Below, in pieces: positions 1 to 64,000 of a stretch of 64,000 nt of DNA. Within the stretch, counting starts at the first letter, position 1, and each line of letters starts with the position of its first letter. Source of the DNA: Cucumis sativus (Eukaryota; Streptophyta; Magnoliopsida; Cucurbitales; Cucurbitaceae); assembly GCF_000004075.3 (NCBI RefSeq), contig NC_026657.2, positions 12,276,001 to 12,340,000 on the forward strand, in the 5' to 3' direction. The notes under the pieces are model-generated. The model saw only the letters and a program-made list of their open reading frames with translations. It ran no database searches and was not told the origin of the DNA. The position numbers and the translations under genes are program-made.

Positions 1-3000
1 GAACTAAAAACATGATATGTCAAGGTCTGTCGACGTATTTTGTTTTCGTGTCACATAAGATATGAGGAAGCTGGAGAGAGAGAGAGAGAGTGAGATAACC
101 CCAATGAGATGAAGGTTTGAAGCACGGCTTAGGAGGACAAAAGCAAATTCTCCAATTTGAGCAAGCATGACCCCGACCTAAGAGTTAAGGTAAATATCAA
201 GATTAGAAAATCATGAAACTATTTTCTTCATAAAAAATCAGTAAGCAAGCCTACCTGGAAAGAAGTCCTAATACCGTATCCAAATGCCTTTGCAACAATG
301 GTAGCAACTGCTGTCTTGACAAACACAACCAGCATTACAGACGCTAGCAAAATGTCCAAATGGCTCCACAGAAAATGTACATGAATGAGCATTCCAATAC
401 TTGAAAGGAACAAAGCTGCAAACAAATTGCGGATTGGTTCCACCTATAAAGAAAGAGACCGTCAAACTTTAACCTTCACACCAATTTAATAGCCCAATGT
501 TAGAAGAAATATGCCGCTAGAAGATAAAATGACAATTGCAGCATGACAACATCTACAAAATTGTAGCAACCTGATCACTCCTTTCCTGACACTATAGTAC
601 ACTTTATATTACTTAATATAACTTGAACCCAACTTGACAAGCATAAAATTACAGCTTGCCACTCTTACTTTTGGACAACCCAGAGTGGCATGAAGATTTT
701 TAGAAATATATACTAAAGATAGAAATCTTTGTCCATGAATCATCACAACGCACACAAGTCAAGAAACTAGCAGCATGCATTATCATTGGAATACCTGATC
801 TAAAGTATGTTGACCGAAGTCAGTGGTAGATACCATAACTCCAGCTACAAAGGAACCCAACTCAAGACTGAGGCCCAGCTTATCACTGCACTGAAAAAAG
901 TTTTAAAAAAATGCACAAGAATTAATTTGGTTTCAATATGCAAATACAAAGCAATATATTGCAGTTTATGTCATGTTGCACCAATTCAGCAATCCAGAAA
1001 GAGGTCAGATCCAACTTTTCAAAGAAAACCTATGGCTATTATATAAATCTATTAAAGCCTTCTATATAAATATTACTCGGGACTTTTCCAAATTCAATAT
1101 CAAGACCTTCAAATGCAGATCTAATTATTCTAATAAAAAAGAAATTAACAAAACACATATAGTACCACCAGAGAAATATTAGCATATATTAGGCAGAGAC
1201 AGTAAAAGTAATAAAAAAAACCAATTTCTTTCCCAGATTTTCTACCTTCCAGGCATGCATATCACTTATTCTTCCCCATATTCTCAATGTCTTCAGACCT
1301 CTCAATCCAATATCCACTATCACAGACGTTGATTACTAAGTAACCTCAAGGAGAAATCCTCCAAGAACCAGAATTGTGGATCTCTTATTAGAATGAATAA
1401 TGTGCTTCATACAAAAGGAGAAGACTCCTATTTATAGAGTTATATTACAACTAGGGGTAAAAAGGAAATTAACCTAGAATATTACCTAATTACCCAATTA
1501 ACCCTTAGTCTTCTAACATCAAACGTTGCATTTCCTTAATCCATTACCTAAATTCAAGCTTCTCACCAAACTCATAATGGATCAACTTAAATTCTAATCT
1601 TCAGTCTTCAGTGTTTACAGTCGTCATCTATAGTCGGTATATAAAATAGAAGTATAGAACAGTAGGTAGAAATAGTCAAATTTAACGATATCATGTACTC
1701 TTTGCTGCTACTGTGAAGGGATTATCCATTAAAGAACATTTAGTGCTGCTACTGTGAAGGGATTATCCACTAAAGAGCATTTAGTAGTCAAATCAATTTT
1801 ATAATGATGCATACTGGCTCAATGGCATCATTGATCAATCTAAAATAGACAGTAAACGAGGTAAAAAAACTGATAAATAACTCAACAACAAACAAGAATC
1901 ATCTATCAATGTCAGGTTGGATCAAAAAGTAGCTAGGGCATGCAAAATTAGACATGTGGCTTTACCCAAGCAGACAGCAAGCAGAATGCCACAGCAGCAA
2001 GCTGATATAACTCATTTGTCTGAATCACAGAAAAAGGAAATGATTAGCTTACCAGTCAGTTAAAAAACAACTCTAAAAAAAGAACCCAGCTAATTCACTC
2101 ACTTGAGACGACAGCTGCATCATCAACTTAAGAAAGCGGGGAACAAATGACCATGACAAAATAGATGCGGCTGTGAGATATACTGACAACACCAGTAGCC
2201 TGTAAACAGGGCACATCATAAGCACTCAACATCTATAAGAAAGTTCAGGATCGTCAAGCAAAGCCAGAAATATATAAAAAACCATTTGTGTTGAAGGCAA
2301 GGAGATTGACTTACAACTTTCCCATAGATATCATTCCTAAGATAAGACCATTGTGACCACCCAAAACTGGGAGCAAGGCAAACAACAAACCAACGGCACA
2401 GTCCTGAATACATCAGGATAAATAAATAGAAAAGATACAGTACAAAACCAAGACATCTATCGAATATAAAATGCTATTTCTGAGTATAAATGGTCCATAG
2501 TTGGAAAGACGAGGCAGAAAAATACCTGTAAGATGAGTGTTCCAATAGTAACTTGACCATGAAGTGTATTACTGCTATTCCGTTCTACCAAGAACTTGAC
2601 CACCTAATAAATGAATAAGCAAATTAGAATCCCACGTGCATGGTGTTCACTGTTCAGTGATTTAGTGTCAGCCAAGGCATAAGAGATGGTTCATGCAGTT
2701 AGAAAATGTCATAAAAGTTACCACTGCTGTAGATGACATTGATAGAAATGAACCAACAAATACACCCTCGGATAATTTAGCTCCACTTAACTGCATAATG
2801 GAAAAATTGAGATGGTAATGGGCATCTTCACCAGGTGTTTAGCGTCACACTTTCAGAAAAGAAATGTAGAGATTTAGATATTACCATGGCAACGATACCA
2901 CACAAGAACATAAATATGATGATCTGTAGAAAACCTCCAAAAATAGCCACAGCTCCCACAACTTTTAACTGTAGAGAAAATTATCTATAAGTCCAAAAAT

Positions 3001-6000
3001 TTAACACATTCATTGAGTAAAGAAATAAAACTGTCAATTAAAAAGTGTACCTTTGTCAAAGAAAACTCCAATCCTAGAGCAAAAAGAAGAAATACAACAC
3101 CAAATTGTGCCACTGTCTCAACCTGAGATAAAAACTATGCTTTTAAGCATTGATGGAATTTCAAGCATCTATTATTGGATACATTCAAATATACAAGAAT
3201 GTAATTACAAGTTGGAAACGTTTTTGAATAAGATAGTCTTTATTTATATTTCAAATAAAACTACAGAAGAACATTAAGGAGCAAAAATGAGGAAAATTAA
3301 AAAAATTTGCAGGAATGAGGAAGAAGTAGGGGAACGGTGGTAATTAATGAGTGGAAGAAGAGAAAGAAACAGAGACGAGACAGAGAGAGAGAGCTGGAAG
3401 GGGTGGCGCAGAAATAATCTTTTAATGAAGCGCAAAAGCATCAATTCGTAAGCCCCATTAATAATTGACAGTGAGATTCTCCACAAACAATTTTACTGAA
3501 CAATAACATTTCGTCATTCTTAGGTCTGATATATAATTGTTTAAAATATGCGTTCAAACGATACCGTTTAAAATTGAATATTTAATTCATCACAAAATGA
3601 CATAATTTAAGCCTTTAAGCATGCAGCAGGAGGATTTGTGGCGGATAGCATAAAGTTGGATAGATTTAATCAGAGCGTATTCACTACTACATGTATGAAA
3701 CAGACCTGCACCATTTCGCTGATGAATTTTAGACCTCCTGGTCCAATGATTGATCCCGCAAGAAGATATCCCACAATAACCTAACAGATAATCCCACAAA
3801 TTTGTAATACTGCATTGCAGACAGAAGGCAGTGAAGTAATAAAAAGAATATTCCGATACTAACAGGTTGCCCTAAACAAGAAAAGATAATTCCTCCAATT
3901 GCGGCAGAAACAATAACCACCACCAAGTCTGAGATCAATCTGCAAGAATGGGATGAATGGAGCATGAAACATATCTCAACAACTTTACCATAAAATTTTT
4001 AGTGCAGCAAATTGAAAATGAGAAAGATAAAATCAAACCTCAAATCTACTTGAAGTACTGGATACTTTGACTTCTTGTTTGACATCACAAATACATTGTC
4101 CTACAATCATAAAAGATAAACAAATTTACCATTTAAAAAGACAATGAAATCATACATAGAATGTCAGTCGTAGTATCCATTCATTCTCGAATACTAAAAC
4201 TCATTTCAAACTTACTTTTTTATCAATCAACGTTGTAACGTCATCAGATTCTTCATTTTCCAGAGAAAAAACATCCTGTAACTGGAATGCTCTTGTCCCA
4301 CTGTCCAATAACAGAAGAGAGAAAGTGAGAAAGATGTAATAATAACTCCAACGGATATATGTTCTAAAACATTCACTCGACTATAATAAAGCAATTCAGT
4401 ACTGAGGACAAAAGTAACTTTATAGTTCCATACTTTGCCTTTTGACTATCATTTTTCTTGCCCTTCTCATGTGTGATTTTAGCTACTGTTTCCAGCTCTG
4501 CCTGTATATATAAAAAGTAAGAATATCTGACATTTGAGAAGTCAAATAAATCTGTAATAATTTATCTCAGAGGCAAATTACAATACGATTGGGAACTTAT
4601 TCGCTAGCAAAGAAGCTTATCAAAATCTTAGGAGAGAGGAAGGGAACTTGACTGAAATGTAGTAATGGGATTTCAAGTTTAACAAAGCCATAATATATGA
4701 TAGCAATTGCTATTCAACAATTTGCAGACCAGAATAAAATATCTTTCTGGATATCTGCATCCCAAAGAAAAATGAACATTTGCCATCCTCTCACATGCAC
4801 TCCCCACACAACCCACATGAAAATATGAGTGACCTTCCTAGCAAAATTAATCAGTTAAAAGGTTCCCCCTTACCATAGAAAATACTTAAGCTGTACCTTA
4901 GGAAAGATATACATACGCAGCTGACTTAAACATCACACTCAACCAAAGAAATTCTTGGGAAAATGACAAAAGAAGCCCAAAACCAACTTCAAAAGGTCTA
5001 GACCAATTTTAAGCTTTAATTATTTCATGGAATATAAAGCCAACCTCCTGATCAGCGACACTGCTATTAAAGCTGCTTCCACCAGAACCTAGTAAAAGTC
5101 AAAGGTACAATCAAATATTAATTGAGCACTTCTTAAAAGGAAAAGGAAAAGAAAAAATAATAATAATAAAAGAGAAGTTAATTAAGCAGTTAAGCTAAAG
5201 GATGAAGAGAAAATAGAATAATTTCATCTTATTCAAGTATTATCATTCGTCGTGCATAATCAATGGAATGATGCAAAAATATCCACAAATCACACTAAAA
5301 GTCCACCATATATGTGATCAGATGCTTGCTAAAAGTTGAAACATTAAAGAAAACAAGAGAAGCCCCACTCTGTTGCTTGGTCCATATGCATTTGACACCT
5401 TTGAAATTGCAACAACACAGGTACTAGTTTCTTCCTAAGCCCATTACGAGTCTATTAGTTAAAGGATATCTGTTTGTATTATCTTTTTGGGTAATTTCAA
5501 AGTAAGATTAGGTCAGAAACAGGTATCTATTTCATTGTCTTTATCTTTTCGAAAATCATAGAACTATAACTTAAACCACTCTCCCTCTCACGGATCATGT
5601 CCAAAAGCCTATCTGTCCTCATTTGCAATAATCTCTTGAATCTCTTCATATATCCTCTTGCTACTCTACGATTTGAACATATGAATCTCTTTATACACTT
5701 TCTTACAGAGCATTCTTTCCCAATAGCACACAGTAAACACCATCTGCCCTGTCATAGCATGACCATTATACTTCTCATCCCACTGTTTGATTGCACAGTA
5801 TTTCTGATTACTCTACCTCTATACAAAATCCTTTATGCTTGTTGTATATAACTTTAAACCGCCAAATACACAAAGTATATGTCTGAAAGAATCAGTCACT
5901 GTATGTTTTCTTACTGTATCGCATTGCATTCGCTGATAACTCTCACTTTCTCTTCCAAACACACGGACTCCTTCTCAATAAACAAACAATGGCTACAAAA

Positions 6001-6593
6001 TTGTAAGAATCGTATTTCTATTTCAATATAAATAAAAATGGGCTAACAATTTGCTTTTCAGTTGTTTCATTTTTCAACCAAAAAGGAAAGAAAGCAAGAA
6101 AGAAAAAAGATAGTAGTAAATGAGACAACAATGAACGTTTTCTTTTATAACAATGAAGATAAAAGGACACGAAGCAGCAAAATGAAAAGGGAAAAATCTC
6201 ATAATCAAAATCAAACAGATCATCATGACCATGAGTCGAAATTAACTCGGTCCAGTAGAAAGTAATGAATGTTTCTAAGTTCAAACAAAGCATTGAAAAT
6301 TCCAATTCCCCAGTTCTTAGTCGGGAGAGGAGAAAAGAGAGCTGAAGTCCCAAACCTTCAGGCAGATCATTGTCTGAGAACTCCTTCTCAAGAACCTTAT
6401 CGAACATTTGAGCAAAGCTGCCGTCACCGGAAGTCGGAGCCGTCGAGTTTATCAAGTTTCCATAAAATCTCTCCCTAATTTCCTTATCCGATCTGGCTGT
6501 AACATGAATATGCGAAGAAATTAAAACCACGAGGATACAGAGGAACGATCCAATTGCACCACCTCTTCTCGCCATATGGAATCGAAAACCCAT
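1..6593 (-). CDS. KEA5: K(+) efflux antiporter 5-like (CPA2 family), 5' part; 3' end beyond the left edge
   Basis: Predicted K+/H+ antiporter of the KEA4-6 subgroup, which in Arabidopsis acts in Golgi/TGN/prevacuolar membranes in K+ and pH homeostasis. Seventeen coding exons were read with GT-AG junctions and continuous phase: 6575-6356, 5088-5045, 4501-4434, 4300-4216, 4100-4039, 3939-3864, 3780-3706, 3122-3051, 2968-2885, 2790-2722, 2603-2526, 2403-2315, 2199-2103, 2019-1966, 890-795, 443-255, 177-100; about 512 residues. The first has a signal peptide, then ARSDKEIRERFYG and a charged stretch with THEKGKKND; the exchanger domain starts near residue 160 (GGIIFSCLGQP), with QD at about 311-312 and the NLFAALFLSSIGML segment. 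Arabidopsis KEA5 is close to 570 residues, so roughly 55 are missing beyond the edge. The first ATG is at 6593; the second, at 6575 (MARRGG), fits the family better. The last visible exon ends LIG where Arabidopsis has IE, so that donor is less certain. Confidence 0.93.
890..1966 (-). repeat. KEA5 intron 14 with a 41-bp tandem duplication and an LTR-like stretch
   Basis: This is the longest visible KEA5 intron except intron 1. It holds a near-perfect direct duplication of 41 bp (1703-1743 and 1744-1784, unit beginning tgctgctactgtgaaggg, three or fewer differences). At about 1340-1520 there is a stretch with a minus-strand TATA-like motif (complement of 1427-1440, ctataaatag) followed by AT-rich sequence, resembling a degraded LTR and similar in design to those near 19.3 kb and 58.6 kb. 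No coding potential was seen. Confidence 0.5.
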
Positions 6594-9500
6594 AACAAAA
6601 AGAAGAAAACGTATGAAACAGAAGGAAAGTTGTCTCTCAAATTTGAAAAAGGTTCAAGTCCATGAAGGAGCGAGAGAGACGAGAAGAGGGAATTGGGTTA
6701 ATTTCAAGTAATGTTGGATGAAATGGTGAGAAAATAAGGGAATAAATTGATCGAATTTGATGGAATTCGAATAATTTGGTTTAATTGTTCTTGAATGGGA
6801 TGTTTTTGATTGCTGATGATTATGGATTGCGATTTTGATTGGCGGGATCGATGAACCTGGAGGCTTCATTTAGACGAAGTTGTTGCGTCGCATCGTTAGG
6901 TATGCGGCATCACACCGGAAAACTCCCATCTCACGTCACACGCTTTACTTTGCACGTGCGCTCCACCTTCTCTTTTCGAAAAAATAAATATATAGAAAAA
7001 GATATATAAAAGATGAAGGAATCATTTTTACCCTTTTCTTTTTTTCTTTTTACCGATTCCAAAAACTAAACCTAGAAAATAAAAATCAAACCCTTAAATT
7101 TTTAGTAAAATTTAATAAATTACCTAAGAGTAAAAATTGAAACATAATTCAAGTTTTATCATCTAAAAATATAATTCATTCGATTATTGTAAGTGAGATT
7201 TTTATTTTTACATTTGTAGAAGTTTAATAGCTTACCAGTTCATTTTATAGTCATTTTTTGCCCTTTTTTTTTTTTTTTTTACTTTTAACAAATTGATCCA
7301 ATTTTGATTCCATCTACAAAACCTCAAACATTTGTATGCGTTGAAACTCTTTGTTTAGGACAGAAAGATGGAGAATCGATCTTATTCCAATAGTACATAA
7401 TTTATTTTATTTTTTTCTTCTTTTGACTAAAATTTGTATGTTACATTCTCTTTTAAAGAAAATTATGTGCAAGTTGCCTCTTGAATTGTTGCCTTCATAA
7501 ACTAATTTACTTTTTTTTAAAAGTAAACACTTGAAATTAAAACTCATATGCCATACAAGTTATTTTGGTTGAATTCCTATTCTAAAAACAAAATCAACTT
7601 TTTACCCTGACTTTACTTTGAAAACATTGTTAAAATGTGAGTAGCAAAGTAGAAGCAAGGTTTATAAATTTAATTTTTAAAAATCATAATTATTAAATGA
7701 GGTTTTTATTACTTCTTTTTTATGTTTCTAAAGTTAATATTCCAATCTCATCCTTTCATTTTTTTTTCCAACACCAACTGTATTATTGATGCAAAATTTC
7801 GCCCAAGTAGCTTGTGTTATGCCTAGACACTTTGATGTCTAAGTCGTTATCATTTGATGATCAAGTTAAATTAAAAGTGAGGTGAAAGAGTATTGATGTA
7901 ATACTTTAGTAAAGAGATTGATCCTTAGTTTTATATGTTTCTTTCACTTAACCCTATAAAATTTTCTAATATTCATATAATATCGTATTTCCTTTATTCA
8001 CACTATAAATTTGTCTTCACACATGTTGGAAAAACTCTATTCTACAATAAATTGAACCTACGTGAAATATAAAATCTTAGAATCCGTTTGGATGTACTTA
8101 AAAAAAATGTTTTTAAGAAACTCGTTTTTATTTAAAATGAGTGAAAATGGTTTAAAATACACTTCAAGCTATTCTAAGTGGATATTAAGCATACTAGTTT
8201 TCTTTAAAATAACTTATTTTTTAAATTAAACACTTTGAAAATATCTTTCAAACACATCGCATGTTAGTCAGTTGTTACTAAAATGTCTCTCAAACACATC
8301 GCATGATGTTACTAAATTGTCTTTCAAACAAATCGTAAGTTAGTAAGTTGTTCTCCTCAACCATGCCTCTTAGGCCATTTGAAATAAAAGCCTTTTGAGT
8401 TTCTATATGGGCTTTAGGTCTCAAACATAGAAATAAAATTCAAAATATTAGTATATATAACGAGCATAATTGTAAGTACACTAAAATTTATCAATGATAG
8501 ATAAATATAGCAAAGTCTATCGTTCCTAAAATGGCTACTCTTATCATAATTACCTCTTCCTTTATCTATGAGTATTTCTAAGTACATCCAACAACAAAAA
8601 CGAATGTAAAGGCCGTCTACTACATCCAATTTTAAAAGTTATATACGTAGTGTTTATTTTATACACCAAATTTAATTAACAATAATACAGCCAAAATTAA
8701 TTATAATGTGTTAATTAGTTAAACTATGTAGCTTCCCTAAACTTTAAGTCAAATTTTTACTGGATTGTGTAGGGTTGGTATTCATCGTCTTAATATGTTT
8801 AGTTATGTCATAAACATCTTTGGAATTTAAAAATTAAGAACACTTTGGTTACTTGAATTCTAATAACGAAATCTAAAACACTTGAAATGAATTCAACACA
8901 ACTCCAATAAGAGTTAAAGAAGGTTAATTTTGTGATCGATGATGATGCAAGAATAATTATTTTTCTTTGTATACTCCACAAGTAAGTTGATCGATTTTAC
9001 CTAAATGCTCAAACATGAAAACATATATAATAAAAAGATGCAAAAATATGAATGATGAATTTATGTCATCACAATACAATTGATTCCCAAAAATAAAATA
9101 AAAAATCCAAAAGTATATCGTGTAACCTATAATAACTGAATTTGACTACATTCTCTAATACCCTGAGTCCCTCTCCTACACTTCTAATGGCTTAAAACTT
9201 TCGTGCATTTATCTATATGCATGCATCTTTGAGATGATCAATACCAAATAACTTCGTATATTGTGAGTTATTCTCACTTAAATGATAATATAGTATTAGA
9301 CTCCTACAAAACTTGTCAATTGCAAAATATTAAAAAAAAAAAAAAAAAAGTTACACTGATATGCATACATTTCAAAAGAGAAGTCATGTTCTTATTAGCT
9401 AAACTTCTAGAGTTTCAACATAAATAATTAAGTTAAATTCGCCGTGGACAACGTGAAACCTTGCCTCGTCCTTGAGAAAGAAAGTATTATACGTGAAAAA

Positions 9501-9744
9501 TCCAAGTGAACGTCGAAGGAAAGACTTTATAACAGTGATAGTCTCAAGAAGGTCAATAAGTAATTCCAACGACAAACCCTAATAAACTCTCACCATGCTT
9601 GGATGATCTTTCATTTTACTTAGTGATAGCAGCTAGAAGGAGTACTCTCGCATAGATGAACATCAAATTAAGACAAATTCAAATATATTCCATCATAAAG
9701 TACACAAAAAAAAAAAAAAAAAAAACGGAGAAATCAAATTCAAT
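6594..9744. other. Intergenic: KEA5 upstream region and XLT2 downstream region
   Basis: No gene recognised. The right-hand side of the KEA5 start (6594-7000) must contain its promoter; I see no clear TATA box. The rest is AT-rich with homopolymer runs (poly-T near 7267, poly-A near 9332 and 9706). At 8080-8260 there is a repeat also seen near 17.7 kb and 32.4 kb, followed by a degenerate tandem repeat of about 34-42 bp at 8244-8359. Short open frames here look like chance. Confidence 0.6.
8244..8359. repeat. Degenerate three-unit tandem repeat
   Basis: Three units start at 8244, 8286 and 8320, each beginning tctttcaaacacatcg or a close variant (tctctcaaacacatcg, tctttcaaacaaatcg). The middle unit is about 8 bp shorter than the first. 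The repeat sits at the end of an AT-rich dispersed repeat, and no function is apparent. Confidence 0.6.
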
Positions 9745-11160
9745 TCAACTCCCATTTTTACTCGCACTATTATGCCGCCGATTAAATCTTTCAAAGATGC
9801 CATGAATTGCAATATCAAAAGCATCCTCAATACTTTCCAATCCTTCAAGAGCACTCGCATAAACAATTTTTGGTATAGTCTCGATGACTTTCTCTCGCAT
9901 CATCTTCACTCTCTCTCCGCTAAATTTCTCCAACACTCCTTTAATGGACGCCGATCCATTCCTCACCTCCTTGTTATCTATAAAAACAGAATAACTCCCC
10001 GGTTCACCCGGCAAGAACCATTCATACTGCCCGTATGCGGTTCTCTCCCAAAAGATAACCGGAATTGAACCGGCCAACATACAATCAAACACCGATTTTC
10101 TCGAATACGAATCGCCTTTCGGCTGTAAACAGAAATCTGAGTCCAAAAACGTTTCCATAACCACCGAGTCACCACTCGCGCACCGGTTCCCATTGCACTC
10201 CACGGCTCGGCACGAACCGCCCGAGTCGTTGGCGCAGTAACTCAGTAAAAAAGCTCTAAAGTCGTTTTCTATTTCATGACGTGTACCGCCAGCGAAGCAG
10301 AAGAGGTTTGTTCGGTTACGTTCACGAACGAAGCTTTGCCAATTTAACACGTCAGCGTCGGATCTAGGGTGGAATCCTGTGGGGAAAGGTACCCCGATGT
10401 CTAATGGATCGGACGGTTCTCTCTCGACGACTAACCTCGCTACGTTTTTCATCCCTAGCATGAATGCAAAGCTGGACCCCCATTGGTTGTTCCCCCATCG
10501 TTTAAAGTCCCATGTCAGCCGTCCTAATGTGATGAAATGATCTCCGCCGTTGGATCTATTCCAATACGGCTCATTCTGGACCCACTCGATTAATTTCTCT
10601 GAGTCCCTATCGCGATCAGAAGTAGTGTAATTCAGCCATAAGTACCGTCCGATGGAGAGACCAGCGTAAAACGGTATGTAGAAGGCTGTAGCTGATTCCG
10701 GGTCTAATGTTCTACACTTATAGTTAAGAATACGATTATGCATAATCGGTTCCAACATGTACTGTTCAGACCAAAACCACGCCGGAGTTAGACCGTCGGG
10801 AACAACACCGTTGAGCTCCGTTGCTTGCCGTCCGAACCCTCCGTTGGACACATCATCACAGCGGGAGGTCCATGGGTCTAAGGACTCACAATTTTGCAAC
10901 AAGTCTTTGTTGAAAAAGGGTGGGAGGTCGTAGACGAACACTCTGCCGGAGTTACATGGGTCTCTGGCGACGGTGATGGAGGATTGGCGGCCGTCGCTAG
11001 CAGCAGCGAGGGAGAGTGGGGCAGAGGGAGAAGTGGTGTTGAAGATGAGGTAAATTTGTAAAAAGATGAGGGTTAAAATAAGGATCCAATATGAGGGATA
11101 ATAATATCGTGTGAAGAAGAATTTGGGCGAATAGGCATTGAGATTATTCTTAAAATCCAT
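9745..11160 (-). CDS. XLT2: Xyloglucan galactosyltransferase XLT2-like (GT47 exostosin family)
   Basis: Intact intronless 471-residue type II membrane protein of glycosyltransferase family 47. XLT2 adds galactose to the second xylose of the xyloglucan repeat in the Golgi, giving L side chains in primary-wall hemicellulose. Visible features: a short cytoplasmic N-terminus, one membrane anchor at about residues 22-40 (WILILTLIFLQIYLIF), a Ser/Ala-rich stem to about 70, then the exostosin domain from GRVFVYDLPPFFN (72-84). Family landmarks are TPAWFWSEQY (125-134), AFYIPFYAG (159-167), DHFITLGRLTWDF (207-219), FCLQPKGD (343-350) and SVFDCMLAGSIPVIF (356-370). The length suits the family. The ATG at 11160 is the first in frame and lies about 80 bp from a TATA-like box. 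XLT2 is preferred over MUR3 or GUT-like paralogues on sequence feel and on its ATS3 neighbour, which matches Arabidopsis (At5g62220 beside At5g62200/62210). The exact acceptor side chain cannot be proved from sequence. Confidence 0.88.
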   Translation of the reverse strand: MDFKNNLNAYSPKFFFTRYYYPSYWILILTLIFLQIYLIFNTTSPSAPLSLAAASDGRQSSITVARDPCNSGRVFVYDLPPFFNKDLLQNCESLDPWTSRCDDVSNGGFGRQATELNGVVPDGLTPAWFWSEQYMLEPIMHNRILNYKCRTLDPESATAFYIPFYAGLSIGRYLWLNYTTSDRDRDSEKLIEWVQNEPYWNRSNGGDHFITLGRLTWDFKRWGNNQWGSSFAFMLGMKNVARLVVEREPSDPLDIGVPFPTGFHPRSDADVLNWQSFVRERNRTNLFCFAGGTRHEIENDFRAFLLSYCANDSGGSCRAVECNGNRCASGDSVVMETFLDSDFCLQPKGDSYSRKSVFDCMLAGSIPVIFWERTAYGQYEWFLPGEPGSYSVFIDNKEVRNGSASIKGVLEKFSGERVKMMREKVIETIPKIVYASALEGLESIEDAFDIAIHGIFERFNRRHNSASKNGS

Positions 11161-11238
11161 TATAATAATGTAAATGGAATTGGGTTTAGAGAGAACAGAG
11201 AAATTTGTGGAGTGGTGTGGTGTGGAGGGAAATGTAAT

Positions 11239-11250
11239 GGTTTATAGAGA
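11239..11250 (-). promoter_or_regulatory. TATA box of the XLT2-like gene
   Basis: The complement reads tctctataaacc, about 80 bp upstream of the ATG at 11160. A pyrimidine- and CCA-rich leader (Cs and CACCAC on the coding strand) lies between them. Position and sequence fit a plant core promoter. The transcription start was not determined. Confidence 0.5.
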
Positions 11251-12040
11251 CAAAATTGAATAGAGAATGTATATGTTTCGTAATTAATTAATTAAGTATG
11301 TGCATGATTCCTTTCTTCTGTTGGGATAAAATTTCAATGTGCTTAAGTTGGAAAAGAAAAAGGTATAGTTTAATTGTGTTTTATTAAAATGAACAAAAAA
11401 AACTTATTCAAAACAAATAAGAGATTGAAATCCTTCCTTAATATCATAGCCGTTGTTTGAGCCCAAAAGTTCGGCCGCCGGATCTAATCGATAATTTTTC
11501 GCTTTAGTTAGTTTTCGTACCTTTCAATAATTTTGTTACTATTTTATACATTTAATATTAACCAAAAGTTTTTGCAATTTCGTTCCATCCACGAAAACAA
11601 TTTTTTTTTCTTTTAAAATTTTGTCATCTTTACAGTTTTATATTCTGATACATGAAGTTGGACGTTGATTTAAAAGTGCTTTTTTGTTTTTGTTTTGTTT
11701 TCTTTTTATATAATTTAATTTAATTTATGTTTTAGTTGTGAGTGATAGAAAATTAGAGATTGTTTTACTTGGGGAAACGAAGTTTAGAGTTTGCCTTTAG
11801 CTTAGATTGTTAAGATTTTAGTTGCTATACAGTAACGTTTACCTTAAAGATATGAGTGTGTGTATAAATTAGCATTATAATTATCAAAGAATTAGAGTCT
11901 TCGCAACATGATTAAGGACACGTGGCTTCTTGGGATTGCTTGCTATAGTTTTGTATTATAAGAGTGTGCGAATTTTGATTTACATAGGAAAAGTAATTTA
12001 TATGCTATATATACATATATTATACAGTTGGATGGTTGAA

Positions 12041-12098
12041 TCTATGTATATTATATGTTCGTCGACGAATCTACGTATATTATATGTTCGTCGACTAT
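12041..12098. repeat. 29-bp tandem duplication containing GTCGAC
   Basis: Two adjacent units, 12041-12069 and 12070-12098. Each reads tctaYgtatattatatg followed by ttcgtcgac, and they differ at very few positions. The high identity suggests a recent slippage or duplication event. No gene is nearby. Confidence 0.65.
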
Positions 12099-12594
12099 AT
12101 TATGTATGTAAGTAGCAATTGCATTTCTAAAATTTCTTAAATGGAAATTTTAAATATAATATTTGAAATTCAAACACTTTTGTCTAATCTATATATTTTA
12201 ACCTTACTAAGTTACGGTTTCTTTAAAACAATTTAGATGGATTTATAAAATGCAATTTAAAATTTATTAAGAGGTTATTTACACAAACCTTGTGAGCATT
12301 TAAAAAAAAACTTAAAAAACTTATCGATTAATTTGTAATTTTAACCTTTGGAATAACATAGGGATATGTGTATGTTTTTTTTAGGGGGAGCTAAAGGTAA
12401 AAATGTTTTTGGTTTTTTTTTTTTAATATTATTCATAACAATTTCTTTTAGAAAAGTTACCATTTAGGATTATGTAGATGAATACTGTAGTTTGAAAAAT
12501 AAAAGGATAAAAATTGTTTTATATATATATATATATAGTTTAATTTGTGTTTTAATGGACATTTTAAGTATAGTTAGTGTAGGGTCAATGTGTA

Positions 12595-12725
12595 TTTTTT
12601 AGAATGAATTGAGCAAAATTGATCGTTTATACACTAATTCTGTCATCAAATAGGTGTGGAGATTTGAACCACAAACATTTTGGTCTCAACACATACAAAC
12701 ATCAAATCAACTAAGCTATTGTTGA
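12595..12725 (-). mobile_element. Putative tRNA-derived SINE fragment
   Basis: On the minus strand a pol III A-box-like tagcttagttga (complement of 12707-12718) is followed about 37 bp later by a B-box-like ggttcaaatct (complement of 12660-12670). This is the order and spacing of a tRNA-related SINE head. The surrounding sequence does not fold into an obvious tRNA, so a tRNA gene is unlikely. The 3' end was not defined. Confidence 0.4.
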
Positions 12726-15700
12726 TATCTTAATAGATATTTGTTTGTAAATTAAGTCACACAAATACTTCTATCTAATAAACTAGGATTTTTTATTGTG
12801 CTAATATGAATAGAGTAAATATAATTGTTACAAGTCATGATATGTATAGAAATAAATGGATGTTTTATGTTCGAAAAATTGAAACCAATTTCCGCCATCA
12901 AAACCAAACAAATTTTCTACCGTCGTTTCAAAACTATCTATTTCGAAACTTAATTTTCATTTAATAATACTTTTTTTGCTAATTTTATAATTCTTTTTAC
13001 TATTTCTGATTGACTTATTTAATTAATTTTTATAGAGGGGTAGGTTTCTGGAAATTTAAGAAATCAATTTAGAATTCATGAGAGAATGGAAAACATATTT
13101 AAAAGAGAAAAGTAATATATATTTTTTTTATTTTAAAAAAAGCTTTTTGTAGGGCTCTAGATATGGGCGTTAGACTAGAAAAATGAGAAATCTTAAGGTT
13201 TAGTCTGGTGACAAAAATAAAGTTTGATTGTTAGCAAAATTGTCAAAATTTATATTTATATATAAAGAAACATATACGAAATTGTAAAAATTGCCTCTTA
13301 CTCCAATAAAACTCAATTTGGTTATGTTATAATTCTAGAATCAATTGATAAAAAACATATCCATATACTTCGTCACGGATATAAATTCAAGATATACTAA
13401 AATAAAACAAAGCATTTATTGTATTAAAAAAAAATGATGTATCCCAAACCTGAGCCAAAATGAGAGTATTCAAAAGGTTGACATGTACGTGGCACACTTT
13501 TGAAAGAGAAAAAATACTTATTTCCAATTGCGACCTCCGTTCTTTTTTTTCTTTTTTTTGTCGTTTCCATCAATTTAAGGAAAAAAAAAACTGTTATTAT
13601 TTATTACTTAATAGTTTTCAACGACTTCAATTAAAAACACTATAATGAAGTTGTCACACATTAATTTTTTTTAATGAAGTAATGAAATCCAAACAGATAA
13701 AAATAGTTTATGCATCCAGTTTTCGGTTAGAAATCCATTAAACTTAAATGTGCTAATCTAATTATAAATTATATTTTGTCCTTTATAGTTGAAAAGAGAT
13801 AATTATTAGGTGTGATTGTAATAATTGTTCATATAGCTTATGTAGTCTTTTCCTGATTTCCTCCTTCTTCTTTGTTCTTTTTTTTCTTTATTATTATTAT
13901 TCATATGATAATAGTGCAATATTTTTTTTAACAACTTTGTCAGAAAATGACTCATGAGATATCTCAATATTGATATGTCTTACTTTTTGTTTCAACTCAA
14001 AAGGTTTTGTATACTAACGTAGATAATCATCTTTTTTGATATGTCCAATAATTTTATTCAATTTGTAATTTAGCCAAGCTAATAAAAGGGTGAGTTAATT
14101 GTACAAAACCATTGATCCAACCGTTTAAGAGTTGAAAACAACCAAACAAATGAAAATAAATATTAATTTGAAAAAAGATAACCTGGGAAGGATTCAAACA
14201 GTACAAGATATCTTAAACTACACTAGTATGCTATCATATTAAATTGATATAGTTTTAAAATTGGATTAAAGTAAAAATAAAACTTATTTACTACTACTAC
14301 TGCCATTATTATTATATAAGAATTTAATAACGAAGGAAATGGGGAGTCGTTTGTTCACCAAGCTTCCACGAGGGTTATTATTATCCTCTCGTACATTTCA
14401 CGAGCTTCATCAAATAGTCACTGTCAAGATTAATGGTCATTATTACATACCCTTAATTCTTCTTCCCTTATAAAATAGCAGAGGTAATTTGCGGTCAGAG
14501 AGGAATATGCTTTACTTTTGTTTTTATTATTACCTAATATTTGTTTGCATTCTAATATAAATCATTAAAATATTTCAATAAATAAATAGCGTTTACAGGA
14601 TAAAATTAATACATAAATACCGTAATACAATGTATTTATTTTAAGCAATATTATGTGTGATTTTTAATGGTGAAGAAGAAGAAGGTAAGATAGTACGTGC
14701 AGCTTGTGCGTGTGGCACGAGATTCTCGTGTTTTAACCACAAACTTTAAAATCGGTTTTTGGGAAATTGGATAACAGGCGGGGGGGCGCCACTTTTCAAA
14801 TTTTATGAATTTACTATTTTGTCCAATTTAGACTCCGTTATGCGTCCTCCGAGTCCGTGGCATTACCTCCATCGTCTATCTATGCCTTTTTCATTTTTAT
14901 TATTTACCCCTAAAATTAACAGCCACAATCTACACCTAACCACTGCCTCAACATTCAAACTTAATTCTTTTTCTTTCTTTTCAATAAATCTTAAACATAT
15001 TATTGAAAAGGTAAATTGGATCCATCTTTTTTAGTAAATATATTAACCCTAAACCCTTGAATAAATAGATCTAACTTGTATAATTGTTCGTTTAAAAAAC
15101 ATATTTCTACTCTCAACGATGATTTATATTATTAAATTATATAAATACTCGGAATTTTTGTCGTGGGAACTTTTACATTTGGATTAAAATATTTTATTTT
15201 TACCTTAAAACTTTCAAAAAGTAGAGCATTATTCAATTACATATATTACATATATTGTTATAGTTTATTTGAAGATGTAAATAATATTAATTTAAACTTA
15301 GAAGGAACTATATAGATTTTTAAAATCATTGCCACCAACCATTTAAATTTATGGAGGAGTTTGCAAAAAAATAGTAAAAAAGTTCATGACAATTAACCTA
15401 ATTTCACTTATATTTATTAAATTCTCAAATTTATATATCATTTAAAATATCGCTGGTAAGGGTTAGTTTAAAGTAACGTAAAAGTTGTATATGTAAAAAT
15501 ATCTCTACAGAGAGTTTATTTTCTTTGCAATGTATAGAAAGCAGGAGTTGTATGGTTGGGATCCTCTATTATTAATGGTTAAAAATAAAATTAGTATGCT
15601 TAGTTTCTTGTTACCCACTCCAAATATGAAATTAGAAAAATTCAATTTATCTCCTTATTTTTCTTTCTATTGTTTTCGAGAAGCTATAACACTTTCGGAA

Positions 15701-15752
15701 ACATTTCCCAATAAGAGACTGCAGGCAGTGCTCGACTAGTTACCGCCATTAC

Positions 15753-15761
15753 CTTATAAAA
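15753..15761 (+). promoter_or_regulatory. TATA box of ATS3-like gene 1
   Basis: The motif ccttataaaac lies 60-65 bp upstream of the ATG at 15820, followed by a CA/CT-rich leader. This is standard plant core-promoter geometry and supports the ATG at 15820. Confidence 0.6.
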
Positions 15762-15819
15762 CCCACACATCATTCAATCCCCTCACCATCCTTTTCTTCT
15801 CCCTAACGCTTTGTTAAAC

Positions 15820-16972
15820 ATGGACACGCCTCCCTCGTTTTTGATGCTGCTCCTCCTCCTCTCTTTTCTCGCCGTCGTCTGCTCCGCCGTCGTCCCCACT
15901 CCGATCACTTTGGACCCAGACGTTCCTCCATCGTCCCTTCCGATCGACTACATCCAGGTCCGCTTTTCAACTTTCTTTGTATTCTCAACTGTCGCTTTTC
16001 TAAATTTATCTTTCAACTTTTCTGTAATCTTCTTCTCTTTGTTTCTTTTGTGTTGCTTAGGAAGTCGGAAGCTGCTCTTACGAGGTCACCGTTGAAACAA
16101 GCTGTGCATCTCCTTCATCCATCACTAGCGAAATCGGTGTTCTGTTTGGAGACACTTATGGAAATCAGGTTTTCTTTCTTTTCTATTTCTTTCAGTTTTT
16201 TTTTTCGGAGTGATGAAATTTCCATTTCCGGCCGTTTTGGGATTGGAAATTATCCAGAATGTGAAATAGTATGGTTTTAATTTATGAACTCTAGGGTTAT
16301 TTTATTTCCCCAAATATAATCAAGGTCATGCGTTCTGTTTGTAGTCTTATTCCAGAATGATTTTCGCCCGAATACTAAACTTCAGATTATGATCATTTTT
16401 ATTTTGTTTTGTTGATCAAGCTCTGAATCTAAATAGATTGATCTTATTCCGCGGGACTTCTGTTTTGTGTTTGATTGTATAATTTCACAAATTGATAATA
16501 GATAATCGAGAAGAAGTTGGGTACTGGAGACAAGGTGTTTGGTAGTTGTAAGACAGATAGCTTTGTTCTGAAGGATCGACCCTGCATTATCCAAATCAGT
16601 TATATGTATATCTATAAGGATGGGGCTGACGATTGGCTTCCCAACTCTGTTGAAATCTCAGGCTCTGGAATCAATCCCCTTCTGTTTATCTTCAAATCCT
16701 CCATCCCAACAAACACTTGGTTTGGCTTCGATTTGCGTCAATATACTTTCCCACCGCCGCCCTCCGTCTTCCCAGCCCCTCCTCCTCCTTCCCATCCCTT
16801 GGTACCACCGCCGGAGCCAATCTTTTCATCACCGCCTCCTCCACCAAAGCCAATTCTTCCTCCACCGCCACCACCTCCTCAGCCTACTCCTCCATCGTCC
16901 TCCAGCAAGATCTCAGGTCAGAAGTGGGGTATGGTGTCTGTGATTTTGGGATTGTTGACTGCTCTTTTATGA
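15820..16972 (+). CDS. ATS3-like (embryo-specific protein 3) PLAT-type secreted protein, tandem copy 1
   Basis: Three exons: 15820-15957, 16061-16168 and 16502-16972, in phase, 238 residues. The protein has a signal peptide (LMLLLLLSFLAVVCSA, about 8-23), a linker, then the ATS3 domain (PLAT/LH2-like beta-sandwich) starting DYIQ-EVGSCSYEVTVETSC, with SEIGVLFGDTYGNQ at the end of exon 2 and CIIQISYMYIYKDGADDWLP and NTWFGFDL in exon 3. A proline-rich stretch of about 60 residues follows, then a small-residue/Ser run and a hydrophobic C-terminus (VSVILGLLTALL), the layout of a GPI-anchor signal. ATS3 genes in Arabidopsis are expressed in seed or embryo; the biochemical role is not settled. It has the longest Pro-rich tail of the three copies. 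The start is the first in-frame ATG after a good TATA box; an upstream in-frame TTG is ignored. Confidence 0.9.
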
Positions 16973-19705
16973 TTCTGCAGTAGCTGTTCGGTTTGCGTAG
17001 TAGGTAGATTTTGTAGTGGTGGGTGGGTGATAATGTTTTGTTGAAGTTTCTTCCCCCCATTTCATCATGTTGTAGGGAGTTCTGTGTAAGCTTTCAAAGC
17101 TCTAGTGAAACCTTTGTCTTTTCAGTTGTATGGGACTGATGCAATTCTACAGCTACTGCTTGTTCTGTGGCTGTTGGTTGAGAATGTTGGCTCTATATGG
17201 ATGGGGATGATACTTTATTTTACGTTTCATCCCATTTTCCTCCATGCCTAAAGGTCTATGTAAGCTTCCAAAAAGCTTTTATGTTTTCATCTTTTCAGTT
17301 GTATGGGATAATATGTTTCTTTCCATGAGAGTGGGCTCAGTTATCTCAGTATGTCCATCTCTAAAATTGTCTAGTGTTTTCTTTTCATTTTCATCTTTTA
17401 AAAGAACTGTGATGGGTGTGATGGCGATATCAATTTTTTTTTTTTAATGTACTTTCTAAATTTCAACACATTGTTAAATGCACATGTCAATAATTAAATT
17501 TCTTTATGATATTTTGATTTAACATGCAAGTGAATCAATATTTAAAAAATTTGCAAAAATAAAAAAATAAAGAACAAGTGGTAAAGAGATATCAAAGAGC
17601 TTCTTTGGACTAACAAGAGAAAAAGTAATTTTTTAAAAAATGTTTCAAAAATTAATTTGAATTTTCATCTTTTCATTTGTTTTTCTAAAATAACTTATTT
17701 TTAGATTGAATGATTGAAAATTGTTTATATCTGAACATATTCAACATATTACAAATAATGAATATGTTAATTTGCTAAATGTTTATTCAGTGCTTTATGT
17801 TATTAGTTTTCTAACCTTTCGTTTCTTTCGGACAAGCACAGTCAATTACTTTTTGTTATTCGTTATCGTATTTAAAATAGTTTGTACGTTTTTATATATC
17901 ATTATAATCTAAATTAAAATAATTTATATTACAAACAATAATTATAATTAATTGAAGACTGTAATAGTTACATCTTTTCTCTCAAACGTTATCTAAATAC
18001 GTAGTATGATAGAACTCTTCTGTCTTCCAAAAAAACGAAAAAGAAAAAAGAAAAATAATTAGATTCTATAGAGCCCTTAGAGGTTCAAGCAATGAGGTGA
18101 TGTCAGATGTCACCATGCATGTGTGCACACGAAGTTATTAAAAATTTAAAAGTGCGTTCCAAAGAATCCAATAATCATATAGAAGAAAGAGGAGCTTGAT
18201 AGGAGAGAGTGGCTCTCGAAGACTCAAACGACTGAAGGGGACTCTCCGATCACTGTGTTTTTAGATATGGATGATAACAAAGAATTAGGTTGAGAACTGC
18301 ACCAGACTTTTAGGGGCATATGATAATCGTATTCAACGGACACGTGCACGAAATTAATCTAACCTACAATGCAATTTCCAAATAAACTAATATCAATAGT
18401 AATAAACAATCCTCTGGAGAGTCTTCATGCAGTTAAATGGTATTTTAGTGCATTTCTATTGTTCCTCTTTTATATTTTATAACAAGGGTTGATACACAAA
18501 CAAATTTTCACGTCATCAAATAATTAAATTTTAAACTAATTAAAGATTAACTTATATCCAAAATGAAAATTGAAGATATAAATTGACAAATCTTGATGAC
18601 ATCCAGTATTTTCATTATGACCATGGAATCAAATGAATTATTTTGATTTAATATAATATAATTTATTTGGACTAAAGTTTAGTAAAAAAATGAAAATTAT
18701 TCAATCTATATATTAACTATCAACACAGAAGCTATTCTCAGTAGTCACTATTATGGTTGAGATGAATATTAATGGAGTGTGAAATTAATAGTTACTTGAA
18801 AAGCAAGAGATGGTTGGTGATGTGGATGTCAACTTAATTGTTTGAATTTTGGTACACGTGACTAGCGAGGAATGAAAAACCATTTAATATTGACTGAAAT
18901 AAAAGAAAAATAATAAACTACCTACCCAATTCCCCATTACTTATAACAAAAATACTTGATGAATCTTGTGTACCGCATTTATTTGGAATTATTTTCTAAT
19001 GCTATCCTATACTATATATTTGAAAATTTACTTAGTTTGTATGAAGATTCTAGAGAAATGTGTTTTGTCGAGCTGAATTTGCATTGATGTTGATTATGAT
19101 GCCTATGTTTTATACGTACCATTTTTTTGGGATTTGATCATTTGATTCTCTCTCGGTTGAACGCCTATGTTTTATACATTTGATTTGAGAAAGTGGAGCA
19201 TGTAGTGTCTTTTAAGTTACGAAGTCTTCTAATTGAGAGAGAATTCTATATAGATCTTTTAGGCTTTTCCATTTAAGATGAAAAGAAGTCGCTATTTATA
19301 GTCATCTAATTTGTTTTATGGGCTTGAACTTCATCGGTCCAAAATTAAACACTTTTCTAATTTACTATTCTTAACGTACAACGTCAAAAGTAAAATAGTT
19401 TCTTTCAAATTTTATGTTGCATTGTTTTTTCTTCAAATTGGCGTGACAATAATGCAAAAAAGTTATAAAACAAAACACATATATTTATAAAAAAGGTATT
19501 TTAAAAAATATAATACAATAGAACAATTTTAAAAATTGAAAAAATTACAAGCCACGATAAGAAATACAAGAAATGTTTGGTGATTAATCGTCAATTTATG
19601 AAAACAAAAGTTTATAATGTACTTATATATATTTGTCTTCCAACTTTACAATTCTGAATTAGTTTTGTTGGTTACAAAAGTTTGGGGATCACTTGCATTT
19701 TGCAC
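16973..19705. other. Intergenic region between ATS3-like copies 1 and 2
   Basis: The 3' flank of copy 1 (16973-17450) contains two related G/T-rich stretches, each with a cluster like aagcttYcaaag...cttttcagttgtatggga, at about 17085-17135 and 17260-17310: a degenerate 3' UTR duplication of about 175 bp spacing. At 17640-17715 there is a copy of the AT-rich repeat also seen at 8.2 and 32.4 kb. An LTR-like fragment lies at about 19060-19400. No gene recognised. Confidence 0.5.
19060..19400 (-). mobile_element. LTR-like fragment related to that at 58.1-58.7 kb
   Basis: It shares with 58130-58700 the ordered blocks tgatcatYtgattctctctc, a segment around gaagYggagcaYgt, aagtcttct, gaattctRta, ctatttata (a TATA box on the minus strand) and ttatgggYttgaac. 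Only one copy of the minisatellite-like unit is present here, and the identity is modest. The TATA orientation places any LTR promoter on the minus strand. The ends and target-site duplications were not found. Confidence 0.45.
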
Positions 19706-19708
19706 TTG

Positions 19709-19717
19709 GTATAAAAA
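19709..19717 (+). promoter_or_regulatory. TATA box of ATS3-like gene 2
   Basis: The motif ggtataaaaacc lies about 150 bp upstream of the first ATG (19863) and 175 bp upstream of the second (19890). Either start is compatible with a moderately long leader. Confidence 0.45.
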
Positions 19718-19862
19718 CCTTTTTTTTTTCTTTTTTTCATTTTGATTCTTTAATTTTTTTGACTTCCCAGCAGTGTAAAACCAAACCTACCTACTCCATA
19801 CTCCAATCACAAATCCCACCATTAATTTCATTCAAACCAACCTTTCCCTATTCCACACTTCA

Positions 19863-21529
19863 ATGGACAAAACATCAAGCTCTCTACACATGGCGACGCC
19901 TCTACTTCCTTTCTTCTTCTTCTCCTTCTTCTCCATTTCCGCCGCTCAGTCAACCGCTTCTAAATCCTTATCCATCGCCTATATTCGGGTTCCCTTTATC
20001 ATTCTACTTCACTTTTTTCTTTCACTCCTCCATTCATGTTCTTATCTCACTCTCTTCTCTTCTTCTTTTCCTATTTTCACGTGAAGGAAGCCGGAGATTG
20101 CAATTACAGAGTCAATATAACAACTAGCTGCTCATCCCCTTTCTATATTAGTTCCGAAATCGGCGTTCTCTTTGGGGACGCTCAAGGGAATCAGGTTCGT
20201 TTTAATCTTCCCAGATTTTGCTTTTAATTTACTTTGCAATTACTTCATCTCTCGAAGCCTTTAGACTGTAGAGAATAAAATTAAATTAGTTCGTCTTCGT
20301 GGTGCTGAAGTTTCATTTAATATGGTTGTTTTGCTAATCTGCTTAGTTAAGGTTTTTTATTTTTTTTTTTATTTTTTTTATTTTAAATATTCGAGTTTTG
20401 AATTGCAAGGAAAGAACAAATTAGTGCTTTAGAACGTGTGGACTTTCCTTTTCCTTTTTTGAAATTAAAGTTTGAGGAAATATATTCATTAAGATTTCTT
20501 GAGAGTCCTTCGTCAATTTGGGATTCTCTTACACTTTCTTATATTTTATTGAATGAATGGAAATTTGATAGTAGAAACTTATAATCTGTTTTCGAAGATG
20601 TTTATTGTTACATGTAATCTATTATGTCATGGTTCGCAATCAATATTATATATCTATCACCTAAAAATAGTTTTGAAACTAAAATCAAAATTTTGCTTAA
20701 GAACAGCAGGTAGTAGCACTGTTAGTCATTCAATTCAACTTAAAAATTATATTTCGTCATTACAGTAATCTGTCATCTAATCAGAACCTAAGTACAGTTG
20801 GTGGCTTTAAACAATTGGAAACATAGATGTTCATTGAATAGATAAAATGAACAAAATACATACCATCTATGGTTGGTTTTTATTCAATACTATAATGAAA
20901 ATGAATGATAAGGACAAAAGAACTTTGTATTTATGTAGTAGGTTTGGTTTTGAACCTATTTTCTCTTAATTTTTCTTTTACAGTGGTTTGGATCTTTCCA
21001 AAATGGTTGAATTGTAGATATTTCTAGAACTCTCTTATCGAGACATTTAAAGAAGAAAAGAGAAAAGGGAAAATAAATTTCTGTTTGACCAACCTTTATA
21101 CTTTATGTTTCCTGTTCAAATTATGTTTGGATAAGAATGACTAATTTAGAATTTGAAAAGTAGATATATGAGCCAAAGCTAGAAGTTGAAAGCGGGAATG
21201 CATTTAGGAAATGCAGAAAAGACATATTTGAACTGATAGGACCATGCATAGACCAGATATGTTTCTTTTATCTTTACAAGAACGGCTCAGACAATTGGAT
21301 TCCAGAGACTGTAGAAATCTCCAGCCCTGACATTGACACTGTTAAATACACGTACAACTCCTCAATCCCGAATGACACATGGTATGGCTTTGAAGACTGC
21401 CAATACTTTCCGTCACCATCACCGCCACCACCACCGCCTCCATCAGTCCCTTCCACAGCCGGCTCTCTGCCAAGGTGGAAATGGATTGCTTCTCTCATCC
21501 CTGTGCTTTTCAGCTGCTTTTTGCTGTGA
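19863..21529 (+). CDS. ATS3-like (embryo-specific protein 3) PLAT-type secreted protein, tandem copy 2
   Basis: Three exons: 19863-19988, 20087-20194 (108 nt, as in both sister genes) and 21164-21529; 199 residues. Exon 1 ends AYIR, exon 2 runs EAGDCNYRVNITTSC to DAQGNQ, and exon 3 starts IYEPKLEVE. The signal peptide is PLLPFFFFSFFSISAA. The ATS3 domain keeps the Cys pattern (GDC, TSC, KC, GPCIDQIC) and the SDNWIPETVEIS and NDTWYGFE motifs. A short run of about seven prolines follows, then RWKWIASLIPVLFSCFLL, a GPI-signal-like hydrophobic tail. The second ATG at 19890 (MATPLLPF) gives a more typical signal peptide and plant initiation context than 19863, so the true start may be 19890. Intron 2 is long (969 nt). 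It sits 2.9 kb from copy 1 on the same strand, a tandem duplicate. Confidence 0.87.
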
Positions 21530-22362
21530 ATGTTATTCTCACTCTGTATTATGGCTTTTGGCTTGGTGGACTAGATATATTTTTTGTTTCTATTTTGATC
21601 CACCGCTGTGTTTGTATTTGTACTGTATTTTTTAATTTGATGATCACATGAATAGCTGTGTAATTCAACTTTGATATATGTAGAAATGGATTTGATGGAG
21701 TTGTGCTATGATTGTTGAATATGGAGGAACATATGTTACTATAATCATGTTCATAGCTTGCGTATCTTAGCAATTGAATATTCAAGGAGAATTTGTTTAG
21801 GGAAAAACGGAAAGCTACAAAAGAAAATACATATTTTCAAACAAATAGAGTTGTGCAAAGTTGATTCAATCATCTATCAAGTAATAGAAGTCTATGTACT
21901 ATACTTACATTTTTTTAAAATGTTATATATTTGATTATTATTCCCAGAATTACTAGACTAAAGGCAAATGCAAATGTTAAATTATCATATTATACTATTA
22001 AGTTATCCTTAAAATAGTTGGACATGTTCATATGTCTATAAGTATTTAGAAAGGAAAGAAATTAAACCAATTTAGGTATATAAATGTTATTCTTTTACAA
22101 GCAATCTAAGTAAATTAGGCATCAAACTTTTGTTGGTTGACACAAAATAAAAACATAAATAAGTTATAAGCTATGCTCATAAGTCATTCAAAATTTAAAG
22201 ATATTAAGCTATAAAATTTAATAATTAAAACCGAGAACGGATGTGGAAATTTGTGTACCGTTCAAGGGTTCAATTAAATCTGATGGCTCTTTGTAGGATG
22301 AATCAGACTCCGTAGTTTTTCGTACTCTTCTTCTCCAAAGGCTCCACCACGCAGCAAGAAAA
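21530..22362. other. Intergenic region between ATS3-like copies 2 and 3
   Basis: This is the 3' flank of copy 2 and the promoter region of copy 3. It is AT-rich; no repeat or gene was recognised. A minus-strand open frame at 22218-22445 overlaps exon 1 of copy 3 and is an antisense shadow. Confidence 0.6.
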
Positions 22363-23619
22363 ATGGACATTAAAGGGGTGCTCTGTCTTCTCCTTACCTC
22401 CGCCATTCTTTTCTCTTTCTTAGAAGCCACCGAATTGCTACCCAAACCCGCTGAATCCTTTAATTTAACCTATATTCAGGTATCTCCGTTTTGTATCGCT
22501 GATTTCCATTTCCATTTCCATTTTTGCTGATTTTCAATCTGTTGTGTACCTTGGATGTATCTGACAACGATTTAATTTTGTGTTTTTGTTTGCAACTTTC
22601 TGATGTTGAAGCAACTTGGGAGTTGTTCTTATTCGGTTGTTATATCCACGAGTTGTTTGTCGCCTGCATACACAAGGGATCAGATCAGTCTTTCATTCGG
22701 CGATGCTTATGGAAACCAGGTTTTCTTTGTTTAAACCTTCATTTTCCCCACTGATTGTATCGGAATAGAATGGCCTTGGTTTCTCGATCTTCCGCGATTT
22801 AATCTAATTTTAGATATTTGATATGGTTGGTGAATATAATCGGAGTTCAATTTTGCATTTGATTAGGGATACAAACGCTTATGAACATCTCTCTTTAGGT
22901 TATGGTGATAGATTGGTGTTATACTTCATCTTTTCGAGACAAAATGAAATAGAAATCTAATCGGGTTTCTATTTCTCGAATCAGGATTATGATGGGATGA
23001 TAGTCTGTTGATTTATATGTTCTTCAAATCAGTTATGCATTTATTGATAAAACATTACTTTGGAAATCATTCATAGTAATTAACCAGTTTGAGTAATATC
23101 TTATACTCATTAACGTCTAGAACTTCCAAAACATCAGCAGATCACAGTGTTGATACAAGAATTTGAAAGGACACCGTATGATAATTCAAAAACAATCTAA
23201 GTTATGTCTTTTACTTTCAGATAAATTTGGGAACAATTAATCATTGAAGAAGTTTGTTTTGTATAAAGAGTGATGAGTTTTAACTTGTGTATCAGATTTA
23301 TGTGCCAAGGCTTGATGATCCATCTAGAAGGATATTTGAAAGATGTTCTTCTGATACGTTTGGCATTAATGGACCTTGTGCTTACCAAATTTGCTATGTT
23401 TATCTTTATCGCACCGGACCGGATGCCTGGATCCCAACAACAGTGAGAATCTCTGGTGATAATTCTAGACCGGTGACGTTTAACTACAACACTGCCATAC
23501 CGGGTGATGTATGGTTCGGGTTTAACTTGTGTGGTCATCCTTCGTCTTCAAACCGTATTTCAAGTTGCATAGGGTGGTTCTATGTCATTATAGTGTCTAT
23601 TATTCTACTTCTCTTGTAA
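22363..23619 (+). CDS. ATS3-like (embryo-specific protein 3) PLAT-type secreted protein, tandem copy 3
   Basis: Three exons: 22363-22479, 22612-22719 (108 nt) and 23296-23619; 182 residues. The signal peptide is GVLCLLLTSAILFSFLEA, then TYIQ. The domain starts QLGSCSYSVVISTSC and continues FGDAYGNQ, IYVPRLDDPSRR, GPCAYQICYVYLYRTGPDAWIP and GDVWFGFNLCGHP. There is no proline-rich linker: the domain passes directly to SSSNRISSC and a strongly hydrophobic end (WFYVIIVSIILLLL), which could be a GPI signal or a C-terminal membrane anchor. Exon boundaries match the two sister genes exactly in phase and position, which confirms common origin. It is the shortest and most diverged of the three copies. 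The function is inferred only from the ATS3 family. Confidence 0.87.
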
Positions 23620-24310
23620 CTTTGTGTGATGTGAGGATGTTTGTTCATGTTCCATCCGTTGATAAGAATATACTTTACATGTAGCACTTTTAGCATAGGG
23701 GAGTTGTGCAGAGTTAATACAACAGGCTGAGGGAGTTGTTGGTGATCGAGACTCTTGACTTGGGATAAGATTTTGAATATCTTATTTTGGAATTGGGGAA
23801 TAGAGAAATTTCAGGTTTTGTTTATTTCTTGATATGTAAAATGAGAAGAGATCCGATTTTTTTTTTGTTTATTTCTTTGATTCAAGTGGGATTCTTCTCT
23901 TAACGCTTTATCCTATAAAAACTTTGTTATACCTCAGCCATGTGAAGGCCATGCCCTCAAACACTATTATGTTAGAGGTTGGTTTTTTTTTTTTTTTTGT
24001 TTTGAGAATTGAGGACATATTTGAGAGTGATTGTTCAAATATTCAAAATTATTATGAATCATGTTTTCAAATTTAATTTTAATGGTGTGAAAATTTAGAA
24101 GTGTAAAATGTAATATTAAATTAATTTTGAGTGAATAGAGTGATTTTAAACAACAAACGATTTTGCTGATTTGGAAATCACTTTCAAGTATACACTTAGT
24201 TTGTTCTGAGTATGAGATAATTCAATGTTCCAATATTTCGAAAAAAAGGGAAAAGAAGATATCTTAACCATGTAAGCGAGGGATAGTTGTAAATTTAACA
24301 ATTAAATTCA

Positions 24311-24490
24311 AATTAATTAAGCATATAGCACAATTTTAAAAATTTTGCAAATATAGCAAAATTTGTCAAATTCTATCAATAATATAAGTTTATCCCTGAT
24401 AGACATGTTGCAAATATTGGTATATATCAGTGATAGTTTTGCTATATTTGCAATTTTTTAAAATGTTGCTATATCCTTAATTATTATTGC
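24311..24490. mobile_element. AT-rich MITE-like inverted repeat, copy A
   Basis: The left arm (24311-24370; aattaagcatatagcacaat...gcaaatatagcaaaat) is mirrored by the right arm (24435-24490; gttttgctatatttgcaatt...tgctatatccttaatt). The arms are about 50 bp with a few mismatches. A loop of about 65 bp carries gatagac/gtgatag motifs. Closely related copies sit at 28700-28890 and, more degraded, at 46251-46400. Confidence 0.65.
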
Positions 24491-24530
24491 TAAAATAGTC
24501 ATTCATTGCAATTTCTCTTTTTTAATAATA

Positions 24531-24624
24531 AAATGAGCCATATGATGGTATATGATATAACAGTTTCAAATTTATTTTAGAAAATGAGCCATATGATGGT
24601 ATAGTGTTTTCAAATTTATTTAAG
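24531..24624. repeat. 51-bp-period direct duplication
   Basis: The stretch aaatgagccatatgatggta recurs at 24531 and 24582, each followed by a tttcaaatttattt segment. It lies immediately beside the MITE at 24311-24490. An indel of about 8 bp distinguishes the units. Confidence 0.6.
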
Positions 24625-24985
24625 GTATGTTTGGAAGTGATACATGGAAGAAATAATTCTAGAAAGAAGAGATTTATATACATATGATTTTGTAAAAGTG
24701 ATTTTTTAACCATCAAATTTATGTTTGTTTATTCTTAAATACTTAAAAGTGATTTTGAATTAAGTGTTAAAATTACTAAATTATACTTTTACATTTGAAA
24801 ATTATTTAACCAAGTACTTACAAGGGGTATTTTTAAAAATAGAATAATTAGGTAAAACACTTGCATCCCATACCAAAATTTTAACCTATTATGTAAAAGT
24901 TCAAAACAGATGGTGAAATACCAAAAAAACTCATGAAAACCTAAATCACCCAAATTAATAGCGATTTTTTTTCTTTGATACACAA

Positions 24986-25290
24986 AATCTCGGTGTTTTT
25001 TAACCGAGATGAAGGAAATAAAGCTTTAGAGATTGAGTTCTCAAGCTAATCTCAATACTTGTCTGACCGGGATGGATGGCAAAGAAGTTAAGAAGCCTAA
25101 AACTCGAAAAACATCGAACGAAATTAAAGAAAGAAGTGAAATCCCATGGCTAATCTTGGTGTTTCTCGACCGATATGAAGGATAGAAAGCTTTGAGAGAT
25201 TGAGTTCATGGAATAATCCTGATGTTTGTCCGCCTAAGATGAAAGGTAGAGAAGTTAAGAAGCCTAGAACTCGAGTCATCTCGAAGCCTA
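24986..25290. repeat. Degenerate direct repeat of about 165 bp
   Basis: Two blocks share an ordered series of words: atctYggtgttt, accgaKatgaagga, aaagcttt, gagattgagttc, gaagttaagaagccta and aactcga. Block 1 is about 24986-25110 and block 2 about 25155-25275. They are slightly GC-richer than their surroundings. No coding frame is maintained, so this is probably an old transposon-internal repeat. Confidence 0.5.
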
Positions 25291-27388
25291 GTTAGGTTGA
25301 TATTGAAAACATGGAGTTCAGAAACACTGTATCTCAGTGTAATATATAGTCCACATATCACGTGATTCAATTCTATATGATTTAATTTGATAAAATATAC
25401 ATGAAGTTTCAATGTGATAACTTTGGAGGACATTGATATAACTGGAGTTTCGATGTGGAGAGATATTGTCGTTGTGTTCATCCAGTAGAGACCATGTCAG
25501 CGAAAAAATAAGGGAAGAAGATCAATAAGAAAAAATAAAGGAAGAAGTCAATGAAGTCACCGAAAAAAATGAATGAAGAAGATGATTCCTTGTGTGAATA
25601 TTGACTGTGCTAAGGGGTATTTTTGGAATAATATGAAAGTAATAGATGCTCTCTATTTGTTGCTATATAATGTAAATACTTTGTATTTTCATCTATTTAT
25701 GTAAATTTTCCTAATTATAATAATATTTTTGTTATTAATTAATTTATTAAAAAGTTGGCCACAACTAGTCGTTGGAAACGGTGGTCGGTTGTGTCACTGA
25801 AAAATGTGATTAGAGATTGGTAGCAGTGGTTGTTGAAATTGATCAAATATGGTTGTCGATAATATGGTCACTCAAAGTTCTAATAAATATCTAATTTTAT
25901 TAATTTATTTTTAAAAAATATCTTACTTATTGGAAGTTAGTTGTTCAACGTCAGCGATGAAATGTGATCCTCGAAAATTGGTCGGTGGTGATGCTAGAAA
26001 TATAGATATGAGGTTGGCTATAGTGGTTGCATGAAGTTCTTCAAAAGTTTTCATAAAAATATAGTTGTTAAAAATTGATCGGTGATGACTCCGAAAAGCG
26101 GTAATTTGATTAGTAACACCAACAGTTGCGAAAAAATGGTTGTCATCCGTTGTCGAGAAATAGTCAACAACGACGTGATGACGGAAGACTGAGAAAACAA
26201 TCATTGAAAGTTTGTCAATGACGACCATTCAATGGTCGTCGGAAGTTTGCTCATGATAGTTGTTAGAAAGCAATCATCGAAAGTTTGCTAACACCAATTA
26301 AAAAAAGAAAAGCAGAATGAAATTTGTTTTTATTATCAAACATGATTATTTTTTATAAAAGTGATTCAAAAGTGATTTTAGTAATGTCAAAATCAATCCT
26401 AAATTAAATGCATACTGAACCGTTTTAAATTGATTTGAGATATTTGATTTGCAGTTTAATAATTTTTAAGTATTGTTATTAGTTTAACAAATGTTTATCG
26501 TAATATCTTGATTGATTAACTAATGAGCGAATAAGTTTCTCGTAAACTTTAAACTTTAGCGGTGAACAAAAATGATAAGTTTATTCAATTTTCCATACCA
26601 ACTATTCTATGCTTCAAAATTGAAGTATTTATTTACATAAAAACCAAAACAAAATTGAAACTTAAAAGTTAATAGGCTTGAATTTCAAGAACAAACTAGT
26701 CTTTTTTAAAGAGATAGGGTATCAAATAGTTTAAATAAAGAAAAATTCTTGTAATGGACAAAACTAGTGAAAATATCTAAAAAAATATAACAAAACTTTA
26801 TTTATCATATATGAATGATAGAAAATATGTAATTTTGCTATATTTGGATTGATTTTAGTATATTTGATTGACATTTCTGAGTATAAGTATTTTTTTTTTT
26901 TTGCAATCCATAGTAACATAGACAAATTTAATTTAGAAAGATTGGTATGATAGGATGAGTATTTGAAGAAAAGATTTGAGGGTGCATTATAAGTAAAGAA
27001 CAAAGAAATAATTTGTATAATTTTTTGTTGGGAACTTGAGTAGAAGATTCTCGACTTGAAACCTACCTAATGTATTAAGATGCTGAGCTACTCGTGCGGT
27101 GGGTTTTTGCCACCGCTGCCACCGCCCATCCACAGTTGCCACCGTAGGGTTCTTACTACCAAAATCTTCCACATAAATCTGGATCAACCCATTCTGCTTC
27201 CCTTCCTCAAGCCTCAATCGGGTATTCAAGGTTACAATTTCCTATTACTTTTCAACCCCTCTTCTCTTCTTTCTTTTCTCCCATTTTCATTTTACTTTTC
27301 ACGGAAATGAATACACATATTCACGAGAGCATTAGTTTCTGATTGAATCTGGTCTATTGGGCTTCCACATGTGTTTTAATCTAGAGAT

Positions 27389-30258
27389 ATGAATTGCTTT
27401 AGAAAATCGAAGTTTGTATTCGATGCATTTCGGAATCCGTCTTCAAAGATTTTTCCCAAAGATTTAATTCAAGGTTCTAGATCAAGAATTTCCCATACTG
27501 GGTATTCGTTTTCATCTGGGAAAACTTCTAATTCTCATGGCTTTCAATCGGTTTCTCCAATTGTTCGAAGATTTGGGGAGATTGGGAGACGGTACAATCC
27601 CTTCTTCGGTGATTCGAAGAGATTTTACTATGTCGATCGCTACCGTATCCAGCATTTTAAGCCAAGAGGACCTCGGCGATGGTTTCAAGATCCAAGAACT
27701 TTATTGATTGTTGTGGTGTTGGGTTCGGGAGTTTTTATCACTGTGTATTACGGGAATTTAGAGACCGTACCTTATACGAAACGAAGGCATTTTGTACTGT
27801 TGTCCAAACCAATGGAGAGGAAGATTGGAGAGTCTGAATTTGAGCAAATGAAAGCAGCTTTCAAGGGTAAAATATTGCCTGCTATACACCCAGAAAGTGT
27901 GAGAGTAAGATTGATTGCTAAGGATATTATTGAGGCATTACAAAGAGGGTTAAGGCAAGAGAATGTGTGGAATGATTTAGGATATGCATCAGAAGCTGTG
28001 ATTGGAGCTCCTGAAGGGAGTGGCCATGAGACATTGATGGCGCTTAAAGATTCTGGGAGCGAGAAGTTGGAAGGTAAATGGTACCGTGAAGATGAGATTC
28101 TGGATGACAAATGGGTTGAGCACAGTCGAAAGAAGGGTCAGGGGTCCCAAGCAAATACCTCGCATTTGGATGGATTGAATTGGGAGGTTTTGGTGGTGAA
28201 TGAGCCAGTTGTTAATGCATTTTGCTTGCCTGGTGGGAAAATTGTTGTTTTCACTGGCTTGCTTGAGCACTTTAGAAGTGATGCAGAAATTGCTACTATT
28301 ATTGGGCATGAGGTATGTTATATGATATCATAAATCAAATGCAACAATCAAAACGAAAGCTACACATTTTTCTTCGATAATCAATATCTATATGATTGAG
28401 TTGTTTCTTGGAAATAATGCATCTATGAATAATTATATGAATGTTTGGAAGATAAATTTTGTGCTGATGAGTTCGAATTCCAATTGTTTTCTCTTATTCT
28501 TCATCTTATTGAGTCATTGACCACATATTCTATTGACATCAATATCAATATTTTTTTTCTTTAACTTGCAAGCTTTCACTTAGCTCAACCTTTATAATCA
28601 TGCTTTAATGTTTCTTACAAGATGCAATAAAGCAAATAGTTTTCTGGGCTTACGTGTTTGTGTGACAAGCTATATATAAAAGTAGGTAACTATAATGGAT
28701 AGCCATTTTAGGAATAATAATCAAGGATATAGCAACATTTAAAAAAAATTGCAAATATAACAAAATCTAAATCTACTGCCGATAGTCTATCTGTGATAGA
28801 TTAATAAAATTTGACTAATTTTGCTATATTTGCAAATTTTTTAAAATGTTGTTATATACTTAATTATTTTGAGTCTAATTGCTAAATTTGTACTACGTTA
28901 AGAAAGAAACATGCGTTACATGGAAATACAAAAATAAGACCCCTAAACACAAGAAATTTAGCATTTTAGTTTAGTAAATTTGATTTTTTTGTAGTGAATA
29001 TAGATGGAAAAATTCTAATTGTTACTACTTTTATAAAAAAAAGGTAATGAAATGCCCTAAGGCCCAAGGTTTGCGCCTTGAGGCTTCACACAAGGCACGT
29101 GTCTGAGGTCTGCCTTATTTTGTGAGTCTTGCCTTTTGAAGGCAAGGTGCCAGACCCGTACCTTCCAGTTCAGGCTATTACCTTTGGATCTTGTTTTCAT
29201 TAATTAGGTGGCCCATGCTGTGGCTCGACATTCTGCAGAGGGTATTACAAAGAACCTGGGATTTGCCGTTTTGCAACTCATCCTTTATCAGTTCATCATG
29301 CCTGATATTGTCAACACTATGTCAACTCTGTTCTTAAGGCTTCCTTTCTCTAGAAGGTCAGTTCAAAGTTATTTTCTTTATATCTTTATTCATTATGTTG
29401 GTTTAGTATAGTTCATGGTAGGTTTTCTTGTTTCCTTGGTTTCAATAGATGTGTATGTGCACCCAAACATGTTATTTTGTCAACTTCATGCTATCTCTTA
29501 TCTGTTCTATGTAATTCTGTTCTTCACGACATGGAAAAAAAATGGTTGTATAAGGTAAATCTTCATTTGATGAACAAAGGCTTGATGGGAATGGCTGTCA
29601 ACAATTATCTAGCATTACCTTAGCTATAAAAATTTCTTTTTGGTTACTTACAAGTTAATCTCAAGACATCAAATTATCAGGCATTGGTCATCTGTAGAGA
29701 AATTTAACGGCCTAGGACATTCCTCCTTTCGGCTTTGCTTTCTTAATCAAAAGTCTTATAAGAAATTCTAGTTCAAGCATCTAAAAATACTTGAAGGGCA
29801 TTCACAATGATTCTTGATGAGGTGGATTCTGGATTAGTTTAGAGTACGTACTATTTTTCCCTTCAGATGCCCAACCATTATCGAGTGAAAAATGTCGTTT
29901 GTATCTTTATAATTAAAACATAACAATTGAATTCACTGAAGTACTCTATCCATCTACAGATGGGCTGAGTTTGCAGTCTAATATTTTCAAACATTTCTAT
30001 GGCTTCAGGATGGAAATGGAAGCAGATTACATTGGTCTGCTGTTGATTGCCTCTGCTGGATACGACCCTCGGGTTGCACCCAAGGTATATGAGAGGTTGG
30101 GTAAGGTGACGGGTGACTCTGCCCTGAGAGATTATCTTTCAACTCACCCAAGTGGAAAGAAAAGAGCTCAGTTACTTGCTCAAGCAAAGGTTATGGAGGA
30201 AGCTCTTTCTATTTACAGAGAAGTGAGAGCCGGACATGGGATTGAAGGCTTCCTATAA
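27389..30258 (+). CDS. OMA1: OMA1-type mitochondrial M48 metalloendopeptidase
   Basis: Three exons: 27389-28312, 29208-29356 and 30009-30258; 440 residues, close to the Arabidopsis protein. OMA1 is a zinc endopeptidase of the mitochondrial inner membrane that cleaves substrates on membrane stress. The N-terminus (MNCFRKSKFVFDAFRN) is basic and Ser-rich, as expected for a presequence. A membrane segment lies at about 104-121 (TLLIVVVLGSGVFITVYY). The peptidase core has NAFCLPGGKIVVFTGLL and then H307-E308, where exon 1 ends, completed by V-A-H311 at the start of exon 2. The third zinc ligand is probably E362 in the M48 EAD motif (MEMEADYIGLL, exon 3 start). The C-terminal DYLSTHPSGKKRAQLL is also family-typical. 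The ATG is the first in the open frame. In Arabidopsis OMA1 (At5g51740) lies between KEA5 and SBT1.3, as here. Confidence 0.93.
28700..28890. mobile_element. AT-rich MITE-like inverted repeat, copy B, in OMA1 intron 1
   Basis: The arms 28713-28766 and 28819-28870 are inverted copies of each other and match the copy at 24311-24490 (aaggatatagcaacattt..., gctatatttgca...). The loop has gatagtctatctgtgatagat. It lies inside OMA1 intron 1 in non-coding DNA. Confidence 0.65.
29041..29175. repeat. GCCTTG/CAAGGC-rich repeat fragment in OMA1 intron 1
   Basis: This stretch is clearly GC-richer than the intron around it, with repeated inverted words (aaggcccaagg, cgccttgaggc, caaggcac, gtcttgcc, gaaggcaaggt). 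It looks like a fragment of a common plant dispersed repeat with self-complementary GCCTTGAGGC units. It ends about 30 bp before the exon 2 acceptor. Confidence 0.45.
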
Positions 30259-33200
30259 ACAACTCCCAGTACTGAGTTGATACTGATTGGCAAGAGACTG
30301 GTGTCTCCTTCCTGTATTGTTGTACTAAGAAGTAAAGCATGATCAAATGTTATATCTGATTATTTTGGTGTGTAATTCGTTTGATTTTGACTTTCCCCTT
30401 ATAAACCCATTTGATGAACCATTCTTTGGTGGTTTTTCATTTTTGTTTGACATGGCTTTTCCTGTTTCGCATCAGGAATTTTCATATTGGAGGACATTGA
30501 TATCATGAACAACTTGGGTGCAACGTTGTAAGTGTAACCTAATTTTGTAAATATCAGGTCTGCCGTTGCCAATACACAGGTTTACGTTCTTGTTTTTCTT
30601 TCAAAACAACGAAATTGTTATAAAAAATAGAATTCTATAAAAGATAGGTTACATATTCCTAAGTATCTTTACTATCATTTCTTTTATATCTTCATCTTTT
30701 CATAATATAAATAGTCTATAAATCTTTTTGTATCTTTATCTTTTTACTCTAAATCATGATCATCAGGACTCATTTGTAATATACAGTAGAGTATATAATA
30801 ATAATACATTCACCCTCAACTTTCTCTACTTTTTATTTTCTTCTCGTTCTTCTTGTTATGTTAGATATTTAATTTTAAATTTTGTTTTATTCAAATAACT
30901 CAACCTAAGGATTAGGTTGGTTTGGACTTTTCGTATAATTTTATTTATTGAACCATGGTAAATATAACAATAATATTTTTTTGGTTTATGCAGATATAAT
31001 ACAAGGTATCAAAATTATGATACCAATTATGCTCTCGATAAAATTTATGTTCAATTTCTTACACCATGTCATTATCACCACTAACCAATAAAATTTTATC
31101 AATTTTATCAATAATAGTAGTCTCCTAATGAATTTTGCAAAATTTGAAATTCTTTTAAAACGAGGTTATGTACTTTCATTTCTAGTCATAGTAGTGATCT
31201 TCATTGCAATTATCCTTCGTTTATTTTATGTTACAATACTACTATGGTCTCTACAAGTTTGTTTAGTTTTTAGTTTTTGTATTTACCATTGTTACTTTTA
31301 ATAAATTTTAAATTTTGTTCCTACTTGTTTATTGTTGATTTTCTTTCTCTTTTTACTGCATACTTTCGATAATATATTCATATATTTTATTTTCCAACAT
31401 GAAAGTTATTATTATTATCAAAATAATAATGATAGGATTAAAATTGACTAGGAACTAAATTGAACAAACTTTATAATAAAGACTAAAATTATAAATAAAC
31501 GTTTATTTATTGTTACTATTATTATTTTTGTTGGTTTGGGTTGAGTCGGTTCTCTACAAATTGAAAATTGAGGGTTAGTTTTAAGTTTAAAGTGTGTATT
31601 TAATTTAACCTTCCAAGAAGGCAATTTTGAATACAAAAATGTTTGACAACCTTTTAAAATAGCTTTGGAAAGATCTTCAAAGTTCAATCTTAATCTTTTT
31701 TATATTTAAATAAAAATCTTAATGTGCATTGATCTCTTTGGTTGGTTGAACTTGCTCCAAATAATAGTTAGAATTTTTATCTCTCACTCTATTAAAAAAA
31801 GTAACAAGGGTAAGGGATATGTTTAGAATGATGGGATGAAAACTATGTTAGGATGGAACATTTTCGACTTGGTTTGTAATTAAACTTATTCTATGTTCAA
31901 AGTTTTTCGATTACCATTTTTTCTATTGACGTGACAATTCACAATCTCATTTTCGTTCTATCATCGATTTTATATGTAATTCAATATGACAATATTTTTT
32001 AAATTCTTAGTAATCCTAATTATATTTCAACCAATAAAAACATTTCTCTAATAGTTTTTGGTTTAATCTTGATTATCAAATGGGGGAATATATTATAGTT
32101 TTCATATTCTAATCTTTTTGATATTCAATATCGATTTATTGAAGTGATATTGTCAATGTCATCAAGCTAGGTTGAATCAAATGTAAGAATTGCAAAAAAA
32201 AAATATTTAAGATTTTGATAAAGTTGAAAGCTAAAAGTTAAAAAACGATACATATTTTGAAGTTGAGTCAAAAAAAAAAAAAAAATTCACCGGATCTCAA
32301 TATTTGAAGAGGATTCAGGTTTTATTTGAATTGCCTATGTAAAAAATTATTTTAAAAAATTCATTTTTATTTAAACATTTTTTATTCCAATAAATTTTAA
32401 AAACTATTTTTAGTAGGTGAGTATCAAATATTTAATTTATTTTTTTAAAATGACTTATTTTCAAAATTAAACATTTAAAACTTTGATATAAATACATGCT
32501 CTAAAACAATTTAAATAATTTCCTGGAGTATATACACTATATATTAGCTTAGTATTGGGTGGGCATGTGCTTTTTAAGCCCTTTCTTTTATTGGAAGGAG
32601 TTAATGTTACTAATGTCAACTTATTCATTAATTATATTAATTGAAAGTAACCAAAGGAAACAGTAGCTATTTCTTACTTCTATTGGGTTTATAAATCATA
32701 TTACCTTTATCAATCAAAACATTCCATACTTTAAACATTGGAAGATATGGGTAAGATCTCTCTTGGCCTTTAATTTTGACAAATAGTATCAACAATTCAA
32801 ATTTTCTCTTTAAATAAGTGATTAATTTTAATAAATAAAAGGTAAATTTTATTTCATTCAATCTTAAAGATGAAAAGAAAAGATAAACTTTTATTTGATT
32901 CAAAATATGTTTTTAATTTAATGGTAATTGATATACAAACGAGGTAGATACTAAAATGTTGCTATATGTACTCTAGTTTTTTTTAGAAGACTAAGGAGTG
33001 ATGGAATGGATTGAGATAGGGCCAGAGTGAAGAAGTTAAAACAAGGGATTTGAATAGGGTTTGGTAAACTAAAACAAGTAATAAATTAAGTACTAACAAG
33101 TGAGAATTCAATTGTATGCCAACCTTTCAACACCCAAAGCTTCAAACCAGATTTAAAAGTGGCATTCTTAAACCTAAAATATTCTTGGATTTTATGCCTC

Positions 33201-33550
33201 TTTCTTTCAAAAGAAGATTTCTTACAAGAGTACTTAATGAAAAGATTTGAAAAATGGGTATACACCGTATACATATTTAATATAACTTTTATGACTAGGA
33301 AGATAACTCTTTTCTTTTCACAAAATTAACCTTGTTTAATAACAATTTAGTTTTTGAGTTTCTGATTTTAAAAATTAAGTTTACATACCTCATTTTTATC
33401 TTTAAATTTCTTCCTTTGTTATTTGTTCTATTACCAATAATTTGAAAAAATCAAACTAAAATTTGAAAACTAAAAGAAATAGCTTTAGAAAACTTTTTGT
33501 TTTCTTTTCTGATAACACAAACGAAAAATAAAATGGATAGTCAGTGAATT
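30259..33550. other. Intergenic region between OMA1 and the first KCS-like gene
   Basis: AT-rich with no credible coding frame. At about 30600-31020 a stretch has a TATA-like ataaatag (about 30708), ends with pyrimidine-rich sequence, and is followed near 31004 by aaggtatcaaaa, a weak match to a retroelement primer-binding site, so it may be a degraded LTR. At about 32340-32510 lies a copy of the AT-rich repeat also found at 8.2 and 17.7 kb. Confidence 0.45.
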
Positions 33551-33562
33551 TCTATATATATC
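33551..33562 (+). promoter_or_regulatory. TATA box of KCS-like gene 1
   Basis: The motif tctatatatatc lies about 90 bp upstream of the ATG at 33647, followed by a plausible leader. No TATA box was seen at the same place in copy 3; copy 2 has a longer (TA)n tract about 215 bp upstream of its ATG. Confidence 0.5.
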
Positions 33563-33646
33563 ACATTGGTTGTATCTACATGAGCTCAATACACAACGGC
33601 AAAATCAGTATTAAATCAAGTTGTGTACTTTTCTTCTCCATAAGAA

Positions 33647-35101
33647 ATGGAATCTGCTCCCGAGGTGATCAGCCATCGTAACACTGTCCTCTCTTCCACT
33701 CAATTGTTCAGTCACCTTCACTTGATTTTCCTTCAGCTTCAAAATTTATTCTTTCTAATTCTCATACTTTTCTTGGAAACTTATATTTTCTTAAAAGGAT
33801 GGACTCCCATTCTCCATATTTTCCTCCTACTTTCTAGTTATGCCATCTTCATCTTCATCATCAAACCTTCACCATCAGTCTATTTAGTTGACTTCTCGTG
33901 CCTCAAACCGCCTACCTCCTGCACAGTTCTTTTCTCAACTTTCCTTCAAAATGCAATGTTGCTTGATACCTTCAATAGCGATAGCCTCTGTTTCATGGAG
34001 AAAACTCTCAGATCTTCTGGACTAAGTGAACAAACATGTCTTCCTCCAGCCTTACACTTCATTCCACACAAAACTCATCAACAGGAATCCATCAATGAAG
34101 TTCATATGGTTCTATTTCCTGTCATGGATGACCTTTTAACCAAAACCCATCTCTCTTCTTCTGACATTGATATTCTTATTGTCAATTGCAGTGGCTTTTG
34201 CCCTTCTCCTTCTCTGTCATCCATCGTTATCAACAAATATTCTATGAGAAGTGATATTAAGAGCTATAATCTCTCTGGGATGGGGTGCAGTGCAAGTGCA
34301 GTAGCTATTCAATTAGCTGAAAATCTTCTTCAAGTTCATCAAAACTCATATGCAGTTGTGCTCAGTACAGAAATTTTGTCGACCGGTTGGTATGCAGGTA
34401 ATGAACGCTCTAAATTGTTCATTAATTGCCTATTCCGAATGGGCAGTGCAGCTATTCTGCTCTCTAACAAAACACGAGCGAAAGAATCTTCAAAATATAA
34501 ACTAATTAAAACGCTTAGAACACAGAGAGCTTTCGATGACAAAAGTCACCTTTCGTCCATACGCGAAGAGGACAAGGACGGAAATCTTGGCGTCACTCTG
34601 ACAAAGGGTGTAGTTCAGATCGCCGGAGAAACTCTCCGATCAAACATAACGATTCTGGGTGCTTCAATTTTACCGTTGTCCGAGAAACTACGACATGGGA
34701 CTTCGAGGCTAAGAAAGCGATTCTTGGACAAATCACAAGAAATTTACATTCCGAATTTTAAGACGGCGATTCAGCATTTTTGCTTGCCGGTGTCGGGGGG
34801 TGCAGTGATAAGGGAGATCGGGAAAGTGCTGAAGCTTAATGATAAGGATGTGGAAGCAGCATTGGCGACTCTACATAGATTCGGGAACCAATCGTCTTCT
34901 TCGTTGTGGTATGAACTTGCTTATTTGGAAGCTAAAGAAAGAGTTGAAAAGGGAGATAAAGTTTGGCAAATTGGGCTGGGCACTGGGCCCAAATGTGTTA
35001 GTTTGATTTTGGAGTGTATTCGGCCCATTTATGGAGAATATAATAATGATCCATGGGCCCAGGTAATCGATCAGTATCCTATTTTAGGCCCATCAACTTA
35101 A
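33647..35101 (+). CDS. 3-ketoacyl-CoA synthase-like protein, tandem copy 1 (atypical active site)
   Basis: Intact intronless 484-residue member of the KCS (FAE1-type) family, whose canonical members condense malonyl-CoA with acyl-CoA in the ER to elongate very-long-chain fatty acids. Two N-terminal membrane segments (about 26-50 and 54-76) precede SVYLVDFSCLKPP. The FAE1/KAS-type domain has active-site Cys in NLSGMGCSAS (C214), and the C-terminal part has HRFGNQSSSSLWYEL with H410 and the catalytic Asn N414. Atypical: the usual HFCIHAGGRAVI motif reads HFCLPVSGGAVI, so Pro381 (codon 34787-34789) replaces the catalytic His. The conserved HTVRTH reads KTLRTQ (Gln293), losing another conserved His. 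The reading frame is undamaged. The subgroup is uncertain; I would not give it an Arabidopsis KCS number. Whether it condenses acyl-CoA is open. Confidence 0.88.
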   Translation: MESAPEVISHRNTVLSSTQLFSHLHLIFLQLQNLFFLILILFLETYIFLKGWTPILHIFLLLSSYAIFIFIIKPSPSVYLVDFSCLKPPTSCTVLFSTFLQNAMLLDTFNSDSLCFMEKTLRSSGLSEQTCLPPALHFIPHKTHQQESINEVHMVLFPVMDDLLTKTHLSSSDIDILIVNCSGFCPSPSLSSIVINKYSMRSDIKSYNLSGMGCSASAVAIQLAENLLQVHQNSYAVVLSTEILSTGWYAGNERSKLFINCLFRMGSAAILLSNKTRAKESSKYKLIKTLRTQRAFDDKSHLSSIREEDKDGNLGVTLTKGVVQIAGETLRSNITILGASILPLSEKLRHGTSRLRKRFLDKSQEIYIPNFKTAIQHFCLPVSGGAVIREIGKVLKLNDKDVEAALATLHRFGNQSSSSLWYELAYLEAKERVEKGDKVWQIGLGTGPKCVSLILECIRPIYGEYNNDPWAQVIDQYPILGPST

Positions 35102-38100
35102 CTCTACAAATCTCTCGACTGTCACACTTTAACATGAAGTATCGTATTGAGATATGTATTAGACAAATATGGGCTTTTGAAAATTTTTAGCAGTAGGCTA
35201 ATGTGACCATAAATAAATTGAGATATATGGCATAGAAAAAATTTGATATTGTCGTGTGATGGGGAATTTTTCCAGCTGTTGAGTAACCAAAAATGAAAAT
35301 GAGTATATGATTTAGACTCATGTGGCTAAACTCATCGAATCAAGGAAATCATCTTTAATGTTTTTGAGTCAATAGGTTATACAGAACATCAAGTTAAACT
35401 CTGATGTGAATGATTATGATCGATCCCTTCTTTCTTTTTATTTATTTATTAGAAAACATTCAATACAGATAATAATGGTTAATGGTTTTCACTAAAAAAA
35501 GTCATAGAAAAAACGTCAATAATATTTCTATTTGTCACAAATATCTTTAGAGACAGAGAAAAAATAATTGCCCCATGTGGAATGTTAGTGAATCCTTGGT
35601 TGCTAAAGACTTATTGTTCAAACTTTAACCATTGTTACACTTTTCGACACAATTATACATTTATCGCTTTCCAGTCACAAATGTAAAAACGCAAGAGTTT
35701 GTGATGCATAAATGAAAGTAGTGGCAATTCCGTAAATTTTATATAGGAGTACCGGACATTATATACTAAACACACTAAAAAGTTAATAATTTTAGTTAGA
35801 TAACAAATAGGGTTGGAAAATAAGTTAGAGTTTATCTTATATGCGTTTTTTTCTTTTTCTTTTTTAAAAAAATCATCTTTCTTTTAGTAAATCAAATTAT
35901 ATTCTTTTTAGAAAACCATTGAAATTTAGGAAGAAAAATAAAATTATCTCCATTTTAGAAAATCAGTCAAATATAGGAAAAAAATTGATATTCGAAAAAA
36001 GATATGTGAGAAAATAAAATTATAAGAAATTTGATATTTGAAGAAAAAAAGTATTGACACATAGAATAAAAACTATTTCGTAAAAATAATTATAGCTCAT
36101 AACCAAAGGTTGTGTAGGGGCTTCATACTATAGCAGTAGAAACATAATTAGGCAAAATGAAGCTTAATTTAATATATATTATAATCTAATATTTCAAAAT
36201 TAATATTAAAATACAAAATTTCATAATGTGAGAGGCACGTAGCCGTGTCAAGGACGGAATTATAAAGTGTCATTGTAACTCTAACATATTGAATTTGAAT
36301 GTCTTCCAACTACTTTTAAGAATTAGTTATTATTTCAAATAACAATCATTTTCTTCTCCAAATTATTTTTTTTATTTTCCTAAATTATTTTTATTTCAAA
36401 TATCAATAAGTTTGTTTCATATTTTCTAAAAAAATATAATTTGATTTTCTAAGAAGGAAGATAATTTAATTTTCTAAACGGAAGATAATTTGATTTACCA
36501 GAAGAATAATTTGATTTTCTAAAAGAAAGATAATTTTTTAAAAGAGAAAAAAAACTATATAAGATAAATCCCTAATTTATTTCATAACACTCACCTATTA
36601 TCTAATAAACAAATATTATTTTTTATTCTTTTTATACCAGATAATTTTTTCCGTTCATCGTTAGAATACAAGTATCGTATCAATTTACCGGTAGAGTGAT
36701 CATAATTTTCGATCTATATGATAAATGGTAATACTAATTTTGTAGAATAAACATATGAATATGGAATAATATTTTAAAAGGAAACAACAATAGAAACCAT
36801 AGAGTTATCTTGTTTGACAAATATGTATTAAATTAATTAATATTTTTTTTAGTGTTTGTTATATAGTGGCCCAGTTTAAAATTTTCTGGATCTGCTGTTT
36901 GCTTTTGTCCTTAATAAATCCCTTCCGTAGTAAAAGTCATTATAATAATGCTGTAGGTTACGCTAAAAGTTAAAACTCTGCATAATGCACAGTAATTTTG
37001 CAACATTTTTGTTTTTCTTTTTGTCACATGAATAATGTGGCCATTTTTTATTTCGTCCCAGTATTTTCCTATTTTTTCTTTTAGAAAAACATGATTCGTT
37101 TAGTACTTTTCTTTTCTTCCATCTTGAATAAAACAAATAAAATTATACAGTAAATCATCATACATGATGACATGCTAATATTTGTTCTTGATTTAATCAA
37201 TCCAAACTTCAAAGTTTACAAAATAAGGAACCCACACATTGTATATATGTTCACAAAAATCTTAACTTACCAATACAAATACATGTATTAGGACTTTATA
37301 TAAAGTTTCCAAACACACGATATATCTTTCAAACTAGAATGTGTACACAAAATATTTTTATCCATCCTAAAAAAGCATGTGATTGATTCATTATTTGTTG
37401 GGTAGACATGTGGTTGATTTATTGTTGTGTCTACCCACCAATAATGAATATATTCTTAAAAAGGTTAGATTGGAAGTTGAAGATTGTTGATGTCAAATTT
37501 TGATCAAAGGAAACACACACTTAATCTCTACGAAACAACCGCAGTAAATTTATACTTAGTAAAAGAAAAAGCGGCCAAACAAAGAAAAATGTTTTTGATA
37601 ACCAATTCAATAAGTGAATTATTTTATTGAAGTCAAATCAAAACTTTATATTTACCTCTTCATGTGCTCAAATTTTACCTTGTATATAACTAAACTACAT
37701 AAGTTACGTTAACAATTCTTTTTATAAATAATTTATGCATTTGAATATAACAATTTTTATTATTGATAAAATATAAAATTTTATTATATTTTGTAAAAAT
37801 TGAAAGGAGTTTGAGAATTTTCACAAATTTTCTTTCCAGTTAAAATGATATGAAGTTAGTTAAAATGGATTTATTTAAAAACAATAGAGACATGGATTGC
37901 TCTTTCCTTATTTTGAACATAAAAATAAAAAATATAGAGAAGACTTTTAGTAGGGATCAGAGCTTAAGGCCTCATTGAATACTGCCCATTCTACCATGTT
38001 CTAGAGAGACACTTGCAATTACTTCACCTCATATTATTGTTCTTCTTCTTCTTACTTTTTATTTTTTTTATTTGGATAAAAGTATTTTTAAAAATTTTTA

Positions 38101-39037
38101 TTAGTATTTTATGGAGGAAACTTCATTTTCCAATTGGTGTATGTGACTATGTGATGTCAGAAATTAATTGAAAATTTCTTATTTGGTGGGAAAAGTTAAG
38201 TTCTCTCACTTTCCCAGCTATCCGTAGAACAACCAACCAACCCACAATTTTAAAAATATATTATTATTCTGCACAACTCTTAATGCCTAAGGTTCAAATA
38301 ATTTCAGCAAATTTGAATTAAAATTATGTGCGTTATTGTAACTTCTAGGTATGATGCATTGCATTTTTCTTTTTTTAGGAGTACATTTATGTAATTTATA
38401 CGTTAACTTGGTTTTTAAATTGAATTCATAATGTTCAAAATAATAATTTCATATGAGACTTTTTTTTTTATTAATTTAGTATTGTTTTTATATCAGTTTA
38501 CTATATGTATCAGATTAGGATTTTTTTAAAAAAAAATAGATGAACATATATGTTTTAGATTTCTGTTATTAAAAAAATATTTATGAAGCTAAATATAACT
38601 AACAATCCATGTTTAAAGATGCTGAACTTTTAACTAATTTCAATCAATGAAACAAATTCATAGGTATAAAAAGGATGAACTACATCTTTTATATCTTAGG
38701 TTTAACGGTTATGATCGTGAGGTTCTATGGATAATTTATAATCGATAAAAAGGTCAAATCTTTTTCATTAAACTTATATATATGCTCGAATTGAAAGATG
38801 AATAATTACATTGTGGCATGTAAATAAAATTTACATTGATATATCTTCTTATTGATCAATCACAATTTTCATTCGTAAAAAAAGTTAATAAATTCATTCT
38901 CAATAAATCTATACGGTACAATATTCAAAATTTCTTAAATAATTAAAAAAAAGTTATATTACCTGGATAGGTTGGATAGTATTTAATTCTTGTGGGTTAA
39001 AATAACTTTTAAACTTTTGCATTAACCATGCAACTAA

Positions 39038-39077
<40 letters not shown>

Positions 39078-42000
39078 ATAAATTTGATAGTTTGTCCTAT
39101 ATATATCACAAAGGTCTTCTATAGATGTAGCTCACATATAAGTTTAATTAGTTGTCATTTAAAATAGATTTCATTTCATTTCGATAAAAAATAAAGAAAG
39201 TTGGATTTGAATCTTCGACTGAATGCAACAAGATGTTACCATAACCTAAACTAAAATAATAATGTTGAATTATAAGGAGTTGGAGTGAATTACTCAAATA
39301 TTAGAGGTTGATCAATGGATATGTTTACATATCAGTAGGTAAAATACAATTAATTGTTTGATAGAACTTGACTACAAAATCACGTTAGCGTGGACTACTC
39401 TTTGTTACAAAATTATTTAGATGAAGGGAAGGCGTTGACTCAGGGGTAGGTAGTTGGGTGGAGTGATCTCAGAGAGTAGATGGATGTATAGAGATCACAG
39501 CATTAACTGTAAATAAAGAGATAAGATAATGGGTGGCTCAACTGGGAGAGTTGAGCCTCTCCCTTCATTATTTCAATTTATTCTTCTTTATTAAAAATAA
39601 AAAATTGTTTGAAAGTTGTATAGGATTCATTAAATGATATGCCACGTACTGATAATTGTGTATTATTGTAGTAATAAAAAGACATTTGATATTATACAAT
39701 AATTTTGTAACAACTAATGGAAGTATTAGATTTATGAGTTATACGAGTCCTTAAAACAAGCTTTAGGGAAATGGTGCAAAAATGAGAAATATATATGTAC
39801 ATTCAACTTTTAGAGGATGATTTATTTAAATATTGTATTTTTGAAAACTTATTAAAGATCTGTTGGAGAGAAAATGAAAAGGATGGAGTGTTCAACATGT
39901 TGAAACCTTTTAAAAATAGAGAGAAAAAACAAAAAACAAAAACAATGGGACACTCAGTCCATTGAAATTATTAGAAAAAACAGTAAAACTTTAAATAGTT
40001 TTGAAACTGTAATATTTCATTATTAACTTTTGAAAGCAATAATATTAATATATATTTTTCTATTTGGATCTCATCCCACATGAAGGGAATAGTTTGCGTA
40101 TAGAATAAATTGTTTTTCACCTACCTCTAAATAAGAATTAGAGTAAAAACTTTAGTACTAATTGTTTTATATATAAGAAAAAGTAGTAAGATGTATTTCA
40201 ACCTTTCTAGCATCACTTATGTTAGTCCATTCCACTGAATTATCTTATCATAAAATATTATAGAACAAATTTAATATTTTTTTAATATTTTAATACTTTT
40301 TATACGAACAATGAAAATGGATACATAAAATATAGTTATTTAAGTATTGTGATCTCCCCAACTACCGGAATTTTTAGAACCAATGTGATCTCCCATAAGT
40401 TGATGAATGACATTTTTTATTCACTTTTTCCTTCCATGAATCATGAATTACTAGGTTGACTTTGAATCCACATTACTTTTTCCTTTTTTTCAATATCATC
40501 CTTACTCTCATTACTAAAGACCATAGGATTATATATATGCAATTTTTATTTCGGATATTTTTAAATGTGATAAAATAAACTAATATTATTGACATATTTT
40601 TAATATTTGCGGTCCGAAAAGAAAATCAATTATTTTTTCAAAATTTTATATTTGTCCTTACTACTTTATAACCATTTTTCAGTTTTTTTTTGTTTGCATC
40701 ATTCTCTATTCTCTTCTTTGTGATCTTTCACAGTATTTTTTCTTTTTTTGTATTTCTTCTTTTCATCTGTCTTTTTTTCTTTTTTTACAATTTTTTTTAT
40801 TTTTTTAAAATCATTATTTGGTTCAAGATCGTTGTTTAGATTGTGGGACAAATATAAAATAATAAAGTTAGAATATTGAATAATCAAATCTAAACCATAC
40901 AAATTTAAACAAAAATAATAATAATAGCCAAATTTAAACGATTATTTATCAAATATAAACTATCATTGTTTTTTCAAATATATTATGCATGTCGAATGTC
41001 AAAATCAAGCCATTTTTTAAAGTTTTTAGGCATGTAGATTTTTTTTCATTTTTGAAATTGTTTTATACGAAATAAATATTTTACCTTTCTATTTTGGAAA
41101 AGGTCTATTTTCAACAAATATCTATCCATGTTTATATAAAATTTAAAATTTAAATCCCATAAACTCAATTTGCTTTTTTAACATTGAATATATATTAATT
41201 TTTTATTCAAAAGAATCTCAATGTAAAATTAGTTTAATATTTTTGTTACCTTATCATATGTTTGTTAAATAATTTAAAATATTCTCTTCATCAATTCTTC
41301 CCTTTGTAGTTAACAAATAGTTTAATAAAGATTTAATGATTTGCATACTTACGAATTAATTGATAGAAATTGTCAGTAACAAAAAGTGAGTATTTAAAGA
41401 AAAATTGAAATTAAAAGTGAAATTATGAAAGCTAGTATCTAACTTGACACAAAACCCTAACCTAAAAACCAATTTATAGCTTAAAATTATGGGGTTTCTA
41501 TACAAGTAGCCTAAAAGACACAATGGCCTTTCATTTTACACCAAAGATAGGCCCAGTGAGTCACTGACCATAACACCCTCCTTAATTTCTTGTCGTTTTT
41601 TTATTTTATTTTAAAAAGTAAAAAAAAAAATTGTAACAACATAAATATGAAAAAATAAAAAATAATTCATTGCATTCATTTCAAATTTGACTCTACATAT
41701 TTATTATATTTATTGTTTTATTTTATGTTGATTTTTATTTTATTTTCCATATCAATTTTATTTATTATCATTTGTTATCAGTTTGTTATATTGATTCTTT
41801 ATATGATTTTTCTTTTCATTCCTATGTTTTGATGTTGCTAGAGGTTTTTTTTAATTTATATTTTTAGCTTTTTTATTTTTTATTCTACAAAGTCTATAAT
41901 TTTTCGAAAATATACTGTAACTTTTTTTTACAAACATATTAAAAAATGAAAATACTCAAGGATGGTTTGAGAATTTAAATAATTGAAAATTTAAAACAAT

Positions 42001-42680
42001 TGTGGAATAATATAGTTAGATTATGCCATTCCTCTAAACTTTTCTAAAATTATAATATTTCGACATTGTGACCAAATCCATAACGGTTAGATACAACCTT
42101 TTGAAACTTAAAAATCAAATAAAACTGACACCAACTCCTACGTGGTGCTAGTTTAAACTTAATCCATATTTAGTTCACTTGACTCTTCTTCACTTAGCTC
42201 GTCACATAAATATTGATTATGTTCATTGTCGGCATCCCTTCTTGCATTGCCTTTTCTTTACAAGGAGTTGTTTGATTCCTTCTGCTTCTTCACGATATCT
42301 CAAAATGCCTACTCAAGCTTAGTTCTACTAACTTCAAATTTTAATTACAAGAAACCCCTCCTTCATTAGTACGCGAGTTTCACAGCTCTTTCTCCCTTTA
42401 GGGATTTCAATCAAAATTTCACCTCCTCCTTTCCTTTATTTAAACTTGGCCCGCTCGTGTTGATTGTTGCACTCAGTGGAAGACCCCTCCTTGTTAATGT
42501 CTTGTTTTGCTTTTTCTTGGCATTCCTTTGACACTTCAAAATCAAATGAAATCTAGATTAAAAAAACATAAAACAATCAAATAGTATTACTTTTCTGTCA
42601 AATATTGGCTACCTCAGTCAACATTTAAGTGTATTAGTAACTGATATCAAAATTTTGAATTCCCAACCCTCGACAGTGTG
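35102..42680. other. 7.6-kb AT-rich intergenic region between KCS-like copies 1 and 2
   Basis: No gene recognised. Noted contents: repeated aattatctt/gattttctaa words at about 35870-36550 (short degenerate repeats), an (AT)17 run at 39041-39074, a B-box-like complement at about 39196 that may be a SINE scrap, and a GGCTCAAC/GTTGAGCC stem-loop at 39535-39557. At 42060-42480 there is a less AT-rich stretch without an open frame, possibly the upstream region of copy 2 or an old element. Confidence 0.5.
39041..39074. repeat. (AT)17 microsatellite
   Basis: Perfect dinucleotide run of 34 bp. It is a likely length-polymorphic marker and has no other signal. Confidence 0.9.
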
Positions 42681-42911
42681 TGTGTATATATATATATTAT
42701 CTTCGCCTTTTTCTTTGAACAACACTACTCTCTCATCGAGTATTTAACCCATCTCTTCGCTTGAGTAACTCATTCAATTATTTCTCTCTTCATTCTCTAC
42801 CTGGCATTATATTTCAACTATCGGTGTTGCCTTCTTCTCTAAAACCTGAAGTCCATACCTACATCAGATTCCAATTTCTCCATTCCAACACAAATCTCTC
42901 CTCCATAACCA

Positions 42912-44384
42912 ATGGAATCTGCTCCAAAGCTCAAGCAAAACCATGGCTGCACTTTCCTCCATTCCACTCAATTGTTGATAAGCGTTCTCTCGTCTTTCTT
43001 CCAACTTCAAAACTTCTTCATTCTCATTCTCCTCGTTTCCATGGAAACTTACATTTTCTTAAATGGATGGAATCCCATTTCCTATTTCTTCCTCCTATTG
43101 TCTTCTTATACTTTCTGCAAATACATCATTAAGCTTCCCATTCTGAATGCTCCTCGTCCTGTCTATTTAGTTGACTTCTCATGCCTCAAACCACCAAGCT
43201 TCTGCAGGGTTCCCTTCTCTCTTTTCCTTGAAAATGCAACGTTGATGAATACTTTCGACAACAACAGCCTCAGTTTCATGGCCAAAACTCTCAAATCTTC
43301 AGGACAGAGTGAAGAAACATGCCTCCCTCCAGCCCTGCATTTCATACCACCCAAAACCCATCAACAAGAATCCATTCATGAAGTTCATATGGTACTATTT
43401 CCTGTCATGGATGATCTTTTAACCAAAACCCATCTCTCTCCTTGCGACATTGATATTCTTATTGTTAATTGCAGTGGCTTTTGCCCTTCTCCTTCCCTGT
43501 CATCCATAGTCATCAACAAATATTCCATGAGAAGTGATATTAAAAGCTATAACCTCTCTGGAATGGGGTGCAGTGCAAGTGCTGTTGCCATTCATTTAGC
43601 TGAAAATCTTCTTCAAGTACACGAAAACTCAAATGTTGTTGTTCTTAGTACAGAAATTCTATCAAACGGTTGGTATGCAGGAAAGGAACACTCCAGACTA
43701 ATCCTCAATTGCTACTTCCGTATGGGCGGTGCGGCTATTTTACTCACCAACAGAAAAGAGGCGAAACTTTTTTCAAAATATAAACTATTTAAAACCCTTA
43801 GAACACAGACATCCTACGATGATAGAAGTTACCTTTCAGCCATACGCGAAGAGGACAAGGAAGGAAAACTCGGAGTCTCTGTAACAAGAGATACGCTTCA
43901 GGTTTTCCCCGAAACACTCCGTATCAACATAACCCTTCTGGGTTCTTCAATATTGCCGCTGTCTGAGAAACTCCGGTACGTCGTTTCGAGGCTACGGAAG
44001 CGATTCGTGGATAAATCGCAAGAAATTTACATACCGAATTTCAAGAGGGTGATTCAACATTTTTGCTTGCCGGTGTCGGGGGGTGCGGTGATAAGGGCGA
44101 TAGGAAATGTGCTGAAGCTGAACGATAAGGAAGTGGAAGCGGCATTAATGACTCTGCATAGATTTGGGAATCAGTCGTCATCGGCGCTATGGTATGAACT
44201 TGCGTACTTGGAAGCAAAAGAAAGAGTTGAAAAAGGTGATAAAGTTTGGCAAATTGGGATGGGTACTGGGCCCAAATGTGTTAGTTTGATTTGGGAGTGT
44301 ATTCGGCCCATTTTAGGAGAGTCCAGTAATGATCCATGGGCCGATGTGATCGATCGGTATCCCATCTTAGGCCCATCAACTTAG
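42912..44384 (+). CDS. 3-ketoacyl-CoA synthase-like protein, tandem copy 2 (atypical active site)
   Basis: Intact intronless 490-residue KCS-family protein. Its N-terminus (MESAPK..., FFQLQNFFILILLV, METYIFLNGW) resembles copy 1. The segment around CLKPPSF.RVPFS.FLENATLM instead matches copy 3. Active-site Cys is C220 (NLSGMGCSAS). H383 (HFC), H416 and catalytic Asn N420 (HRFGNQSSS) are kept, while the catalytic His position is Pro387 (codon 44070-44072) and the conserved His of RTH is Gln299. It differs from copies 1 and 3 in the 285-345 region (TSYDDRSYL, VFPETLRINITLLGSS). The RAIG after GGAVI is REIG in the others. The ATG chosen is the first in the frame with a CCAATGG context. The same caveat on enzymatic activity applies as for copy 1. 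Confidence 0.88.
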   Translation: MESAPKLKQNHGCTFLHSTQLLISVLSSFFQLQNFFILILLVSMETYIFLNGWNPISYFFLLLSSYTFCKYIIKLPILNAPRPVYLVDFSCLKPPSFCRVPFSLFLENATLMNTFDNNSLSFMAKTLKSSGQSEETCLPPALHFIPPKTHQQESIHEVHMVLFPVMDDLLTKTHLSPCDIDILIVNCSGFCPSPSLSSIVINKYSMRSDIKSYNLSGMGCSASAVAIHLAENLLQVHENSNVVVLSTEILSNGWYAGKEHSRLILNCYFRMGGAAILLTNRKEAKLFSKYKLFKTLRTQTSYDDRSYLSAIREEDKEGKLGVSVTRDTLQVFPETLRINITLLGSSILPLSEKLRYVVSRLRKRFVDKSQEIYIPNFKRVIQHFCLPVSGGAVIRAIGNVLKLNDKEVEAALMTLHRFGNQSSSALWYELAYLEAKERVEKGDKVWQIGMGTGPKCVSLIWECIRPILGESSNDPWADVIDRYPILGPST

Positions 44385-44926
44385 ATCTTAATGGCATTAC
44401 TAATCTACTTTTATCTTCTTCTTTTTCTAATTAAGCAAAATAGCTTTACCTCAAGCATCTTAAAAGTATACTTAAAGGGTGAATTCTGCAATTAGTCCTG
44501 TGGTTCTTCTATTTCTGTCTTCAAAATCCAAAAAAACGTTTATATGTCTAATTATCATCCAAATATATCTATTAGTAGAAATAACCTTACTCATATAATC
44601 GTCCTATATTACTTACATTTTAATGTCATTGAGATGGAAATAGAATTGAATTGCTCTAATTAGGTATTAGAAAATCACATTAGTCATGTCCAACATTTTC
44701 ACCATAACAACTTTAGTTGATTTTGTTATAAAGATGACAATTATCATTGTGAGTTTAATGATGATAGAATGATTATATTCAAGGAGTTTATGAGTTATCT
44801 AGAGTGAAAATAAGTAACTAATATTTTGAAAAATATTTAACTAAAATTAAGTATAGTGAAAGTGACATTGTGTGTTATCATTGTTAATAGTTGAATTAAT
44901 GGTAGAGTAATTGACTATGAAGGAGT

Positions 44927-45250
44927 GGAGTGGGCTAAAATAGCTCACTCCATGGTTGCCTCAAGGATTATCATAATCCTAGAATTATGACTCTTTTATT
45001 TTTTTCCTTATTTCTCCTATTCCTCACTCCCTTCTTTCACTATTCCTCACTCCCCTTCACTATTCTGCCCCCCTCATCTTTCTTATATGTTATAATTCCT
45101 TACTCTTCCATTTCATTATTTCTCATTTTCAGAAACATAAATTATAATAACTCGAACTATAATAGTATGCATTCCAAACACAAACTATAATAGCTCCATA
45201 AACTATTATAACTCATAAAATATAATAATCACAAATTATAATAACTTACT
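44927..45250. mobile_element. MITE-like element with actataat repeats
   Basis: It begins with a near-perfect hairpin (9 of 10 pairs) at 44927-44951. After about 180 bp it carries repeated words aactataatag, cataaactattataactc and aaattataataactta at 45137-45250. The repetitive, self-complementary AT-rich structure is typical of non-autonomous DNA transposons. The exact ends and target-site duplication were not resolved. Confidence 0.35.
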
Positions 45251-46250
45251 TCACACTCAAATATCCTCTTTATTTTTATCTATGAGGTTTGTCATTTGTA
45301 TAAAATTAACTGTGATTAAAGACCATCTAACATGTAGGAGATAATGAGTTTAGGTCCCTCATGCAATATGTCTCTTTCCTTTTTCCCTTTCCCCATCTTT
45401 TCATTGTAATCGCCTCCGCTGTTGTCATTGATTTATTTTCTTCCTTTCATTCAAGTCTAAAAAAAATGTGAACAACAAGGAATGTGATGATCTTAAACTA
45501 GTCAATTAATCACAAGAATTCTCATGCAAAGAAACACAGTAAGTGAATATATTTTTTAAATTTTAGAGTAAAAATGTTAATAAAAAATCTATAATAAAAT
45601 GGTATTAAATAATAAATTTAAGATTAATTGAAAATTAAAAAGTTAAAACTATTGAACATGAACTAAAACCAAAGTTGTATTTTAATAAAAGAATAAAAAG
45701 AATAGTGTTTGAGTTGAAAAAGAAAAATAAGTGTTTGAGTGAGAAGATTGAAGAGCACATTAAAAGGCTTCAACCCATCATGTTGGGAAGGAGAGAGTAC
45801 ACATTCTTAATAACCCTGCCTTCCAATTCGCCAATTTGAATTCTCACCGACTTATTCATCATTTCTCATTTAATGCCAAAAATAAATTTGGTACTTCCCA
45901 ACTATATTTTCAACACTTATATATACACGCACCTTTTTTCATAGCTTTGTGTTATTGTTATTCACAGCGTAGGAAGAAATCTTTTCATTCTCATTTTGAG
46001 TTTTTAGTATAATTTTGGACATACTGATATGTATCTTGACAAAACAAAAAGGCATTGGTTCAAATCCAATTTTAATTTTAAAAAACTAATCAATATTTGG
46101 TATCCTTTAATATTTTAATTAGTATGGTGTGTGTATATATGTGTGTTGTTTAGAAGAGGAAAAGTCAATTATTAAGGAGCTTGTAGGATTTTTATTTGAA
46201 AAAGTGTTAAAATTTTGAAAGGTAATTAGAATAGGTAGAAATTTTAGGAA

Positions 46251-46400
46251 AAATAATTAAGTGTACAATAATATTTTAAATAAATTACAAATATAGGTTT
46301 TTCAACCTGTTTTACATGAGTAATACACATGTATCAATGATAGATTTTAACAAATTTTGTTATATTTACAATTTGTTTAAAACGTAAGATATTTTTAATC
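46251..46400. mobile_element. AT-rich MITE-like inverted repeat, degraded copy C
   Basis: The left arm 46251-46295 (aataattaagtgtacaata...aaattacaaatatag) is mirrored by 46353-46400 (aattttgttatatttacaatttgtttaaaa...). It has the same arm words and a gatagat loop as the copies at 24.4 and 28.8 kb, but with more substitutions. Confidence 0.45.
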
Positions 46401-47629
46401 TAATTTCTATGTATGAAACTATCCTAAATTTGTCCAATTAATTTAAATTTAGCAAAAGTAAGCTGTTCAAACGAACGTGAAAATGAAAACAAGAATTTGG
46501 AAAAGGAAGAAAAAAATAAAAATTGAAAATCAAACCGAACAAAAATCAATCATTTGAAATTTATAGATGTACACGATACACCAACTACAGCGGTTGGTCA
46601 TTTAGTTTAGTGTAGTCTTTCCATTGATATCGGTTATCTTAAAGGAATGATTGTAAGTTCATTGGTCGATCCATATAAAAGAGAAAAAGAACTTCCGTCT
46701 TGGACTCTATCGGTTCTTTGCTCTCCATCCTTCACAAGACTAACTACTAGAAAAAGAGAGAAACTGACATATCTGATCGACTAAAATAATTTTTCGTTGG
46801 TTGGCTGCCCTACATAGTAGTCTGCGGATTCCAATGTTAGTTTTTTTTTTTTCTCTCAAAATAAATACTGGCCAACTGATGTATACCTCTAGTTGAAACT
46901 TTATACTTTTCTAACAACATTGAAATTAGGTTCATATTCAAAACATGACTCCAGAAAATTAGGATTCAATTAAAAAGAGAAACTAGGAACATTTTCAAAG
47001 TCTTTTACCAAAAAGAAAAAATCCAAAGAGCATGAAGAAGGTTGTATCATATGTTTAATTGGGTATAACATCCTTTCCAATTACATCTCTAATATTTTGA
47101 GAGAGGAATTTATTTGATAGCAAAAACAAAACCATGAAGACTGGTGATTAATAATATCATATCATTTTTAAAATATGTGAAAAATACAATGTCTTTAAGA
47201 GTGTTTGAGCAAGAAGTGATAGACTTTCAAAGAATAATATGATTGGAGGTTGAGCTTTGAACAGGTGGTGTGCTCCAATGACAAAGAGTTGACCAGAATA
47301 AAAGTTAGATGGATACGTGATTATTCAAGGGACGCTAGAGTGGTTTCTTCTTCAAGGAACACAAAACTCAAATTTTAACCTAATAGATTAAAAAAAAAAA
47401 ACCTCAAAATTGATAGCTGTTTTTTGTTTTTTAACTCACTGTCAATAGTAATTACGTCCGGGTGATGCATGGCATCAAATTTAAAGTTCCCACCTGTTGA
47501 CTGCCAGCGGCACATCGAGCAAAGCAAATTAGCAAACTTGGAGAGCCCGTTTCGACCTTCATTTAACATCCACTTTCATTTCTTCAACACGATTCAAATT
47601 CCCATTCCTCCATTGCCATCTCTTCCCCA

Positions 47630-49051
47630 ATGGATTCTTCTCCCAACCATTTCCTCCTCCGTTATTCCGCTCAATTACCTCATACCCCTTTCATTATTCT
47701 CATCCCCATACTAACTTCCATTGAAGCCTATCTGTACTTCTCACATGCATGGCATCCCCTTTTCCATATCTTCCCACTGTCTTTCCTTGTCGTCCTCATC
47801 ATCTTCAATCTTGCTTCTCCTAATTCAGTGTACTTAGTTGACTTCTCATGCCTCAAACCACCAAGCTTCTTCAGGGTTCCCTTCTCTACTTTCCTTGAAA
47901 ATGCCACTTTGATGGATATTTTTGACAGTGAGAGTATCAGTTTCATGGCCAGAACTCTCAAGTCTTCTGGACAGAGTGAACAAACTTGTCTCCCTCCAGC
48001 CCTGCATTTCATACCACCCAAAACCCATATACAGGAATCCATTAATGAAGTCCACATCGTACTGTTTCCTGTCATGAATGACCTTTTAACCAAAACTCAT
48101 CTCTCTCCTTCCGACATTGATATTCTAATTGTTAATTGCAGTGGCTTTTGCCAATCTCCTTCTCTGTCATCCATAGTCATCAACAAATATTCTATGAGAA
48201 ATGACATTAAGAGCTTTAATCTCTCTGGAATGGGGTGTAGTGCAAGTGCTATTGCCATTCACTTGGCTGAAAATCTCCTTCGAGTTCACAAAAACTCAAA
48301 TGCAGTCGTGCTTAGTACAGAAATTTTATCGAACGGTTGGTACGCAGGAAAAGAACGCTCCAAATTGATCCTTAATTGCCTATTCCGAATGGGCAGTGCA
48401 GCTATTCTGCTCTCTAACAAAAAACAAGCGAAAGAATCTTCAAAATATAAACTGATTAAAACGCTCAGAACACAGAGAGCTTTCGATGACAAAAGTTACC
48501 TATCAGCCTTACGCGAGGAGGACAGGTACGGAAAACTCGGCGTCGCTCTGACACGGGATTTACCCCATGTCGCCGGAGAAACTCTCCGATCAAACATAAC
48601 GATTCTGGGTGCTTCAGTTTTACCGTTGTCGGAGAAACTACGGCATGCGGTTTCGAGGCTAAGAAAGCGATTCTTGGACAAATCGCAAGATATTTACATT
48701 CCGAATTTCAAAACGGTGATTCAGCATTTTTGCCTGCCGGTGTCGGGGGGTGCGGTGATAAGGGAGATCGGAAAAGTGCTGAAGCTTAACGATAAGGATG
48801 TGGAAGCGGCATTGGCGACTCTTCATAGATTCGGGAACCAATCGTCTTCTTCGTTGTGGTATGAACTTGCTTATTTGGAAGCAAAAAGAAGAGTTGAAAA
48901 AGGAGAAAGAGTGTGGCAAATTGGAATGGGCACTGGGCCCAAATGTGTTAGCTTGATTTGGGAGTGTATTCGGCCCATTTCTGGAGAGTCCAATAATGAA
49001 CCATGGGCCGATGTAATTGATCGGTATCCAAATCTAGGCCCACCAACCTAG
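47630..49051 (+). CDS. 3-ketoacyl-CoA synthase-like protein, tandem copy 3 (atypical active site)
   Basis: Intact intronless 473-residue KCS-family protein. The N-terminal membrane region (MDSSPNHFLLRYSAQ..., FIILIPILTSIEAYLYF) is unlike copies 1 and 2. From SVYLVDFSCLKPPSF on it is close to both, and from about residue 265 it is nearly identical to copy 1, including long stretches of matching DNA. C203 (GMGCSAS), H366, H399 and N403 are retained. Pro370 (codon 48737-48739) replaces the catalytic His, and Gln282 replaces the conserved His after RT. Frame and conserved core are intact. It lies 3.2 kb downstream of copy 2 on the same strand. It could be a working elongase with altered chemistry, a regulatory partner of a canonical KCS, or inactive; sequence alone does not decide. 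Confidence 0.88.
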   Translation: MDSSPNHFLLRYSAQLPHTPFIILIPILTSIEAYLYFSHAWHPLFHIFPLSFLVVLIIFNLASPNSVYLVDFSCLKPPSFFRVPFSTFLENATLMDIFDSESISFMARTLKSSGQSEQTCLPPALHFIPPKTHIQESINEVHIVLFPVMNDLLTKTHLSPSDIDILIVNCSGFCQSPSLSSIVINKYSMRNDIKSFNLSGMGCSASAIAIHLAENLLRVHKNSNAVVLSTEILSNGWYAGKERSKLILNCLFRMGSAAILLSNKKQAKESSKYKLIKTLRTQRAFDDKSYLSALREEDRYGKLGVALTRDLPHVAGETLRSNITILGASVLPLSEKLRHAVSRLRKRFLDKSQDIYIPNFKTVIQHFCLPVSGGAVIREIGKVLKLNDKDVEAALATLHRFGNQSSSSLWYELAYLEAKRRVEKGERVWQIGMGTGPKCVSLIWECIRPISGESNNEPWADVIDRYPNLGPPT

Positions 49052-52000
49052 CTCTTTAAAATGTCTCTTTTATCCATATGGTTTTGCACCTAATGTCATA
49101 ACCAACGAATAAAATTCCTTTTTTTCTCTCCTTGATTTCATATGAAAAATGTATATATTTGTATGTGTGAATTAGGTTTTTCTATTTTATTTTATAGTTT
49201 TTTTCTATTTATGAAATACTATTTTGATTTTTAACTCTTAATTAAGTTTATTTTAGTCCAAAATTTTTCAAAGGTTCATTTTGGTCATTTGAGTTTTGTT
49301 CCATTTTTATTTCTAGGGTTTGGAAATGCATATTTTAGTCCTAATTTTCCTTTTCAGAAAAATCAATTTGGTACTTGCTGTATTAATATTTTTCTACCTA
49401 CCCAAAGCTTGTCTCTAAATTATATAGCTTAAGATCATGCTCATCTTTTAGCACGTGTACACATAATGATCAAAATTCTCATTTTAATGGGTTGAAAATA
49501 AAATAAATGTAAGAACTAAAACAATAATTATTCAAGAAAGAAAATTTTAAAATATCATGGATCAAAATAGTACAAATTCAAAATTGATGAAGGAAAGTTG
49601 GAGACATAAAAGGAAATCTAACTTAAGAGCCCATCTAACTTAAGAGCACATTAGTGACTACCGTCGGCAACGACAAAAAGATCCTTTACAATAATATTCA
49701 ATACCATCCACCTTTAGCATAAATTTTCATTTTCATTTTTTTTTTTTCTTAACCACATGACCTAAAAGATCCTCGTACTAGTAGAGAGTTAATTAACTTC
49801 ATTGACTCTACGTTCTTAACCAATATTAAAATATATATTGGTAAGAGAAAGAGTGAAGTATATTGTTTCACATTTAATTAAATATGAAGAAAAAAGGGTT
49901 GAGTTTGAAAAGTTATTTTTGCCCTAGCTTGTGAGGCTAAAGTTTTAGACTTTATGAAAAGAAAATGTTTGCTAGAAGTAAGTGGTACAATTGAATGAGT
50001 ATGTTAATAGTTATATGGATGGTGATGCAATAGAATAATAATTGGCAATGTCAACTAAGAGAATGTATAAGTAGGGTTGTATACCTAATTTGTTCAAAAT
50101 TAAAATTCTATTATTGCATGATCTTGTGCCCATCTAAAAATACAAAGTACCTTATAAACTCTTGTGTATAGAGAGGATCTAATTCCAACCAAACAATTAT
50201 GTCAGATATTGAATATATATATATATATATATATGAACTTTTTCTCAATAATATTCATGAAAATATGTTTGAATTTTTTGAGTTGCTATAGATTGTAAAT
50301 GTCGGTGAGTTCTACACTAATTTTAAAGACATACCAACATGACATATAATAAATGAATGGAGAGAAATTTTCTCCATTTTTTTAGGTGAAGTTGCAATAA
50401 CTTTTTATTTTGTTTTTTAGTTGTAATTGTTAAAAAAATAAATATTAATCATATGTAACATATGCTAAAAGAGCTCAAATTATTATACAATATATCAACT
50501 TTCAACAAGCTTATTGAATTTGTAGGTAATGTTATCAGAATTTATTTAAGTACTTTGTTTACAATAATAATAATAATAATAATAATAATAATTTATCTAA
50601 AATAGATTATTAATATTAATTGTTTGTTTAAAACATCCTTTCAAATATAACCAAATGAAAAAATATAACTTATAAATATAATAAAATATAAAAAATATAT
50701 GAAACTATAAATTTTAAGCAGTTTTATTATTTAATTTTTTTAACTTGAATGGGGATGGATCAAATGTATTTGATAAATATATTTGGTTAAAAAAGGGTCA
50801 ATTTTTTTAAAAAAATAACTATTTACTAAATATTGTAAGATTTTGTATTATATTTGCAATAAATATTAATAGATTTTTATTAGTGGTATTAATATAATCT
50901 ACTATGGATCGTTATTGATATAATATAAAATTTTGTTATATTTCATGAAATATTTTCACTTCGTTTTTTAAAATATTAAAAAAATAAAAAAAAATGAGAA
51001 GACAGATGTAGATTGGAGAGGCCAATAAGGATAGGGAAATTATTAATAGCCAAGTTTAAGAGAAAGAGTATCGAAAAGGTAAAAACCAATGTGTGGTTAA
51101 GTTTACAAAGTGGACAAAAATGAATAATAATAATTAGGAGGGGTTGAGTTGAATAATGAATCAAACCCTACAACATGCTTCAAATATCCATTTCATAACT
51201 GCAAAAGAATGCGTTTTCTTTTTTGCTACTTATAGTTTTAATGCACTTAAATTAAATAATGATTTTAAATTTTGTTTAAAATTCTCTGAACATAAAAGTA
51301 TAGTTAAGAGAGATGCTTATACTTTTACTTTTAGTAATGAAAAATATACAGGATGTCTTCCATTATAATTGAGTTACATTTTCATTTCAAATTAAGTGAA
51401 AATGGTGAGATTATTTATATCAAACCTTTGAGTAAATTAAATACAACCTTGTAACATCTTCTAGTTTGTAATTATTAACCTCCATTTAATGATTGTAATT
51501 AATGTAAATGGATATAATGATCAAAACCTCAAATCAAATCAATATTTCTTCCATAGTACTTAAATTAACATTTTATTAAAAGTAATTAATGTAATTTTAA
51601 ATAAATAACAACTAGTTTATCAATAACTTTAGAAGTTGGATTGCTTTATATATATATATTTCTAAACTTTAATTGATAATTTAACTTGGGCTATTTTCTC
51701 TTATTTAGTTCTTACCTGGTATAAAATAAGAAAATCAATATCTATTTTTCATGTTTTGAAAGGAGAAAAAGTGTATGTTTATTAATTATTAGAACAAAAA
51801 AATAGGTAACAAATAAAATTTTAAAAATTATCTTGCATCAAAAAAAAAAAAAATGTAAACAAAATTTACACAATATATCTAAGACATATTATATGAAACG
51901 TGATTTTTTTCTCTTTGATCCGTGGTTGAGATCAAATACATTTTTGAAAGTATAAACACATTAATATTAAATATATAATTTAAGGGATGCAATGTGTTGT

Positions 52001-53840
52001 TGATCAATTGAAAGTTTAACCATACAATGTAGAATTATTCTTTTTAATTGGATAACATAGTTGCAAAACTTCACAAATAGTCAAAATTGTGTTGTAATCA
52101 ATTTGGTATTTTTTTTTATTATTATTGATTTAAAAAAGATGACCAACAAATGCGTGTAGATTGACCTTAATACATAGACTAATGTTTTAATTTTTGATTT
52201 ATCGAGAGGGGTGAAGAAGTCCAAAAATTATTTTCTTCTTGGCTGTTTTTAAGATAGTAAGAAGTAAGATATTTCTTATTTTAGGTTAGACCATTCATTC
52301 ACATCCATTCAACTAAAATTTATACAACAATAATAATCCACGTACGTTTAACGTCGTTGATAGGTGTTAAATAATAGAGACTAGATGTAAAAATGAGTTT
52401 AGGTACATAATAATTGTTATAACTTTTGTACCTAAACGTTGAAGATACGACGACCAATTTAACCCCTGTGTTAACAGAAAAATAGATAAGGATTAGACTA
52501 AAATATACTTGAGATATTAAAGGTGAAGCTGAAAAAGAGGGCAAATTGTGGTGGGAAATGGACATAATTCCACACATAGCTAACCAAACCCTCTATTGGT
52601 TGTGTGTTTAGTTTTAGATTTAGGGCCTTAATTGTGGTATAGGATGTCATGTCATAGTCACAAGGGGGATTAGAAGAGGATTGATAATTAATAAAATTCC
52701 ATTATTTTCTGATTATGCCACTTTAGAAGTGTCTCAAAAGAAGATTTAAGTGAAATGTTACCCTTAAAAAGTGATATGATTTGACTCACCTAAGTTTCCT
52801 TTTACACGTTAAAAATTATGCCTACTGTACATTAAACATATATTAGTTTTCTTAGATATCTCAACTCTTAAAACAGGAAAGTTAATCCTAATTTTCTATC
52901 TCAACTATAAATGTTGTGCATTTCTTTTATCTATTAAGGATATGGAAAAATACTATAAAAATATAATATTCCTTTTATTTATGCTATTATTTTGAAAAAG
53001 ATTCACATTACGACTAATGAATGAGAATAGTATTTATATTAGAGTTGGTACGTATAGATAAACTTCCCAAAATGTTATTCTATAGGCTTCATCCTAATAT
53101 AAATATTGTTATACTTAAATATTCAATGTTTTCTCCACTTTTGGCCCTTCTTTTTGCACTCCAAATTCCCACACAATATTTATTCGATATCTTTATTTAG
53201 ACTAAAATTTTAAATTTCATTCCATTTATGTAATTGTGAAGTTTTTTCTATGTACTTATATTTTAAAAGTTAATTTCTATTGAATTTGGCTTAATAATAA
53301 TGTAATAAGTGAATATGCTTACAAATTTTATAGTAAAAATATTTATAGATGATAAAAAATTAGGGAAAACTCAACCAAAAACTAAAATTCTGACATTTGA
53401 AAATACATAAAATAAAATTAAACAAATCCAGAATATAGCACAGAGATGACAGTTTAACAACGTTTTACATTAAATCCTACCTTTTTTTTCAAACATTAAA
53501 ATCTACCTTTTTTAAAATAAAAATAAAAAAACTTATGGTGTAGATATTATTCAGTAGACATAGAAATTGTCGGTTTTGAATGTAAAAGTTGAAATTTCTC
53601 TACTCCTAAAATTTGAAAAAGTTTCAATTATTTACTCTCTCTCTTTTTTTAAATTTTTTGTTTCTTTCAATTTTTCCATTTGAAACAATAAGAAAAGAAG
53701 TAAAAAAAGATAATAATAATAAATGAAGAATAGAAATTCATAATTATAATGGTCATGGCAATAAAAACAGGGGACCATTATACATAACCAAATTAACTTC
53801 TAACCACCAATACTGATACCCTTCTTCAATTTTGGCATTC
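49052..53840. other. Intergenic region between KCS-like copy 3 and the subtilase gene
   Basis: No gene recognised. It is AT-rich, with (AT)11 at 50213-50234, an (AAT)10 run at about 50563-50592 and homopolymers. At 50811-50950 there is a possible very degraded MITE (tatatttgcaa..., ttttgttatattt). Short open frames look like chance. Confidence 0.5.
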
Positions 53841-53942
53841 ATGAAACAACCACTCTTCTTTATTACACTCACCTCCATTCTCACAACTCCCCCATTCCCT
53901 CTTCATTTTTCACAAACACACTCCTTTCCTCTGTTCCCAAAA

Positions 53943-56264
53943 ATGGCTGATTCTCCTCTCAAATGCCTGTGTTTCCTTCTGTTTTTAGACTCTTTCCTTC
54001 TTTCAAGTGCTCTGTTTCTCAAAACTTATGTTGTTCAAATGGATAGGTCTGCAATGCCGGACTCTTTTACCAATCATTTTGAGTGGTACTCCAATGTGCT
54101 AACCAATGTGGTTCTTGACCTTCAAAGAGAAGGTAATGGTGGAGGAGGTGAAGAGAGGATCATTTACGGTTATCACAATGTTTTCCATGGAGTTGCAGCT
54201 CGATTGAGTGAAGAAGAGGTTGAGAAGCTCGAGGAAGAAGATGGGGTTGTGGCTATTTTTCCTGAGATGAAGTACGAGCTTCATACTACTAGAAGCCCCA
54301 GATTTCTTGGGCTTGAACCAGCTGATAGCAACAGCGCCTGGTCTCAGCAAATTGCAGACCATGATGTGGTTGTTGGAGTCTTGGACACTGGGATTTGGCC
54401 GGAGAGTGACAGCTTTGACGATGCTGGAATGTCGCCAGTGCCGGCGCATTGGAAAGGGGAATGTGAAACAGGGAGAGGGTTTACGAAACAGAATTGTAAT
54501 AGAAAGATCGTTGGGGCCAGAGTGTTTTACCGTGGGTATCAAGCTGCAACTGGGAAATTTAACGAACAGTTGGAGTACAAATCGCCGAGGGATCAAGATG
54601 GGCATGGAACTCACACGGCAGCTACCGTCGCTGGCTCTCCGGTGGCCGGCGCAAGTCTTCTTGGTTATGCTTATGGAACGGCCAGAGGAATGGCGCCCGG
54701 AGCTAGAATTGCAGCTTACAAGGTCTGTTGGATTGGTGGCTGCTTTAGCTCCGACATTTTGTCGGCTGTTGACAGAGCTGTGGCCGATGGAGTAAATGTT
54801 CTGTCCATCTCTTTGGGAGGTGGGGTTTCTTCGTACTATCGCGATAGTCTCTCCGTTGCAGCATTTGGGGCAATGGAGATGGGCGTGTTTGTTTCTTGCT
54901 CGGCTGGAAATGGAGGGCCGGACCCTGTCAGTCTCACGAATGTATCACCATGGATAACTACCGTCGGTGCCAGTACAATGGACAGAGATTTCCCGGCCAT
55001 TGTCAAGCTCGGCGATGGCAGAACAATAACCGGCGTTTCACTTTACAGAGGAAGAATCACAATTCCAGAAAACAAACAATTCCCAATTGTCTACATGGGG
55101 AGTAACTCGAGCAGCCCTGATCCGAGCTCGCTCTGTTTAGAGGGAACTTTAGATCCCCATTTCGTCGCCGGAAAAATTGTGATATGTGATCGGGGAATTA
55201 GCCCTCGGGTCCAGAAGGGTGTGGTGGTGAAAAATGCAGGTGGGATTGGGATGATTCTGTCGAACACGGCGGCAAATGGGGAAGAACTTGTTGCCGATTG
55301 CCATTTAGTACCGGCTGTCGCCATTGGGGAAAGAGAAGGCAAAGCAATTAAACAGTACGCATTAACGAATCGAAGAGCGACGGCGACATTAGGGTTTTTA
55401 GGGACAAGATTAGGGGTAAAACCGTCGCCGGTGGTGGCGGCGTTTTCATCTAGAGGACCAAATTTCCTCACTCTTGAGATCCTAAAGCCGGATCTGGTGG
55501 CTCCTGGCGTTAATATCCTCGCCGCTTGGACCGGAAAAACAGGACCGTCGAGCTTAACGACGGACACAAGAAGGGTCAAATTCAACATTCTTTCAGGAAC
55601 TTCAATGTCTTGCCCTCACGTCAGCGGCGTAGCGGCTCTAATCAAATCGAAGCATCCCGATTGGAGCCCGTCGGCGATTAAATCCGCACTGATGACCACC
55701 GCTTACGTTCACGATAACACATACAAACCTCTGAAAGACTCCTCCGCCGCATCACCGTCAAGTCCATACGACCATGGCGCCGGCCACATAAATCCTAGAA
55801 AAGCCCTAGATCCTGGTTTGGTTTACGAAATTCAGCCGCAAGATTACTTCGACTTCCTCTGTACGCAGGATTTAAGCCCAACACAGCTGAAAGTCTTCTC
55901 AAAATATTCAAACAGAACATGCCGTGGTCTTCTCCCCAACCCAGGAGACTTGAATTACCCAGCAATCTCCGCCGTTTTCCCTGAGAAAACCACCGTCACT
56001 TCGCTGACCCTTCACAGAACCGTCACGAATGTGGGCCCTGCAACCTCCAGTTACCATGCGGTGGTGAGTCCGTTCAAGGGGGCCACCGTGAAAGTTGAGC
56101 CGGAGAGTCTGAATTTCACAAGAAGGTATGAAAAGGTTTCTTATAGAATAACTTTTGTGACGAAGAAGAGACAGAGCATGCCAGAATTTGGAGGGTTGAT
56201 TTGGAAGGATGGAAGTCATAAAGTGAGAAGCCCCATTGTGATTACTTGGTTGTCGTTTGTTTGA
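53943..56264 (+). CDS. SBT1.3: Subtilisin-like protease SBT1.3-like
   Basis: Intact intronless secreted plant subtilase, 773 residues from this ATG. Domains: signal peptide about 1-24 (CLCFLLFLDSFLLSSA), inhibitor-I9 prodomain about 28-114 (KTYVVQMDRSAMP to YELHTTRSP), then the S8 catalytic domain with Asp148 (VVGVLDTGIWPES), His221 (DGHGTHTAATVAGSP), oxyanion Asn323 (CSAGNGGPDP) and Ser554 (SGTSMSCPHVSG). The PA domain is inserted at about 380-475, and the Fn3-like C-terminal domain follows from about 665 to FGGLIWKDGSHKVRSP. Such enzymes process or degrade extracellular proteins in the apoplast. Start choice: an in-frame ATG at 53841 would add 34 residues with a second hydrophobic stretch; 53943 gives a single normal signal peptide and is preferred. 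It resembles Arabidopsis SBT1.3 (At5g51750) very closely, and the neighbouring OMA1 gene agrees. Confidence 0.94.
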   Translation: MADSPLKCLCFLLFLDSFLLSSALFLKTYVVQMDRSAMPDSFTNHFEWYSNVLTNVVLDLQREGNGGGGEERIIYGYHNVFHGVAARLSEEEVEKLEEEDGVVAIFPEMKYELHTTRSPRFLGLEPADSNSAWSQQIADHDVVVGVLDTGIWPESDSFDDAGMSPVPAHWKGECETGRGFTKQNCNRKIVGARVFYRGYQAATGKFNEQLEYKSPRDQDGHGTHTAATVAGSPVAGASLLGYAYGTARGMAPGARIAAYKVCWIGGCFSSDILSAVDRAVADGVNVLSISLGGGVSSYYRDSLSVAAFGAMEMGVFVSCSAGNGGPDPVSLTNVSPWITTVGASTMDRDFPAIVKLGDGRTITGVSLYRGRITIPENKQFPIVYMGSNSSSPDPSSLCLEGTLDPHFVAGKIVICDRGISPRVQKGVVVKNAGGIGMILSNTAANGEELVADCHLVPAVAIGEREGKAIKQYALTNRRATATLGFLGTRLGVKPSPVVAAFSSRGPNFLTLEILKPDLVAPGVNILAAWTGKTGPSSLTTDTRRVKFNILSGTSMSCPHVSGVAALIKSKHPDWSPSAIKSALMTTAYVHDNTYKPLKDSSAASPSSPYDHGAGHINPRKALDPGLVYEIQPQDYFDFLCTQDLSPTQLKVFSKYSNRTCRGLLPNPGDLNYPAISAVFPEKTTVTSLTLHRTVTNVGPATSSYHAVVSPFKGATVKVEPESLNFTRRYEKVSYRITFVTKKRQSMPEFGGLIWKDGSHKVRSPIVITWLSFV

Positions 56265-58129
56265 ATTTCAGTTATACGTTTGGTGATCAATCCTCAAAGT
56301 TGCTCGTTTTGTTAAGAATTATTTCGTTGCTGCCACTCGGAAACATATGGGATTTCAATTTTATTACTCTCTCCATGGAACTTCATGCCTTTTGCAATTC
56401 AATTTTGCTATTATAATTCCTCATTCTCAGAAATAAATAAAAAAAACAAGGAAAATTAATGTTATTTAAACCAAAAATAACTATTTTTATGTGACAAGTA
56501 TTTATCTTAATGTCAATGTTTATTCAACTTCTTTTTCTTTTACATTTATCTCTCTAAATCACATGTCTTTAAATTTTGTATATAAGTAAAGTTTGGTTTA
56601 TAATGATTTAGTTATGTATTCTTTTTTTTCAATTTTGTTACAGTTAGTCTCTTCACTAAACTATGTAACAACTCAATTTTATTGTTTATTAATGTTAAGA
56701 TATTGCATAAAAAAACTCCACTTTAATTAATAAAGAGTCTAACTTTGAATTTACATTACTATAGGAGCCAATATTCAAATGTTTAATTTTTTTTTTCTTA
56801 TTCTAAAAATCGTGGAATGAAAAATCAAACATAGTAATTAGTATTTTATGTACCAAATTATTGGCAAAAAGAATTTAAATTTCGGTTGAGTAGTGACTAA
56901 ACTATCAATTTGGTACATATATAGAATAAAAGTCCTTATACCTTCTGGTCATAATTGCAGTTATTCAATTAGTCAACAACCAAAAAGAATAGTAATTACA
57001 TCAAGCAAATTTAATGTAAAAAATCTCCTCAACGTGAGGAAAAAAACCATTGATGAAAGTTAATATCTCCACTCTAAGTCTATAATGAATAATGGATCCA
57101 ACAAATTCTATTAGTTATATCTCCAGACATACAAAACATCCAAATAATATTCACGTAACAAACACTAGCAACCAATTACCAACTTTAGGTAGTTTCAAAA
57201 AATAAATTTTCTCTATCTAAATTAAAGATACTCAAGTCAAGAATAGTACTATGTAAAAGTAATTACGAAATAACCTCTAAAAGGCTACTTCCTATTTTAA
57301 AACAAAATCAAATGCCATACGTGTATTAGAATTTAATATGCATAGGAATTGGTCAAATAGCAGTTGTTTATTGGTTAATTATAAAGTTGCTCTTTCCTTA
57401 CGTACCAATGTTGATAGAAATATGGATATCTTAGACGAAATATCTCTAAAATTCCAATTTTGATTGATATCTTTTAAAAAGTAAAAAGAAAAAAAAGAAA
57501 AACAAAATTTAAACAGATAAATAAACATTGTTTTATGATTCTAAAATAGATTGGTATATCTATTATTTAGATTACACTTACATTGGTAATATTTTGTTGT
57601 TTAATTATTATCTTTCGTGGATCAATTTAAATAATTAAAATTCGATAAATATTTGATTTAAAGTTTTTTTAAAATTAAGTTTGTAATACTCTTTCTGCTT
57701 CTAAATTTACTGTCTTCTTGTTTACTTGTTAGAACCAAGCCAAATTTTGAAAGAAAACAAAATAAATTTTTAAAAAATAGATTGTTGTTATTTTTAGAAT
57801 TTAGCTAAAATATAACTCTTTGATAAATATAAAAAACAATATTGTGCTCGATATTTTTCCATGTGTATTAAACAGTAGTTTGAATGACCCACCTCTATTT
57901 AGTTCACAATTTATGGTCCCTTCAAAACAAACAAGTACCAAATGAATAATTCAAAATATAGAAATGAGACCCAAAATTGACGTGTTAAATTTTTTACCAC
58001 TACAATTATTGAAATCAAATTTATCAAGCATGTAGTTCAATGTAAATGAATAGAACCCCGTATTTAATTTTCTTAGTACAACATGCATGCATGCTCAATT
58101 ATATCAAATTGTATGTGTTCGCACGAGAT
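56265..58129. other. Intergenic region downstream of the subtilase gene
   Basis: This is the 3' flank of the subtilase gene, then AT-rich DNA. No gene, promoter or defined repeat recognised. Confidence 0.6.
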
Positions 58130-58700
58130 TTCCGGAGAAATTTAATTCGTGGACTTGAACTTGGAGTTGATGTTGTATTTTTGTTGATTTGATGCGATGC
58201 GGTTCAATCTCTAGAATTTGATCATCTGATTCTCTCTCAACTGTATGTCTACGCTTGATTTGGAGGAAGCGGAGCACATGATGTTCTTGAAGTTTGTTGA
58301 ACGTCTACGCTTGATTTGGAGAAGCGGAGCACGTGATGTTCTTGAAGTTTGTTGAACGTCTACGCTTGATTTGGAGAAGCGGAGCACGTGATGTTCTTCA
58401 AGTTGGTTGAATGCTTACGTTTGATTTGAGGAAGCGGAGCACGTGATGTTCTTGAAGTTGGAGTCTTGGAAGAAAGTTTGTATTTTCAAAACAGCTTCAA
58501 TCTTCGAGGGTGGTCAACTTCAGAAGTTAGGGAGTCTTCTAGCTCTTGGAAGAATTCTCTTTGGATCTTCTAGAGTCGAGAATTCCTCTATTTATAGAGT
58601 TCACTGGTGGGCTTTATGGGTTTGAACCTGGTTGGTCCATGGACCAGACCCATGGGCTCAACCATATGGACTTAGGTTATATTTAGTCTTTGGGCTCAAT
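58130..58700 (-). mobile_element. LTR-like fragment with four tandem 55-bp repeats
   Basis: Four units, 58247-58302 (56 bp), 58303-58357, 58358-58412 and 58413-58462. Each has gtctacgcttgatttgga or a variant, then gaagcggagcacgtgatg and ttcttgaagtt. Downstream on the plus strand is gagtcttct, gaattcctctatttatagag (a TATA box on the minus strand, 58586-58599), then ttatgggtttgaacc. The block order matches 19060-19400, which has only one repeat unit. Repeats inside an LTR U3 are typical enhancers of retrotransposons. Ends and coding region are not present. Confidence 0.5.
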
Positions 58701-60522
58701 TAAGCTTATTTTTTTTTGCTTAATTGAACTAAAATGATTAACTTAATCTAACGATTAATATGAAAACATGTGGCATTATTAGAATGACCAATTTATTTAT
58801 TTTAAGTCTTTAATTTGGAGCATGTGTCAATTTTAATTAGTCCCAAATTTAATTATTTGTACTTTTCATCATTAACTTAATAAATGATGTGGCAACCTGT
58901 GATTGGTCTCAAAATTTCTTATTAAACAGTATGATATACACATCTCATTTTTAAAATGATTCTTATAAAGAAAAAGAATTGACAAATTATTTATACTTTA
59001 AAACAAAACCTCTATATACAAAATATTTTGACAATTTCTATTTTAAAAAAATGTTCAATATAGAAAGTATTCAAGTGTAAGACTTAGTAATTAGAGGTTG
59101 TATGATTGTGATTTGTAAATTTTAATTTTAAATTAAAAAAATTTACGTAAATTAATATTAAACTCGTGTAATCTACTTATACATGAATTAAGGTGGATTA
59201 TCATTTCAATCTTTTCATATTGATGTTGTTTTATAATGTATTATAATATGCATATTTAAAATGTTATTTTGATTTGAACTACAATTACTCTTTTTTATTT
59301 ATATATTTATTTAATCTAACTTATTTGATATTTTTTTTTCTAGACAATAGTTATCAATCAATTAAAATTTAAGAATAGGCATGAGAAACTAAATTAATGT
59401 GTGGAACGATAAACTTGAGATTAATAAAGATACTAAGTTCTAAAGAAAGTTAAAATCTAACCTATTATAGAATCAAATAAGATCAATTGAAAATTTGTTT
59501 CACCAAATAGCCTAAAATGTTAAAATTGCTCCATGCAAATGTACATGATCTAAAACCAAGTTTAAGGTTCAAACTATATTAATCGGAAAAACATCACATA
59601 ATAAAAATAATGATAGTAATAAAAAATTGAGATGATTTGATGATAATAAAGATATATGGATTCACTTTTGATAATTGGGTTTGCACATATGCTTGTTGGG
59701 ATTGGATATATATTGGTTCAAGGTAACAATGATTAATGTTTATAATTAGTTACAAGATCATTAAAATATGGAAGTTAAGTATGTGTATTTGATTTATCAA
59801 TTATATATATAAAATCAAAAATTAAATAATTACTTAAATGAATGTTTCAAAAAATAAAAGTAACCCAAGCTAAGTCCTAAGTTATATATTGGGGAATTGT
59901 TATATGGATATAACACTATTAATATATTTGTTATACTAATTAATTATTTGATAATTTAAAATTAGAAAATGAAGATTTTTCTATGTTAAACATTAATTTA
60001 ATTTTTTTTTATAAATATTAATTTCTACAAATAATTAATTCGAATGTTAATAAGCAATAATACAATTTTATATTAGATGATTAAGATAATATAAAATAAT
60101 AATTATAAACTTATTAGTTAACTTAAGAAAGTTGATGATATATGGGTTATCTCATTTATTTAGGTAAATATAAATAAAAAAATATTAATAATAACGTTTA
60201 TAACTTAATTTGAGAATATAAATCATTTAATTATTAATTGAAACAAATTTTATAAATTTGATGACTTTCACGAATATTCATGGATATCAAACTTAGAGAC
60301 TTTATTCTTTGTTTATATATTATATATTATTTTATTATTTAAATATTATATTTCTACAGTTTCTATATTTTCGATTGTGCTCGTTTTCACAGGAGTACTT
60401 GGTTTATTGAACTAATAATAATGCACCTAGTTTTCATATTCTCTTTTTCTAAAATAAATAAATTACTAAAGTAAAAGCACAATTTGATAATAGTGGGGAG
60501 CAATTTGACTATGTCTAAGTAT
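58701..60522. other. AT-rich intergenic stretch
   Basis: No gene or defined element recognised. Very AT-rich with many short A/T runs. Confidence 0.6.
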
Positions 60523-60780
60523 CACTACAAGAAAATGAGGATCTACTCACACACAAAAGCGTTGGAAAAAATAGAAAAATTGTCAAGAAACTATTTTTTG
60601 ACGCATAAATTGGCGTCGAGAAAATTAAGTAGGAAGAGGATATCGCGACGCACGAGATATAGCATCGGGATATCCTATATTTTTTCTTTAAAAAAAATCT
60701 TCTCATCATCTTCTTCAACTTCCTCCTCTTTTGTAGCCTTGTTGTCCCTAAGATAAAACAACATTGGTCTTCAATTGATT
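60523..60780 (+). mobile_element. Orphan CACTA-type transposon end
   Basis: It starts with CACTACAAGAAAAT at 60523-60536, the typical terminal sequence of plant CACTA (En/Spm) elements. Subterminal short words follow, as in this superfamily (tttttgacgcat at about 60594, ggcgtcgag, cgcgacgcacgag, gcatcggga). No matching inverted end (ttcttgtagtg) is present to the right in the window, and there is no transposase frame. It is either a solo end, a deleted element, or one whose other end is beyond the window. Confidence 0.5.
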
Positions 60781-63401
60781 TTGCACTAAAAACAACAGAA
60801 TTCACAATCACTAGAAAACGACACTATGTTGCTCGGTATCAAAAGAACAATTTTATTTTCTTCTTAATATGTGAGAAAATACAAAAGCGTATCTACTTTT
60901 GCCTATCTTATTCCTTCCACTAAAACTTGGGTGCCGTAAGGACTCAAACCCATAAATGAATCAATGGGTATGTGAAGGAACTTCCACACTGCAAATTAAT
61001 GAATTTGTGGGAATGCAACGTGGAAAGAAAATGATAATATATTTTCCTTTCACAAATATTTCATCCATTTTCTTTCTATCCCTGGTGAAAATAATTTATG
61101 AAAGGAAGTCGAATTAAAATGAAAAATAATTTAAATTTACAAAATATAGTTATGAACAAATTATATGTGGAGAAATTACAAGTGAACAAGGATATATATG
61201 AGAGAAATTGAAGAGATAGGTAAATAAATTAAAGGGTATAGTGAATGAGTCGATTTTATTACCCTTTATATTATAAGTTCCATTTTTGCTAACATTAAGT
61301 TTATAGAATGATGGGTACTGATAAAAAAAGATGGAAGAATGTGTTGTAAATGTAATGGAGAAGAAATTTGGGCCAAAAGACTTATAAGATTGGAACAAAG
61401 TAGGAAAGTGTGATTGGATATAGAGAAAACGTAGGAAATTGTAATTCATCAAAAATAGTATGGATATCTTTCCTCTAACATAACCATTTCTGGAATCGTC
61501 TTTGGATTTTGGTCATTCAAGTCAAACCATTACTGACATTTTCTTAACATAACATACGATTCAATGGTTAATGCTTTGAAGTTTTCATATGATTTAGAAT
61601 TAATGCTATGGAATTTTCCATACACTTTCCTAATTTGCTGCTTAATTACAAGATATTAATACGATTACTATGATAACTTATGTGCTTAAATAACATTTAA
61701 TACTATTGATTTTTTAGAAGTATATATTCATTTTTTACAAGATAAACATGTTATACATTCTTCCAACCACGTACTATCAATCAAATAATTAATGCCTCGT
61801 TTTCTTTTTTCAAATATAAATTATTGTTTGAATTCTCAAAACTGTTTCTTTATCCTTTCAAAGAGAAAAAAAAAAGTAATTTATTTATAGCAGGAGAATT
61901 GGGTATTGAAAAGACAGAAGCCTGCCTCTCTCAATTCAGCATATATTCTTTGTGGGTTTAACACATTTGAATATTCTGACTATTTTACAAACTTCATTAA
62001 CTTTACTTATCCACGACGCCTAGATTGAACCATTTTTATTTTTTTAAAAAAAACTTAAGAAACTAAAACTCTTCCCCCATAATAAATATATGTAATAACC
62101 AGCATAAGTGCTTTTTAATTTCAATATATGGGTATGATTTACGAATCTTGTCACATCAAGAGAGCTGTAGATATATAATGCCTTGTCAATGGTTTTTCTA
62201 AAAGCAAAATTATTATTTCAAAACAAAATTCAAATATTATTATACAGAAAGACACAAAAAATATATAAATTAATCATAAACTTCAATTTTAATTATGAAA
62301 AAAACTATTGTTCTCCTGGTTTATTGAATGAATATTTAAATTTGGATGCATAGAAAGTTATTTTCATTTGTTTATAAGGATGATGGAAGTATTGGAGAGT
62401 GGCTTGGGATGTTTGAGAGGAAAGGTTAAAAAGAGACTCTTCGGAGTTGGAACGGTCACTTTCGCTGTCACCGTCATATACCCAATTGCCAATACCACCT
62501 CTTTAATTCAACCTCTACTTTCTCGCCACGTCTCGTTGTCCTTTTTCGTCTCTAAGACCCATGAATACTATACTATACTATACTATACTATACTATACTC
62601 CCAGTAGCAACCATCTACTATTCTATCTGATCTTTTTTCTATAATATATCTGATCTTTTATATTACTATATTCTATGTTGTTTTACTTATTCCAATCATC
62701 CACGTTTTGTTGCTCATCTTTTATCTATATAAGCTTACCATTTATTATTAAGCTCCAGGTACAAAAAATAATAATAATAAAACCATTCTCATCATTTTGA
62801 ATGTCTTATCTATCAAGTTGTGTTGATGTAACAATATTTAATCTTTAATATGTATATATATAGTTAAGTTGTATAAACGTTTTTGTACATGTTTTCTTAA
62901 AAAAACATTTATATGTATTGAAGTATAAGTGGCTATGTTGTTCAAATTTTTGTAATAAAAAAAAAATCTCCACTTATTATATAATTAACAAATGATTAAT
63001 TAGGAAATATAATAGAGTGAACCATCAATTGCCTAAAAAATTTAGGCTTCTCAATAATTCATGGTTGAAAAAGATACTGATAGATCGTAAATCACAAACA
63101 TAGAAAGAAATTGAAAATAAAAAATAAATTACACATATTTTTTTGCTTATTTTCTAAGGAAATAGTAGATAGAAACTAACCACTTACAACTCACTGGTAG
63201 GAATATAGAACACCCACAAAAATCCTTTGACCTTATAAACTAGAAAAACAAATTAACAATTTATTTGTATGCATCCACCATAAGTTATGTATTTCATATA
63301 AGACAAACTAAGACTAATTAAAAGCTTGAATAATAATATATGTTGAATGAGATCTTATGATTATGGATTTAGATAATCTCTCTCAAACTTTAAAATCTAG
63401 G
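60781..63401. other. Intergenic stretch without recognised genes
   Basis: AT-rich. A 75-codon frame from an ATG at 62380 was not accepted as a gene because its end is translated from a microsatellite. Otherwise only short runs and a (TACTA)6 repeat were seen. Confidence 0.55.
62566..62599. repeat. (TACTA)6 pentanucleotide microsatellite
   Basis: Six perfect TACTA units at 62566-62595, then a partial unit. Likely polymorphic. Confidence 0.9.
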
Positions 63402-64000
63402 CTATTAAACCACCAATTCATCCAAAAGCTTAAGCTTGTGGTTGAAGGCAAATTTAATTATATATCACCAACACTCCCCCTCACTTGTGGGCTTGAAATA
63501 TCTGAAAGGCCCAACAAGTGGAAATTGATTTTAATTGGGGAGGAAACGACAATACAGGGGCTTGAACACAGGACCTCCCTGGACCACCTGCTCTGATACC
63601 ATATTAAACCACCAATTCATCCAAAAGCTTAAGCTTTTGGGTGAATCGGTGATTTAATATGGTATCAGAGCTATAGGGTTTTAGTCTCCTTGTATTCTAG
63701 CCGTCACATCCCCGCTCGTCTGCCTCCGTTGATTCGTCGACGGAGGCAGAGCCATACCCATCAGTAATCAATACACATCATGTCTCCAAGTAATTCGCTC
63801 TGCCTCCTAGATCAAAATCCTCGTCTCTGATTCTGCTGCCGCCGCCACTACTCCTTCTGCCATCACTGCTCCTTCCATCCACCCAGTTCGTCGCACTCTC
63901 GACCCAGTTCGTCGCACTCTCGACCCATATCCGCTCTCCATTCGTCCTCACTTAGATCTACTTGTGCGCACATTGCAAGCACCGATTTGTTCGTGCATCT
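63402..64000 (+). mobile_element. Copia-like retroelement 5' end with duplicated, inverted primer-binding-site sequence
   Basis: tggtatcagagc at 63660-63671 is the standard primer-binding site complementary to initiator Met-tRNA in plant copia elements. The complement of the same motif lies at 63590-63601 in the opposite orientation. They are joined by a near-perfect 82-bp palindrome centred at 63630/63631 on aagcttaagctt. A 35-bp direct repeat (tattaaaccaccaattcatc...aagcttaagctt) is found at 63403-63437 and 63602-63636. Sequence after 63672 is GC-richer and CT-rich, as in an untranslated leader before gag. The ATG at about 63780 meets a stop after 16 codons, so the leader or gag is degraded or the true start is beyond the window. 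Confidence 0.6.
63881..63922. repeat. 21-bp perfect tandem duplication
   Basis: acccagttcgtcgcactctc plus g is repeated exactly at 63881-63901 and 63902-63922, within the retroelement leader. This is probably recent replication slippage. Confidence 0.85.

Follow-up and report, generated by a model that had tools for sequence, protein, structure and literature searches.

Inspection of the window, i.e., the whole stretch of 64,000 nucleotides of cucumber DNA that was analyzed, revealed three KCS-like genes, here named A, B, and C (the trio), in which the histidine of the catalytic triad is replaced by proline (Table 1). Re-reading of the open reading frames reproduced exactly the Cys, Asn, Pro, and Gln positions and the CCG codons given in an earlier note on this DNA, together with the reported change of the conserved RTH motif to RTQ, and also bore out its description of the frames as undamaged, the sole stop of each of the three being the terminal one, with no internal stops.

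Table 1. Positions in the window of the three KCS-like genes and of their motifs around the lost histidine.
Feature	Position	Strand	Description
KCS-like gene A	33647..35101	+	484 aa, one open frame; Cys214, Pro381 replacing His, Asn414, Gln293
KCS-like gene B	42912..44384	+	490 aa, one open frame; Cys220, Pro387 replacing His, Asn420, Gln299
KCS-like gene C	47630..49051	+	473 aa, one open frame; Cys203, Pro370 replacing His, Asn403, Gln282
Gene A HFCLPVSGGAVI motif	34775..34810	+	residues 377-388; Pro codon CCG 34787-34789; computed from ORF start and seen in sequence
Gene B HFCLPVSGGAVI motif	44058..44093	+	residues 383-394; Pro codon CCG 44070-44072; computed from ORF start
Gene C HFCLPVSGGAVI motif	48725..48760	+	residues 366-377; Pro codon CCG 48737-48739; computed from ORF start

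Catalytic residues and comparison with canonical KCS

All three gene products contain the full-length domain PF08392, FAE1_CUT1_RppA (E-values of 5.6e-105 to 2.1e-108; 351.3-362.5 bits against a curated cut-off of 27), and the C-terminal domain PF08541 (29.7-32.5 bits, cut-off 26.6). The catalytic Cys, located in GMGCSA, and the catalytic Asn (N424 of FAE1) are present in all three, while Pro stands at the position of the catalytic His (H391 of FAE1) in each. Besides this replacement and the change to RTQ, GNT is altered to GNQ and the C-terminal FGSGFKCNS to (L/M)GTGPKCVS; the His of the HFC motif, four residues before the lost His, and the LHR His are retained in all three proteins.

Regarding solved structures, gene B matched 9lgy with a phmmer E-value of 3.3e-142 and gene C matched 9uu3 (9.5e-140), and the Pro of gene C aligns with the His of HFCIHAGG in all four distinct solved KCS sequences (9lgy, 9kqg, 9uu3/9uu5, and 9uu4). 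They seem to represent about two different proteins: 9kqg looks like a truncated 9lgy, and across the aligned region the Cys is the sole difference between 9uu4 and 9uu3. Pro in a characterized active KCS, which the earlier note had regarded as evidence against its reading, occurs in none of the four sequences. In the available part of the mutagenesis study of FAE1/KCS18, every mutation tested at the catalytic Cys and at His391 nearly abolished activity (PMC3493540), which supports the earlier contention that loss of this His kills FAE1 activity, and supports a loss of normal condensation in the trio. Compared with canonical FAE1-type KCS (KCS18/FAE1; 9lgy, 9uu3), the trio is homologous over most of its length, with both domains, Cys, and Asn in place, but differs in the Pro, in RTQ, and at 12-14 of the 77 positions that are invariant among the cucumber genes with a complete triad.

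With regard to the two N-terminal transmembrane segments expected of a membrane-anchored KCS, a hydropathy scan of residues 1-130 detected peaks reaching 1.6 or more in A, B, and C, with two clearly separate peaks in A alone; the measure is weak, as it found none in the canonical genes L012 and L013. AlphaFold2 models of the three proteins had a mean pLDDT of 35.2, too low for active-site geometry.

The cucumber KCS family and the origin of the three genes

Fifteen KCS genes were found in the cucumber genome, 11 of which have a complete triad. In the tree of these genes, A, B, and C form a single clade (100/100), and the loss of the His is consequently one ancestral event; three independent losses were rejected, the trio being a 100/100 clade of copies that look mosaic. 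An A-C tract holds 88 of 134 two-against-one sites vs. 44 of 211 outside it (a contrast reached by none of 300 permutations), and the copies appear to have swapped sequence. A broken fourth copy of the trio's family, L014, lies about 210 kb away, outside the window. Comparison of the flanks of A, B, and C, taken as 1500 bases to either side on the plus strand, yielded nothing convincing, the best matches between copies being of 17 and 27 bases (E-value 0.068), and a search for relatives in genome-contig and viral-contig collections gave 43 and 19 pattern matches, respectively, none of them confirmed. The trio is probably a cucurbit-specific clade of tandemly duplicated paralogues.

Of the 77 positions at which the 11 complete-triad genes all agree, 14, 12, and 12 are changed in A, B, and C. 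With matched ten-gene subsets, the trio was changed at 12-17 of 77-87 invariant positions, compared with 0-10 of 77-87 when each of the 11 complete-triad genes was left out in turn, so that the excess is numerically not dramatic; changes at both the catalytic His and the RTH His, however, are found in A, B, and C and in none of the 11 genes by the same leave-one-out control. The LHR His is not universal, being Tyr or Asn in four of the 11 complete-triad genes.

Regarding the 12 genes outside the trio, the catalytic His is retained in 11, and the twelfth, L007, is a further Pro-for-His KCS that was overlooked in the earlier note. L007, the melon counterpart of which is probably CmKCS1 (MELO3C023819), resembles the trio in retaining Cys and Asn, an open frame, and a low omega (0.063, a rough value at a branch length of 1.99), but retains RTH and has HFG instead of HFC. 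Its change is a loss independent of that in the trio; L007 sits in a different clade, formed by L006, L007, L009, L012, and L013 (100/100), outside which the trio falls. This clade, in a tree without Arabidopsis sequences, we take to be that of KCS3/12/19. Since its member L009 retains the full triad, inactivity of the KCS3 type need not be a matter of His loss, and, as far as can be told from the presumed clade name, KCS3 is not a His-loss case.

Selection and counterparts in melon

Omega values were estimated with our own codon-model script and with Biopython (NG86, YN00). The codon model for A, B, and C gave an omega of 0.229 for the core (407 codons), rejecting omega = 1 (2ΔlnL 124.0), with branch values of 0.19-0.26 that each reject 1 (2ΔlnL 25.97, 59.28, and 15.92), and an omega of 0.319 for the full alignment (469 codons), again rejecting 1 (97.6), with branch values of 0.23-0.45, all of which reject 1. 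The N-terminal 62 codons, where a membrane anchor would lie, have an omega of 0.92, indistinguishable from 1, a value for which poor alignment or weak constraint may be responsible. In a neutral simulation (substitutions only, without indels), 0-3 of 1000 replicates stayed open per copy and distance. By the counting methods (NG86, YN00), the trio has full-length omegas of 0.22-0.39, above those of the canonical tandem pair L012/L013 (0.165-0.195), the single control pair, L002/L011 being saturated (no dS), and constraint on the trio may therefore be somewhat relaxed. A comparison with deep canonical branches was dropped, these being saturated with up to 12 substitutions per codon; the canonical value of 0.012 and the stem value of 0.014 are unusable for the same reason.

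The melon genes CmKCS9, CmKCS8, and CmKCS7 match the cucumber trio in order, strand, and size (483, 490, and 473 residues; the last is printed as 437, but its mass fits about 473), and on these table values (PMC11941547), as distinct from sequences, they are probable one-to-one orthologues. In the part of the melon family paper that was available, the three genes are intronless and filed in the Cucurbitaceae-only subfamily I, and 48 h into saline-alkali stress CmKCS7, CmKCS8, and CmKCS9 are upregulated 13.56-, 9.40-, and 22.65-fold; CmKCS8 falls to 35.5% of the control under microplastics, so that stress induction is not general (PMC11941547). That part of the paper treats the family members as enzymes, and the terms "histidine" and "active site" are absent from its main text (PMC11941547).

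The earlier proposal that selection maintains A, B, and C is supported by the core omega, the neutral simulation, and a melon trio of corresponding sizes and gene order; the earlier note had also held that a dN/dS near 1 would speak against it, and the core lies well below 1 but the N-terminal 62 codons do not. The three genes thus encode maintained proteins under purifying selection on the core. Pseudogenes are ruled out by the core omega and the simulation, with the N-terminal codons and the full-length omegas above L012/L013 as caveats. It is very improbable that the genes are slowly dying duplicates, deprived of function, with frames that have survived intact by luck or through conversion among the copies: mosaic copies, the decayed L014, an N-terminal omega near 1, and the comparison with L012/L013 would fit such a process, but every branch omega is well below 1 in both the core and the full length, for each copy and distance at most 3 in 1000 neutral replicates keep the frame intact, the surplus of synonymous changes is not accounted for by gene conversion, and melon has size-matched annotated genes with expression changes reported in the text available (PMC11941547).

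The strong constraint on the core, together with the retention of Cys, Asn, the HFC His, and the LHR His in all three proteins while other conserved-motif positions change together, would also fit an altered enzyme, in which the retained residues carry out other acyl-CoA chemistry, for example hydrolysis of thioesters, transfer of acyl groups, or a condensation without malonyl decarboxylation. Thiolase-fold relatives with other chemistry exist, but in the KCS/KAS III/chalcone synthase superfamily the triad His normally supports thioester polarization and decarboxylation, Pro is chemically no substitute for it, and the LHR His is itself variable in cucumber. With the near inactivity of KCS18 mutated at the same His (PMC3493540, as far as available), we regard an altered enzyme as unlikely. 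It is more unlikely by a good measure that the trio still elongates, the role of the lost residue having passed to another, such as a neighboring His or the newly acquired Gln; the retained HFC and LHR His and the low core omega are compatible with continued activity, but two His residues that never vary among the 11 complete-triad genes have been lost together, all H391 mutations tested in the accessible KCS18 data nearly abolished activity (PMC3493540), and the His is present in the four distinct solved sequences.

A possible role as condensation-dead KCS subunits

The explanation that we favor, with moderate confidence that extends to modulation in general, is that the trio comprises condensation-dead KCS subunits modulating active KCS. 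Starting from the sequence, clade, residue loss, and purifying selection on the core that were observed, the His would have been replaced by Pro once in the common ancestor with loss of decarboxylative condensation, other conserved-motif positions changing alongside while Cys, Asn, and the overall family sequence were kept. The proteins would be held in the ER membrane by their hydrophobic N-termini, would retain a KCS-like fold and pairing, and would join the elongase, where active KCS might be modulated through mixed dimers, competition for KCR, HCD, or ECR, or binding of acyl-CoA without extension; the presumed regulatory effect, whichever its sign, may be comparable to the restraint of KCS6 by KCS3 in Arabidopsis.

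Modulation is consistent with the triad residues and tree, the core omega, the neutral simulation, the melon match with its saline-alkali induction, the KCS18 His391 mutagenesis, the KCS3/KCS6 precedent, and the dispensable catalytic His of the elongase modulator CER2. Against it, Cys and Asn are strictly retained and would be superfluous for a pure scaffold, the expected membrane-anchor region is the part at omega 0.92, the full-length omegas lie above L012/L013, stress induction is not general in view of CmKCS8 under microplastics, and KCS3 is apparently not a case of His loss. Among the options of altered chemistry, substrate binding, and a regulatory partner, precedent favors the partner.

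In the thiolase-fold superfamily, dead paralogues that pair with active ones include KS-beta (the chain-length factor) and PqsB, which have lost the nucleophilic Cys, whereas the trio has retained Cys and lost His, and its pairing is putative. Overlapping with modulation in general, the trio could act positively in the manner of dead KS-beta, pairing with active KCS and setting chain length, and the divergence of the three copies could allow different chain lengths to be tuned. CER2-LIKE proteins need no BAHD catalysis to set KCS chain length, and in CER2, another elongase modulator, the catalytic His is dispensable, according to the part of the source available (PMC5489795). The sign of the effect is, however, unreadable from sequence, and the known case, Arabidopsis KCS3, which has no elongase activity, is an inhibitor, namely of KCS6 (Huang et al., 2023, cited in PMC12944000 and PMC13247533, both available in part), so that a positive partner seems a somewhat doubtful possibility.

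The trio shares with KCS3 membership of the KCS family and, as proposed here, absence of elongase activity and a regulatory role, but the cucumber KCS3/12/19-like genes, by our assignment, form a separate 100/100 group. The probable melon counterparts of the trio sit in a subfamily confined to cucurbits, as stated in the text available (PMC11941547). The suggestion in the earlier note that the trio is the best candidate for an undescribed system is weakened: KCS3 acting on KCS6 is already published as a non-catalytic KCS regulator, the precedent found for dead KCS regulators in the available parts of PMC12944000 and PMC13247533, and what is new is the lineage-specific clade that lost the His. 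No report of His loss in a cucurbit KCS was found in the literature searched, mostly outside subscription papers.

KCS enzymes determine which very-long-chain fatty acids go into plant wax and suberin. The existence of a maintained His-less clade implies that some KCS family members in a crop lineage probably elongate nothing, and expression surveys that count such genes as elongation capacity would mislead. More tentatively, the trio may be part of a cucurbit-private set of dead KCS that, like the chain-length factors of type II PKS, pair with active KCS, tune the chain length or amount of wax or cuticle, and are expressed in a stress-responsive manner, and His to Pro may be a repeated route to KCS regulators, because L007, in another clade, reached the same change independently. 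The trio and L007 provide natural material on dead KCS subunits as general elongase regulators.

Catalytic residues of the three KCS-like genes

Translation of the three genes encoding 3-ketoacyl-CoA synthase (KCS)-like proteins, A, B and C, bears out the observation of an earlier note that this is an undamaged trio lacking the catalytic histidine, and every residue listed there was recovered on the intact frames (see table): Cys (214/220/203) and Asn (414/420/403) of the Cys-His-Asn triad are retained, the triad His is replaced by Pro (381/387/370; codon CCG in all three copies), and RTH reads RTQ. All three proteins match PF08392 at 351.3-362.5 bits in a profile search. Solved KCS chains were aligned with B and C, the two proteins searched, across most of their length, and the Pro of C lies opposite the His of HFCIHAGG in all four distinct solved sequences, by appearance about two different proteins. 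The Cys and Asn of C face Cys and Asn of the solved KCS, with the exception of 9uu4, which has Ala at the Cys position where the otherwise matching stretch of 9uu3 has Cys.

Features described in this analysis (G000, cucumber genome; plain coordinates are those of the window, G000:C3:12276001-12340000)
Feature	Location	Strand	Description	Basis
ATS3-like piece 1	16517-16972		same strand as piece 2, Pro-rich tail	Pfam scan
ATS3-like piece 2	21164-21526		same strand as piece 1, Pro-rich tail	own reading
Peptidase M48 gene	27389-30255			Pfam scan; second exon by own reading
KCS-like gene A	33647-35101	+	intact frame, 484 aa, 54,151 Da	
KCS-like gene B	42912-44384	+	intact frame, 490 aa, 55,342 Da	
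KCS-like gene C	47630-49051	+	intact frame, 473 aa, 53,079 Da	
Subtilase gene	53832-56264			Pfam scan
L007	L007:1432-2841 (G000:C5, ~4.448 Mb)		open 469-aa frame, 52,741 Da	
L014	G000:C3:12532500-12535500		decayed trio-family copy, ~210 kb from the cluster toward higher coordinates	

KCS genes of cucumber and origin of the trio

The PF08392 scan of the genome (226.6 Mb, 88 contigs) returned at least 26 matching stretches, which after exon joining gave 15 KCS genes, namely the trio, seven further single-open-frame genes and five with introns; the labels L008 and L017 stand for gene C and L007, respectively. The remaining loci are the broken KCS copy L014 and two, L015 and L016, whose translations read as chalcone-synthase-like. 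Published KCS gene counts are 14 for cucumber and 15 for melon (PMC11941547).

Cys, His and Asn are all present in 11 of the 12 non-trio genes, the exception being L007. Among 77 positions invariant in these 11 genes, A, B, C and L007 change 14, 12, 12 and 8, respectively; in a leave-one-out control each complete-triad gene changes 0-10 of 77-87 invariant positions, and A, B and C change 12-17 with the same ten-gene subsets. The number of changes in the trio is thus only moderately high, and what sets it apart from the complete-triad genes is their kind: they fall on the His of the triad and that of RTH, on the Gly two positions beyond the latter, on the position directly after the triad Asn and on three positions within FGSGFKCNS, while neither the triad nor the RTH His is changed in any of the 11 genes when left out in turn.

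L007 also has Pro at the triad His but retains RTH (HFGIPPTERAVI). It groups with another KCS gene, L009 (98/91), within a 100/100 group outside the trio's clade, and since this separate grouping is well supported, the His-to-Pro change of L007 is independent, making it a second such KCS within the same genome. Its probable melon orthologue, from table values, is CmKCS1 on chr10 (both 469 aa; 52,741 vs 52,910 Da; PMC11941547).

The trio itself is united as a clade with 100/100 support; its stem is long, at 0.84 changes per column, and the tree gives it no well-supported placement among the other KCS. With a single shared ancestor and CCG in each copy, His was lost once and not three times. The coding sequences are mosaic, with A-B and B-C likeness earlier on, followed by an A-C tract in the central and 3' portions; of 345 two-against-one sites, the A-C tract holds 88/134 against 44/211 elsewhere, a contrast matched by none of 300 permutations. 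This layout points to gene conversion or unequal exchange among the copies. Comparison of 1500 bases on each side of the three genes gave no convincing similarity (best E 0.068). L014, nearest to B (78-82% nucleotide identity), carries stops and frame shifts and loses its match after about residue 303; it is a real dead copy and shows how neglect of this family looks.

Selection and proposed function

Regarding dN/dS (omega) between the copies, a codon model custom-written for this analysis gave a single value of 0.319 over all 469 aligned codons (0.336, 0.228 and 0.454 per branch, each rejecting 1 with 2ΔlnL of 20.01, 55.68 and 10.02) and of 0.229 over the 407-codon core (omega = 1 rejected, 2ΔlnL 124.0), with core branch values of 0.26, 0.19 and 0.26 that also reject 1 (25.97, 59.28 and 15.92). 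The 62 N-terminal codons gave 0.92, indistinguishable from 1, and values for deep branches were saturated and discarded. By counting and pairwise methods the core lies at 0.18-0.28 and the full length at 0.22-0.40, compared with 0.165-0.195 at full length in the single control, the canonical recent tandem pair L012/L013, so that core constraint is about that of the control pair and full-length constraint somewhat weaker. In neutral simulations with substitutions alone (0.15-0.25 per site), 0-3 of 1000 frames stayed open per copy and distance. With the low core omega, this upholds the main proposal of the earlier note, that a changed function is probably maintained by selection.

KCS18/FAE1 lost nearly all activity with every mutation tested at the catalytic Cys or His391 (PMC3493540), which makes normal condensation by the trio very unlikely. 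The retained Cys leaves some room for an altered enzyme, a reading we consider improbable. About even chances are given to the proteins being condensation-dead subunits that would modulate active KCS; this reading is favoured by the FAE1 His391 result, by Arabidopsis KCS3, which is without activity and inhibits KCS6 (PMC12944000, PMC13247533), and by CER2, which acts in elongation without the catalytic His of its family (PMC5489795). The role proposed for the trio is that of KCS3, a KCS that still acts when inactive. A chain-length-factor version, a sub-case overlapping with general modulation, is doubtful, if slightly less so than the altered enzyme. For the modulators, residence in the ER, folding, pairing and the direction in which active KCS would be affected are inferred; a putative membrane anchor is suggested by hydropathy. 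Inactivity in yeast alone does not prove a KCS dead: 12 of 21 Arabidopsis KCS, including KCS3 and KCS12, had no effect there, but KCS10 and KCS15, inactive in yeast, have effects in Nicotiana benthamiana, and activity evidence is cited for KCS16 and a Medicago KCS12 (PMC9928185).

As a non-catalytic KCS regulator is already in print (KCS3 on KCS6), the trio does not amount to a categorically new system. What is new is a maintained, probably lineage-specific His-less KCS clade, alongside the L007 change.

Probable melon counterparts and genomic neighbourhood

Melon chr06 carries, in order, CmKCS9, CmKCS8 and CmKCS7, all intronless and on the + strand, and the tabulated values suggest orthology to A, B and C: 483, 490 and '437' (as printed) vs 484, 490 and 473 aa, and 54,015, 55,397 and 52,932 vs 54,151, 55,342 and 53,079 Da (PMC11941547). 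The '437 aa' of CmKCS7 in Table 1 of that paper is a probable misprint, its stated mass fitting ~473 aa. These genes belong to subfamily I (12 genes, Cucurbitaceae only); after 48 h of saline-alkali stress CmKCS7, CmKCS8 and CmKCS9 rose 13.56-, 9.40- and 22.65-fold, and under microplastics CmKCS8 fell to 35.5% of control (PMC11941547). The terms 'histidine' and 'active site' are absent from the main text of PMC11941547.

In the window, the trio is flanked by the peptidase M48 and subtilase genes. The corresponding genes adjoin each other in Arabidopsis (At5g51740/At5g51750), which would suggest insertion of the KCS cluster into this pair. The two ATS3-like pieces are probably another small tandem pair.
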